Shown here piece after piece: positions 1 through 64,000 of a DNA stretch of 64,000 bases. Position numbers and translations under genes: made by a program. Below the pieces are notes generated by a model that was not told the origin of the DNA, ran no database searches, and saw nothing but the letters and a program-made list of their open reading frames with translations. Origin of the DNA: Onthophagus taurus (Eukaryota; Arthropoda; Insecta; Coleoptera; Scarabaeidae); NCBI RefSeq assembly GCF_036711975.1, contig NC_091966.1, forward strand, positions 42,229,501 to 42,293,500. The letters are read 5' to 3'. The first letter of the stretch is position 1. Each line of letters starts with the position of its first letter.

Positions 1-1680
1 TGAATGTCAAAAGATTTGGAAATAATATATTTCTTGATATTAAAATGTCATATTTGACAGTTTGAATGTCAAAAGATTTGGAAATAATATATTTCTTGAT
101 ATTAAAATGTCAAATTTGACAGATTAAATGTCAAAAATACAAGAAATAAAAGATTTTTTGATATTAAAATGTACAGAAATGTCAAATTTGACAGTTTAAA
201 AATCAAAAATACTAGATAGAAAAGATTTCTTGATATTAAAATGTCTACAAGTGTCAAATTTGCATTGTTAATTTTTTAGTTAGTTCTAGTTTTAGTTCAC
301 AAAAATATACAACATCTTATACTAACTAGCGCTACTTACCACTGCCACTAGAACTCACACAATATAGTGTAAAACTAGAACTAACACTAAAACTAGAAAG
401 TATATTTAGTAAGATTTCTTGATATTCAAATGTTTAGAAATGTCAAATATGACAGTTTAAAGTCAATAACTTTAAAAGAAAAAGTTTTTGATTTTAAAAT
501 TGGAAAATATGTTATATTTGACAGTTTAAATGTCAAAAAATTTGGAAATAATAAATTTCTTGATATTAAAATGTCAAATTTGACAGTTTAAATGTCAAAA
601 ATACTAGATAGAAAAGATTTTTTGATATCAAAATGTCTAGAAGTGTCAAATTTGACAGTTTAAAGTAAAAAATGTTAAAGGAATAAGATTTTCCGATTAT
701 AAAATTTGAAAATATGTCATATTTGACAGTTTATATGTCAATAGTTCTGGATATAACAAATTTTATGATATTAAAATGCCAAGTTTGACAGTTTAAATAT
801 CAAAAATATTAGAATTAAATTAGATTTCTTGATATTAAAATGTTTAGAAATGTCAAATATGACAGTTTAAAGTCAATAACTTTCAGGGAAAAACTTTTTG
901 ATTCTAGAATTTGAAAATATGTCATATTTGACAGTTGGAATGTGAAAAGATTTGGAAATAATATATTTCTTGATATTAAAATGTCATATTTGACAGTTTG
1001 AATATCAAAAGATTTGGAAATAATATATTTCTTGATATTAAAATGTCAAATTTGACAGATTAAATGTCAAAAATACAAGAAATAAAAGATTTTTTGATAT
1101 TAAAATGTACAGAAATGTCAAATTTGACAGTTTAAATATCAAAAATACTAGATAGAAAAGATTTCTTGATATTAAAATGTCTACAAGTGTCAAATTTGCA
1201 TTGTTAATTTTTTAGTTAGTTCTAGTTTTAGTTCAATAAAAATATACAACATCTTATGCTAACAAGCGCTACTTACCACAGCCACTAGAACTCACACAAT
1301 ATAGTGTAAAACTAGAACTAACACTAAAACTAGAAAGTATATTTAGTAAGATTTCTTGATATTCAAATGTTTAGAAATGTCAAATATGACAGTTTAAAGT
1401 CAATAACTTTAAAAGAAAAAGTTTTTGATTTTAGAATTTGAAAATATGTCATATTTGACAGTTTAAATGCCAAAAGATTTGGAAATAATAAATTCCTTGA
1501 TATTAAAATGTCAAATTTGACAGTTGAAATGTCAAAAATGCTACAAATAAAAGATTTCTTGATATTAAAATATGTACAAATGTCAAACTTGACAGTTTAA
1601 ATACCAAAAATACTAGATGGAAACGATTTCTTGATATTAAAATGTCTACAAGTGTCAAATTTAACTATTGTTAATTTTTT
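1..1680. repeat. AT-rich tandem repeat with a ~936-bp internal duplication
   Basis: Irregular units of roughly 60-75 bp recur throughout. Each carries a TTGATATTAAAATGTC-like core and the perfect 12-bp palindrome GTCAAATTTGAC (variant GTCATATTTGAC). Positions 1 to about 740 match positions 937 to about 1680 at an offset of 936 bp, including the interrupting TAGTTCTAG stretch near 280 and 1216, so a larger unit has been duplicated. No coding potential is seen. The block lies upstream of the Prmt5 exons, probably inside a Prmt5 intron, which is inference. Confidence 0.8.
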
Positions 1681-2060
1681 TGTTGGTTCTAGTTTTAGTT
1701 CAATATAAATATACAGCATAGTAATATCTTATGCTAACTAGCGCTACCTACCACTGTCACTAGAACTCACACAACACCTAGAACTAGAATCGTTCGAGTT
1801 TAGCCGTCTTGAGAGACGTGCAGCTAAACCCGAATAATTCCAGTTCTAGGTCTTGTCTTAGTTCTAATGATAGTGTTAGTGTAAAACTGGAACTATCACT
1901 AGACCTAGAACTAGAAACATTCGGGTTTAGCCGCACGTCTCTCAAGACGGCTAAACCCGAATGATTCTAGTTTTAGGTCTGGTGTGTTAGTTCTAGTGAT
2001 AGTGTAGCACTAGAACTAACACTAGACTTACAACTAGAAAGTATCGGGTTTAACCCATCC
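1681..2060. repeat. TAG-hexamer repeat with two GGTTTAGCCG hairpins
   Basis: A degenerate hexamer repeat (TAGNNN, mostly TAGTTC, TAGGTC and TAGTGT, or the reverse complement) contains two imperfect palindromes at about 1787-1840 and 1915-1965. Each palindrome has arms reading GGGTTTAGCCG and CGGCTAAACCC around a short CGTCT...AGACG centre. The two hairpins are themselves arranged as an inverted pair. The same element recurs near 26000, 26190, 26340, 26460, 30770, 50925 and 61435. Confidence 0.75.
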
Positions 2061-2071
2061 ACAAAAAATGA

Positions 2072-2216
2072 CGTCACGTCGAAACTTTAAAGTGATTTTT
2101 CGGTAAATTTTACACTTTTCCGCACTTTTTTTTATTTGCAACGGCTTACTTGAATAATTTCCCGTCGATTAAATAAAAATTGTCGGTTTTTAAGCGACTT
2201 GATGATTCTTGAATTA
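2072..2216 (+). repeat. GACGTCAC repeat module, copy 1 (next to Prmt5 splice acceptor)
   Basis: A ~140-bp module starts with TGACGTCAC, continues through an ACTTTAAAGTGATTTTT region and a CCCGTCGATTAAA region, and ends near TTTTTAAGCGAC followed by TGATGATTCTTGAATTAT. It stops about 40 bp before the 3' splice site at 2254-2255. Two further copies lie at the two ends of METTL17 intron 5. See the findings for its possible introner-like nature. Confidence 0.75.
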
Positions 2217-2255
2217 TACTAAAAAAAGTTTATTTATTAATAAATCAATTTTTAG

Positions 2256-3317
2256 GTGCGAAGATTACTTACAAAATCCTTTACAACCACTTAGCGAGCA
2301 TTTAGAAACGATGATTTACGAAGTTTTCGAACGCGATCAAGTCAAATACGTCGAATATCAAAAAGCGATTCAACGAGCTCTTGAAGATATCCCAAAAGAA
2401 ATTACCACTCCAGTTATTATGGTGCTGGGAGCAGGACGAGGACCTTTAGTTCAAGCAGTAATAAACGCCTCAATCTTAACACAACGAAAAATTAAAGTTT
2501 ACGCCGTCGAAAAAAATCCTTTCGCCATCAACACCCTCGAAGATCGCGTTTTAAACGAATGGGGAAACATCGTTACCTTAATAAACGAAGATATGAGGAC
2601 TTATCAACCACCGGAACAGGCTGATATTTTAGTTTCTGAGTTATTAGGTTCATTTGGAGATAATGAATTATCGCCGGAGTGTTTAGATGGGGCTCAACGG
2701 TTTTTAAAGAAACCGGGTGGGATTTCAATCCCGCAATCGTACACTTCGTATTTGGCACCGTTTCAAAGTACGAAAATTTTTAATGAAATTCGATCGAATA
2801 AGCCTGATGACAAAACTATTGAAACGATTTATGAGACACCGTACGTTGTTCACATGGTTAATTATTACCAAATAGCCGATTCGAAAGCTTTGTTTAAATT
2901 CGAACATCCGAATTGGGACGAAAATAAATCAAACGAACGATTTAAAACCATCAAATTTCTTTGTCCCCAAAATTGTTTGTTAACTGGATTTTTAGGTTTC
3001 TTTGAAACGGTTCTTTATAAAGATGTTATGTTGAGTATTAATCCCCAAACTTATTCCAGTAATATGGTTAGTTGGTTTCCCATTATTTTTCCATTACAGG
3101 TAAGATAATTGTTTTGTTTTTTTTGATTTAGGTGTACTTAAAGATATTTGTAACTTTTTAGCATCCGATTAATGTGGCTGAAAATGATATAATTGAAGTT
3201 TCTATGTGGAGGTCGGAATCTAACGAAAAAGTTTGGTATGAATGGTGTCTTGAATCTCCAGTTAAAGGGCACATTAGTAATCCAAATGGACGATCTTATT
3301 TTATTAAGAAACATTGA
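2256..3317 (+). CDS. Prmt5: Protein arginine N-methyltransferase 5, C-terminal two exons (partial)
   Basis: PRMT5 symmetrically dimethylates arginines, for example on Sm proteins and histones, as part of the methylosome. Two exons are present: 2256-3099 (281 full codons after one leading base) and 3162-3317 (51 codons plus TGA). The intron 3100-3161 is GT-AG. Visible PRMT5 hallmarks are the EDYLQ/PLQPL start of the catalytic half, the SAM-binding motif VLGAGRGPLV, the acidic double-E loop running from SELLGSFGDNE, the SIPQSYTSYL stretch, and the C-terminal KVWYEW ending in NPNGRSY. The N-terminal TIM-barrel half, about 300 residues in the family, is absent. The exon opens at a 3' splice site (ag at 2254-2255) with a stop codon a short way upstream in the same frame, so earlier exons must lie outside the window, or else this is a fragment. 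Both exons are open and well conserved, which argues for a live gene. AATAAA signals follow the stop. Confidence 0.93.
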
Positions 3318-3639
3318 TTGTTTTTGGATAAAATAAATCTTAATAAATATTTTTAATTAGTTTAAAAGGTAAATGTAATATTTTTAAATTTGTCACAAAA
3401 TTCCATTACATTTATATCCTGTGTGATTCTTCATCAAATTGTTCCAAATTTATATTATTCTGGTTTCCTACTTATTATGATATTCTGTTTCGAAATAGCG
3501 CCATCTTTTGTTGGCTAATTGTTTCAAATGAACATATTTAAATGAATACATTTTGATAGTTATAATACTCTACATTAGCAATTAGTAATTCTTCTGCCAT
3601 TACGCTTAGTGATCTTTTCTGTGTTTAAGCCGAGGGTCG
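3318..3639. other. Prmt5 3' flank, no gene seen
   Basis: AATAAA-type polyadenylation signals lie within about 40 bases of the Prmt5 stop codon. The rest is unremarkable AT-rich sequence. At its right edge, near 3630, is a TTTAAGCCGAGGGTCGCAAG motif. The same motif reappears on the far side of the S1 satellite near 10540. Confidence 0.5.
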
Positions 3640-6600
3640 CAAGCGATTTTTTTAAATTAACTCTGCAGTTAATGAGGTTAAGTTGATAAAAATGTAATCA
3701 AAAGAATCATATCTCAAGAACTAATTGAGATATCATCATGAAATAAACACCATTTTATAGCAAATTTAATCTAGATTCGACATACTAAGAATTATTCTTC
3801 TATTTCTATAAATCTCGGAGATACGATTTTTTTAAATCAACTCAGCAGTTATTGAGGTTAAGTTGATAAAAATGCAACTCAAAAAGATCATATCTCAAGA
3901 ACGAATTGAGGTATCATCATAAAATAAACACCATTTTATAGTAAATTTAATCTAGAATCAAGATACCAAAAATAGTTTCTTCATTCCTATAAATTTCGGA
4001 GATACGATTTTTTTTAATCAACTCTGCAGTTAATGAGGTTAAGTTGATAAAAATGCAACTCAAAAAGATCATATCTCAAGAACGAATTTAGGTACCGAGA
4101 TGATTTAAACACCATTTTATAGTAAATTTAATCTAGATTCAGCAAACCAAAAATCATTTCTTCATTCCTATAAATCTCGGAGATACGATTTTTTTAAATC
4201 AACTCTGCAGTTATTGAGGTTAAATTGATAAAAATGCAACTCAAAAAGATCGTATCTCAAGAACGAATTCAGATATCATCATGAAATAAACACCATTTTA
4301 TAGTAAATTTAATCTAGATACAACATACCAAAAATAATTTCTTCATTCCTATAAATTTCGGAGATACGATTTTTTTAAATCAACTCTGCAGTTATTGAGG
4401 TTAAGTTGATAAAAATGTAATCAAAAAAATCATATCTCAAGAACGAATTTAGGTACCAAGATGATTTAAACACCATTTTATAGTAAATTTAATCTAGATT
4501 CAACATACCAAAAATAATTTCTTCATTCCTATAAATCTCGGAGATACGATTTTTTTAAATTAACTCTGCAGTTATTGAACTTAAGTTGAGAAAAATGCCG
4601 ATCAAAAAGATCATATCTCAAGAATGAATTGAGATATCATCATGAAACAAACACCATATTATAGTCAATTTAATCTAGATTCAACACAACAAAAATAATT
4701 TCTTCGTTCCTATATATCTCGGAGATACGATTTTTTTAAATCAACTCTGCAGTAATTGAGGTTAAGTTGATAAAAATGTAAATCAAAAAGATCATATCTC
4801 AAGAACGAATTGAGATATCATCGTGAAATAAACACCATTTTATAGTAAATTTAATCTAGATTCAACACACCAAAAATGTTTCCTTTATTTCTATAAATTT
4901 TGCAGTTATTGAGGTTAAGTTGATAAAAATGTAATTAAACAAATCATATCTCAAGAACGAATTTAGATATCAAGATGATTTAAACACCATTCCATAGCAA
5001 ATTTAATCTAGATTCAACACATCAAAAATAATTTCTTCATTCCTATAAATCTCGGAGATATGATTTTTTTAAATCAACTCTGCAGTTGTTGAGGTTACGT
5101 CGATAAAAATGTAATCAAAAGAATCATATCTCAAGAACGAATTTAGGTATCAAGATGATTTAAACACCATTCTATAGTAAATTTGAAAATGATTCTTTTA
5201 TTCCTAAAAATCTCGGAGATACGATTTTTTTAAATCAACTCTGCAATTAATGAGGTTAAGTTGATAAAAATGCAACTCAAAAAGATCATATCTCAAGAAC
5301 GAATTGAGATATCATCATAAAATAAACAGCATTTTATAGTAAATTTAATCTAGATTCAACACACCAAAAATGTTTCCTTTTTTCCTATAAATCTCGGAGA
5401 TATGATTTTTTTAAATCAACTCTGCAGTTAATGAGGTTAAGTTGATAAAAATGTAATCAAAACAAATCATATCTCAAGAACGAATTTAGATATCAAGATG
5501 ATTTAAACACCATTCTATAGTAAATTTAATCTAGATTCAACGCAACAAAAACGATTCCTTTATTCCTATAAATCTCGGAGATACGATTGCAGTTATTGAG
5601 GTTAAGTGGATAAAATGCAACTCAAAAAAATCATATCTCAAGAAGGAATTGAGATATCATCATGAAATAAACACCATTTTATAGTAAATTTAATCTAGAT
5701 TCAACACACCAAAAATGTTTCCTTTATTTCTATAAATTTTGCAGTTATTGAGGTTAAGTTGATAAAAATGTAATTAAACAAATCATATCTCAAGAACGAA
5801 TTTAGATATCAAGATGATTTAAACACCATTCCATAGCAAATTTAATCTAGATTCAACACATCAAAAATAATTTCTTCATTCCTATAAATCTCGGAGATAT
5901 GATTTTTTTAAATCAACTCTGCAGTTGTTGAGGTTACGTCGATAAAAATGTAATCAAAAGAATCATATCTCAAGAACGAATTTAGGTATCAAGATGATTT
6001 AAACACCATTCTATAGTAAATTTGAAAATGATTCTTTTATTCCTAAAAATCTCGGAGATACGATTTTTTTAAATCAACTCTGCAATTAATGAGGTTAAGT
6101 TGATAAAAATGCAACTCAAAAAGATCATATCTCAAGAACGAATTGAGATATCATCATAAAATAAACAGCATTTTATAGTAAATTTAATCTAGATTCAACA
6201 CACCAAAAATGTTTCCTTTTTTCCTATAAATCTCGGAGATATGATTTTTTTAAATCAACTCTGCAGTTAATGAGGTTAAGTTGATAAAAATGTAATCAAA
6301 ACAAATCATATCTCAAGAACGAATTTAGATATCAAGATGATTTAAACACCATTCTATAGTAAATTTAATCTAGATTCAACGCAACAAAAACGATTCCTTT
6401 ATTCCTATAAATCTCGGAGATACGATTGCAGTTATTGAGGTTAAGTGGATAAAATGCAACTCAAAAAAATCATATCTCAAGAAGGAATTGAGATATCATC
6501 ATGAAATAAACACCATTTTATAGTAAATTTAATCTAGATTCAACACACCAAAAATGTTTCCTTTATTTCTATAAATTTTGCAGTTATTGAGGTTAAGTTG

Positions 6601-9600
6601 ATAAAAATGTAATTAAACAAATCATATCTCAAGAACGAATTTAGATATCAAGATGATTTAAACACCATTCCATAGCAAATTTAATCTAGATTCAACACAT
6701 CAAAAATAATTTCTTCATTCCTATAAATCTCGGAGATATGATTTTTTTAAATCAACTCTGCAGTTGTTGAGGTTACGTCGATAAAAATGTAATCAAAAGA
6801 ATCATATCTCAAGAACGAATTTAGGTATCAAGATGATTTAAACACCATTCTATAGTAAATTTGAAAATGATTCTTTTATTCCTAAAAATCTCGGAGATAC
6901 GATTTTTTTAAATCAACTCTGCAATTAATGAGGTTAAGTTGATAAAAATGCAACTCAAAAAGATCATATCTCAAGAACGAATTGAGATATCATCATAAAA
7001 TAAACAGCATTTTATAGTAAATTTAATCTAGATTCAACACACCAAAAATGTTTCCTTTTTTCCTATAAATCTCGGAGATATGATTTTTTTAAATCAACTC
7101 TGCAGTTAATGAGGTTAAGTTGATAAAAATGTAATCAAAACAAATCATATCTCAAGAACGAATTTAGATATCAAGATGATTTAAACACCATTCTATAGTA
7201 AATTTAATCTAGATTCAACGCAACAAAAACGATTCCTTTATTCCTATAAATCTCGGAGATACGATTGCAGTTATTGAGGTTAAGTGGATAAAATGCAACT
7301 CAAAAAAATCATATCTCAAGAAGGAATTGAGATATCATCATGAAATAAACACCATTTTATAGTAAATTTAATCTAGATTCAACATACCAAAAATAATTTC
7401 TTGATTCCTATAAATCTCGGAGATACGATTTTTTTAAATCAACTCTGCAGTTATTGAGATTGATAAAAATGCAACTCAAAGAGATCATATCTCAAGAACG
7501 AATTGAGCTATCATCACGAAATAAGCACCATTTTATAGTAAATTTAATCTAGATTCAACATATCAAAAATAATTTGTTCATTCCTATAAATCTCGGAGAT
7601 ACGATCTTTTTAAATCAACTCTGCAGTTAATGAGGTTAAGTTGATAAAAATGTAATCAAAAAAATTATATCTCAAGAACGAATTTAGATATCAAGATGAT
7701 TTAAACACCATTCTATAGCAAATTTAATCTAGATTCAACACACCAAAAATGATTCCTTTATTCCTATAAATCTCGGAGATACGATTTTTTTAAATCAACT
7801 CTGCAGGTATTGAGGTTAAGTTGATAAAAATGTAACTCAAAAAGATCATATCTCAAGAACGAATTGAGATATCATCATGAAATAAACACCATTTTATAGT
7901 AAATTTAATCTAGATTCAAGATACCAAAAATAGTTTCTTCATTCCTATAAATCTCGGAGATATGATTTTTTTAAATCAACTCTGTAGTTAAAGAGGTTAA
8001 GTTGATAAAAATGTAATTAAAACAAATCATATCTCAAGAACGAATTTAGATATCGAGATGATTTAAACACCATTCTATAGTAAATTTAATCTAGATTCAA
8101 CACACCAAAAATAATTTCTTCATTCCTATAAATCTCGGAAATACGATTTTTTTAAATCAACTCTGCAGTAATTGAGGTTAAGTTGATTAAAATGTAATCA
8201 AAAGAATTATATCTCAAGAACGAATTTAGGTATCAAGATGATTTAAATGCCATTCTATAGTAAATTTAATCTAGATTCAACACATCAAAAATGATTCCTT
8301 TATTCCTATAAATCTTGGATATACGATTTTTTAAAAATCAACTCTGCAGTTAAAGTTGAAAAAAATGCAACTCAAAAAGATCATATCTCAAGAACGAATT
8401 GAGATATCATCACGAAATAAACACCATTTTATAGTAAATTTAATCTAGATTCAACATACCAAAAATAATTTCTTCATTCCTATAAATCTCGGAGATACGA
8501 TTTTTTTAAATCAACTCTGCAGTTAAAGTTGATAAAAATGCAACTCAAAAAGATCATATCTCAAGAACGAATTGAGATATCATCACGAAATAAACACCAT
8601 TTTATAGTAAATTTAATCTAGATTCAACATACCAAAAATAATTTCTTCATTCCTATAAATCTCGGAGATACGATTTTTTTAAATCAACTCTGCAGTTGTT
8701 GAGGTTAAGTCAATAAAAATGTAATCAAAAGAATCATATCTCAAGAACGAATTTAGGTATCAAGATGATTTAAACACCATTCTATAGTAAATTTAATCTA
8801 GATTCAACACACCAAAAATAATTTCTTCATTCCTATAAATCTCGGAGATATGATTTTTTTAAATCAACTCTGCAGTAATTGAGGTTAAGTTGATAAAAAT
8901 GTAAATCAAAAAGATCATATCTCAAGAACGAATTGAGATATCATCATGAAACAAACACCATTTTATAGTAAATTTAATCTAAATTCAACATACCAAAAAT
9001 AATTTCTTCATTCTTATAAAACTCGGAGATACGATTTTTTTAAATCAACTCTGCAGTTAATGAGGTTAAGTTGATAAAAATGTAATCAAAAGAATCATAT
9101 CTCAAGAACGAATTTAGGTATCAAGATGATTTAAATACCATTCTATAGTAAATTTAATCTAGATTTAACACAACAAAAATGATTCCTTTATTCCTATAAA
9201 TCTCGGAGATACGATTGTAGTTATTGAGCTTAAGTTGATAAAAATGCAACTCAAAAAAATCATATCTCAAGAACGAATTGAGATATCATCATGAAATAAA
9301 CACCATTTTATAGTAAATTTAATCTAGATTCAACATACCAAAAATAATTTCTTCGTTCCTATAAATCTCGGAGATACGATCTTTTTAAATCAACTCTGCA
9401 GTTATTGAGGTTAAGTTGATAAAAATGCAACTCAAAAAGATCATATCTCAAGAACGAATTGAAATATCATCATGAAATAAATACCATTTTATAGTAAATT
9501 TAATCTAGATTGAAGATACCAAAAATAATTTCTTCATTTCTATAAATCTCGGAGATACGATTTTTTTAAATCAGCTCTATTTATTGGGGTTAAGTTGATA

Positions 9601-10408
9601 AAAATGCAACTCAAAAAGATCATATCTCAAGAACGAATTGAGATATCATCATGAAATAAACACCATTTTATAGTAAATTTAATCTAGATTCAACACATCA
9701 AAAATAATTTCTTCATTCCTATAAATCTCGGAGATATGATTTTTTTAAATCAACTCTGCAGTTGTTGAGGTTACGTCGATAAAAATGTAATCAAAAGAAT
9801 CATATCTCAAGAACGAATTTAGGTATCAAGATGATTTAAACACCATTCTATAGCAAATTTAATCTAGATTCAACACACCAAAAATGTTTCCTTTATTCCT
9901 ATAAATCTCGGAGATATGATTTTTTTAAATCAACTCTAGTTATTGGGGTTAAGTTGATAAAAATGTAATCAAAAGAATCATATCTCAAGAACGAATTTAG
10001 GTATAAAGATGATTTAAACACCATTCTACAGTAAATTTAATTTAGATTTAACACAATAAAAATGATTCCTTTATTCCTATATATCGTGGAGATATAATTT
10101 TTTTAAATCAACTCTGTAGTTATTGAGGTTAAGTTGATAAAAATGCAACTCAAAAAGATCATATCTCAAGAACGAATTGACATATCATCATGAAATAAAC
10201 ACCATTTTATAGCAAATTTAATCTAGATTCAACACACCAAAAATGTTTCCTTTATTTCTATAAATTTTGCAGTTATTGAGGTTAAGTTGATAAAAATGTA
10301 ATTAAACAAATCATATCTCAAGAACGAATTTAGATATCAAGATGATTTAAACACCATTCCATAGCAAATTTAATCTAGATTCAACACATCAAAAATAATT
10401 TCTTCATT
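3640..10408. repeat. S1 satellite array, ~180-bp monomer, ~38 copies
   Basis: Monomers repeat every 179-181 bp; CTCTGCAG starts at about 3661, 3841, 4022, 4203, 4384 and 4564. Each contains CTCGGAGATACGATTTTTTT, AATCAACTCTGCAGTTA, and a dyad in which ATATCTCA and TGAGATAT flank AGAACGAAT. Some monomers have deletions. There is no coding potential. A ~180-bp length and AT-richness are common for insect satellites. Divergence between monomers is modest, and it is lowest inside the 839-bp higher-order block. Confidence 0.95.
4860..7376. repeat. S1 higher-order repeat: three copies of an 839-bp unit
   Basis: The distinctive truncated junction CTATAAATTTTGCAGTTATT occurs at about 4891, 5730 and 6569, spaced exactly 839 bp. 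Intervening sequence is essentially identical, including rare variants such as TGAGGTTACGTCGAT and CGGAGATACGATTGCAG. Each unit holds about five variant monomers, some shortened. This indicates recent amplification within the older array. Confidence 0.9.
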
Positions 10409-10800
10409 GTGACCTTGGCACAGAATAAACAGAAGTGATACTAGCGGTATTCCGAAACTTTAGCACCAATAACAGCATACCTTGGCAACTCGCTATAATA
10501 TTCTGTGCCTCGGCTTAGTACGCTGAAATACACGTTGTTATTGTATTAAGCCGAGGTCGCATGCAGGCGAGGCGCTACATTTAATACCATATCAACACAA
10601 GACTGGTGTCAAACAATATACAGCCTCGGTCGCAAGTGACCTTGGCTTAATACAGCGATATTGGGTATATCAGCGTCAATCTATATCAATCTTGTGTTAA
10701 TATGATCAAAACAAGACTGGTGTCAAACAATGTATCGCCTCGGCCGCAAGTGACCTCGGTTTAATACACTGAAATACGCCATGTCACATAAATTGTTGAT
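10409..10800. repeat. CGAGGTCGC / CGGCTTAATA palindromic repeat region
   Basis: Repeated motifs CCTCGGCTTAATAC and AAGCCGAGGTCGCAAG occur in both orientations. A ~114-bp unit containing ACAAGACTGGTGTCAAACAA is present twice, at about 10597 and 10711. TTGGCACAGAATA near 10414 is mirrored by TATTCTGTGCCTCGG near 10498. This looks like a small mobile or foldback element bordering S1, with a related sequence at the other S1 edge near 3630. The element family is not recognised. Confidence 0.55.
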
Positions 10801-10917
10801 ATGTATTTGTTTGCATATAAATGTCAATGTGAAATAAAAAGTGTCAATTAATTAAAAGAAAAAATTAATATTCAAGATAAATCAAAATTTAAAGTCTTAT
10901 TTGGGAGCTAACTAGTT

Positions 10918-11660
10918 ATGGTTTTAAAACTATTTTTCTGTGCGATTAGTCCACCTTGTAGGGCTGTAAAATTGGCGCTAAACGCGCTACACCTTAACGT
11001 TCAATACGAAGACGTGGACATTTTGACCAGAAAGTACTTGCAAACGCAATTACCAAAGGTATTTATTTATTTATTGTATAACTTTAATATAAAGTAACCC
11101 TTTTTTATGTGTAGATAAATCCTCAACACACGGTGCCGACTTTAGTTGATGGTGATGCAATAATTTGGGATAGCCACGCTATCAACATTTATTTAGTACA
11201 AAAATATGCCCCGGATTATTCTTTATATCCAGCGGATCCGTATCAAAGAGCAATCATTAATCAACGATTGCATTTTGATAGCGGATTAATGTATCCTTGC
11301 ATATACAACTCGGTCGTTTCAATATTATTCAAGCAAATGAGAAATTTGAATCAACATCAATTGATAGCCGTCAAACAAATTTATGCGTTTGCCGAAAAGT
11401 TTTTAACTCAGAACGAATGGATAGCTGGAGATAAATTAACCGTAGCCGATTTTAGTTGCATGTCTTCGCTGAGTACTTTAGATTACATATTTCCTGTATC
11501 ATCAAAAACCACGCCAAAATTAATGAGGTATTTAGAGCGAAGTCAAGATTTACCCTATTACGAACTTGCGAACCAAGAGGGTTTAAATCAACTTGGCAAA
11601 TTAATGCAGGAAAAGGTTTTAAAAGCTTCTAAAAATATAACGATGAATATTGGGAATTAA
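10918..11660 (+). CDS. Epsilon-class glutathione S-transferase (GST A)
   Basis: A cytosolic GST that conjugates glutathione to electrophiles. Exons are 10918-11058 (47 codons) and 11115-11660 (181 codons plus TAA), giving 228 aa; the 56-bp intron is GT-AG. The start ATG gives MVLKLFFCAI followed by the delta/epsilon active-site motif SPPCRAV, with Ser11 as the likely catalytic serine. The G-site continues with HTVPTL (cis-proline) and WDSHAI (equivalent of the SNAIL motif), both early in exon 2. The C-terminal helical domain contains LTVADFS, the conserved N-capping box region. The family's usual length is 210-230 aa. It is the first gene of the cluster and converges on GST B, with 245 bp between stop codons. 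Unlike D, E and F it lacks a second intron, a pattern shared with GST C. Assignment to epsilon rather than delta is by motif similarity and clustering. Confidence 0.92.
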
Positions 11661-11905
11661 AGTGTATCAACAACATTGTTTTTATAAAAGTTTAAAAGAA
11701 ACAAAGCTTTATTATTACTATTTAACAGTATAAATTCTTTTGGAAATCACTTGTTTAAGTAAATAGTAATTCGATCAAATAGCAATTCGTTATCACACAA
11801 TATTGACAAATAAAAACATGTTACAATAAACGTTTTTTTTTTAATCTAATAAATATTAAATATGTGTATAAGGGGTTAGATCACAATAAATATGGGCTCA
11901 TGTAT

Positions 11906-14900
11906 TCAAATTCTTCTACCTAAAACATCTTCGACTAACAAATCCAATTTTGCAAGTCCGTTACTATTCGCTTCTTTATAATACGGTAATTTCTTACAAG
12001 TCGAGAACCATTGAAACAATTTCGGATGTCTAGCCGAACAAATTGGGGTAAAAACAGTCGCAGTACTAACAGTTGCTAAACAAGAAAGATCCGCAATCGT
12101 TAAAGAGTCCCCTGTAAGATATTGACTATCTTGTAATCTTCGTTCCAAGCAATTATACGATTCTTGTAGTGAAACGATGACTTTGTTTGAGAGTTCTATA
12201 AGATTCGAAACTAAAACTGCATGCTGAAATAAATAGTTAATTAATTTTTGTATTGAAGTTAATTAAGTAAAAAAATTATTTAATTTAGCTTACCAATATG
12301 CAATTTAACGGTGGTTTTAAAAATTGTTCATCCAAATCGAGAATTTCTTGTATTTTTGCTTTTACTGATTCGTCGTTCGGATAAGCTGGGTGATTTATTC
12401 TCGATCTATCAACTAAGTACATTAAAATTTTTCTGGGGTTTGTTATAAAATCGTTTGATTCTGTATCAACTAGTATCACATCGGAAGTTACAACTAAATC
12501 CTGTAAATAAAAAATAATATATTCGATCATTTCAAAAATTTATTTCTCAAGAACTGAAAGTGATTTTTCAAAACGGCTTTTTGCATTAAAAAGGGGATAC
12601 TTTAATTGATAATTGGTGAAATTTCCATGAGGATCCTTCAAGAAATTAATTTTATAGCGAATTTTGAAAGTTATCGATGAAAATTGCAACATCGAAAATT
12701 TTATCAAATTAATATTGTTTTCTCAAAAACTAAAAGTTATTTTTAAAAACGGGTTGAATCATTGGAAAGAGGACACTTTTATTAACACTTTGGGAAATTT
12801 TAATACTCATATTCCAAGAAATGGATTTTATACAAATTTTTAAAACTTAATCGGCGAAAATTGCAAAATTCGAAAAAATTATCGATTATTTCAAAAATTT
12901 TTTTCTCAAGAACTAAAATTGATTTTTCAAAACGGCTTTTTGCATTAAAAAGAGGATACTTTAATTAATAATTGTTGATATTTCCACGAGGATCCTTCAA
13001 GAAATTAATTTTGTAGCGAATTTTGAAAGTTATCGATGAAAATTGCAACATCGAAAAGTTTATCAATACTTCAAATATTGTTTTCTCAAAAACTAAAAGT
13101 TATTTTTCAAAACGGGTTGGTTCATTGGAAAGAGGACACTTTTATTAACACTTTGTTAATTTTTTATACTAATATTCCCAGAAATGGATTTTATACGAAT
13201 TTTTAAAACTTAATCGACAAAAATAGCAAAATTCGAAAAAAATTTCGATTATTTCAAAAATTTATTTCTCAAGAATTAAAAGTAATTTTTCAAAACGCCT
13301 TTTAACATTAAAAAGAGGATACTTTAATTAATAATTGGCGATATTTCCACAAGGATCCTTCAAGAAATTAATTTTGTAGCGAATTTTGAAAGTTATCGAT
13401 GAAAATTGCAACATTGAAAATTTTATCAAAACTTCAAATACTGTTTTTTCAAAAACTAAAAGTTATTTTTCAAAACGGGTTGGTTCATTGGAAAGAGGAC
13501 ACTTTTATTAACACTTTGGGAAATTTTCATACTAATATTCCAAGAAATGGATTTTATACGAATTTTTAAAACTTAATCGACAAAAATTGCAAAATTCGAA
13601 AAAATTGTCGATCATTTAAAAAATTTATTTTTCAAGAACTGAAAGTGATTTTTCAAAACGACTTTTTGCATTAAAAAGAGGATACTTTAATTGATAATTG
13701 GTGAAATTTCCATAAGGATCCTTCAAGAAATTAATTTTGTAGCAAATTTTGAAAGTTATCGATGAAAATTGCAACATCGAAAATTTTATCAAATTAATAC
13801 TGTTTTCTCAAAAACTAAAAGTTATTTTTAAAAACGGGTTGATTCATTGGAAAGAGGACACCTTTATTAACACTATGGGAAATTTTAATACTCATATTCC
13901 AAGAAATGGATTTTATACAAATTTTTAAAACTTAATCGGCGAAAATTGCAAAATTTGAAAAAATTATCGATTATTTCAAAAATTTTTTTCTCAAGAACTA
14001 AAATTGATTTTTCAAAACGGCTTTTTGCATTAAAAAGAGGATACTTTAATTAATAATTGTTGATATTTCCACGAGGATCCTTCAAGAAATTAATTTTGTA
14101 GCGAATTTTGAAAGTTATCGATGAAAATTGCAACATCGAAAATTTTATCAAAACTTCAAATATTGTTTTCTCAAAAACTAAAAGTTATTATTCAAAACGG
14201 GTTGGTTCATTGGAAAGAGGACACTTTTATTAACACTTTGGGGAATTTTCAAACTCACATTCTAAGAACAGGATTTTATACGAATTTTTAAAACTTAATC
14301 GGCGAAAATTGCAAAGTTCGAAAAAATTGTCGATGATTTCAAAAATTTATTTCTCAAAAACTAAAAGTGATTTTTCAAAACGGCTTGTTGCATTAACAAG
14401 AGGATACTTTAATTTATAATTGGTGATATTTCCACAAGGATCTTTCAAGAAATTAACTTTACAGCGAATTTTGAAAATTATTGATGAAAATTGCAACATT
14501 GAAAATTTTATCAAAACTTGAAATATTGTTTTCTCAAAAACTAAAAGTTATTTTTCAAAACGAGTTGGTTCACTGGAAAGAGGACACTTTTATTAACATT
14601 TTGGGAAATTTTCAACCTCATATTCCAAGAAATGAATTTTATACGAATTTTTAAAACTTAATTGGCGAAACTTGCAAAATTCAAAAAAATTCTCGATGAT
14701 TTATTTCTCAAAAACTAAAAGTGATTTTTCAAAACGGCTTTTTGCATTAAGAAGAGGATACTATAATTAATAATTGGTGATATTTCCAGAAGGATCCTTC
14801 AAGAAATTAATTTTATAGCGAATTTTGAAAATTATCGATGAAAATTGCAACATCGAAAATTTTATCAAAACTTGAAATATTATTTTCTCAAAAGCTAAAG

Positions 14901-17900
14901 GTTATTTGGCAAAACGGGTTGGTTCATCGGAAAGAGGACACTTTTATTAACACTTTGGGAAATTTTCATACTGATATTCCAAGAAATGGATTTTATACGA
15001 ATTATTAAAATTTGATCTACGAAAATTGCAAAATTCGAAAAAAATGTTGACCATTTAAAAATTTTTTTCTCAAGAACTAAAAGTGATTTTTCAAATCGGC
15101 TTTTTGCATTAAAAAGAGGATACTTTAATTAATAATTGGTGACATTTTCACAAGGATCCTTCAAGAAATTAATTTTATAGCGAATTTTGAAAATTATCGA
15201 TGAAAATTGCAACATCGGAAATTTAATCATAACTTCAAATATTGTTTTCTGAAAAACTAAAAGTTATTTTTCAAAACGGGTTGGTCCATTGGAAAGAGGA
15301 CACTTTTATTAACACTTTGGTAAATTTTCATACTCATATTCCAAAAACTGGATTTTATACGAATTTTTAAAACTTAATCGGCAAAAATTGCAAAATTCGA
15401 AAAATTATGCTGAATAAACTTTAGATAATCCGTTCAACTGTGGGGAAAACTTGAACATACTTGCACGTCAACATATTTAGATGAAAAAGGATTTAGTTCT
15501 GTTGTCCAGCTCCTCATAAAACAAAGAACTAAGGTGGACATTTGCTTCAAAGGAGACTTGCGCCTGAACTTGACGAACATAAACCAGATTATTAAAATTA
15601 AAATTAGGCATACAATGAAAATGACAAGGAGCGATAGGTGGTAGCCAACTTCCAGAAAGGGGAGATAGGACACAAAAGATTGGGAACCACTGATCTAACG
15701 ACAGAAACTATTTGCTAGCTACTGGCTCATTTGATATATATTTTGAAGATTTTACATTTGCAGGCTGTGATATATTTCAAAGTAATCTATGTCTCCAAGG
15801 GTCCTCATAGTATCCTATGAAAGTTGGACCCCTAGCCTGCAGAAGAAAAATTCTTTCTACTTGTGTGTGTTTGTTGTTTTTAAAATTGTCGTATATTATA
15901 TTTGTAAATGTCGAAACACACATGTAAGAAATAAAATCCACGGGACAGAAACTTTTAATAACAGAGAGCCGAAGAAAGAACAAAGTATCTATACAATACA
16001 ATAAGGATCAGTGGAAACTCTGTAGCTGGAGCACAATATGAACGAAAAGTTCGAACTCCAAAACCCAACTGCCCCAACTTGATGTCAATCAATAATAACA
16101 TTGGTTAAAAATTAATGTCAAAGTGAATCAAAAGGTCAAGTTGTAATTATTTATTGAGTTTAGTACAACTAATTGGTAGTTTTGAATACAAAAATCATTT
16201 GTGTTTTTTTTTTGATAACGTTAAAGAGTTACTAAAAACTCGACAGAGTTATTTACCAAGCATTTTTGCCAAAACTTGTAGTAATTGTCAAAGAACACAG
16301 CAACAATTTCAATGTTTAGTGATTGTAACCAAGAAGCAATTTGTAATCCTTTAGACAGAGTTTAACAAATTTCGAAAATTACAAAAATGTGTAATTAAAA
16401 CTTTTTAAAAATATTTCTGATAATGAGGCAACCCATTATACTAAAATAATATTTGGGTTGCATACATTTAAATTTGTAATTTAATTAAAATTAAAATTTA
16501 TAACTTAAAATATATATAATTGGTGATATATCCACAAGGATCCTTCAAAAAATAAATGTTATAGCGAATTTTGAATGTTATCAATGAAAATTGCACAACA
16601 TCGAAAATTTTATCAAAACTTCAAATATTGTTTTCTCAAAAACTAAAAGTTATTTTTCAAAACGGGTTGGTTCATTAAAAAGAGGATACTTTTATTAACA
16701 TTTTTGGAAATTTTCAAACTCATATTCCAAGAACTGGATTTTATACGAATTTTTAAAACTTAATCGGCGAAAATAGCTAATTCGAAAAAACTGTCAATCA
16801 TTTCAAAAATTGAAAATTATCGATGAAAATTACAACATTGAAAATTTTATCAAAACTTCAAATATTGTTTTCTCAAAAACTAAAAGTTATTTTTAAAAAC
16901 GGGTTAGTTCATTGCAAAGAGGATACTTTAATTAATAATTGGTGGTCTTTCCACAAGGATCCTTCAAGAAATTAATCTTATAGCGAATTTTGAAAATTAT
17001 CGATGAAAATTGCAACATCGAAAATTTTTTCAAAACTTCAATTATTATTTTCTCAAAAACTGAAAGTTATTTTTCAAAACGGGTTGGATTATTGGAAAGA
17101 GGACACTTTTATTAAAATTTTGGAAAATTTTCAAACTCATATTCCAAGAACTGGATTTTATACGAATTTTTAAAATTTAATCGACAAAAATTGCAAATTT
17201 TGAAACATTTTCGATTATTTCAAAAATTTATTTCTCAACAATTAAAAGTGATTTTTCAAAACGGCTTTTTGCATTAAAAACAGGATACTTTAATTAATAA
17301 TTGGAGGTATTTCCACAAGAATCCTTCAAGAAATTAATTTTGTAGCGAATTTTGAAAGTTATCGATGAAAATTGCAACATCGAAAATTTTATCAAAACTT
17401 CAAATATTGTTTTCTCAAAAACTAAAAGTTTTTCTTCAAAACGGGTTGGTTCATTGGAAAGAGAACACTTTTATTATTACTTTGGGAAATTTTCTCATAT
17501 TCCAAGAACTGGATTTATACGAATTTTTAAAATTTAATCGGCGAAAACTGCAAAATTCGAAAAATAATCGATCATTTCAAAAATTTATTTCTCAAGAACA
17601 GAAAAGAGGATACTATAATTAATAATTGGTGATATTTCCAGAAGGATCCTTGAAAAATGTGTAATTTGTAATCATTGATCTGAATTAACTATTAAATAAA
17701 ACATTAAATTAATAACTTTTCAAAAATATTTAGGTTGTTAGGCAACCCATTATGGTATAGTAACATTTGGGTTGCATACATTTAAATTTGTAATTTAATT
17801 AAAATTAAAATTTATAACTTAAAAATTTATTAATTCTTAGATTAAAATTAAAATTGAATTAAAAAAAAATGGATTAATTAATTTATGAACTTACTTGATT

Positions 17901-18011
17901 TTGGCAGTCTTTTAAATCCCTGTAAATAAGTTCAACTTCTAGTTCTTTAGCAACCAAAACAACCGCCCTAGAACCACAATTGGTCGGATCGTGATATAAA
18001 ATTAACGCCAT
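11906..18011 (-). CDS. GST-like protein with altered glutathione site (GST B), three exons
   Basis: Minus-strand exons: 18011-17895 (39 codons, start ATG), 12500-12294 (69 codons) and 12223-11906 (105 codons plus TGA). The total is 213 aa and all introns are GT-AG in phase 0. The first intron is about 5.4 kb and filled with S2 satellite. The C-terminal domain is clearly GST-like (YLTGDSLTIADLSC, then KLPYYKEANSNGL). The N-terminal domain starts MALILYHDPTNCGSRAV, where the family's SPPCRAV catalytic serine is not in place. Aligned without gaps to GST A, the HTVP cis-proline position reads DVIL and the DSHAI position reads NPRKI, so the usual glutathione-contacting residues are replaced. The frame is intact across all exons, so a non-enzymatic or ligand-binding role is possible (inference). 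A small exon hidden in the large intron cannot be fully excluded. Confidence 0.8.
12525..15405. repeat. S2 satellite block (~360-bp dimer) in GST B intron 1
   Basis: A GGATCCTTCAAGAAATTAAT landmark recurs at about 12631, 12990, 13353, 13716, 14075 and 14438, giving a 359-363 bp period. Each period consists of two related ~180-bp halves. One has AAACGGGTTGGTTCATTGG followed by GAGGACACTTTTATTAACA. The other has AAACGGCTTTTTGCATTAAA followed by GAGGATACTTTAATTAATA. About eight dimers are present. Short ORFs inside are satellite artefacts. Confidence 0.95.
15406..16383. other. Non-satellite intron spacer with a possible hAT-type transposon end
   Basis: Unique-looking sequence in GST B intron 1. 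At 15673-15692 the sequence reads CAAAAGATTGGGAACCACTG, whose reverse complement begins CAGTGGTTCCCAA, a typical terminal inverted repeat of hAT-superfamily DNA transposons. No matching opposite end or transposase is evident. The small ORFs here show no recognisable family. Confidence 0.4.
15673..15692 (-). mobile_element. hAT-like terminal inverted repeat (solo end)
   Basis: The reverse complement begins CAGTGGTTCCCAA, resembling hAT terminal repeats. Only one end is seen, so this is a relic or a chance match. Confidence 0.35.
16384..16510. repeat. Direct repeat copy 1 flanking a satellite block
   Basis: Shares AGGCAACCCATTAT and then about 60 bp starting ATTTGGGTTGCATACA with the copy at 17654-17826. 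The left parts differ by insertions. The two copies bracket the S2 block between them. Confidence 0.75.
16511..17650. repeat. S2 satellite block bracketed by direct repeats
   Basis: About three S2 dimers in + orientation, starting at AATTGGTGATATATCCACAA and ending at AAGGATCCTTGAAAAATG. Still inside GST B intron 1. Confidence 0.9.
17654..17826. repeat. Direct repeat copy 2 flanking a satellite block
   Basis: Second copy of the unit at 16384-16510, ending about 70 bp from GST B exon 1. The right-hand 60 bp are identical between copies. The left part carries an extra ~45 bp. Confidence 0.75.
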
Positions 18012-19309
18012 TTCAACCTCTTGATAACAATTAAAAAAAAAAAAGAAAAAACCTTCGTCCTTCCAATATTCCGTCCGAATTATTTCTCTTCCTATCCTTC
18101 TTTTCCAATTATCCAATTAACCAATTCACGGTCTTTACCCATTAGTCACCAAACACTAATGCAGCGACACATAATAAAATAACGTTTTAAATATTTATTA
18201 CGATGAGTTAATTCGAATTCTTTTAGATACATTTCATTCTGATTGATGTAAAACGATTAAATTTATTGAAGTGTTCACACTTTTTAATTATTTTAATTTG
18301 CTTTTTATGATTAATAGATTTTTTTTTTGAGTAAACGTTTTGACCTGGAGATTGAGTGCGAATAGTGCGAATGAAAACGTTGACCTGTAGATTCGATCAG
18401 ATGTGCTGCAGGAGCAAAACCGGGATCCTGCAGAGTTGATTTTTACATTACGACGCAGACGTAATAGCGTCGCCGTCGTGACGCTCAAAAATATGATGGT
18501 CTTTTCGTATTTGTATGGTTTTAATGGGATTAAACTTAATTAATGAGTTGGGAGGCTAAAAAAAATAAATAAAGTTAATTAAAACATATATAAAAATTTT
18601 ATGTTAGGGGTCAAAGTTTTCATTTTGCACTTGATGCTAATCTTGTTGGTTGTTATTTTTAAACTTAAAAAAAACGAACAAAACTCGCTAAATAGCTACG
18701 CATCGTTGAAATATCTACCCGGTCACACTTTAGTCTGGACATTTTCATAGTTTATATATAGAAAGGCACTTAACTTGAAATATCTTTGCCAAGAATATTC
18801 AAAGATAAAAAAATATAATTTTTTTAAAAATTACCTTATTTTTGCTTCCAATTACAAGAAAAATCCTCGTCTTGACACCGCGCGGCTTAAGATTAATGGA
18901 CTATGACCGTTTTACAATGAATGCTGTTGCTGTAAAGGAAGGTAAAGGTGAAATGGAACCCAATAACACTTTTGGCGATACTTTCTATACGAATTAGGAA
19001 GTAAAAAACAATTATTTTACCGTTACATTCTTTTATAAACTATATTATTAAAAAAAAGGTTTATATTTTTTGTTGTTATTTTTTTTTAACGTGGTAAACA
19101 CCAATGAGTCATACTAAGACAAGAATAACGAGAATCTTTTACTTGAACCACCCACAATGGTTCGAAAACTGGGTACACCTACGTTGGGAAGATTTTTAAA
19201 TAAAGTATTGAGTGGTAAAAAGTTTATATAATATATATTTTTAGTATGTTTTATTTAGTTATATTTTTTATTTTATACATTATATAATTTAATTTTTATT
19301 AACAACTAT
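18012..19309. other. GST B upstream region; one short unexplained open peptide
   Basis: The promoter of GST B should lie here on the minus strand, but no convincing TATA box is seen. Near 18337 and 18378 the phrase GACCTG(G/T)AGATT is repeated, and a GC-richer stretch near 18450-18480 has several CGTC/GACG motifs. Around 18860-18997 the plus strand has a protein-like reading frame (listed separately). Nothing else is recognised. Confidence 0.4.
18860..18997 (+). pseudogene. Unrecognised protein-like fragment, possibly an exon or relic
   Basis: One frame reads from the ILVLTPRGL region through MDYDRFTMNAV and NNTFGDTFYTN to a TAG at 18995-18997. Composition and codon texture look more protein-like than the flanking AT-rich DNA, and an AG acceptor-like site lies just upstream. 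I do not recognise the family and see no other exon nearby. It could be a relic of a mobile element or chance. Confidence 0.2.
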
Positions 19310-22300
19310 TTAAATTTCAACAAATTTGCAACATCAAAAATTTTATCAAAATTTCAAATATTGCTTTCTCAAAAACTAAAAGTGATTTTTTAAAACGGCT
19401 TGTTGCATTAAAAAGAGGATACTTTAATTAATAATTGGTGATGTTTCCACAAGGATCCTGCAAGAAATTAATTTTATAGCGAATTTTGAAAATTATCGAT
19501 GAAAATTGCAACATTGAAAATTTTATCAAAACTTCAAATATTGTTTTCTCAAAAACTAGAAGTTATTTTTCAAAACGAGTTGGTTCATTGGAAAGAGGAC
19601 ACTTTTATTAACATTTTGGGAAATTTTCAAACTCACATTCTAAGAACTGGATTTTATACGAATTTTTAAAACTTAATCGACGAAAATTGCAAAATTCGAA
19701 AAAATTGTCGATTATTTCAAAAGTTTATTTCTTAAAAACTAAAAGCGATTTTTCAAAACGGCTTTTTGCATTAAAAAGAGGATACTTTAATTAATAATTG
19801 GTGATATTTTCACAAAGATCCTTAAAGAAATTAATTTTATAGCGAATTTTGAAAATTATCGATAAAAATTGCAACAGCGAAAATTTTATCAAAACTTCAA
19901 ATACTGTTTTTTCAAAAACTAAAAGTTATTTTTGAAAACGGGTTGGTTCATTGGAAAGAGGACACTTTTATTAACACTTTGGGAAATTTTCAAACTCATA
20001 TTCCAAGAACTGGATTTTATACGAATTTTTAAAACTTAATCGGCGAAAATTGCAAAATTCGAAAACATTGTCGATTATTTCAAAAATTTATTTCTCAAGA
20101 ACTAAAAGTGATTTTCAAAACGGCTTTTTGTATTAAAAAAAGGATACTTTAATTAACAATTGGTGATATTTCCACAAAGATCCTTCAAGAAATTAATTTT
20201 ATAGCGAATTTTGAAAATTATCGATAAAAAGTGCAACATCAAAAATTGTATCAAAACTTCAAATATTCTTTTCTCAAAAACTAAAAGTTATTTTTCAAAA
20301 TGGGTAGGTTCATTGGAAAGAGGACACTTTTATTAACACTTTGGGAAATTTTCAAACTCATATTCCAAGAAATGGATTTTATACGAATTTTTAAAACTTA
20401 ATCGGTGAAATTTGCAAAATCCGAAAAAATTGTCAATCACTTCAAAAATTTATTTCTCAAGAACTAAAAGTGATTTTTCAAAATGGCTTTTTGCATTAAA
20501 AAGAGGATACTTTAATTAATAATTGGTGATATTTCCACAAAGATCCTTCAAGAAATTAATTTTATAGCGAATTTTGAAAGTTATCGATGAAAATTGCAAC
20601 ATTGAAAATTTTATCAAAACTTCAAATACTGTTTTTTCAAAAACTAAAAGTTATTTTTCAAAACGGGTTGGTTCATTGGAAGAGGACACTCTTATTAACA
20701 CTTTGGGAAAATTTTATACTAATATTCCAAGAAATGGATTTTATACGAATTTTTAAAACTTAATCGACGAAAATTGCAAAATTCGAAAAAATTGTCGATT
20801 ATTTCAAAAATTTTATTTCTCAAGAACTAAAAGTGATTTTTCAAAACGGCTTTTTGCATTAAAAAAAGGATACTTTAATTAACAATTGGTGATATTTCCA
20901 CAAAGATCCTTCAAGAAATTAATTTTATAGCGAATTTTGAAAATTATCGATAAAAAGTGCAACATCAAAAATTTTATCAAAACTTCAAATATTCTTTTCT
21001 CAAAAACTAAAAGTTATTTTTCAAAATGGGTAGGTTCATTGGAAAGAGGACACTTTTATTAACACTTTGGGAAATTTTCAAACTCATATTCCAAGAAATG
21101 GATTTTATACGAATTTTTAAAACTTAATCGGTGAAATTTGCAAAATCCGAAAAAATTGTCAATCACTTCAAAAATTTATTTCTCAAGAACTAAAAGTGAT
21201 TTTTCAAAATGGCTTTTTGCATTAAAAAGAGGATACTTTAATTAATAATTGGTGATATTTCCACAAAGATCCTTCAAGAAATTAATTTTATAGCGAATTT
21301 TGAAAGTTATCGATGAAAATTGCAACATTGAAAATTTTATCAAAACTTCAAATACTGTTTTTTCAAAAACTAAAAGTTATTTTTCAAAACGGGTTAGTTT
21401 ATTGGAAAGAAGACACTTTTATTAACATTTTGGGAAATTTTCATACTAATATTCCAAGAAATGGATTTTATACGAATTTTTAAATCTTAATCGGCGAAAA
21501 TTGCCAAATTCGAAAAAATTGTCGATCATTTCAAAAATTTTATTTCTCAAGAACTAAAAGTGATTTTTCAAAACGGCTTTTTGCATTAAAAAGAGGATAC
21601 TTTAATTAATAATTGGTGATATTTCCACAAGGATCCTTCAAGAAATTAATTTTATAACGAATTTTGAAAATTATCGATGAAAATTGCAACATTGAAAATG
21701 TTATTAAAACTTCAAATATTGTTTTCTCAAAAACTAAAAGTTATTTTTCAAAACGGGTTAGTTTATTGGAAAGAAGACACTTTTATTAACATTTTGGGAA
21801 ATTTTCATACTAATATTCCAAGAAATGGATTTTATACGAATTTTTAAATCTTAATCGGCGAAAATTGCCAAATTCGAAAAAATTGTCGATCATTTCAAAA
21901 ATTTTTTTCTCAAAAACTAAAAGCGATTTGTCAAAACGGCTTTTTGCATTAAAAAGAGGATACTTTAATTAATAATTGATGATATTTCCACAAGGATCCT
22001 TCCAGAAATTAATTTTATAGCGAATTTTGAAAATTATCGATGAAAATTGCAACATCGAAAATTTTATGAAAACTTTAAATATTGTTTTTTCAAAAACTAA
22101 AAGTTATTTTTTAAAACGCGTTATTTCATTGGAAAGAGGACACTTTTATTAACACTTTGGGAAATTTTCATACTTATATTCCAAGAAATGGATTTTATAC
22201 GAATTTTTAAAACTTAACCGGCGAACACTTCAAAATTCGAAAAAATTGTCGATTATTTCAAAAATTTATTTCTCAAGAACTAAAAGTGTTTTTCAAAACG

Positions 22301-23740
22301 GCTTTTTGCATTAAAAAGAGGATACTTTAATTAATAATTGGTTATATTTCCACAAGGATCCTTCAAGAAATTAATTTTATAGCCAATTTTGAATGTTATC
22401 AATAAAAATTGTAACATCGAAAATTTTATCAAAACTTCAAATATTGTTTTCTCAAAAACTAGAAGTTATTTTTCAAAACGGGTTGGTTCATTGGAAAGAA
22501 GACACTTTTATTAACACTTTGAAAAATTTTCATACTCATATTTCAAGAAAACGATTTTATACGAATTTTTAAAACTTAATCGGCTGAAATTGTAAATTTG
22601 AAAAAAATTGTAGATCATTTCAAAAATGTATTTCTTAAGAACTAAAAGTGATTTTTCAAATCGTGTTGGTTCATTGGAAAGCGGACACTCTTATTAACAC
22701 TTTGGGAAATTTTCAAACTTAATATTCCAAGAAATGGATTTTATACGAATTTTTTAAACTTAATCGGCGAAAATTGCAAAATTCGAAATAAATGTCGATC
22801 ATTTCAAAAATTTATTTCTCAAGAACTAAAAGTGATTTTTCAAAACGGCTTTTTGCATTAAAAAGAGGATACTTTAATTAATAATTGGTTATATTTCTAC
22901 AAGTATCCTTCAAGAAATTAATTTTATAGCGAATTTTGAAAATTATCGATGAAAATTGCAACATCGAAAATTTTATCAAAACTTCAAATATTGTTTTCTC
23001 AAAAACTAGAAGTTATTTTTCAAAACGAGTTGGTTCATTGGAAAGAGGACACTTTTATTAACATTTTGGGAAATTTTCAAACTCACATTCTAAGAACTGA
23101 TTTTATACGAATTTTTAAAACTTAATCGGCGAAAATTGCAAAATTCGAAAAAATTGTGGATTATTTCAAAAATTTTATTTCTCAAGAACTAAAAGTGATT
23201 TTTCAAAACGGCTTTTTGCATTAAAAAGAGGATACTTTAATTAATAATTGGTGATATTTCCACAAGGATCCTTCAAGAAATTAATTTTATAGCGAATTTT
23301 GAAAATTATTGATGAAAATTGCAACATTGAAAATGTTATCAAAACTTCAAATATTGTTTTCTCAAAAACTAAAAGTTATTTTTCAAAACGGGTTGGTTCA
23401 TTGGAAAGAGGACACTTTTATTAACACTTTGGGAAATTTTCAAACTCACATTCTAAGAACTGGATTTTATACGAATTTTTAAATCTTAATCGGCGAAAAT
23501 TGCAAAATTCGAAAAAATTTTCGATTATTTCAAAAATTTATTTCTCAAGAACTAAAAGTGATTTTTCAAAGCGGCTTTTTGCATTAAAAAGAGGATACTT
23601 TAATTAATAATTGCTGATATTTACGCAAGGATCCTTCAAGAAATTAATTTTATAGCGAATTTTGAAAATTATCGATAAAAATTGCAACATCGAAAATTTT
23701 ATCAAAACTTCAAATATTGTTCGACACTTTTATTAACACT
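19310..23740. repeat. S2 satellite block, ~12 dimers, between GST B and GST C
   Basis: Continuous S2 dimers in + orientation. Parts are recently duplicated: about 20160-20540 closely matches 20880-21260, including the rare variants AAATGGGTAGGTTCATT and CACAAAGATCC. The last monomer is truncated just after ATATTGTTCGACACTTTT near 23720. Confidence 0.93.
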
Positions 23741-24687
23741 TTGGGAAATTATCATACTGATATTCCAAGAACTGGATTTACAACAAAGTTTCAATCAACA
23801 ATCAAAGTTTTACAACTTTTCAATATCATACATTATTACAATTTACAATCCCATACAATGTAAGGGTTTCTTTGACTGCAAAACATATCTTCTCAACGAA
23901 ATTGGCGTCATTTCTTATCTTTTCCATCATTACGTCACTAATTTCTAATCTACGATCGAAGTTATTTTTAGTTAATTCTTGTATTACCCGAATTTAATGA
24001 TTTAAATTTGTTCTTATCGAATATACGCATGATTTAAGAATATATTACATCATGTACTTTTTTTTGTTCCATCTTCCACTCCATTTTTTAGTATTTAAGA
24101 CCTTTTTGAATACATTAAGTCTCAAGTATTACATATGGTTGAACTCGTATTAAACGGTAGATTCTAATAATAAAATAATATACAGGGTGTCGTGACTCAT
24201 ATCAAAAAAACGGTAAATTTGCTAAGAATATCCATATATCCCTTTTCTTTGTGATTCGCTTATAAATCTAATTATAATAATTGGCTGGTTATATTATTAT
24301 CCACACCGTAGATACTCTTTTTTAATAAATTTTTATTTAATTTACTCAACGCAAATAAAATTTCAAGATAACAAGACGATTAGAAAAAAATTTGTTTGAT
24401 TTAACCGCTTTTAACCGTAAGATATAAGATTAATAAAAAAACACTTATAAAATAATATGGATTAGGACATAATCTCAAACAAAAAAAGTAACAATTGACT
24501 AATTGTTGTTAAAAATAATTTGGGAAAAGTTTTTTTTATTGCTACTCGATGTATCAGATAAAGAGACAGATAAAATATTCTCTCCTATCAGCAAAAGCAA
24601 TCGATTTTATGGCAAACATGCGGCGCGGTTAAATCCATTTATGTTAAAGCAGTCATTCGATTAAGTATATATTTTTAAATTAAAAAA
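23741..24687. other. GST C upstream intergenic DNA
   Basis: AT-rich unique sequence. A TACAGGGTGTCGTGACTCAT fragment near 24182 resembles the ends of the foldback elements listed below, but no partner arm is found. A TATATATTT tract lies about 20 bp before the GST C start codon, too close to be a clear TATA box. No gene is seen. Confidence 0.4.
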
Positions 24688-25443
24688 ATGCCTCCTAAAT
24701 TATACGCGGATATTTCTAGTCCAGCTGTTAGAAGCGTTTTACTTCTATCGAAAGCGATTAATCTTGATTTAGATATACAAAGTCTTGATATTTCAACGGG
24801 GGAACATTTAACACCAGTTTTTATGAAGGTATTATTTAATATATATATAAATTTTTATATATATATAAATTTATATATATATATATATAAATTTTTATAT
24901 ATATATATATAATATTTTTTTATTTTATAGATGAATCCTCAACATACCGTACCAACTTTAGAAGATAACAACTTCATTTTATGGGATAGCCACGCAATTT
25001 GCGCATATTTAATGAATAAATATTCCGAAAACGACGATTTATACCCAAAAAATCCAGAATTACGTGCAACAATCGATCAACGTATGCATTTCGATTCGGG
25101 AATTTTATTTCCGAAATATCTCGCTGTCATCGAGCCGATTCTTAAAGAAGGCGCAAAAATGATTTCTAAAGATAAAGCGCACTCTCTTTCGGCTGCTTAT
25201 GGGATTTTAGAAACTTTCTTGGAACATTCCCGATTTGTTGCTGGAAAAAAACTTTCGATCGCCGATTTTTGTATAGCCACGACGATTACAACAGCTAACG
25301 TATTGGTTCCGGTGGCGGAAAATCGTTTTCCCGGAATATCGAAATGGTTGGCGAATATTAAGGAATTGCCTTATTATGAAGAGGCGAATCAAAAGGGGTT
25401 AGATAAATTCACTGGGTTGGTTAAGTTTCGAATGGGACATTAA
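24688..25443 (+). CDS. Epsilon-class glutathione S-transferase (GST C)
   Basis: Exons are 24688-24828 (47 codons) and 24931-25443 (170 codons plus TAA), giving 217 aa; the GT-AG intron carries a TA-rich microsatellite. The N-terminus reads MPPKLYADIS then SPAVRSV, which keeps the serine of the delta/epsilon active site but has AV where the paralogues have PC. Exon 2 begins MNPQHTVPTL (cis-proline) and continues with LWDSHAI (G-site serine), DLYP, and the C-terminal helical-domain motif KLSIADFCIA. Exon 2 alone would look like an independent ORF because it begins with ATG, but the phase-0 acceptor at 24929-24930 and the conserved N-terminal exon show it is the second exon. It has two exons, as GST A does. 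Confidence 0.92.
24829..24930. repeat. TA-rich microsatellite in GST C intron
   Basis: Alternating (TA)n tracts separated by AAATTT occupy nearly the whole 102-bp intron. Confidence 0.85.
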
Positions 25444-25990
25444 ATTAATAATAACAGTAAAATCTCGATATAACGGATCTCGTTAGAACGGACAAAAAAG
25501 ATTTTTACAATATTTAAAACTTTCTAGTTATAGGTCTAGTGTTAATTCTAGTTTTAGTTAAAATATGATGTAGGTAAAGTAAAAACGTTTTGAGAAATAC
25601 TGAAATGTTTAATTCAATTCAAGCAGACATGTTTCGAAACTAATGTTTCATCTTCAGTACTTAGAATATTATACAATATAATGGAAAAATATTTTGTTAG
25701 TAGTTTAGTGTAATTTACAAACAAAAAATTAATTTAACAAAAGCAAAAATCAAAAAATTTCAATAATATAGTTAAAATCTTGGAAGGTAACATATAGATA
25801 TGTTACCTTCCTCCTTTGAATTAAACATTTTAGTATTTCTCAAAAAGTTTTTACTTTTACCTACATCATATTTTATTATATTAGAGAAATATGGAGAATT
25901 TCATCCCATTTCTAGTTTTAATTGTTCATACAGCATTAAATTGTTGTATATTTTTGATTGAACTAGAACTAACACTAGACCTAGAACTAG
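25444..25990. repeat. Small foldback element downstream of GST C
   Basis: About 57-bp arms at 25562-25618 and 25816-25875 are inverted copies (ATATGATGTAGGTAAA in one arm, TTTACCTACATCATAT-like in the other, and GTTTAATTCAA in one, TTGAATTAAAC in the other). Inside is a smaller palindrome, GGTAACATATAGATATGTTACC. The element also contains TTTCGAAACTAATGTTTCATC, whose reverse complement resembles the CTGAAGATG...CGAAAC motif seen in some retroelement RNAs. The family is not assigned. Confidence 0.55.
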
Positions 25991-26570
25991 AAACATTCGA
26001 GTTTAGCCGCACGTCTTTTAAGACGGCTAAACCCGAATGTTTCTAGTTCTAGGTCTAGAGTTAGTTCTAATGCTAGTATTAGTTCTAGTTTTAGTTGTTA
26101 TTCACCATTAGAATGTTGTATATTTTTCATTCAACTAAAACTAGAACTAACATTAGACCTAGTACTAGAAAGTTTCGGGTTTAGCCGTGCGTCCTCAGAC
26201 GCACGGCTAAACTCAAATGTTTCTAGTTCTAGGTCTAGTGTTAGTTCTAGTTTTATTTATTATTCAGCGCTAGATTATTGTATATTTTTATTGAACTAAA
26301 AGTAAAAATAACACTAGAACTAGAAATAGCCGTCTCAAAGACGGCTAAACACGAATGTTTCCAATTCTAGATGTAGTGTTAGTTCTAGTGATAGTGCTAG
26401 TGCAATACTAGAACTAACACTAGATCGAGAACTAGAAACATTCGGATTTAGCCGCACGTCTCTCAAGACGGCTAAAGCCGAATGATTCTAGTTCTAGGTC
26501 TTGTGTTAGTTCTAATGATAGTGCTAGTGTAAAACTAGAACTAACACTAGATCTAGATAATATAAATATA
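25991..26570. repeat. TAG-hexamer repeat with four GGTTTAGCCG hairpins
   Basis: Hairpins lie at about 25993-26041, 26173-26220, 26327-26357 and 26439-26485, embedded in TAGTTC/TAGGTC/TAGTGT hexamer arrays. Each hairpin has GGTTTAGCCG and CGGCTAAACC arms around CGTCT...AGACG. The spacing of the hairpins (about 110-180 bp) and alternating arm orientation match the cluster at 1787-1965. Confidence 0.8.
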
Positions 26571-27253
26571 AATATAATATAAAATATATAAATATAAATA
26601 AATAAACAGTGTCCTCCAAAAAATTCATCATCACCTGTTTTATTTCTGTTCCATTACATCAACGTTTCTGAAATTTAGCTTATAAAGTATGCTCATACCG
26701 ATCTTTCGATCTAAGGTATTTTCAAGATGGTGGCCACTTCCGGTCCCCCGGAAGTAGACCTCAACTTCGTTTTTTTAATTGGAATGCTATGGTTTTTATT
26801 GCACCTTTTAATTGTATGCGAAAAAATATATTGACTTTGATAAATGTTGCTGGCACCTAGCACTTTTCGTTTTCGAGTTATTTTCATTTTAAGTTTTTGT
26901 ATTCTGGATATTCTGGATACCGTGGATTGTGTATCCGGGTAAATATTATTGAACAGCGTACAAACTTCACTTTGAGTGCATTCTCTTATACAACCATATG
27001 ATTTAATATGTTCATCGCGTAGAGGGATTTATCTTCTATCAAAATATGCAAAAAAACCATATGCATCCTATTTAAAATAACTATATTAGTTGCCATAGCA
27101 ACGAAACAAAAAACAATGTAAACAAGCAAATATCGCCAAAAAATCCGCCACAATTAATAAAGAAACTTTTATTTGAAACATTTTTCTTTAAAACCACAAA
27201 TGGCGAAGTTATTGGCTATATTCCAGACATTTGACAAACCCCGTATATGTATA
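26571..27253. other. Fragments of foldback-element arms
   Basis: Positions 26690-26910 match an arm of the foldback element at 28968-30722 (TCTAAGGTATTTTCAAGATG, then CACTTCCGGTC, then TTTTCGTTTTCGAGTTATTT). The remainder to 27253 is AT-rich with no recognised content. Confidence 0.55.
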
Positions 27254-28049
27254 TACAGTGTGTCCGTAAAGTAACGGATATAGGCGATAAAATCATAATA
27301 AACGGTTTATGAAAAAATCCCTGAAACGGGTCTAAAGATTTAAATTTTTTCCGCCATTTTTAAGCGAGTTATGACATCATCGATATTTTTTTCAAATGAC
27401 AGTCCCCCATTTTTATTACGGAATATGAAAGAGTTAGATATTAGTTACATAAGAAAATTTTCGAGAAAAATTACTTTACAGTTTAATTACTTCACATTTG
27501 TGTAATGATAAAAATAGCAGTAGCCATGAGTAACTATGGTAACCAATTATTTTAAATAATTTCAGACTTTGAGAAATGCATCGAGAGATGGCCATGCTGT
27601 TTAAATTTAGTCACAGCTAGGCTCACCATACTTTGGCTAATGAGTTGGCGATCAGGATATGTTGTATTAAAGAGGTCAACTACTCACTAAATCAGTTTTT
27701 GACACTTAGGAAATTGTTTAAAATAATTGGTTACCATAGTTACTCATGGCTACTACTATTTTCATCATGTCAACAAATCTGAAGAAGTTAAACTTTAAAG
27801 CAATTGTTCTCGAACATTTTTTTATGTAAGCAATATTAATATTGACTGTACTAGATTGAGAAAAAAATCTTCTTTCATATTCCGTAATAAAAATGGGGGA
27901 TTGCCATTTGAAAAAAATAACGATGACGTCATAACTCGCTTAAAAATGGCGGAAAAAATTTAAATCTTTAGACCCGTTTCAGGAATTTTTCCATAAATCG
28001 TTTATAATGATTTTATCGCCTATATCCGTTACTTTACGGACACACTGTA
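27254..28049. mobile_element. Foldback (long palindromic) element FB1, ~0.8 kb
   Basis: It begins TACAGTGTGTCCGTAAAGTA and ends with the inverted TACTTTACGGACACACTGTA. The inverted match continues inward through the AACGG, GGCGGAAAAAATTTAAATC and CCCCATTTTTATTACGGAAT stretches to a second mirrored segment (CATGAGTAACTATGGTAACC) near 27525 and 27750, so nearly the whole element is one long palindrome. It is non-coding and flanked by TATA-rich sequence. The end motif and TA context suggest a non-autonomous Tc1/mariner-type element (inference). Confidence 0.8.
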
Positions 28050-28051
28050 TA

Positions 28052-28967
28052 TACAGGGTGTCACACAAAACACGCCCCAAGCTGTAACTCTGTCATTTAC
28101 ATTCTGATTTTCATGAGCAAGGTATTAAATGAAATGGTTTGATGAAAACTATGATTCATGCTACAAATAAATTTCTTCCAAGACCATCTTCAATTTTAAA
28201 CGATTATTAACTTTTGTTTTTCAAATTGCTCTATATATCTTTCTGTCACACAAGCACGCCGCAAGCTGTAACTCTGTCATTTACCTTCTGATTTTCATGA
28301 ACGAGGTATTAAATGAAATGGTTTAATGAATGCTATGATTCATGATACAAATAAACTTTTTCCAACGCTATCTTCAATTTCAAGCGATTATCGTCTTTTG
28401 ATTTTAAAATTACTCATTATGTTTTTCTTTACGGTATTGGATAGAGATTCTTTTTCTGAATCCATTAATGTACAATACATTAACATTAATTATAATTTTA
28501 GCAAGAAACACAATTAAAATATTTTCCGAACATTGTCTTAGTCACTTTTGTAATATTGTAGTGTGCCATGGAAAAAAATAATGCCCAAAACTGATAACAG
28601 TCATTAAATGTTATTTCAATGAACGAAGTAGTTGTAAATGATACTTATAAGTTGCTTTTTATTTTTTTCCCATGGCTTAAGAGAATGTTAGGAAACTATT
28701 TTAATGTTTTTCTATGCTACAATGACAATTAATGTTGATGTATTGTACATTAATGGATTCAGAAAAAGAAGTGAAGGAAAACATACCGAGCTACTTGAAA
28801 ATCAAAACTTGATAATCGCTTGAAATTGAAGATGGCGTTGGAAAAAGTTTATTTGTAGCGTGAATCATAGTATTTATAAAACCATTTCATTTCATACCTG
28901 GGTTATGAAAATCGGAATGTAAATAACAGAGTTACAGGTTGGGGCGTTTTTTGTGTGACACCCTGTA
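28052..28967. mobile_element. Foldback element FB2, ~0.9 kb, abutting FB1
   Basis: It starts TACAGGGTGTCACACAAAAC and ends with the inverted TTTTTTGTGTGACACCCTGTA-like arm. The left arm is internally duplicated: the GCAAGCTGTAACTCTGTCAT stretch occurs near 28078 and again near 28262. A smaller palindrome (CCATGGAAAAAAATA mirrored by ATTTTTTTCCCATGG) lies in the centre. It is non-coding. Confidence 0.78.
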
Positions 28968-30722
28968 TACAAGTGTCTCACGTAACTGGTTCGTTAGAAC
29001 TTTTTTAGGTTCCAGTATTCGTACAGTTTTGAAATTTTGGTAGTATGGATTGTTCAGTCGGAACTTTCGATCTAAAATATTTTCAAGATGGCTGCCACTT
29101 CCGGTCTACCGGAAGTAGACCACAACTTCGTTATTTTAAATAGAATGCTATAGTTTTTATTACACCTTTTAATTGTACGTAAAAAAATATGTTGACTTTC
29201 ATAAAAGTTATTGGTACCTAGCGTTTTTCGTTTTCGAGTTATTTTGATTTTAAGATTTTTTGGCAAATTTCACCATGCTCTTTAAAACCCTATATCCCAG
29301 CCAACGTTCTTTCAAAAAAGCTCTAAATTGGCACGATTACTCTTCAGATGCTGTCAAATAGATTGTCATATATTGTATCAGAATATCTTATACAGGATGG
29401 TCAAAAATTGAGTTACCGTTTCTCCATATTCAATGGGGAGAAAGTCGAAAATTTTAAATGGAACACCCCATTTTTTATTAGCCTACACGAAAGGGAATTT
29501 AATTCTCTACAATTTATCTATAAATATTCCTATACCTATTTATTGTAGTTTCTCTCATATTCGTAAATTTATCAAAACATGCAGGAAATGCAGGAAACCG
29601 TTTGTATTTTTATTAGAAGGCCATGACATTTTGACAGTCTTTTGTTTAATTTATTTCTATTATTATTTGTACTATTAACTACGATTGATAATCTTTTAGT
29701 TTACTAGCTTTTACTTACCAAAAATAGCAAACAAAAGATCAAATAAATTAAACTATTAAAACAAAAAGTGAATGATAAAAATTAGATTTCAATAAAAATA
29801 TAAATTTATAATATAAATTTGTTATAAAATTGAATTTGGAAATGCAATAAAACACGGTAAAATATTTATTTCGTTGTCTTCATCACTGGTGACCGGAAAT
29901 ATGCGATTTCTTTTGGTCTCGATATATCCAGAACTAAGAAGATTTAGTTAGATTTAGATTAGTTAGGTTTGTTAGGCATCTCTCATTAAGTGTTCGACAC
30001 GTCCTGTCCAAAAGTTTATTACATTCGCCATCAATACAAAATAAATTTCAAATATCGGCGTTGGAATAATCTGCCATGATGTTCAATGACTTACACCCGT
30101 CGTCAAATGTAACTAATGACAACAATAATACAAACATGGACCAAAAACTGTCAAAAATCCATAGCTTTCTAATAAAAAACCTGGATTTCGTGCATGTTTT
30201 AATAAATTTCGCAATATGGGGCGTTCCATTTAAAATTTTCGACTTTCTCGCCATTGAATATGGAGAAACAGTAATTCAATTTTTGACCACCTGTATAAAA
30301 TACTCCGATACAACAAATGACAATCTATTTGACAACATCTGAAGAGTAATCGTGCCAACGTAGATCTTTTTTGAATGAACGTTGGCTGAGATATGAAGTT
30401 TTAAAGAGCATGTTGAAATTTACCAAAAAAAGTCGAAAAAACCAAAATAACTCGAAAACGAAAAACGCTAGGTACCAATAACTTTTATCAAAGTCAACCT
30501 ATTTTTTTACGTACAATTAAACGGTGTAATAAAAACTATAGCATTCCATTTAAAATAGCGAAGTTATGGTCTACTTGCAGTAGACCAAAAGTGGCGGCCA
30601 TCTTGAAAATATTTTAGATCGAAAGTTCCGAAGGAACAACCCATGCTATCAAAATTTCAAATCTCTACGAATAGTGGAACCTGAAAAAGTTCTAACAAAC
30701 CAGTTACGTGAGACACCCTGTA
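28968..30722. mobile_element. Foldback element FB3, ~1.75 kb, abutting FB2
   Basis: The arms are about 530 bp or more. The left one starts TACAAGTGTCTCACGTAACT and the right one ends AGTTACGTGAGACACCCTGTA-like. Shared inner blocks include TCTAAAATATTTTCAAGATG, CACTTCCGGTC and TTTTCGTTTTCGAGTTATTT. A less symmetric centre spans about 29500-30200. Short ORFs (for example 30048-30254) are arm or centre artefacts. Related copies lie at 26690-26910 and 60144-61376. Confidence 0.8.
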
Positions 30723-30747
30723 TATATATATACATATAAATGTATAG

Positions 30748-31020
30748 ATTCGTAATGTTTAGCCGTCTTTAGAGACGTGCGGCTAAACCCAAATGATTCT
30801 AGTTCTAGGTATAGTGTTAGTTCTAATTCTACACATGTACTGTCACTAAAACTAACATTAAACCTAGAACTAGAAACATTTGGGATTTAGCCATACGTCT
30901 CTAAAGCCCGAATGATTCTAGTTCTTGATCTAGAATTAGTACTAGAAAGTTTCGGGTTTAGCAGTGCGTCTTCAGGCGCACGATTTTAATCATTATTCAG
31001 CGTTAGATTATTGTATGTTA
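30748..31020. repeat. TAG-hexamer repeat with one full and two decayed hairpins
   Basis: Hairpin at about 30748-30794, with degraded copies near 30876-30915 and 30950-30985. Same family as 1681-2060 and 25991-26570. Confidence 0.7.
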
Positions 31021-31615
31021 TTATTGAACTAAAAGTAGAAGATTCATTCAAACAATTTTAAAGTACAAATTAAAATTTTTTTCATTTTCTTCTTCATATT
31101 AATCGGTTATACCGTGATTTTACTGTAATAAAGGATTATTTGACTCGAAATAAAAGGATTGATTTATTAGCGGATCGAAATTAATTAATAAATAAATTTA
31201 CTTGTAATCTTCCTTTTGGTGTCTTATCGCGCCGAGTAAACATGGTCCATTAGGTTAATGAAACAAGAGTAGACACGATACATGTTTTTTTTTTATAGAT
31301 ATCGATCGAATTGGCTTTGTCGCTACCCGAAACCGTAACAAAAAATAATAAAACATTTAGGCGCCTACTTGATGTTGCTACTTATTACGTTTTACCGTTG
31401 TATCTTTTTGAGTGGTCTTTTGTAAACTTAAAGTTAATAAATAAATAATAAGTATACACTTAAAAATAAAATTTTTTGTTTTAACTTTCTTTTGATGCTC
31501 ACTATACACATTTATCCGGGTCACGCCATTTCAAACGAGTTTATTAATCGGAGAGATCGCCTTATGTACACTCAGTTCGTTAAGAAACTTCGATTAGTAT
31601 CGTATTGTATAAAAA
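31021..31615. other. GST D upstream region
   Basis: AT-rich unique sequence. An arthropod-type initiator (CTCAGTTCG) lies near 31570, about 45 bp before the GST D start codon. No other gene is seen. Confidence 0.35.
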
Positions 31616-34600
31616 ATGGCTCCTATTTTGTATACTGTAGATCCGAGTCCACCGTGTAGGGCTGTTTACATGACCGCGAAAGCAATTGGGATCGAATTAG
31701 AACATAAAATTATCGATATTCTTAAAAACGAACAATTAGATCCATCGTTTATTAAGGTATGTAGGAGAAATTACGATGTTTTATGATTACAAATTTTTTT
31801 TAGATAAATCCAAGGCATACAGTTCCAACTTTAATCGATGATAACTTGGTGTTAACCGATAGTCACGCTATTACAACGTATTTAACGTCGAAATACGCTA
31901 AAGATGATGGGTTATACCCGAAAGATTTGGCTAAAAGGGCTTTGATTGATCAAATGTTGCATTTTGATAGCAGCGTGACTTTTCCAGCTCTATTAAATAT
32001 TGGTGTGAGTAATGAGTTTATTTTCGTTCCTAACCTTGAGTGTTATTTAATGTAGATGTAATCTTGTGGCCTTCAATTTTAAATTATAAACAAAATAAAA
32101 TATATCGAAATAAATTTCTAGAAAAGTTCACTTTTCTATGTTACAAAGAAAATGAAATGATCATCCAAGAAACATCGTGCAAGTAAGCAAAGATGCTACA
32201 AATAGCCTCTTAAAAATAGGTGTTACTAACAACAGGTTAGATATTGCTGGTGGAAAACTAGTTAGTGCTGATGGAAGTCAAAACATAGTAGATTAAATAC
32301 TGCTTCCAAAAATTTAATAGTGCTGGTAGCAGATTGGATACTGCTGGTAAAAAACTAGATACTGCTAATATAAAACTAAGTAGATAGTGAAACAGAAGAC
32401 TATTTAATGCTAGTAGAAGATTATTCAGTACTGGTAGAAATATAGAGATCGCTTGCGAAAGACTACATATTGCTGGTAGAAGACTACTTACTGATTGCTA
32501 AAGTCTACTTGCAAAAGACTATAAGTATACCGTTGGCAGAAAACTAAGTATTGTCAATAGACAGAAGACTACTTAATGCTGGTAGCAGATTACTCAGTGT
32601 TGGCAAAAATCTAGATAACGCCTATAAAAGACTACTTACTGCTTGCTGAAGTCTACTTATTACTTGTAAACAACTATATACTGTTGGTAGAGAACTAGAT
32701 ATTGTTAATTGAAGACTAAACAGTGGAGAAGACTATTTAATGCTAGTAGAAGACTACTCAGTACTGGTAGAAATTTAGAGTAACACTACATACTGGTTGC
32801 TGAAGTCTGCATACTACTTATAGAGGACTATACCTATAGTGTTGGTAAAGAATTAGATATTGCTAATGGGACAGAAGACTACTCAATGCAAAAATCTAGG
32901 TAACTCTTACAAAACACTATATACTGCTGGCAGAAGACGACTTACTGGATGCTGAAGTCTACTTATTACTTGCAAAAGACTATATACTGTTGGCAGATAA
33001 CTAGATATTGTTAATGGAAGACTAGACAGTTGAACAGAAGACTACCTACTACTAACTGATAGAACACTACTCAGTGTCGGCAGAAATCTAGATAATGCTT
33101 GCTGAAGACTACTTATTACTTGCAAAAAACTATACAGGAGGGTGTTTCTGTAAGTCGTGGCATAATTTTAATCACAAATAAGTACTAGAGTCAAATTGAT
33201 GACGATTCGTGTAAAAATTTTTGGTCTAAACCCATAAATGGCTAAGATATAGGCCATCAAGGTTTTTTTTGAAACATTTTCTTAAATGTTTTCAATATGG
33301 TTTGTCTTTGAAAGATAAAATTTGGCAAACAGTGCAATGTCATCATGAGAAATCGTTTAATCACTTTTGAAAATATGCAAATACGGGATTAATGCTATAC
33401 AGGTGTTTCCAGAGGGTATTTCCTTAAAACTTTTTTATTATGTAGTAAACCATTAAATTTTTATTCCTACAAATTTTTGATTAGACACATCGTTTTCGAG
33501 TTATTCACAAAAAGGTTTAGGTTCGTTTAAAAGAATATCTAAAAGATATCTGGATTTTCTTCAGTATAATTATTCTTTAGCATTTCTCAAATTAATGGTT
33601 ATCTACAAAAAGTACTTTTTTACACACAGATAATAACTGGATATGGCAGAAAATTTGATATTGTTAATAGACAGAAGACTACTTAATGCTTGTTGGTAGA
33701 GAACTAGATATTGTTAATGGAAGACTAAACAGTGGAACAGAAGACTATTTAATGCTAGTAGAAGACTGCATACTGTGCTGGCAGAGATCTAGAGATACCT
33801 TGGGTAAGACTGCATACTGGTTGCATACTGGTATAATGTTGGCAGAGAACTAGATATTGCTAATGGGACAGAAGACTACTCGCTGACAAAAATCATATAC
33901 CGCAGAAGACTACTTACCGCTTGCTGAAGTCTACTTATTACTTGCAAAAGACTATACTAGCGAAAGACTGTAATTATTGAAATTTAATCGGCGGAAATTG
34001 CAAAATTCCGAAAAATTTTGAAGAACTCAAGAACCAAAAGCGATTTTTCAAAACGGCTTTCTGCATTAAAAAGAGGATACTTTAATTAATAATTGGTGAT
34101 ATTTCCACAAGGATCCTTCAAGAAATTAATTTTATAGCTAATTTTGAAAATTATCGATGAAAATTGCAACATCGAAAATTTGATCAAAACTTCAAATATT
34201 GTTTTCTCAAAAACGGAAAGTTATTTTTCAAAACGGGTTTGTTCATTGGAAAGAGGACACTTTTATTAACACTTTGGGAAATTTTCATACTCATATTCCA
34301 AGAACTGGATTTTATACGAATTTTTAAAATTTAATCGGCGAAAATTGCAAAATTCTAAAAAATTGTCGATTATTTCAAACATTTATTTCTCAAGAACTAA
34401 AAGTGATTTTTCAAAACAGCTTTTTGCATTAAAAAGAGGATACTTTAATCATTAATTGGTGATATTTCCACAAGGATCCTTCAACAAATTAATTTTATAG
34501 CCAATTTTGAAAATTATTGATGAAAATTGCAACATCGAAAATTTGATCAATACTTCAAATATTGTTTTCTCAAAAACTAAAAGTTATTTTTCAAAACGGG

Positions 34601-37440
34601 TTTTTTCATTGGAAAGAGAGCAGGTTTATTAACACTTTGGGAAATCTTCATACTTATATTCCAAGAAGTGGATTTTATACGAATTTTTAAAACTTAATTG
34701 GCAAAAATTGCAAAATTCGAAAAAATTGTCGATTATTTCAAAAATTTTTTTCTCAAGAATTAAAAATGATTTTTCAAAGCGGCTTTTTGAATTAAAAAGA
34801 GGATACTTTATTTAATAATTGGTGATATTTCCACAAGGGTCCTTCAAAAAATGAATTTTATAGCCAATTTTAAAAATTATCGATGAAAATTGCAACATCA
34901 AAAATTTGACCAATGCTTCAAATATTGTTTTCTCAAAAACTAAAAGTTATTTTTCAAAACGAGTTTGTTCATTGGAAAGAGGACACTTTTATTAACACTT
35001 TGGAAAATTTTCATACTCATATTGCAAGAAATCGATTTTATACGAATTATTAAAACTTAATCGGCGAAAATTGCAAAATTCTAAAAAATGTTCGATTATT
35101 TCAAAAATTTATTTCTCAAGAACTAAAAGTGATTTTTCAAAACGGCTTTCTGCATTAAAAAGAGGATACTTTAATTAATAATTGGTGATATTTCCACAAG
35201 GATCCTTCAAGAAATCAATTTTATAGGAAATTTTGAAAGTTATTGATAAAAATTGCAACATCAAAAATTTTATCAAAAGTTCAAATATTGTTTTCTCAAA
35301 AACTAAAAATTATTTTTCAAAACGCGTTGGTTCATTGGAAAGAGGACACTTTTATTAACATTTTGAGAAATTTTTATACTCATATTCTAAGAGATGGATT
35401 TTATACGAATTTTTAAAACTTAATCGGTGAAAATTGCAAAATTCGAAAAAATTGTAGATTATTTCAAAAATTTATTTCTCAAGGACTAAAAGCGATTTTT
35501 CAAAACGGCTTGTTGCATTAAAAAGAGGATATTATAATTAATAATTGGTGATATTTCCACAAGGATCCTACAAGAAATGAATTTTATAGCGAATTTTGAA
35601 AATTATCGATGAAAATTGCAACATCGAAAATTTTATCAAAACTTCAAATATTGTTTTCTCAAAAACTAAAAGTTATTTTTCAAAACGGGTTGGTTCATTG
35701 GAAAGAGGACACTTTTATTAACACTTTGGGAAATTTTTATACTCATATTCCAAGAGATGAATTTTATACGAATTTTTAAAACTTAATCAGTAAAAATTGC
35801 AAAATTCGATAAAATTGTCGATTATTTCAAAAATTTATTTCTCAAGAACTAAAAGTGATTTTTCAAAATGGCTCATTGCATTAAAAAGAGGATACTTTAA
35901 TTATTAATTGGTGATATTTCCATAAGGATCCTTCAAGAAATTAATTTTATAGCCAATTTTGAAAATTATCGATGAAAATTGCAGCATCGAAAATGTTATC
36001 AAAACTTCAAATATTGTTTTCTCAAAAACTAAAAGTTATTTTTCAAAATGGGTTGGTTCATTGGAAAGAAGACACTCTTATTAACACTTTAGGAAATTTT
36101 CATACTAATCTTCCAAGAAATCGATTTTATACGAATTATGAAAATGCAATCGGCGGAAAATGCAAAATTTCGAAAAATTGTCGATTATTTCAAAAATTTA
36201 TTTCACAAGAACTAAAAGTGATTTTTCAAAACGGCTTTTTGCATTAAAAAGAGGATACTTTATTTAATAATTGGTGATTTTTTCACAAGGATCCTTCAAG
36301 AAATGAATTTTATAGCTAATTTTGAAAATTATCGAGGAAAATTGCAACATCGAAAATTTTATCAAAACTTCAAATATTGTTTTCTCAAAAACTAAAAGTT
36401 ATTTTTCAAAACGGGTTGGTTCATTAAAGAGAGGACACTTTTATTAACACTTTGAGAAATTTTTATACTCATATTCCAAGAGATGGATTTTATACGAATT
36501 TTTAAAACTTAATCGGTAAAAATTGCAAAATTCGAAAAAAGTTTCGATCCTTTCAAAAATTTATTTCTCAAGAACTAAAAGTGATTTTTCAAAACGGCTT
36601 TTTGCATTAAAAAGAGGATACTTTTATTAATAATTGGTGATATCTCCACAAGGATCCTTCAAGAAATTAATTTTATAGCTAATTTTGAAAATTATCGATG
36701 AAAATTGCAACATCGAAAATTTCATCAAAACTTCAAATATTGTTTTTTCAAAAACTAAAAGTTATTTTTCAAAACGGGTTGGTTCATTGGAAAGAGGACA
36801 CTTTTATTAACACTTTGGGAAATGTTCGTACTTATATTCCAAGAAATAGATTTTATACGAATTTTTAAAACTTATCGGCGAAAATTGCAAATTCGAAAAA
36901 ATTGTCGATCATTTCAAAAATTTATTTCTTAAAAACTAAAAGCGATTTTTCAAAACGGCTTGTTGCATTAAAAAGAGTATACTTTAATTAATAATTGGTG
37001 ATATTTCCACAAGGATCCTACAAGAAATGAATTTTATAGCCAATTTTGGAAATTATCGATGAAAATTGCAACATCGAAAATTTTATCAAAACTTCAAATA
37101 TTGTTTTCTGTATTAATTATTTTAATCTCTTTTTTAGATCCCCCTACGTTTAAAATTAACCAACGATATTTCTCAAGATAAAGTAATCAAAGTCCAAGAA
37201 GGATACTCATTTTTAGAGAAATACCTTGAAGGTAAAAAATGGGTTGCTTTGAATTATCCAACATTAGCCGATATCCATTTAATATCAACGATTACAAGTT
37301 GTTCGTTCTTCGTTCCAATCGGTGATCATCCAAACATTTTAGCTTGGATTCAACGGGCTCAAAAAGAAGACTTTTATAGCGAAAACGTTAAAGGATTAAA
37401 AGATTTTAACGATTTATTTCAAGGATTTCTTAACTGTTAA
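31616..37440 (+). CDS. Epsilon-class glutathione S-transferase (GST D), three exons
   Basis: Exons are 31616-31756 (47 codons), 31804-32004 (67) and 37138-37440 (100 plus TAA), giving 214 aa. All junctions are GT-AG and phase 0. The N-terminus reads MAPILYTVDP then SPPCRAV (catalytic serine). Exon 2 starts INPRHTVPTL (cis-proline) and contains TDSHAI, LYP and DQMLHFDS. Exon 3 provides the C-terminal helices with YLEGKKWVA and PTLADIH. The exon pattern is identical to GST E and F, so the three form a recent tandem subfamily. The second intron is 5.1 kb, containing a 21-bp minisatellite, foldback fragments and about 3 kb of S2 satellite. Exon 3 follows immediately after the last satellite monomer. 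Exon 2 alone would look like a truncated ORF, but the frame continues into exon 3. Confidence 0.9.
32160..33965. repeat. Degenerate ~21-bp minisatellite in GST D intron 2
   Basis: Units such as GAAGACTACTTAATGCTGGTA, GAAGACTACTCAGTACTGGTA and AAAAGACTATATACTG alternate in a larger pattern of roughly 200-250 bp. The array is interrupted at about 33130-33640 by foldback-type sequence. No translation in any frame looks constrained. Confidence 0.75.
33130..33640. mobile_element. Single-arm foldback-type fragments
   Basis: It begins TATACAGGAGGGTGTTTCTG and contains a second CTATACAGGTGTTTCCAGAG start near 33400, then TCGTTTTCGAGTTATTCAC, all resembling one arm of TACAGGGTGT-type elements. No mirrored arm is present. 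Confidence 0.45.
33975..37110. repeat. S2 satellite block in GST D intron 2
   Basis: About eight to nine S2 dimers in + orientation, ending within TCAAATATTGTTTTCTG, about 30 bp before the exon 3 acceptor. Confidence 0.93.
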
Positions 37441-37535
37441 AATAGTCAATTAAAACAAGGACACCAATTAAACGATAAAAATATCTTATCAAACTTGTTT
37501 TTATTTTATTAATTAAGATTATTTAAGATCAAAGT

Positions 37536-37543
37536 TTATATAA
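37536..37543 (+). promoter_or_regulatory. Possible TATA box of GST E
   Basis: TATATAAG about 55 bp upstream of the GST E start codon, in the 155-bp gap after the GST D stop. Spacing fits a core promoter with a short 5' UTR. Confidence 0.35.
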
Positions 37544-37595
37544 GACAAAAAATAACTTTTTAAAATCTCATTTTGATTTTGTTGGTCGCCCTAAA

Positions 37596-38338
37596 ATGTC
37601 TCTCGTGCTTTATACTTTAGATGTTAGCCCACCGTGTAGAGCGGTTTATATGGTTGCTAAAGAAATTGGGGTTGATTTAAAACACAAAATTATTAACGTT
37701 GTTAATAAAGAACAATATAATGAGGAATATATTAAGGTAAGAGTAAAAATTAAGTTATAAATGTATCAATTTTGTGATTTTTAGATTAACCCAAAGCATA
37801 CAATCCCAACTTTAATTGATGGGGATTTAATTTTAAACGATAGCCATGCTATTACTTCATATTTAGTAGCTAAATACTCCAAAAACGATTTTCTATACCC
37901 TAAAGATGTTGCTAAAAAAGCTCTAATCGATCAAATGTTACATTTCGATAGCGGTGTTATGTTTGCGGCTTTAGCCCAGATTACAGTAAGATTTTTAAAG
38001 CATCAAAGTTAATTTATTACTTAATATTTTTTTAGAAATCGTTGATTTTTGAGCCTAAGAAAGGAATTTCACCCGAACACATTACTTTCGCTGAAACGGC
38101 TTATGACTTTTTAGAAAAATATTTAGAAGGAAAAGATTGGGTTGCAACAAATCAACATACAATAGCCGATTTACACTTAATCGCCACAGTTATGTCGTTA
38201 AATTTGGTTGTTTCTTATAAAGGACGTGAAAATATTAAGAATTGGGTTGAGAGATGTAAAAATCTTGCTTGTTACAGCGAAAACGTCAAAGGGTATCAAG
38301 ATAATGTCGATTTATTTTCAGCTATTACGAAACAATAA
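37596..38338 (+). CDS. Epsilon-class glutathione S-transferase (GST E), three exons
   Basis: Exons are 37596-37736 (47 codons), 37785-37985 (67) and 38036-38338 (100 plus TAA), giving 214 aa, with two ~50-bp GT-AG introns. The N-terminus reads MSLVLYTLDV then SPPCRAV (catalytic serine). Exon 2 starts INPKHTIPTL (cis-proline) and has NDSHAI and DQMLHFDS. Exon 3 has YLEGKDWVA and HTIADLH. It lies 155 bp downstream of GST D in the same direction and has an identical exon plan, so it is a tandem duplicate. AATAAA follows 12 bases after the stop. The terminal 104 bp of its 3' flank are duplicated beyond the satellite block. Confidence 0.93.
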
Positions 38339-38357
38339 TGTGTTAATTAAATAAATT

Positions 38358-38461
38358 TTTATGATAATCTAAATAAACATTAAAATAAAATTTTATAACA
38401 CTAATTAAAGCAAGAAAATGTTTCCTAATCCACTTTAATTTCGTAATCTTTCGATATCATT
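38358..38461. repeat. Perfect 104-bp direct repeat, left copy
   Basis: Identical to 43255-43358. It lies directly after the GST E polyadenylation signal and borders the S2/retrotransposon block on the left. Confidence 0.92.
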
Positions 38462-38474
38462 CCATTCCATTTCC

Positions 38475-39868
38475 AAACGGCTTTTTGCGTTAAAAAGAGG
38501 ATACTTTAATTAATAATTGGTGATATTTCCACAAGGATCCTTCAAGAAATTAATTTTATAACGAATTTTGAAAGTTATCGATGAAAATTACAACATCGAA
38601 AATTTGATCAAAACTTCAAATATTGTTTTCTCAAAAACTAAAAGTTATTTTTCAAAACGGGTTGGTTCATTGGAAAGAGGACACTTTTATTAACACTTTA
38701 GGAAATTTTCATACTCATATTCCAAGAACTGGATTTTATCCGAATTATTAAAACTTAATCGGCGACAATTGCAAAATTCTAAAAAATTTTCGATTATTTC
38801 AAACATTTATTTCTCAAGAACTAAAAGTGATTTTTCAAAACGGCTTGTTGCATTAAAAAGAGGATACTTTAATCATTAATTGGTGATATTTCCACAAGGA
38901 TCTTTCAACAAATTAATTTTATAGCCAATTTTGAAAATTATTGATGAAAATTGCAACATCGAAAATTTTATCAAAACTCCAAATATTGTTTTCTCAAAAA
39001 CTAAAAATTATTTTTCAAAACAAGTTTGTTCATTGGAAAGAGCACACTTTTATTAACACTTTGGAACATTTTCATACTCATATTCCAAGAAATCGATTTT
39101 ATACGAATTATTAAAACTTAATCGGCGAAAATTGCAAAATTCTAAAAAATTTTCGATTATTTCAGACATTTATTTCTCAAGAACTAAAAGTGATTTTTCA
39201 AAACGGCTTTTTGCATTAAAGAGAGGATACTTTAATTAATAATTGGTGATATTTCCACAAGTATCCTTCAAGAAATCAATTTTATAGCAAATTTTGAAAG
39301 TTATTGATGAAAATTGCAACATCGAAAATTTTATCAAAACTCCAAATATTGTTTTCTCAAAAACTAAAAGTTATTTTTCAAAACAAGTTTGTTCATTGGA
39401 AAGAGGACACTTTTATTAACACTTTGGAACATTTTCATACTCATATTCCAAGAAATCGATTTTATACGAATTATTAAAACTTAATCGGCGAAAATTGCAA
39501 AATTCTAAAAAATTTTCGATTATTTCAAACATTTATTTCTCAAGAACTAAAAGTGATTTTTCAAAACGGCTTTTTGCATTAAAGAGAGGATACTTTATTT
39601 AATAATTGGTGATATTTCCACAAGGATCCTTCAAGAAATTAATTTTATAGCGAATTTTGAAAATTATCGTTGAAAATTGCAAAATCGAAAATTTGATCAT
39701 AACTTCAAATATTGTTTTCTCAAAAACTAAATGTTATTTTTCAAAACGTGTTGGTTTATTGGAAAGAGGACACTTTTATTAACACTTTGGGAAATTTTCA
39801 TACTCATATTGCAAGAACTGTATTTTATACGAATTATTAAAATTTAATCGGCGGAAATTGCAAAATTT
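38475..39868. repeat. S2 satellite block left of the Jockey-like insertion
   Basis: About four S2 dimers in + orientation, interrupted at 39868 by the retrotransposon. A ~300-bp segment containing AAACAAGTTTGTTCATTGG and TTTGGAACATTTTC is repeated near 39000 and 39390. Confidence 0.93.
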
Positions 39869-42349
39869 ATGGGCGATCCTGCGTCACAAATTGGAAAAGC
39901 TAATCCTCCCAGAATAAATTCTCCATTAAACAACGCCCTCCATTTTACTTTTATGATTGGCACAGAAAGAATACATATATTGTTGGTTTATATACATCCT
40001 TTTAGCAAGATAGAAGAAACAATATTTAACATGGCTGCACGGTACGACAATTGTCTAATAATCGGTGACTTTAACCCAAACCCAGCCAAAAACAGACACA
40101 TCAATCAATTTGTGACTATGTCAAATTTTGTGCGCATCGTAACACCTCCGACGTTTGTCATGGCAAATAATCCCAACTCCAAGCCTGATTTAATCTTCTG
40201 CACAAACAACATAAGACCGCTCATCACGTCTGTTAATGTCGTTCCAGATCTGTGCTCTGACCATCTGGGTCTTGTGATCTCCATTAATACAACCACTCGA
40301 ATACCTAAAGTAACTCCTACTCTGATCAAAAACTATAAACGTTGTAATATGGAAAGAGTGAACACAGCAATAAAAGAATATGTGAAATCTAACCCTGTCA
40401 TTACGCCCGAGTCTATCGCAACCTTTAATAAACGCTTGCTTAATTTGGTGGATGAAGCGAGCCCTGCCAACATCAAGAAACATTACAATTTTCCTCTGCC
40501 ACCATTTATTCTCCGTTTGATTAAGGAAAAGAGACGACTCTACCGCGATTTTAGATCCTATGAGGAGCCTGCTCTGAAAAGAATGTTCAACGAGCTTAAT
40601 AAAAATATCCAAAAACTAGTGCAGCAATTCAGAAGCGAAAAATACATGGAGGCCTGTGACAAAATCAACAGAACCAAGGGTAAAAACTACTGGCAAGAAG
40701 TCCGCAAACTCTCGAGGTACCGAAAGTCCCCAGAAACCCAGGAGCTTATTGACCCTACGGACGGCTGCTCACACTCTAGCCCGGAAAAAATCGTAAACAT
40801 CCACGCTGAATACCTTGAGAGGGTGTTTTCCTTCAGCAATGAGGCCCTGTTCTGCCCTCACAACAAAAACACAATAGACAATTGGTACCAACACGCCTTT
40901 CCCAATTCGTCCGAAACACCTCAAGATGCTCTCATGCAGGAAGAAAAATACTTCACACTTCTTAACAGAGGAACCAACACAGCCCCTGGATACGACAACA
41001 TCTCAAGGGAAATCTTAAGGAAACTGGATCTTGATATCCACGCCTACATAAGAAAAATTTACAACTATTGCCTTACCACCCAGCATTTCCCACAAGATTA
41101 GAAGACCTCTATAATCATATGTATCCCCAAGAAAGATTCTTCTCTATCCGACCCTGCGAACTACCGTCCTATCTCATTGCTACCCGTAATGGGGAAGCTT
41201 TTCGAGGTGCACTTGAAGAACAAGCTGCTCGATGTTGTTGCAAGTAGGATTCCGTCATATCAATTTGGATTCCAACAAGGTAGATCTACATCTCATCCCT
41301 TGGCAGTGCTTGTCTCAAACTTCCAAGTAGCACGGTTCCAAAAACAACAATCCGCCGCAGTCTTCCTGGATGTTCGGAAGGCATTCGACTCCGTATGGCA
41401 CAGAGGTCTACTGTACAAGCTGGCTATGTTGAAAATCCCATCTTATCTTCTTAACCTGCTAAAAGAATTTCTTTCAGACCGCTCCTCATTGGTTAAAGTG
41501 AAGAACTACTACTCTCACAGCTTCACCGCTCAACAAGGTCTCCCTCAAGGCTCTCCCATCTCGCCAGCACTGTACAACGTCTACTGCCATGACATCTACA
41601 ACGACAACCCAGACGTCTTCGATCCGATGTCTTACGCCCTGCTTTATGCCGATGATACTACTCTCGTCGCACATGATGTAGACATTCCATCATCAATCCT
41701 AAGGCTGCAGACGCTCATCCAAAACATAGAGGATTGGTACCGAAAATGGCGTATCCTGATAAATCCTTCCAAAACCCAATTCTTCATCCCCTTCCTCCCT
41801 ATTCGCGTTGCTCCTCCCACAATAATAATTCAATCTTCTCCTATCACAGCATCACCAACTTGTAACTATCTCGGCATTACCTTGGATAGAACCCTTAAAT
41901 TCTCTACCCACGCCATCAAGGTAAAAATGAAAGTCAAAAACCGCGCCAAACACTTCCGCTCACTCTCATATAGAGGCCGAGGGATATCCACCAAATGCGC
42001 TACTCACATATACACCTCAATATGCCGACCTATTATCGAATATGCCTCATTAATCATGACTGAAGCGCCGAGAGGATCACAGTATCATCTGGAGGTAGCA
42101 GAGAGAGCAACCCTGAGAATTATCACTCGCATTAGACACCCTCACAACCCACTTTTCAACCCTTCCAACGAACTCCTGTACGACCTTACAAAGATTCCTC
42201 CTATAAACTCCCGTCTACAATCCTTATCCCTTAAAGCAACTATGAACTTCCCCAAAAACGCCCTAAAAAATTTCATCATCACTCCCCTCTCCCTTACCCG
42301 CTGTCCCATAACACGGCTCACACTTCTTAAAAAAATAAGGCCCAACTGA
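39869..42349 (+). pseudogene. Endonuclease/reverse transcriptase ORF of a Jockey-like element, with one in-frame stop
   Basis: The frame reads 39869-41101, hits TAG at 41099-41101, and continues in the same frame to TGA at 42347-42349. The first part contains the C-terminal half of the apurinic-type endonuclease (IIGDFN near residue 66, SDHLGLV near residue 130) and the linker, ending where reverse-transcriptase motifs begin (APGYDNISREIL). After the stop come NYRPISLLP, FLDVRKAFDSVWH, GLPQGSPISP, the catalytic YADDTTL and a C-terminal thumb region. The clade is assigned from the FLDVRKAFDSVW and YADD contexts and the lack of RNase H. The 5' truncation and the stop codon make it inactive. Otherwise the frame is intact over 2.4 kb, so the insertion is young. 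Confidence 0.9.
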
Positions 42350-42521
42350 GAAGACCCAAGTACAACCAAACCAAACTCAAAATCACGGGCAGGAAGACTA
42401 AGGTCTATAGCCCTTTTGGACTCTTTTTTTATATTTATTTTATTTTATATATGTATTTCTTTTCGTATTTCTTATTGTTATAATTTTGATATAAGTCCAA
42501 ATAAATATTGTTTTCTTCTTC
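39869..42521 (+). mobile_element. 5'-truncated Jockey-like non-LTR retrotransposon inserted in S2 satellite
   Basis: A 2653-bp insertion has target-site duplications TGCAAAATTT at 39859-39868 and 42522-42531. Removing it restores an ordinary S2 monomer. It holds the 3' part of an endonuclease/reverse-transcriptase ORF and a short 3' UTR, ending after AATAAATATTG with a CTTCTTC tail rather than poly(A). No RNase H domain follows the reverse transcriptase. Base composition is clearly more GC-rich than the surrounding satellite. Confidence 0.92.
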
Positions 42522-43254
42522 TGCAAAATTTCGAAAAATTATCGATTATTTCAAAAATTTATTTCTCAAGAACTAAAAGTGATTTTTCAAAACGGCTTTT
42601 TGCATTAAAAAGAGGATACTTTATTTAATAATTGGTGATATTTTCACAAGGATCCTTCAAGAAATGAATTTTATAGCTAATTTTGAAAATTATCGACGAA
42701 AATTGCAACATCGAAAATTTTATCAAAACTTCAAATATTATTTTCTCAAAAACTAAAGGTTATTTTTCAAAACGGGTTGGTTCATTGGAAAGAGGACACT
42801 TCTATTGACAGTTTGGGAAATTTTCATACTCATATTCCAAGAAGTTGATTTTATACGAATTTTTGAAACTTAATCGGCGAAAATTACAAAATTCGAAAAA
42901 ATTGTCGATTATTTCAAAAATTTATTTCTCAAGAACTAAAAGCGATTTTTCAAAACGACTTTTTGCATTAAAAAGAGGATACTTTATTTAATAATTGGTG
43001 ATATTTCCACAAGGATCCTTCAAGAAATTAATTTTATAGCGAATTTTGAAAATTATCGTTGAAAATTGCAAAATCGAAAATTTGATCAAAACTTCAAATA
43101 TTGTTTTCTCAAAAACTAAATGTTATTTTTCAAAACGTGTTGGTTTATTGGAAAGAGGACACTTTTATTAACACTTTGGGAAATTTTCATACTCATATTC
43201 CAAGAAATGGATTTTATACGAATTTTTAAAACTTAATCGGCGAAAATTGTAAAA
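42522..43254. repeat. S2 satellite block right of the Jockey-like insertion
   Basis: Continues the interrupted monomer and adds about two dimers, ending at AAAATTGTAAAATT, where the right 104-bp direct repeat begins. Confidence 0.92.
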
Positions 43255-43358
43255 TTTATGATAATCTAAATAAACATTAAAATAAAATTTTATAACACTA
43301 ATTAAAGCAAGAAAATGTTTCCTAATCCACTTTAATTTCGTAATCTTTCGATATCATT
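43255..43358. repeat. Perfect 104-bp direct repeat, right copy
   Basis: Identical to 38358-38461. It lies about 90 bp upstream of the GST F start codon, so the two copies bracket the whole satellite plus retrotransposon block. Confidence 0.92.
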
Positions 43359-43447
43359 GGTATTCAAGGTCAAAGCAAAAATAATCCGTTATAAAACCGC
43401 TACACAAAAATTTAATTCAGTCCCATAAGAATCTTTAACAAGGCATA

Positions 43448-44194
43448 ATGGCCCCAATTCTTTACACAACCGATTTAAGCCCACCGTGTAGGGCAGTTTA
43501 TATGACTGCAAAAGCTTTGAATATTGATGTAGAGCATAAAATTATCGATTTTTTAAATGATGCTCATTTAAAAGATGATTTTCTCAAGGTAAAATATTAA
43601 ATATTTAACATTTATATTAAACATATTTTTTTAGATTAATCCAAAACACACCATCCCAACTTTAACCGATGGAAAATTAATCTTAACAGATAGCCACGCA
43701 ATCACTTCTTATTTAGTTACTAAATATTCAAACGGAAATTCTCTTTACCCAAATACACCCGAAGATAAAGCTTTAATCGATAATATGTTACATTTCGATA
43801 GCAACGTGGCTTTCCCCGCGCTTCTTAACACTTGCGTACGATAAAAACAATTTTATAACTCATTCGTTTATTAATTAATACATTTTAGGCAACTCTTCGT
43901 TTAAAATTAGCATCGCAAGTTACCCCTGATATGATTAAGAAGATTGAAAATGCTTATTCTTTCCTTGATAAGTTTTTGGAGGGAAAAATTTGGGTTGCTA
44001 CCGAGAAAATGACGATTGCTGATTTTCATTTAATCACAACTGTAGCTGCTACTAATTTATTTGTGCCTGTATCAAGTTGTTACCCGAATTTATTAACTTG
44101 GATGAAGAAATTTGAAGATATCGATGCGTTTAAGGAGACTCAATTTTCGTTAGATGATTTTAGAGATTTGTTTAAACATGTTTTAAAAGAATAA
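43448..44194 (+). CDS. Epsilon-class glutathione S-transferase (GST F), three exons
   Basis: Exons are 43448-43588 (47 codons), 43635-43835 (67) and 43889-44194 (101 plus TAA), giving 215 aa; introns are about 46 and 53 bp and GT-AG (second donor GTACGA). The N-terminus reads MAPILYTTDL then SPPCRAV (catalytic serine). Exon 2 has HTIPTL (cis-proline) and TDSHAI. Exon 3 has FLEGKIWVA and MTIADFH. It is closest in layout and sequence to GST D and E. A possible initiator (TTCAGTC) lies about 25 bp upstream of the ATG. This is the last gene of the cluster; downstream the satellite orientation reverses. Confidence 0.93.
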
Positions 44195-44281
44195 ATCTTA
44201 AATTTTCTTAATTAAAGAGATTCTCTTAATTAAAAGATTGATTTTTTTTTGGTTATGATCAAAATTTTTAAGCATAAAATA

Positions 44282-46228
44282 AACTTCTTGGAATATGAGT
44301 ATGAAAATTTCCCAAAGTGTTAATAAAAGTGTCCTCTTTCCAATGAACCAACCCGTTTTGAAAAGTAACTTTTAGGTTTTGAGAAAACAATATTTGAAGT
44401 TTTGATAAAATTTTCGATGTTGCAATTTTCAACGACAATTTTCAAAATTCGCTATAAAATTAATTTCTTGAAGGATCCTTGTGGAAATATCACCTTTTAT
44501 TAATTAAAGTGTCCTCTTTTTAATGCAACAAGCCGTTTTGAAAAATCACTTTTAGTTCTTGAGAAATACATTTTTAAAATAATCGACAATTTTTTTGAAT
44601 TTTGCAATTTTCGCCGATTAAGTTTTAAAAATTCGTATAAAATCCACTTCTTGAAATATGAGTATGAAAATTTCCCAAAATGTTAATAAAAGTGTCCTCT
44701 TTCCGATAAACTAACACGTTTTGAAAAATAACTTTTAGTTTTTGAGAAAACAATATATGAAGTTTTGGTAAAATTTTCGATGTTGCAATTTTCATCGATA
44801 ATTTTAAAAATTCGCAATAAAATTTATTTCTTGAAGGATCCTTGTGGAAATATCACCAATTATTAATTAAAGTATCCTCTTTTTAATGCAAAAAGGCGCT
44901 TTGGAAAATCACTTTTAATTCTTGAGAAATACATTTTTGAAATAATCGACAATTTTTTCGAATTTTGCAATTTTCGCCGATTACGTTTTAAAAATTCGTA
45001 TTAAATTCATCTCTTAGAATATGAGTATAAAAATTTCCCAAAGTGTTAATAAAAGTGTCCTCTTTTCAACAAATCAACCCGTTTTGAAAAATAACTTTTA
45101 GTTTTTGAGAAAACAATATTTGAAGTTTTGATCAAATTTTCGATGTTGCATTTTTCATCGATAATTTTCAAAATTCGCTATAAAATTTATTTCTTGAAGG
45201 ATCCTTGTGGAAATATCACCAATCATTAATAAAAGTATCCTCTTTGTAATGCAAAAAGCCGTTTTGAAAAATCACTTTTACTTCTTGAGAAAAAAATTTT
45301 TGAAATAATCGACAATTTTTTCGAAATTGCAATTTTCGCTGATTAAGTTTTGAAAATTCGTATTAAATCCATTTCTTGGAATATGAGTATGAAAATTTCC
45401 CAAAATATTGATAAAAGTGTGCTCTTTCCAATGAACTAACACGTTTTGAAAAATAATTTTTAGTTTTTGAGAAAACAATATTTCAAGTTTTGATAAAATT
45501 TTCAATGTTGCAATTTTCATCGATAATTTTCAAAATTCGCTATAAAATTAATTTCTTGAAGGATCCTTGCGTAAATATCAGCAATTATTAATTAAAGTAT
45601 CCTCTTTTTAATGCAAAAAGCAGCTTTGAAAAATCACTTTTAGTTCTTGAGAAATAAATTTTTGAAAAAATCGGCAATTTTTTCGAATTTTGCAATTTTC
45701 GCCGATTAAGTTTTAAAAATTCGTATAAAATCCATTTCATAGAATATGAGTATGAAAATTTCCCAAACTGTTAATAAAAGTGTCTTCTTTCCAATCCACC
45801 AATCCATTTTGAAAAATAACTTTTAGTTTTTGAGAAAACAATATTTGAAGTATTGATAAAATTTTCGATTTTGCAATTTTCATCGATAATTTTAAAAATT
45901 CGCTATAAAATTAATTTCTTGAAGGATCCTTGTGGAAATATCAGCAATTATTAATTAAAGTATCCTCTTTTTAATGCAAAAAGCCGTTTTAAAAAATCGC
46001 TTTTAGTTCTTGAGAAATAAATTTTTGAAATAATCGAAAATTTGTTCGAATTTTGCAATTTTCGCCGATTAAGTTTTAAAAATTCGTATAAAATCCACTT
46101 CTTGAAATATGAGTATGAAAATTTCCTAAAATGTTAATGAAAGTGTCCTCTTTCCAATGAACCAACCCGTTTTGGAAAATAAGTTTTAGTTTTTGAGAAA
46201 ACAATATATAAAGTTTTGATAAAATTTT
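44282..46228. repeat. S2 satellite block, inverted orientation
   Basis: The same S2 dimer, but reading in reverse complement (AAGTGTCCTCTTTCCAATGA, GAAGGATCCTTGTGGAAATA), about five dimers. Minus-strand short ORFs such as 45278-45520 are the same satellite artefact seen on the plus strand elsewhere. Confidence 0.93.
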
Positions 46229-46235
46229 TTTGAAT

Positions 46236-47642
46236 AAAAACATTAAACCCGAAGTTAGCAACAATGAAGATAGCAGTTTAAGTTAAATGTTGACACCAAC
46301 CTTAATTTTTGACTTTTTTTATTATATTTTCGTTTTTGTGACATTTTATAAAAATTAAGAATATATCAACACTAGACATAGACACTAGAGATTTTGGTGT
46401 TTTTTTAAACAGTTTCTTCGCAAGGCTAAGAAAAAAACTTTAAAGTGTTAATGTCAACTTTAAATTTATTATTATATTCGTAATCTTTATAAAATAACCT
46501 TTAAAATGAGTCCAAACATGACGCACTTATCTCAAAAAACAAAAAAGTTAGAATAAAAAACATTAAACCCGAAGTTAGCAACAATGAAGATAGCAATTTA
46601 AGTTTTAAATGTTGATACCAACCTTAATTTTTGACTTTTTTTATTATATTTTCGTTTTTGTGACATTTTATAAAAATTAAGAATATATCAAAATGACGTT
46701 GACATTTCTAACCGGAAGTTGACCACAACTTCATTAATATTGAAGATAAATATGTCGTCTTTGTATTCATTTTAAAGGATTTTTAATGAAGATTATAAAT
46801 ATGTCAAAATTGAGGTTGACATTTTAAACCTGAAGTTACTTGTCATATAATAGACAAGTATACCACAATTTAACGTTAAACAACAAAACATCAACTTTAA
46901 TTTTATTATTATATTCGTAATCTTTATAAAATAACCTTTAAAATGAGTCCAAACATGACGCACTTATCGCAAAAAACAAAAAAGTTAGAATAAAAAACAT
47001 TAAACCCGAAGTTAGCAACATTGAAGATAGCAATTTAATTTTTAAATATTAATACCAACCTTAATTTTTGATTTTTTTTTTATTATATTCTTGTTTTTGT
47101 GACAAATATTAAGACATTTTATAAAAAATTAAGAATATGTTAAAATGACATTGACATTTCAAATCGGAAGTTGCTTATATCTCGAGTAATATTGGAATTA
47201 AACGTATCATGTTTGGACTCATTTTAAAGAATATTTCACGACGATTACAAATATGTCAAAATTGACGACATTCTTAACCGGAAGTGGACCATAACTTCAT
47301 TAATACTGAAGATCAATATGTTGTGATTGCATTCATTTTAAAGGTTTTTTAATGAAGATTACAAATACGTCAAAATTGAGGTTGACATTTTAAACCTGAA
47401 GTTAGTTGTCATATAATAAACAAATGGACAACTTCATGGTGTAATTTCATGATGTATTCTTTATTAAAAAACACGGATTATTATGACTGTGTACTTTTTT
47501 TTATGTATATGTTACGTGTAATATTTTATATATTATATTTTATTATATTTTTCAACTTGCTTGTAAATTTTATACTGACGAATGTATGCCTTCGGGTCAT
47601 TAGCATAATAAAGATTATTATTATTATTTAAAATGAGTGCAA
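46236..47642. repeat. ~430-bp repeat family C, first array
   Basis: Units begin near GAATAAAAAACATTAAACCC at about 46236, 46550 and 46988 and contain AACCGGAAGTTGACCACAAC and AAAATGAGTCCAAACATGA. About 1.27 kb here (46365-47640) closely matches 51054-52330. The right end is a retroelement-like tail. Confidence 0.75.
47430..47632 (+). mobile_element. 3' end of a non-LTR element with (ATT)n tail
   Basis: The sequence ends ATGCCTTCGGGTCATTAGCA followed by TAATAAAGATTATTATTATT, the style of 3' terminus typical of several insect LINE families. The near-identical copy is at about 52100-52315. No reverse transcriptase is attached. Confidence 0.5.
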
Positions 47643-48635
47643 ATGAAAATTTCCCAACGCGTTAATAAAAGTGTCCTCTTTCCAATGAACCAACCCGTTT
47701 TGGAAAATAAGTTTTAGTTTTTGAGAAAACAATATATAAAGTTTTGATAAAATTTTCGATGTTACACTTTTCATCGATAATTTTCAAAATTCGCTATAAA
47801 ATTAATTTCTTGAAGGATCCTTGCGTAAATATCAGCAATTATTAATTAAAGTATCCTCTTTTTAATGCAAAAAGCCGTTTTGAAAAATCACTTTTAGTTC
47901 TTAAGAAATAAATTTTTGAAATAATCGAAAATTTTTTCGAATTTTGCAATTTTCGCCGATTAAGTTTTAAAAATTCGTATAAAATCCACTTCTTGAAATA
48001 TGAGTATGAAAATTTCCTAAAATGTTAATAAAAGTGTCTTCTTTCCAATCCACCAATCCATTTTGAAAAATAACTTTTAGTTTTTGAGAAAACAATATTT
48101 GAAATTTTGATAAAATTTTCGATGCTGCAATTTTCATCGATAACTTTCAAAATTCGCTATAAAATTAATTTCTTGAAGGATCCTTGTGGAAATATCAGCA
48201 ATTATTAATTAAAGTGTCCTCTTTTTAATGCAAAAAGCCGTTTTGAAAAATCACTTTTAGTTCTTGAGAAATAAATTTTTGAAATAATCGACAATTTTTT
48301 TGAATTTTGCAATTTTCGTCGATTAAGTTTTAAAAATTCGTATTAAATCCATTTCTTGGAATATGAGTATGAAAATATCCCAAAGTGTTAATAAGAGTGT
48401 CCTATTTCAAATGAACTAACCCGTTCTGAAAAATAACTTTTAGTTTTTGAGAAAACAATATATAAAGTTTTGATCAAATTTTCGATGTTGCAATTTTCAG
48501 CGACAATTTTCAAAATTCGCTATAAAATTAATTTCTTGAAGCATCCTTGTGGAAATATCACCAGTTATTAATTAAAGTGTCCTCTTTTTAATGCAAAAAG
48601 CTGTTTTGAAAAAACACTTTTAGTTCTTCAGTTCT
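47643..48635. repeat. S2 satellite block, inverted, second part
   Basis: Continues inverted S2 after the family C interruption. Its first ~110 bp repeat the last ~110 bp before the interruption, sharing the rare variants TTTTGGAAAATAAGTTTTAG and ACAATATATAAAGTTTTG. Confidence 0.9.
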
Positions 48636-48879
48636 TCAGAAATGTACCAGAAATTATAACTATAATGGCCGGATAGTTATGCCGGATAACCGGATATACG
48701 GCTTTTCGCAAAATCACTATCTGTTTCATTACTAGTTTCTTCAAACTTCATTTCTTATTTTTCTATCTCAGCATTCCTAGTTTCTTGAATTTTCGCATCT
48801 TGTTGTGCTGTTGTTTTGTTTTGCCTTTTCTGGAATTAAATATTTGTTGATTTTCTTGATCATTTTTTTGTGCTAATTG

Positions 48880-49182
48880 GTTTCTTTATCATTTCTTCTT
48901 GTCTTTCCTTTATACTTATTCTGTCTCTACGATAAGATATTCCACCCACATCGGCCAAAAAATCTCTTTCTAATAATTTTTTTCTATCTTTCCTTTTGTC
49001 CATTTTGAATCAGGTCTTAATTGTACATAAACTGATTGTCCTATCATCAAATCATGTAGTTTTCTTCGTCTTTCATATTTCTTTAAAAAATCTTGCATCT
49101 GTTTGTTGAGAAAATATGTACCATGATCGCATATCACCAATGGGGCCGTTACTCTCAATCGAATAGAAACACCGTCATTCAA
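48880..49182 (-). pseudogene. LTR-retrotransposon integrase relic
   Basis: On the minus strand, LVICDHGTYFLNKQMQDFLK resembles the second catalytic-Asp segment of Ty3-type integrases, and it is followed too soon by the integrase C-terminal motif GQSVYVQLRPDSKWTKGKI. A deletion has therefore joined the two. After a TAA the text continues in another frame as DVGGISYRRDR, so there is also a frameshift. No LTRs are recognised. The relic is short and dead, lying downstream of METTL17. Confidence 0.6.
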
Positions 49183-49592
49183 AAAATCGATAAACTATGC
49201 AAGAATAAAAGGATTGGTAACATTTTGAGATCCTAAAATTGTTTAATTTTTGCAATAATTAATATTAAAATTCAAAATCCGCTGTATAAAAACTTTGGTG
49301 ACGTTTCTCGTGGCATCTCGCTCATTCACCTTTTATTGATTTTTATTTCAACCAATCGCGTGCGAAACGACGGTGACGTCTCCAAAGTTTTTTCAAATTT
49401 TCATTATTTGGAAAAACTAAAGCACAATTTGAAAAATAAAAAATTATAGAATATATTTAATTATTGTTGGCTTTCATAATCTAAAAAATTTTGACAAACA
49501 ATATAAGATTTTAGTTTGTCTTTATTTTAGTAATTATATATTTAAAATACTCTCTTAAATGTATTATTCTTCTCAAAATGTATCGTTACAAA
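49183..49592. other. METTL17 3' flank with polyadenylation signal and small inverted repeat
   Basis: AATAAA (minus strand, 49521-49526) lies about 67 bp past the METTL17 stop. AACTTTGGTGACGT near 49300 is mirrored by GACGTCTCCAAAGTT near 49377, making a ~95-bp foldback. No gene is seen. Confidence 0.55.
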
Positions 49593-52500
49593 TCACGTAT
49601 TATTTTCTGAGCTTTTTTTATCTAAGTTTTCTTCTGCCGTTAAGGAACATAAATCTCTCTTTCCTGAATTCGTTTTGGTATCTAAATTGTTCGAATTTTG
49701 AGCATTTTCATCTAAAATAATAGGTAATCTATCTCCCCATTTAGTTGATCTTGCACAATGATACATAGTTCTAAAATTTCAACCATTAACATTAAAAACA
49801 ATCTTAATTTTTGTATAACACACTCACTTTCCATGTTTTGATGCTGTAAAAATTACTTCAGATAACTTTCCATCAGCGGTGCAAGTTCTACAAATGCAAT
49901 GTTTGGATCGAACTAAAGTTTCTCGAACAACCCGTGGCCAATTTTGCGTTGAATCCTTATCGACACCTACTCTCAAAAAAAGATTAATATAAAATTAAGT
50001 GTAGAAGAAAAATCTTACTTTTTTTAAAGACTATGTAAGAATATCGTTCTTTTTGCATTTCAAATTTATTCGTTAACGGAATATGGAAGTAATTAATTTC
50101 AAAGTTACAAGGTGTGTTATCATCCGCTAAAAATCTTGGGCACACTAAATCGTGAGGGCACTAAAAATAAGATAATAATTCAAGAATCATCATGTCGCTT
50201 AAAAAACGACCATTTTCTTTTAATCGACGGGAAATTATTCAAGTAAGCCATTACAAATAAAAAAAAAGTTCTGATAAGTGTAAAATTTATCAAAAAAATT
50301 ACTTTAAAGTTTAAGTGACGTCACTTTTTGTCACGTCATCAACCGTGCTAATTTCGGCATATTTTCGGGTAAAATGCGGTTGTTTCTTAGGTTTTGGACT
50401 AAAATGTCATTGTTTACCATTTATAAACTAAACATAATCTAAAATCTATACCTGATGCCCTCCTCTTTAAACGTTACATTCAAATATACGTAATTTACTG
50501 ATTTATTTCAGAATTTTGTGTAGAAATTCTACTTTCAGATAGGTTAATTAATAGAATATAAAAAAAATTACAATATTTGCATAAAACGATGACTAGCACC
50601 GAAATTTCTTTACAATAAATTAGTCATCGTTTTATGCAAATATTGTAATTTTTTTTATATTCTTTTACGAAGAATGATGAACCTGGAGGTAAACATCGCC
50701 AGGTTAATTAATGTTTAAACCAGTGCGAATTTCTCAAATGTTGAATTGGGGATGGAGCAGAGGGTGGGTTGTAAATTCCGGGTTGGGTTATACCGATACT
50801 TTCTACTTCTAGGGTTAATTCTAGTTTTAAATGTATTTAGCGTTAGATTGTGGTGTATTTTTATTGAAAGAAAAGTAGCACTAACACTAGACCTAGAACC
50901 AGAAACATTCGGGTTTAGCCGTGCGTCTCTTAAGTCGGCTAAACCTGAACGTTTCTAGTTCTAGGTCTAATGTTAGTTCTAGTGATAGTGGTACTAGTGG
51001 TTCTAGTTAGCATAAGATATCACTGTGTTGCATATTTTTATTGAATTAAAATTAGAACACTAGACATAGACACTAGAGATTTTGGTGTTTTTTTAAACAG
51101 TTTCTTCGCAAGGCTAAGAAAAAAACTTTAAGGTGTTAATGTCAACTTTAAATTCATTGTTATATTCGTAATCTTTATAAAATAACCTTTAAAATGAGTC
51201 CAAACATGACGCACTTATCTCAAAAAACAAAAAAGTTAGAATAAAAAACATTAAACCCGAAGTTAGCAACAATGAAGATAGCAATTTAAGTTAAATGTTG
51301 ACACCAACCTTAATTTTTGACTTTTTTTATTATATTTTCGTTTTTGTGACATTTTATAAAAATTAAGAATATATCAAAATGACGTTGACATTTCTAACCG
51401 GAAGTTGACCACAACTTCATTAATATTGAAGATAAACATGTCGTCTTTGTATTCATTTTAAAAGATTTTTAATGAAGATTACAAATATGTCAAAATTGAG
51501 GTTGACATTTTAAACCTGAAGTTATTTGTCATATAATAACAAGTATACCACAATTTAACGTTAAACAACAAAACATCAACTTTAATTTTATTATTATATT
51601 CGTAATCTTTATAAAATAACCTTTAAAATGAGTCCAAACATGACGCACTTATTTCAAAAAACAAAAAAGTTAGAATAAAAAACATTAAACCCGAAGTTAG
51701 TAACAATGAAGATAGCAATTTAATTTTTAAATATTAATACCAACCTTAATTATTGATTTTTTTTATTATAAAAGGTTTTTGTGACAAATATTAAGACATT
51801 TTATAAAAAATTAAGAATATGTCAAAATGACATTGACATTTCAAATCGGAAGTTGCTTATATCTCGAGTAATATTGGAATTAAACGTATCATGTTTGGAC
51901 TCATTTTAAAGGATTTTTCACGACGATTACAAATATGTCAAAATTGACGTTGACATTCTTAACCGGAAGTTGACCATAACTTCATTAATATTGAAGATAA
52001 ATATGTCGTGTTTGTACTCATTTTAAAGGATTTTTAATGAAGATTCCAAATACGTCAAAGTTGAGGTTGACATTTTAAACCTGAAGTTAGTTGTCATATA
52101 ATAAAAAAATGAACAACTTCATGGTGTTATTTCATGATGTATTCTTTATTAAAAAACACGGATTATTGTGACTGTGTATTTTTTTTATGTATATGTTACG
52201 TGCAATATTTTATATATTATATTTTATTATATTTTTCGACTTGCTTGTAAATTTTATACTGACGAATGTATGCCTTCGGGTTATTAGCATAATAAAGCTT
52301 ATTATTATTATTTAAAATGAGTGCAAACATGAAACATTTCTTTCAAAAAGTAAAAAAGAGAATAAAAAACCTTAAACCCGAAGTTAGCAACAATGAAGAT
52401 AGCAATTTAACTTTTTAAATATTAATACCAACCTTAATTTTTGATTTTTTTTTTATTATATTTTTGTTTTTGTGACAAATATTAAGACATTTTATAAAAA

Positions 52501-55500
52501 ATTAAGAATATGTCAAAATGACATTGACATTTCAAACCGAAAGTTGCTTATATCTCGAGTAATATTGGAATTAAACGTATCATGTTTGGGCTGATTTTAA
52601 AGGATTGTTCACGACGATTACAAATATGTCAAAATTGACGTTGACATTTCTAACCGGAAGTTGACCATAACTTCATTAATATTGAAGATAAATACGTCGT
52701 GTTTGTATTCATTTTAAAGGTTTTTTAATGAAAATTACAAATATGTCAAAATTGAGGTTGACATTTTAAACCTGAAGTTAGTTGTCATATAATAGACAAA
52801 CAGACAACTTCATGGTGTTATTTCATGATGTATTCTTTATTAAAAAACCTTTAAAATGAGTCCAAACATGATACATTTCTTTCACAAAACAAAAGAGAGA
52901 ATAAAAAATATTAAATCCGAAGTTAGCAACAATGAAGATAGCAATTTAACTTTTTAAATATTAATACCAACCTTAATTTTTGACTTTTTTTTATTATATT
53001 TTCGTTTTTGTGACAAATTTTAAAACATTTTATAAAAATTAAGAATATGTCAAAATAACGTTGACATTTCAAACCGGAAGTTGCTTATATCTCGAGTAAT
53101 ATTGGAATTAAACGTATCATGTTTGGGCTGATTTTTTTACGACGATTACAAATATGTCAAAATTGACGTTGACATTTCTAATCGGAAGTAACAATTTACC
53201 TACAAATTGTTTATTTTATAGCCATGTACAAAATCAATTTGATAAACTTACAAGTAATGTTATTTTTTTACTTTAAAATGAATACAAACACGACATCTTC
53301 AATATTAATGAAGTTATAGTCAACTTCCGGTTAGAAATGTCAACGTCAATTTTGACATAAGTTTATTATTCCAAGTTGTATATTTGAAAGAAGACTTGAA
53401 CGACATATCAAGTGTGCTATATTTTTGGAAAGGAAATTTTATGGTCTCGTCGAATTTGCAAAAATATATAGGTGTTTAATTTAAAAAAATCAATTTTATG
53501 TCAATAACCACTAAAATATTGTTTTGGGGAAAAGCTAACTTATTCCATCGAATTCTACATAAAAAGTTGCTATGGAAATGTTTTCACAGAAAGGAAGATT
53601 TATCAATAAGAAAAAATTTAGGACGATTTTTCGAAAATGTACTTTTTTGAAAAACACTCTGTATCTCTAAAACCGTAAGAGATATCGATATGCGGTTTTG
53701 GCCATTAAATTTCTTATAAAAATCGAGCCTCACACACTGACATTATTTTTATTCTATCTCTTAAAAAGAGTAGTTTCCCTTTAAAAGTGTCCAATTTGGC
53801 CCACCTCTACAGGTGGTTCAAATTCGATGTCCAAATAGGCTATCTCGGAAACTATAAGAGTTAGAAAAAAAGTAGCTTACATGTCATGATCTCGTTTTTC
53901 GAGTAACTGCTAATGCCAAAAACATCAAAGCGCTATCGTCTTTTGTTTGTCCCCTAGAAGTCAAAATTGAAAATATCGTAAAACCAGCAAGTGCAATTAT
54001 CTTGGTTATTATTATAGGTGGAGTATTATAACTAAGACATTATATGGACACTTTTTTACAGAGAATTTGAGGACGTAGTCAAAAAAAATTTCGGTTTTAG
54101 ATTTTAAGATATTATGACAATTTTCGTTTTTTTTAAGTGGAAACAACCACTGATTATTCGTTAATTAAATTCGTTATTTTTTCTGATTATAAAAATATAA
54201 TAATTTCTTATTGTTTTAGAATAAAGCTAAAAATAAACTTTTTTTAGTGTCCTCAAAGAAATTAAATTTACAGTTTCCTGTAAATTACGGTACTATAACT
54301 AAAAATTATTCTACTAAAAATTTATATAAAATTTACTTTATTTTCTAATATATAATATTCTAACATGTTAAACTTTTCGTAATTCATTTTAAAAAACAGG
54401 ATTTTTGACACTTCAGAAAATTTTTGAATACAAACAAATGTTGCTATGTTTATTTTAATTAAAAAAATATATATGAGCGCCACCTATCAATAATTTATTA
54501 GGTCAATTAATAATAATATTAAATATTAATAAAAAATGTGAAATAATGCAATCTATTCCAACTTTTGTTTAAAACAAATATAAATTAAATAGTTCAACTG
54601 TATTTGTTTCAAATATCAGAAATATGCTTTTTAATTTTTAGTTATAATTTACAGGAAACTGTAAATTTAATTCTTTGATGACACTAAAAAGTTTATTTTT
54701 AGCTTTATTCTAAAATAATATGAAATAGACATGTCAAACCCTATATTTTTGTAATCAGAAAAAAATAACGATTTTAATAAGCGAATAATCAGTGATTCTT
54801 TCCATTTAAAAAAACAAAAATTGTCCTGGTATCTCAAAATCTAAAACCGAAAATTTTTTTTTGACTACGTCATGAAATTCTCTGTAAAGAAGTGTCCATA
54901 TAATGTCGTAGTTATAATATTCCACCTATAATAATAACCAAGATAATTGTACTTGTTGGTTTTACGATATTTTCAATTTTGGCCTCTAGGGGAAAAACCA
55001 AACACGATAGCGCTTTGAGATTTTTGGTATTAGTAGTTTCTCGAAAAACGAGATCATGACATGTAAGCTACTTTTTTTCTAACTCTTATCGTTTCCGGAC
55101 ATCGAATTTGAACCATCCTGTACATGGTGAACATCGCTTGTGACGTCACATCGAAACTTTAATGTGATTTTTAGGTATGTTCTACACTTTTCCGCATTTC
55201 CTTTTAATTTTTAACGTCATTTCACATTGATTTAAAAAAAATCGTCGATTTTTAAGCCACAATATGTTTGATATTAAAATCAAATTAATCATACAGGTGA
55301 AAAAATGTGGCCTTGATTAGATTGATTCATTTTCAATATGAAATCTCTCGCTTCATTAATAACCTAAAATTCGATTCTTATTTAAATTATTAATTTTATA
55401 ATAACTAAAAAGCAATACTTTAAATCCTGCGTTAGATCCATTCTCCACAATTATTAAATATTTATTTGTTTTGTTCCATAATCTTAAAATTGTATCCATT

Positions 55501-56462
55501 CGAGTATTAAAAGAAGGTAATTCCAATAAAGAATATGCAGATACAACTAAATCAAACATAACCTAAAAAATTTGTTTAAAATTAAATAGATATGTAAAAA
55601 AGGATATTTACATTAGTAGCTGGTAAAAATTGTCTATAAAAAACGCCCTTTATATTTTGATTGGAATACCCAGGTCCACCTCTTAATATAGTGAGAGCTA
55701 AATCGTTCATATCACTTGAAATATCAACATTGTAATATTCAAAAAGATGTTTTTTCCAGTAAGTATTCGCCGCCCAAGTTACACTACCAACACCTGACCC
55801 AAAATCGAATAAAGTTCTTGGTTTAAAATCCGGATCTCGATTTGATATCTCCAAAAATATTTTTGCTAAAACTGCATATTCCATTGAACTCCTTGCAAAT
55901 AAATATAACAACGATTGTTGTTGATCATAATTTATTGGAGACCAATTATATACTTTTTCTTTCAATAAAATTTTAACCTTATCTTTTATTTTTTGATGGA
56001 ATTTTTCTTCCGATTGTATTTTAGAGTCTTTTTCCTTCCATAACTCTTGTTTATATAATTTATGTTTTAAATCGTTTAATTGATCACTTTCCATTGGCGG
56101 CACTCTATATCTTAAATGCCTTCCCAATAAATCTGAATTCGTTACAAGCGCTTTTATGGGATAATCTAGAATTGAGCAAATTAATTTGATGTATAGTAAT
56201 CTTAATAAATCATTTTACCCGCCGTAATTTTAGTAATAGCTTTAACAATATTATCCGGTAAAGACACAGTTTTTAATTTAACAATCCCCGGGTGATGACG
56301 AGCTTTATAACTTTGATTTTCAACGTTTGAAATTACATTTTCATCGGCTATCACTTTTGGTTTCACATTTGTTGATAACTGTAACAATTTAAAGGTTATT
56401 ATAAGTATATCTTTTATGTAATAACTTACTTTTCGATTAAATAAACGAATTCTTCGTAACAT
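49593..56462 (-). CDS. Mettl17: Methyltransferase-like protein 17, mitochondrial (METTL17/Rsm22 family), eight exons
   Basis: METTL17 is a mitochondrial small-ribosomal-subunit assembly factor with a class-I methyltransferase fold and an Fe-S cluster. Minus-strand exons: 56462-56430, 56378-56219, 56165-55612, 55562-55419, 55363-55295, 50160-50019, 49966-49828 and 49770-49593. These total 1419 nt, or 472 aa plus TGA, with continuous phase. The N-terminus MLRRIRLFNRK is basic, as expected for mitochondrial import. Exon 3 carries the SAM-binding motif TLFDFGSGVGSVTWAA. Exon 5 (VINEARDFIL...GHIFSP) is only 23 codons. The last three exons hold cysteine motifs CPHDLVCP, CICRTC and MYHCARSTKWGD, which fit the family's metal-cluster ligands. 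Intron 5 (55294-50161) is 5134 bp, while the other introns are about 45-65 bp. The exon 7 acceptor could alternatively be three bases upstream. The length is close to the human protein, about 456 aa. Confidence 0.92.
50191..50345 (-). repeat. GACGTCAC repeat module, copy 2 (3' end of METTL17 intron 5)
   Basis: The reverse complement matches 2072-2216 closely, from TGACGTCAC through CCCGTCGATTAAA to TTTTTTAAGCGAC and TGATGATTCTTGAATTAT. It ends about 35 bp from the acceptor (50161-50162) of METTL17 exon 6. Confidence 0.8.
50346..50552. other. Intron spacer, nothing recognised
   Basis: AT-rich sequence inside METTL17 intron 5. An AGGTTAATTAAT dodecamer near 50539 is repeated near 50702, bracketing the 42-bp hairpin. 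Confidence 0.4.
50554..50662. repeat. Perfect 42-bp inverted repeat with 25-nt loop
   Basis: Arms 50554-50595 and 50621-50662 are exact reverse complements. The arm starts GAATATAAAAAAAATTAC and ends ACGATGACTA. A 25-nt spacer separates them. Confidence 0.92.
50780..51050. repeat. TAG-hexamer repeat with one GGTTTAGCCG hairpin
   Basis: The hairpin is at about 50903-50953 in a TAGTTC/TAGGTC context. Same family as 1681-2060. Confidence 0.75.
51054..53360. repeat. ~430-bp repeat family C, second array
   Basis: About four to five units with AACATTAAACCCGAAGTTAG landmarks near 51246, 51680 and 52366, and a variant near 52905. The first 1.28 kb duplicate 46365-47640, including the (ATT)n LINE-like tail. 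The array ends in an inverted pair (CAAAATTGACGTTGACATTT near 53157 mirrored near 53335). Confidence 0.75.
53361..53807. other. Intron DNA with a single-arm foldback-like segment
   Basis: AACACTCTGTATCTCTAAAA followed by CCGTAAGAGATATCGATATG near 53655 resembles TE arms of the TACAGGGTGT class. No mirrored arm is found and nothing coding is seen. Confidence 0.35.
53808..55122. mobile_element. Foldback element FB6, ~1.3 kb, in METTL17 intron 5
   Basis: It starts TACAGGTGGTTCAAATTCGA and ends TCGAATTTGAACCATCCTGTA-like. Arms of about 480 bp (53808-54290 and 54640-55122) mirror each other through AAAAACGAGATCATGACATG, ATAATAACCAAGATAATTG and TTTACAGTTTCCTGTAAATT. The non-mirrored centre is about 350 bp. 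It is non-coding. Confidence 0.8.
55131..55268 (+). repeat. GACGTCAC repeat module, copy 3 (5' end of METTL17 intron 5)
   Basis: TGACGTCACATCGAAACTTT through TACACTTTTCCGCA to CGTCGATTTTTAAGCCAC matches copies 1 and 2 with more divergence and a shortened middle. It lies about 25 bp from the exon 5 donor (55293-55294) and is inverted relative to copy 2. Confidence 0.75.
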
Positions 56463-56857
56463 TATTAGAGGTTAAAATAACTTTTCATAAATGTCGATAA
56501 TTTGAGGTTAGTTTATATTTTTATATTATAGGTTATGTCACGCGCCGGTATTACAGGTACCTTTAATATAAATAACTTTAATAATCATTAATTAATTAAT
56601 TAACATTTTATTTGTATAAACTATCGAATTAAAAAATTCATATATTTATATACATAACTATTTTTAAGTTTCGAAATAAAAATTATAAAATTAAAGTTTT
56701 CTGTATTAACCGCGACGTCAAAATAGGGGGGATAGACGTCAAGCGTCGATCCCCACCGTCATAATGACGGTAAGTTCCAAGAAAAATACAAATATTATTA
56801 GTAATAGTGAAAATAGTGAGGTTGAATTAGAAATATGAATCGAGGCTAAACAATAAA
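56463..56857. promoter_or_regulatory. Divergent promoter region of METTL17 and XPR1
   Basis: 395 bp separate the two start codons. The interval contains CG-richer stretches (CACGCGCCGG, CCGCGACGTC, GACGTCAAGCGTCG) in otherwise AT-rich DNA. A five-codon upstream ORF (ATG at 56835, stop before 56850) precedes the XPR1 start. A shared bidirectional promoter is inferred from spacing only. Confidence 0.5.
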
Positions 56858-57881
56858 ATGAAATTTGCCGAGCATTTATCGGCTCACATTACGCCGGAAT
56901 GGCGCAAACAATACATCAATTACGAGGTTTGTTTTTGTCATTGATTTGGCGTTATTAAGATTTTAATTTTAATTTTGGTACAGGAAATGAAGCAACTTTT
57001 ATATTCGGCGGTGGAACAGGCCCCATCGAGCGAACACGTAGAACCCGATGTTTTTCAAAGATACTTCGCCAAATTCGACGAGGAATTCTTTCATTACTGT
57101 GATAAGGAATTAGCGAAAATAAATACCTTCTATTCAGGTATAATTTGATCGATTTAGATGAATCCTTTCTATTTTAGAGATTATTTTAATATCGCACGTG
57201 CGTTATTTCCCAATGACCTAGAAAACGATCTCGTTCCTTTCATTCTATTTGCATAACGTTGCGTGTCAGTGTTACCTTCAAGGCCTGAAATGAAACGTTT
57301 TGTATTGTTACAGAGAAATTAGCAGAAGCAACTAGAAAATATGCAAGCCTACGTAGTGAAATTATCGAAATTCAAAGCGATAACAATCAGAAAAAATCGT
57401 CAACGAGAGGACAAAAACTTCTCCGGAAAAAAAACGTACCACTTCGTAAATTACAAGAACTCAAACTGGCGTTTAGCGAATTTTACTTAAGTCTTATTCT
57501 CCTGCAAAACTATCAAAACTTAAATTTTACGGGATTCCGTAAAATATTAAAAAAACACGATAAGGTTGCTGATAATGCTTTAAAATTAATTTTTTTAAAT
57601 ACTCATTTAATTCTTGTAGCTGTTGTCTTCGGAGGTAGGTGCAAGATGGAGAGTGAATCACGTGGAGAATTCTCATTTTTACATGAACAAAGATATAGAT
57701 CGAATAATAAGGGAAACGGAAAGCACCGTGACGCAGTATATAGAGGGGGGTGATCGTCAAAGAGCGATGAAGAGGTTGAGGGTACCTCCACTGGGGGAAA
57801 AACAAAGCCCGTGGATTACTTTTAAAGTTGGGCTATTTACCGGTTCTTTTACTATACTTTTAGTAACTGTGATATTATCAG
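56858..57881 (+). CDS. Xpr1: XPR1-type phosphate exporter (SPX domain), first four exons (partial)
   Basis: XPR1 exports inorganic phosphate and senses inositol pyrophosphates through its N-terminal SPX domain. Exons are 56858-56926 (23 codons), 56984-57137, 57314-57564 and 57620-57881, giving about 245 residues in continuous phase. Exon 1 gives the SPX start [20 protein letters not shown]. Exon 2 has [17 protein letters not shown]. Exon 3 has [12 protein letters not shown] and the basic [14 protein letters not shown] helix (phosphate/inositol-phosphate-binding lysines). Exon 4 has [32 protein letters not shown] and the first transmembrane segment [19 protein letters not shown]. The exon 3 donor is GTTGCT, weak but supported by family continuity. 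A GT donor follows 57881, but no exon for the remaining membrane and EXS region is found up to 64000. The rest therefore lies beyond the window, or the gene is truncated. Confidence 0.9.
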
Positions 57882-57913
57882 GTATATTTAAGGAAATGCA
57901 ATATTGCCTCTAA

Positions 57914-58189
57914 AATCTTGAAATTACTAAACTAGAACTAACACTAGACTTAGAAACTTTCGGATTGGGTTGGGTTTTTAAACCAATTGAATTCTCAACA
58001 CACCATGATCAAATTTACTATGAAATAGAATCTGTAAAACAGTTACCTTTCTTGAATGTGTTAGTCATTAGGTAGGTAGATGAGGGATGAAACTAGAAGA
58101 CGCACACGAATAGTTACACACTTCTTATGAAGATCCTTCCTTACGGTGAAATACCACATTGACTTTGCTGCTGCCTGTAGGATTTTGAT
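57914..58189. other. XPR1 intron 4 start, nothing recognised
   Basis: Contains a short CTAGAACTAACACTAGAC hexamer fragment near 57930 and otherwise unremarkable sequence. Confidence 0.35.
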
Positions 58190-59440
58190 TAGGATAGAAC
58201 AAGCACTTCTACCAGAAGGAATTCATCTGCGAAACAAAAGCAGCTATTCGCGGAACAAAATCATATCTGACAGTTAATGAAAGAATGGCACGCCGGACAA
58301 TTAGAGAAAAAAGTGCAGATATAACAAATAATAATAATAAAGGAAGAATATGACGATAAGCTGATGAGTTTTTATGATCCAGCCACTTATAAAACAATTA
58401 AGTAACACCCAACTGAGAATATAGTAAGGAAAATGAAAGAATTGGTGAATTGTGTAGAAATTCCAGTATCACTATTTCAGTACCACCAAAGACATTCCGG
58501 ACGATTAGAGAAAAAAAGCAGATATTATCATTTTACCAGTAAATAATCAGAATGCCGGCGTGGTCATAGATAGGAAAGAATACAACTATAAGCTGATGAG
58601 ACTTTAGGATCCAGCCACTTACAAGAAAATTAAGTAGGGCCCAACTAAGAAACTAGTAAGGAAAATGAAAGAATTGGTAAAAATTTGCAGAAATTGCAGT
58701 ATCACCACTTCAGTACCACGAAGAGCATTCCGGACGATTGGAGAAAAAAGCAGATATCATCGTTCTACCAGTAGACAATAAGAATGCCGCCGTGGTCATG
58801 GACAGGAAAGAAAGCTACAATGAGCTGATGAGACTTTATGATCCAGCCACTTACAAGAAAATTAAGTAGGACCCAACTAAGAAGGTAGTAAGGAAAATGA
58901 AAGAATTGGTAAAATCTGCAGAAATTCCAGTACCACCAAGGGCATTCTGGATGATTAGAGAAAAAGGCAGATATTATCGTTTTACCAGTAGACAATAGGA
59001 ATGCCGTAGTGGTCATGGAAAGGAAAGAAAGCCACGATAAGCTGATGAGACTTTAAGATCTAGCCACTTACAAGAAAATTAAGTAGGACCCAACTAAGAA
59101 GATAGTAAGGAAAATGAAAGAATTGGTCAAAATCTGCAGAAATTGCAGTATCACCATTTCAGTACCACGAAGAGCATTCCGGACGATTGGAGAAAAAAGC
59201 AGATATCATCGTTCTACCAGTAGACAATAGGAATGCCGCTGTGGTCATGGATAGGAAAGAAAGCCACGATAAGCTGATGTAGATCCAGCCATTTACAAGA
59301 AAATTAAGTAGGACCCGACTAAGAAGATAGTAAGGAAAATGAAAGAATTGGTGAAATGTAGAGTAATTTCAGTTTCACACATTTACTACCACTGAGACTT
59401 TATGGATTACCTAAAATTCATAAACCAGATATTGTCAGTA
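58190..59440 (+). mobile_element. Penelope-like retroelement relic with 231-bp internal tandem repeat
   Basis: Plus-strand frames repeatedly read ADIIVLPVDNRNAVVVMDRK, then KLMRLYDPATYKKIK, the N-terminal region of Penelope-like reverse transcriptases. Near 59399-59424 the family signature YGLPKIHK follows. The segment is present about five times: GCTGATGAG landmarks lie at 58360, 58592, 58823, 59041 and 59272, with a ~231-bp period. Stops and small indels make it non-functional. It lies inside the presumed XPR1 intron 4. Confidence 0.7.
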
Positions 59441-60143
59441 TATATCATAAATTCTAAACGTAGCAATTCTCGGATATTATGTTACCATATATTACCATGT
59501 TATTAGGTTGCCATTAAATCTGTTAGGTTTAGTCAGGGGCTATAGCTCTCGCCCTCCTTACCATCTACCAATTTACTTCTATAGAGTTCCAGTCACCAGT
59601 ACATTATCTTATCTTGTTCCGACAATATCTCCGTGGGCATCTGTACACATTGATGTTTTTGGTTTAAATTCCCCTTGATTACTATTTATTTTCTGGTACT
59701 ATCTTTTACTTTCTGTTTGGTTCCTGAGATTCTCCGTTTCCTGGAATTCGTCCTTCAATGCGTTCACTTTTCCATGTTTCGAAATGACTTATATCTGGTC
59801 CTGCGTTCTTGAATTTTCCTATAAGATTTCTAACCATTTCTATCAGAACCATTCTATTCCGACTTTCTTTAGATCCTTTCTCCCCAGAGACTTTTCTCCC
59901 CTAACATCTCCTCTAAATGAATCCTATTGCTCATCGTTGCAGCCTCGTTCGTGTTCAGTTTGAAGCTATTTGATTCTTTACGTCGCTGTATGTTCAGTTT
60001 GTAAAGTTTTGCGCTTGTTTTCTTTTTTTTTTAACGTTGAGTCGCTTACTTTTCACATTCATAACGTCGTTGTCTTTTCCAATTTTAGTAGTAGAGTTAG
60101 TACTAATGATAGCTTTAGTTGATTTCAACGCTAGGTTATTGTA
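59441..60143. other. Unassigned intron or intergenic DNA
   Basis: Pyrimidine-rich sequence with no open frame of note. It may be a 3' relic of the preceding retroelement, but no motif supports that. TAGTAGAGTTAGTAC near 60090 is a weak TAG-hexamer fragment. Confidence 0.3.
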
Positions 60144-61376
60144 TACAGCGTGTCTCACGTAACTGGTTCGATAGAACTTTTTCAGGCAGCTTTTCAGTTT
60201 TCACTATTCGTAGAGCTTTGAAATTTTGGTAGCCTAGGTTGTTCATTCGGAACTTCCGATCTAAAATATTTTCAAGTTGGCCGCCACTGCCGGTCTACCG
60301 GAAGTAAACCATAACGTCGCTATTTTAAATGGTACGCTATAGTTTTTATTACACCATTTCATTGTACGTGAAAATAGGTTGAGTTTGATAAATTATAGAT
60401 ATTGGTACCTAGCGTTTTTCGTTTTCGAGTTATTTTGGTTTTAAGCTAAATTTCAACATGTTCTTTAAATCTCCATACCTCTGCCAACGTTCATTCAAAA
60501 AGATCTACAATGTGCACGATTACACTTCAGATGCTGTTAAATAGATTGTCATTTGTTGTATCGGAGTATCTTATACAGGTTGGTCTAAAATTGAATTACT
60601 GTTTCTCCATATTCAATGGCAAGAAAGTCGAAAATTTTAAATGGAACGCCCCATATTTTTTTAGCCTATCAGAAAAGGAATTTAATTCTCTATAAATTAT
60701 CTATAAACATTCCTATACCTATTTATTGTAGTTTGCCTCATATTGGGAAATTTATTAAAACATGCACGAAATGCAGATTTTTTATTAGAAAGCTATGGAA
60801 TTTTGACAGTTTTTGGTCTATGTTTGTATTATTGTCGTCATTAGCTACATTTGACGACGGGTATAAGTCATTGAACATCACGGCAGATCATTCCAACGCC
60901 GATATTTGAAATTTATTTTGTATTGACCACATATTTCCGGTCACCAGTGATGAAGACAACGAAATAAATATTTTATCGTATTTTATTACATTTCCAAATT
61001 CAATTTAATAACAAATTTATATTTTTATCCAAATCTAATTTTTGTCATTAATTTTTTGTTTTAGAAATAATAATAGACATAAATTAAACGAAAGACTGTC
61101 AAAATGTCATGGCCTTCTAATAAAAATACAAATGTTTCCCTGCATTTCCTGCATGTTTTGATAAATTTCACAATATGAGAGAAACTACAATAAATAGGTA
61201 TAGGAATGTTTATAGATAAATTGTAGAGAATTAAATTCCCCCTCGGGTAAGCTAATAAAATATAGGGCGTTCCATATCAAATTTTCGACTTTCTTACGGT
61301 TGAATAGGGAGAAACGGTAATAGTATTTTTGACCACCTGTATAAGATACTCTGATACAATAAATGACAATCATGAA
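60144..61376. mobile_element. Foldback element FB4, partial copy of FB3
   Basis: It begins TACAGCGTGTCTCACGTAAC and follows FB3 through TCTAAAATATTTTCAAGTTG, TTTTCGTTTTCGAGTTATTT and the central segment. The right arm breaks off near 61376, where TAG-hexamer sequence starts. Confidence 0.7.
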
Positions 61377-61379
61377 TGA

Positions 61380-61515
61380 AAGCTAGAACTAACACCAAAC
61401 CTAAAACTAGAAACAATCGGGTTTAGCCGTCTTGAGAGACGCACGGCTAAACTCGAATATATCTAGTTCTAGGTCAAGTGTTAGTTCTAAATCTAGTGTT
61501 AGTTCTAGTTTTGTC
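61380..61515. repeat. TAG-hexamer repeat with one GGTTTAGCCG hairpin
   Basis: The hairpin is at about 61411-61462. It directly replaces the expected end of FB4, suggesting the hairpin element inserted into or broke the foldback copy. Confidence 0.75.
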
Positions 61516-62214
61516 ATAATTTACAATAATATATTAGCTAATATTTACAAAAAGATATTTCGCAATTATTTCCTTTATACAGGGTGTCTCAGCGAGACCG
61601 GTCATTAGATGTTTCTGGGGTTCTGGCGAAAATAAAAATTTGAGAATTCAGACTTAAGTATTATCAATTACGATCTCTTCAACTAAAATATTTTCAGATT
61701 TCTTGCACTTTCGGTTATACGGGAAGTCGCCACCTACTTTATTTTTTTAAATGGAACACCCTGTATATTTTTACATATTTGGATTTGTCTGTTTTCAAGG
61801 TTTATAAATAAGTTTACTTTTTGCAATTTGATTCGGCCATTCTCGAGTTATTCGAATTTTTCTAGAAAAATCTGCTCCAGCAGACATTTGTTCAAAAAAT
61901 CAGAGAACACTCGATTTTTGGGATATCAATTTAGGATTCAGAATATGCTTAAACAACATGATGAAGTATGTTTTGGTGCCGAGAACGGCTGTCTAGAACG
62001 TTTGGTCACGTTACTATGGCACGTTAACTTTTCAAAATTTGGACGTACCATAACTTCATTTTTTTAAATGGCACCCCCCATATTTTATTACTTAGTCGTC
62101 TTCGGCGTCTCATTCTACATCTTTTATATCCCATATGTCCCATACCTAACATTAATAGTTTAGGAGATAATTAGGGTTTTTTGAAAAATGCACATATATC
62201 ATATGGATATTTAG

Positions 62215-62852
62215 CCTAGTGTGCCATGAAAAACAAGCCTTCTCAATGAGTTCTTGTCAAAGACTCACTTGTTTACCTCACTTGATGCATGTGAGCAAAT
62301 AATTATCTGTTATGTCCCTTAATATTAGTACTGAAAAGAGTTAAAATCGATAACAATAACGAAAGTAATATTTACACAAATTAAGAAATTCTTACTTTAT
62401 TTTTTATGCATAAAAAGCGCGACAAAGTTCGTAGTATGATTCCTAGATCTTCTTTGGCAGCTCGAATTGAGGTGTTGGGACTGGGCTCGAAATAAGCCAA
62501 GGCATTCACCTCTTCCGTTGCATTATCTACTACATTTTTTGGTCAGTTTAACACGTGATTAATTCGTCCAAAATGCAAAAAATTTGCTTCTATTCTTCTA
62601 AATTTATCTTTTGTCATCGGAGGTAAATGCGGATAATTTTCATTAAACATTCTGCAAGTTCTACTAAGAACTTTGTAGCACATTTTACGTGCACAAAAAA
62701 TAAATTATGGATTTCTTTATATGTATAAACATTATTTACGTTATTAATATCCATTTTACCTGGTTTCAGACTCACAAGCATCAAACAACGTAAATCAGAC
62801 TTTGACGTTTGTCAATAAGTCATTAAACATTTGTTTTCCATGGCACACTAGG
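62215..62852 (-). mobile_element. Nested DNA transposon relic in FB5, CCTAGTGTGCCATG ends
   Basis: Terminal inverted repeats CCTAGTGTGCCATG(G)AAAACAA bound a 638-bp insert at the centre of FB5. A transposase-type helix-turn-helix relic lies on the minus strand inside it. No clear target-site duplication was identified. Confidence 0.65.
62405..62690 (-). pseudogene. Transposase-like helix-turn-helix relic
   Basis: The minus-strand frame reads FNENYPHLPPMTKDKFRRI, then NATEEVNALAYFE and SIRAAKEDLGIILRTLSRFL. This matches the paired helix-turn-helix layout typical of insect mariner-like/DUF4817 proteins (a conserved tyrosine-proline turn, then a second HTH with SIR...LGI..). An in-frame TGA separates the two halves. 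No catalytic domain is present. Assignment is by pattern only. Confidence 0.45.
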
Positions 62853-63493
62853 TTAATATCGATATGATATGTGAGCATTTTTCAAAAAACCCTAATTATT
62901 TCTCAAACTATTAATGTTAGGCATAGGACATATGCAATATAAAAGATGTAAAATAAGACGCCGAAGACGACTAAGTAATAAAATATGGGGGGTGCCATTT
63001 AAAAAAATTAAGTTAAAAAATAGTGCTTCCAAATTTCGAAAAGTTAACGTGTCATAGTAAAGTGACCAAACGATCTAGACAGCCGTTCTCGGCACCAAAA
63101 CATACTCCATCATGTTGTTTAAGCATGTTCTGAATCTTAAATTGATATCTCAAAAATTGAGTGTTCTATGATTTTTTGAACAACTGTCCACTGGAGCAGA
63201 TTTTTCTAGAAAAAATCGAATAACTCGAGAACGGCCGAATCAAATTGCAAAAAGTAAAGTTATTTATAAACCTTCAAAATAGACAAATCAAAATGTGTAA
63301 AAATATACAGGGTATTCCATTTAAAAAAATAAAGTAGGTGGCGACTTCCGGTATAACCGGAAGTGCTAGAAATCTGAAAATATTTTAGATGAAGAGAACG
63401 TAATTGATAATACTTAAATCTGCATTCTCAAATTTTTTGTTTGGCCAGAACCCCAGAAACGTCTAATGACCGGTCTCACTGAGACACTGTATA

Positions 63494-63930
63494 CAAATGC
63501 AGAGGAGATAGGCCAAGCAGAACCTCCATTGCTAGAGTTGGCGTTGTGCCTATCGGACCAGAGATAACTGAAGTCTGTCGGACTTTCCTATACCAGGCTG
63601 CTACTTCGTATGTGATCATAGGTCTAACCAGAGTCGCACAGAGCCAGTACAACCTTTCAGGGGTAAGACCCCAATTTTTTCCACAAAGACTGCGGCAACT
63701 CCACAAGGATAGTCTAGTTTTGTGCAAAACTCCCTGCAAATGTCCATTCCATGACAGGGTTTTGTCTAGGATTACTCCTAGATATTTGACTTCCTTTGAG
63801 AAAGGAATTTCTTCACCTTGGATAGTTGGGCGGATTAGTCCATCCAACTTTCGTTTCCTGGTGAAGGGCACAACAATTGTCTTTTGCAGGTTTATTGAGA
63901 GGTTCTCTCCCTTAGCCAAGCGCAAATGGT
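63494..63930 (-). pseudogene. Non-LTR reverse transcriptase C-terminal fragment
   Basis: On the minus strand, NLQKTIVVPFTRKRKL, VKYLGVILDKTLSWNGHL, CGKNWGLTPERLYWLC and VRPMITYEVAAWY are the post-catalytic thumb and linker region of an insect LINE. A deletion then leads to GTTPTLAMEVLLGLSPLHL, which normally precedes RNase H. It is a different lineage from the Jockey-like element at 39869. An internal deletion and missing catalytic core make it inactive. Confidence 0.8.
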
Positions 63931-63944
63931 ATCTAGGGTCACCT

Positions 63945-64000
63945 GGAGTGCTAGTGTTAGTTTCAGTTGTTATTCTGTGTTTCTAGTTCTAGGTCTAGTG
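63945..64000. repeat. TAG-hexamer repeat at window end
   Basis: CTAGTGTTAGTTTCAG followed by TTTCTAGTTCTAGGTCTAG, the same hexamer family, running off the window. Confidence 0.6.

Follow-up and report, generated by a model that had tools for sequence, protein, structure and literature searches.

A DNA transposon family with long terminal inverted repeats in METTL17 intron 5 and in introns of other genes of Onthophagus taurus

Intron 5 of the METTL17 gene of Onthophagus taurus carries a copy of a TIR-type DNA transposon family. Most probably, this is a non-autonomous cut-and-paste transposon whose terminal inverted repeats (TIRs) are long and unequal and whose target-site duplication measures 8 bp; it would have landed in a pre-existing short (~50 nt) intron, where it was later enlarged and its right tip eroded. 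Within the analysed window, a stretch of 64,000 nt on contig NC_091966.1, the intron runs on the minus strand from 55294 to 50161 (5134 bp), with donor GTATGATT and acceptor end TTATTTTTAG (..TTTTTAG). The flanking exons (...VINEARDFILKMNQSNQGHIFSP and CPHDLVCPRFLADD...) join in phase 0 in an open frame. A match to Pfam Rsm22 spans the junction (E 1.3e-10), and the joined exons match the human METTL17 chain 8csp_7 of a solved structure (E 3.9e-6). The other METTL17 introns are short, as the first-pass annotation had stated; the five that were located have ~49–55 nt (51, 55, about 53, 50–52, and 49 nt, the last measured by eye and the values of about 53 and 50–52 nt including a one-base motif-offset correction).

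Both ends of the intron are occupied by inverted repeats of ~140 bp, an arrangement already recognised in the first-pass annotation. They lie at 50172–50324 (+) and 55140–55269 (−), the tip of the second being expected near 55282, which leaves 11 nt on the acceptor side and, on the donor side, 25 nt from the last base that can be recognised or 12 nt from the extrapolated tip. Compared within the window, the two repeats are 69.7% identical to each other over 142 columns (E 2–3e-12). They are not identical arms but one left TIR (L-TIR) and one right TIR (R-TIR) of a single DNA-transposon family. The L-TIR (153 bp, with its outer tip facing the acceptor and GTGACGTCAC at its inner end) is 88.8% identical to an L-TIR consensus of 39 loci and the METTL17 copy itself, and the R-TIR (55140–55282, −) is 85.6% identical to the R-TIR consensus vs 78% to that of the L-TIR. 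Homology of the R-TIR is clear at 55140–55269, while its outermost ~13 bp are unrecognisable and the tip is eroded in the alignment (a manual alignment gives 8 matches among 19 tip bases). Two independent insertions of a short repeat, which came to lie in opposite orientation at the intron ends by chance, would account for the low identity of the two modules (70%); we consider this highly improbable, as one module is of the L and one of the R type and their tips point outwards, the same pairing as in the other two-ended elements of the family.

Inside the METTL17 element, the left subterminal part (50372–50571, +) is common to 10–19 of 39 examined loci and an interior CTAGTTCTAGGTCTAG-type inverted repeat region (50772–51071; inverted repeat I18) to 23–30 of them, as determined by BLAST coverage in 100-bp bins. 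Direct repeat families and tandem rows at 51142–53189, partly built of ~117-bp units (family C of the first-pass annotation), are probably secondary. A palindromic foldback repeat at 53808–55122, with arms at 53846–54091 and 54852–55097 (92% complementary) and an outer match of 53808–53832 with 55097–55122, is probably nested in the element. Judged by these direct repeat families and foldback arms, the copy does seem to have been enlarged by other repeats, as had been proposed. A second copy in the window (locus L010) has its L-TIR at 2060–2220 (−, 95% identical to the L-TIR consensus), 35 nt from the acceptor of an exon that matches Pfam PRMT5 (E 8e-16); its right end was not found within the locus.

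The 170-bp left module has at least 43 matches in the genome including its own place in METTL17 (40 of 673 candidates were scored). A 31-base tip pattern with up to three mismatches occurs at 433 places, left and right ends pooled, vs none for the reversed pattern, and a 45-base right-end pattern with the same tolerance at 309 places (control: 0), which bears out that the repeats exceed chance. The 39 loci examined are the best-scoring matches to the 170-bp module and include L010. Copies of the family have the L-TIR (GGTATAATTC...) at one end and the R-TIR (GGAAAAATTC...) at the other, and both arms were found paired and inverted in 17 of the 39 loci in addition to METTL17. Fourteen of these were recognised by pairing with a second arm, and three (L023, L027, L039) were accepted by the right-end consensus, with a truncated right tip in L023 and right ends resting on 24 and 20 matching bases in L027 and L039, respectively; L012, whose element runs off the locus end, was left out. 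With consensus L and R ends that are paired in other copies, the METTL17 repeats are the TIRs of a DNA transposon, as first suggested. The 39 L-TIRs have a median identity to the consensus of 93.8% (87.2–97.6%). Elements measure 779–3054 bp in the 17 two-ended loci and 5.1 kb in METTL17, and would reach ~6 kb elsewhere if the listed L and R places belong together. By eye, some interior open reading frames resemble pieces of retroelements or Tc1 (only those of L015 were scanned).

The family has a target-site duplication with a fixed length of 8 bp. It is perfect (8/8) in L047 and L039, reaches 7/8 in L017, L042, and, if shifted by one base, L038, and is weak or absent in most other copies (6/8 unshifted in L024). 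Scanning of duplication lengths in 14 elements gave the best result for n = 8 (0.46 matched vs 0.34 expected), but 10 of the 14 did not exceed 6/8 when shifts were permitted as well. In L027, a GCTTTTTT run lies on either side of the element, but out of register; no duplication was found in L023, where the right tip is truncated, nor was one seen in the flanks of the METTL17 element. The perfect duplications of L047 and L039 fall inside the intron, so that the site before insertion would have held a complete intron of 54 or 62 nt.

Eleven of the 17 two-ended elements, METTL17 apart, sit between two exons with an open joined frame, as read by eye from the flanks. Donor and acceptor remnants in these 11 introns total 40–129 nt, lie outside the element, and include both splice sites; subtraction of the element and 8 bp leaves 32–121 nt (median 58). 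Donor/acceptor remnants and empty intron lengths are 30/36 and 58 nt in an IF-2B/EIF2B4-like gene (L017), 109/20 and 121 nt in a gene for a lipoyl-domain protein (L023), 81/32 and 105 nt for a zf-AD protein (L028), 27/53 and 72 nt for a BRCT/TopBP1-like protein (L029), and 31/23 and 46 nt for a SPATA2/PUB protein (L041). In these five, as in METTL17, a Pfam match crosses the junction (6 of 12 joins). Open frames and splice signals are the basis for the introns of an exo_endo_phos/PDE12-like gene below the Pfam cut-off (L024; 35/28 and 55 nt) and of BTB-zinc finger (L027; 15/56 and 63 nt), PEX13-like (L035; 48/7 and 47 nt), armadillo (L038; 7/33 and 32 nt), PINK1-like (L039; 25/45 and 62 nt), and DDX23-like genes (L047; 48/14 and 54 nt). 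Host genes were named by Pfam where possible and otherwise by recognition of the sequence; the zf-AD gene is in keeping with an insect host. Gene and element have the same orientation in six of the 12 introns and opposite orientations in the other six. The remaining six two-ended elements are thus not shown to lie between two exons: by eye, an exon is apparent on one side of L018, L020, L034, and L042, and no flanking exon was seen at L022 and L037.

All 24 splice sites of the 12 introns, picked by eye for open frames, fall in intron-like sequence beyond the ends of the element, although the donor of L038 may fall within the duplication, and the 32-nt empty intron of this locus is very short. 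An automatic two-sided splice scan picked the same pair in five of the nine introns covered by both approaches; its limits excluded METTL17, whose remnants are below the 35-nt remnant floor of the scan, and L035, and L022 was left out because of its short flank. Scores of at least 6 were obtained for 7 of 13 elements vs none of 820 random points, yet also for 8.4% of 1147 points taken from these loci themselves. For METTL17, the scan gave 2.7 with a pair other than the one read by eye, and for L017 −0.7 with the eye-read pair; other pairs were favoured in L024, L035, and L047, and the score of 8.0 for L018 came from a doubtful pair. A genome search for an armadillo paralogue, for comparison of the intron without the element, gave one locus only.

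The host intron that remains in METTL17, as delimited by sequence and TIR boundaries, comprises 11 nt on the acceptor side (CTTATTTTTAG; 50161–50171, −) and 12 nt on the donor side (55283–55294, −; 25 nt when measured from 55269, where the recognisable R-TIR ends). These remnants total 23–36 nt, or 15–28 nt after subtraction of 8 bp, and are the smallest among the 12 introns. A deletion of the right tip that removed some of the host intron too would fit such short remnants. The first-pass annotation had taken the intron as introner-like. An introner would have a splice site that comes from the element, its target duplication, or the adjoining exon. Introners have been recognised by similarity that starts no more than 5 exonic or 10 intronic bases from both splice sites, a criterion whose purpose is to exclude secondary insertions (Gozashti et al., PMC9860276). 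Applied to tip positions, and not to intron pairs as in that study, these distances are kept at both ends in none of the 12 introns, and METTL17 exceeds them by one or two bases if the right tip is extrapolated. We attribute the closeness of the tips to splice sites to the shortness of the host introns. Transposon TIRs, copies beside coding sequence, and apparent later enlargement agree with the introner-like reading; an intron made by the transposon is not supported: the splice sites as read lie outside the element, and 11 other genes carry the element inside an intron with its own donor and acceptor and 40–129 nt of its own sequence.

Could the transposon have landed in a METTL17 exon and itself created intron 5? 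The remnants of METTL17 are the shortest of the 12 (11 and 12–25 nt) and exceed the 10-base distance by only one or two bases, and at locus L057, outside the set of 12 introns, the open frame of a Raptor-like exon reaches the tip, whose GGTATAA could be a donor. L057 is a possible exception with a tip-supplied donor, and L065 may resemble it by eye. Among structures, the L057 exon matches the WD40 protein PkwA best (E 2.9e-5); KOG1 and several chains of Raptor come next (5.5e-5 to 9.5e-5). Set against this, the METTL17 element as read holds no splice site, no exon-derived target duplication was seen beside it, similarity begins within the introner distances at both ends in none of the 12 introns, and the empty introns of the other 11 copies are mostly ordinary in length. 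A single genome leaves some room for a METTL17 intron created by the element, and we consider this quite improbable. The evidence favours the stretching of an existing intron over the making of a new one; on this reading, the METTL17 intron would predate the element and be spliced at the sites read by eye.

Copies of the family are not placed at random relative to splice sites, one outcome that the first-pass annotation had left to a genome search, and are much more frequently found next to coding sequence than random points are. A coding-like 120-bp window (score threshold 4) occurs within 90 bp of 24 of 59 left ends (18 of the 39 loci and 6 of 20 pattern-picked copies) vs 17 of 560 points sampled from 20 random 1-kb stretches; the ratios are 29/59 vs 31/560 at threshold 3 and 21/59 vs 13/560 at threshold 5. 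The codon model was trained on 26 long open reading frames of family loci and the window (including the PRMT5 exon by L010) against a background of random stretches, which favours family loci somewhat. Random coding-like points cluster in 6 of the 20 stretches (each tried at 28 points), and a Fisher test at the level of stretches (24/59 ends vs 6/20 stretches) is not significant (p 0.44), so that the genic bias rests on point rates. At 90–160 bp from the tip, 26–35% of windows score at least 4 vs 0.5% of 440 random windows; farther off (600–3000 bp, 39 loci) this applies to 12.8% of 1326 windows. At distance 0 there is no excess of coding-like windows, as expected if an intron lies there. An earlier detector, which scored a 90-bp exon together with GT or AG, was dropped as too weak: at score 6, it picked out 7 of the 39 left ends of the loci and 1 of those of the 20 pattern-picked copies, vs 0.4% of 800 random points. 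Visual inspection gave a convincing exon next to the tip in 10 of the 20 pattern-picked copies. Five of these exons were compared with Pfam, where only CTP synthase (L063, 5e-24) was above the cut-off; a DDB1-like exon (L061, 7e-6) was just under it, and L054, L057, and L064 were weak. Contig C8 has none of 65 exact tip matches (31 + 34 listed) vs 10 of 38 IS1595-type transposase hits (Fisher p 2e-5), in sets that are not fully independent (four tandem tips on C16, equal-scoring pairs on C8), and one tip match with a single mismatch does fall on C8; this contrast points in the same direction as the genic bias.

The family has a notable genic bias, for which targeting and selection are both candidate causes. 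Integration directed at introns or splice-adjacent DNA, over and above a general preference for open genic chromatin, is compatible with insertion into an existing intron and would agree with the 11 of 17 two-ended copies between two exons and with the excess of coding-like windows at left ends. Selection against exon insertions together with a preference for open chromatin gives the same picture, and silkworm MITEs likewise favour genes and introns (PMC2997013), which makes such targeting possible but rather unlikely. Also rather unlikely is a transposon that prefers short introns of active genes, has its copies spliced out, and occasionally lends a tip as donor (L057), as a step towards an introner in an insect.

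For the preferred reading, insertion into an existing short METTL17 intron, we propose the following course. Transposase supplied in trans by a candidate autonomous relative would move the family, and integration would occur in AT-rich, accessible DNA of active genes, with exon hits lost to selection and copies surviving in introns. Having inserted into the existing intron of METTL17, the element would have been enlarged by other repeats and the foldback element while its right tip eroded, and splicing at the original splice sites would remove the whole insertion and leave the protein unchanged. MULE, IS1595-type, and hAT-like searches found no transposase tied to the family: among the tips listed, none of 16 MULE and 38 IS1595-type hits lay in a copy (by-eye comparison), and a hAT-looking fragment in L015, with a single near relative at 82% and a further 31 relatives at 35–51%, had no Pfam match.

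Galileo and other long-TIR elements of the foldback type have long TIRs and a variable interior like the family described here and probably differ in duplication length and tips. Silkworm MITEs, compared by description, are similar in being TIR elements with an 8-bp duplication that favour genes and introns: of 5785 elements, 3794 lie in gene regions, and 1427 of these are intronic. Four of the silkworm MITE families, apparently the Pegasus-like ones, have unspecific 8-bp duplications (PMC2997013). Silkworm MITEs differ in their TIRs of 8–59 bp and element lengths of 210–567 bp, vs ~150 bp and 779 bp to several kb here (PMC2997013). TCAST transposon-like elements of Tribolium, likewise compared by description, share non-autonomy and long TIRs (~269 bp), and 29 of 68 are in introns, whereas their duplication is ACT (3 bp) and not 8 bp (PMC3411249). 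Introners share DNA-transposon features and enrichment in genes; unlike the present family, which lies deeper within introns that have their own splice sites, they create introns (PMC9860276). A literature search by words, which cannot find a family by its sequence, revealed no published report matching this one. Both the kind of transposon and the intron that houses it are most likely ordinary.

A transposon readily mimics an introner when it sits in a short intron, since in introns of ~50 nt no insertion is more than tens of bases away from either splice site. The length of the intron after subtraction of the element and its duplication helps to separate an introner from an insertion. If the intron bias is true targeting and not selection, the family would provide a model of how selfish DNA reaches sites within genes where it does no harm.

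The outermost end of the transposon's terminal inverted repeat, its tip, recurs at regular spacing in two places in the searched genome: four times at about 237 nt (G000 C16:2300065-2300804, partly within the transposon locus L046) and three times at about 777 nt (G000 C5:8200479-8202078), as if small tandem arrays had formed from parts of the transposon. Within the window, a 363-bp tandem repeat with a half period of about 180 bp occupies several arrays (12523-15404, 19351-23607, 34026-39867, 42524-43256, 44274-46228, and 47643-48628), apparently in both orientations, and a separate tandem array (3644-10396) has a period of about 181 bp with variants of 152 and 161 bp. A second copy of the transposon family lies at window position 2060-2220, 35 nt from a PRMT5 acceptor.

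Among the matches listed, none of the 65 exact tip matches and one match with a single mismatch fell on contig C8, which carried 10 of the 38 IS1595-type transposase hits. Our guess is that this contig may differ in chromatin or may be a sex chromosome. Inside the copy at locus L015, about 1.1 kb inward of its left tip, lies a stretch that looks like part of a hAT transposase.

In the left flank of locus L057 (G000 C5:5052320-5053020), a Raptor-like open frame runs directly up to the transposon tip. Judging from the sequence, GGTATAA of this tip could serve as a splice donor, which makes L057 a candidate case of an element-supplied splice site.
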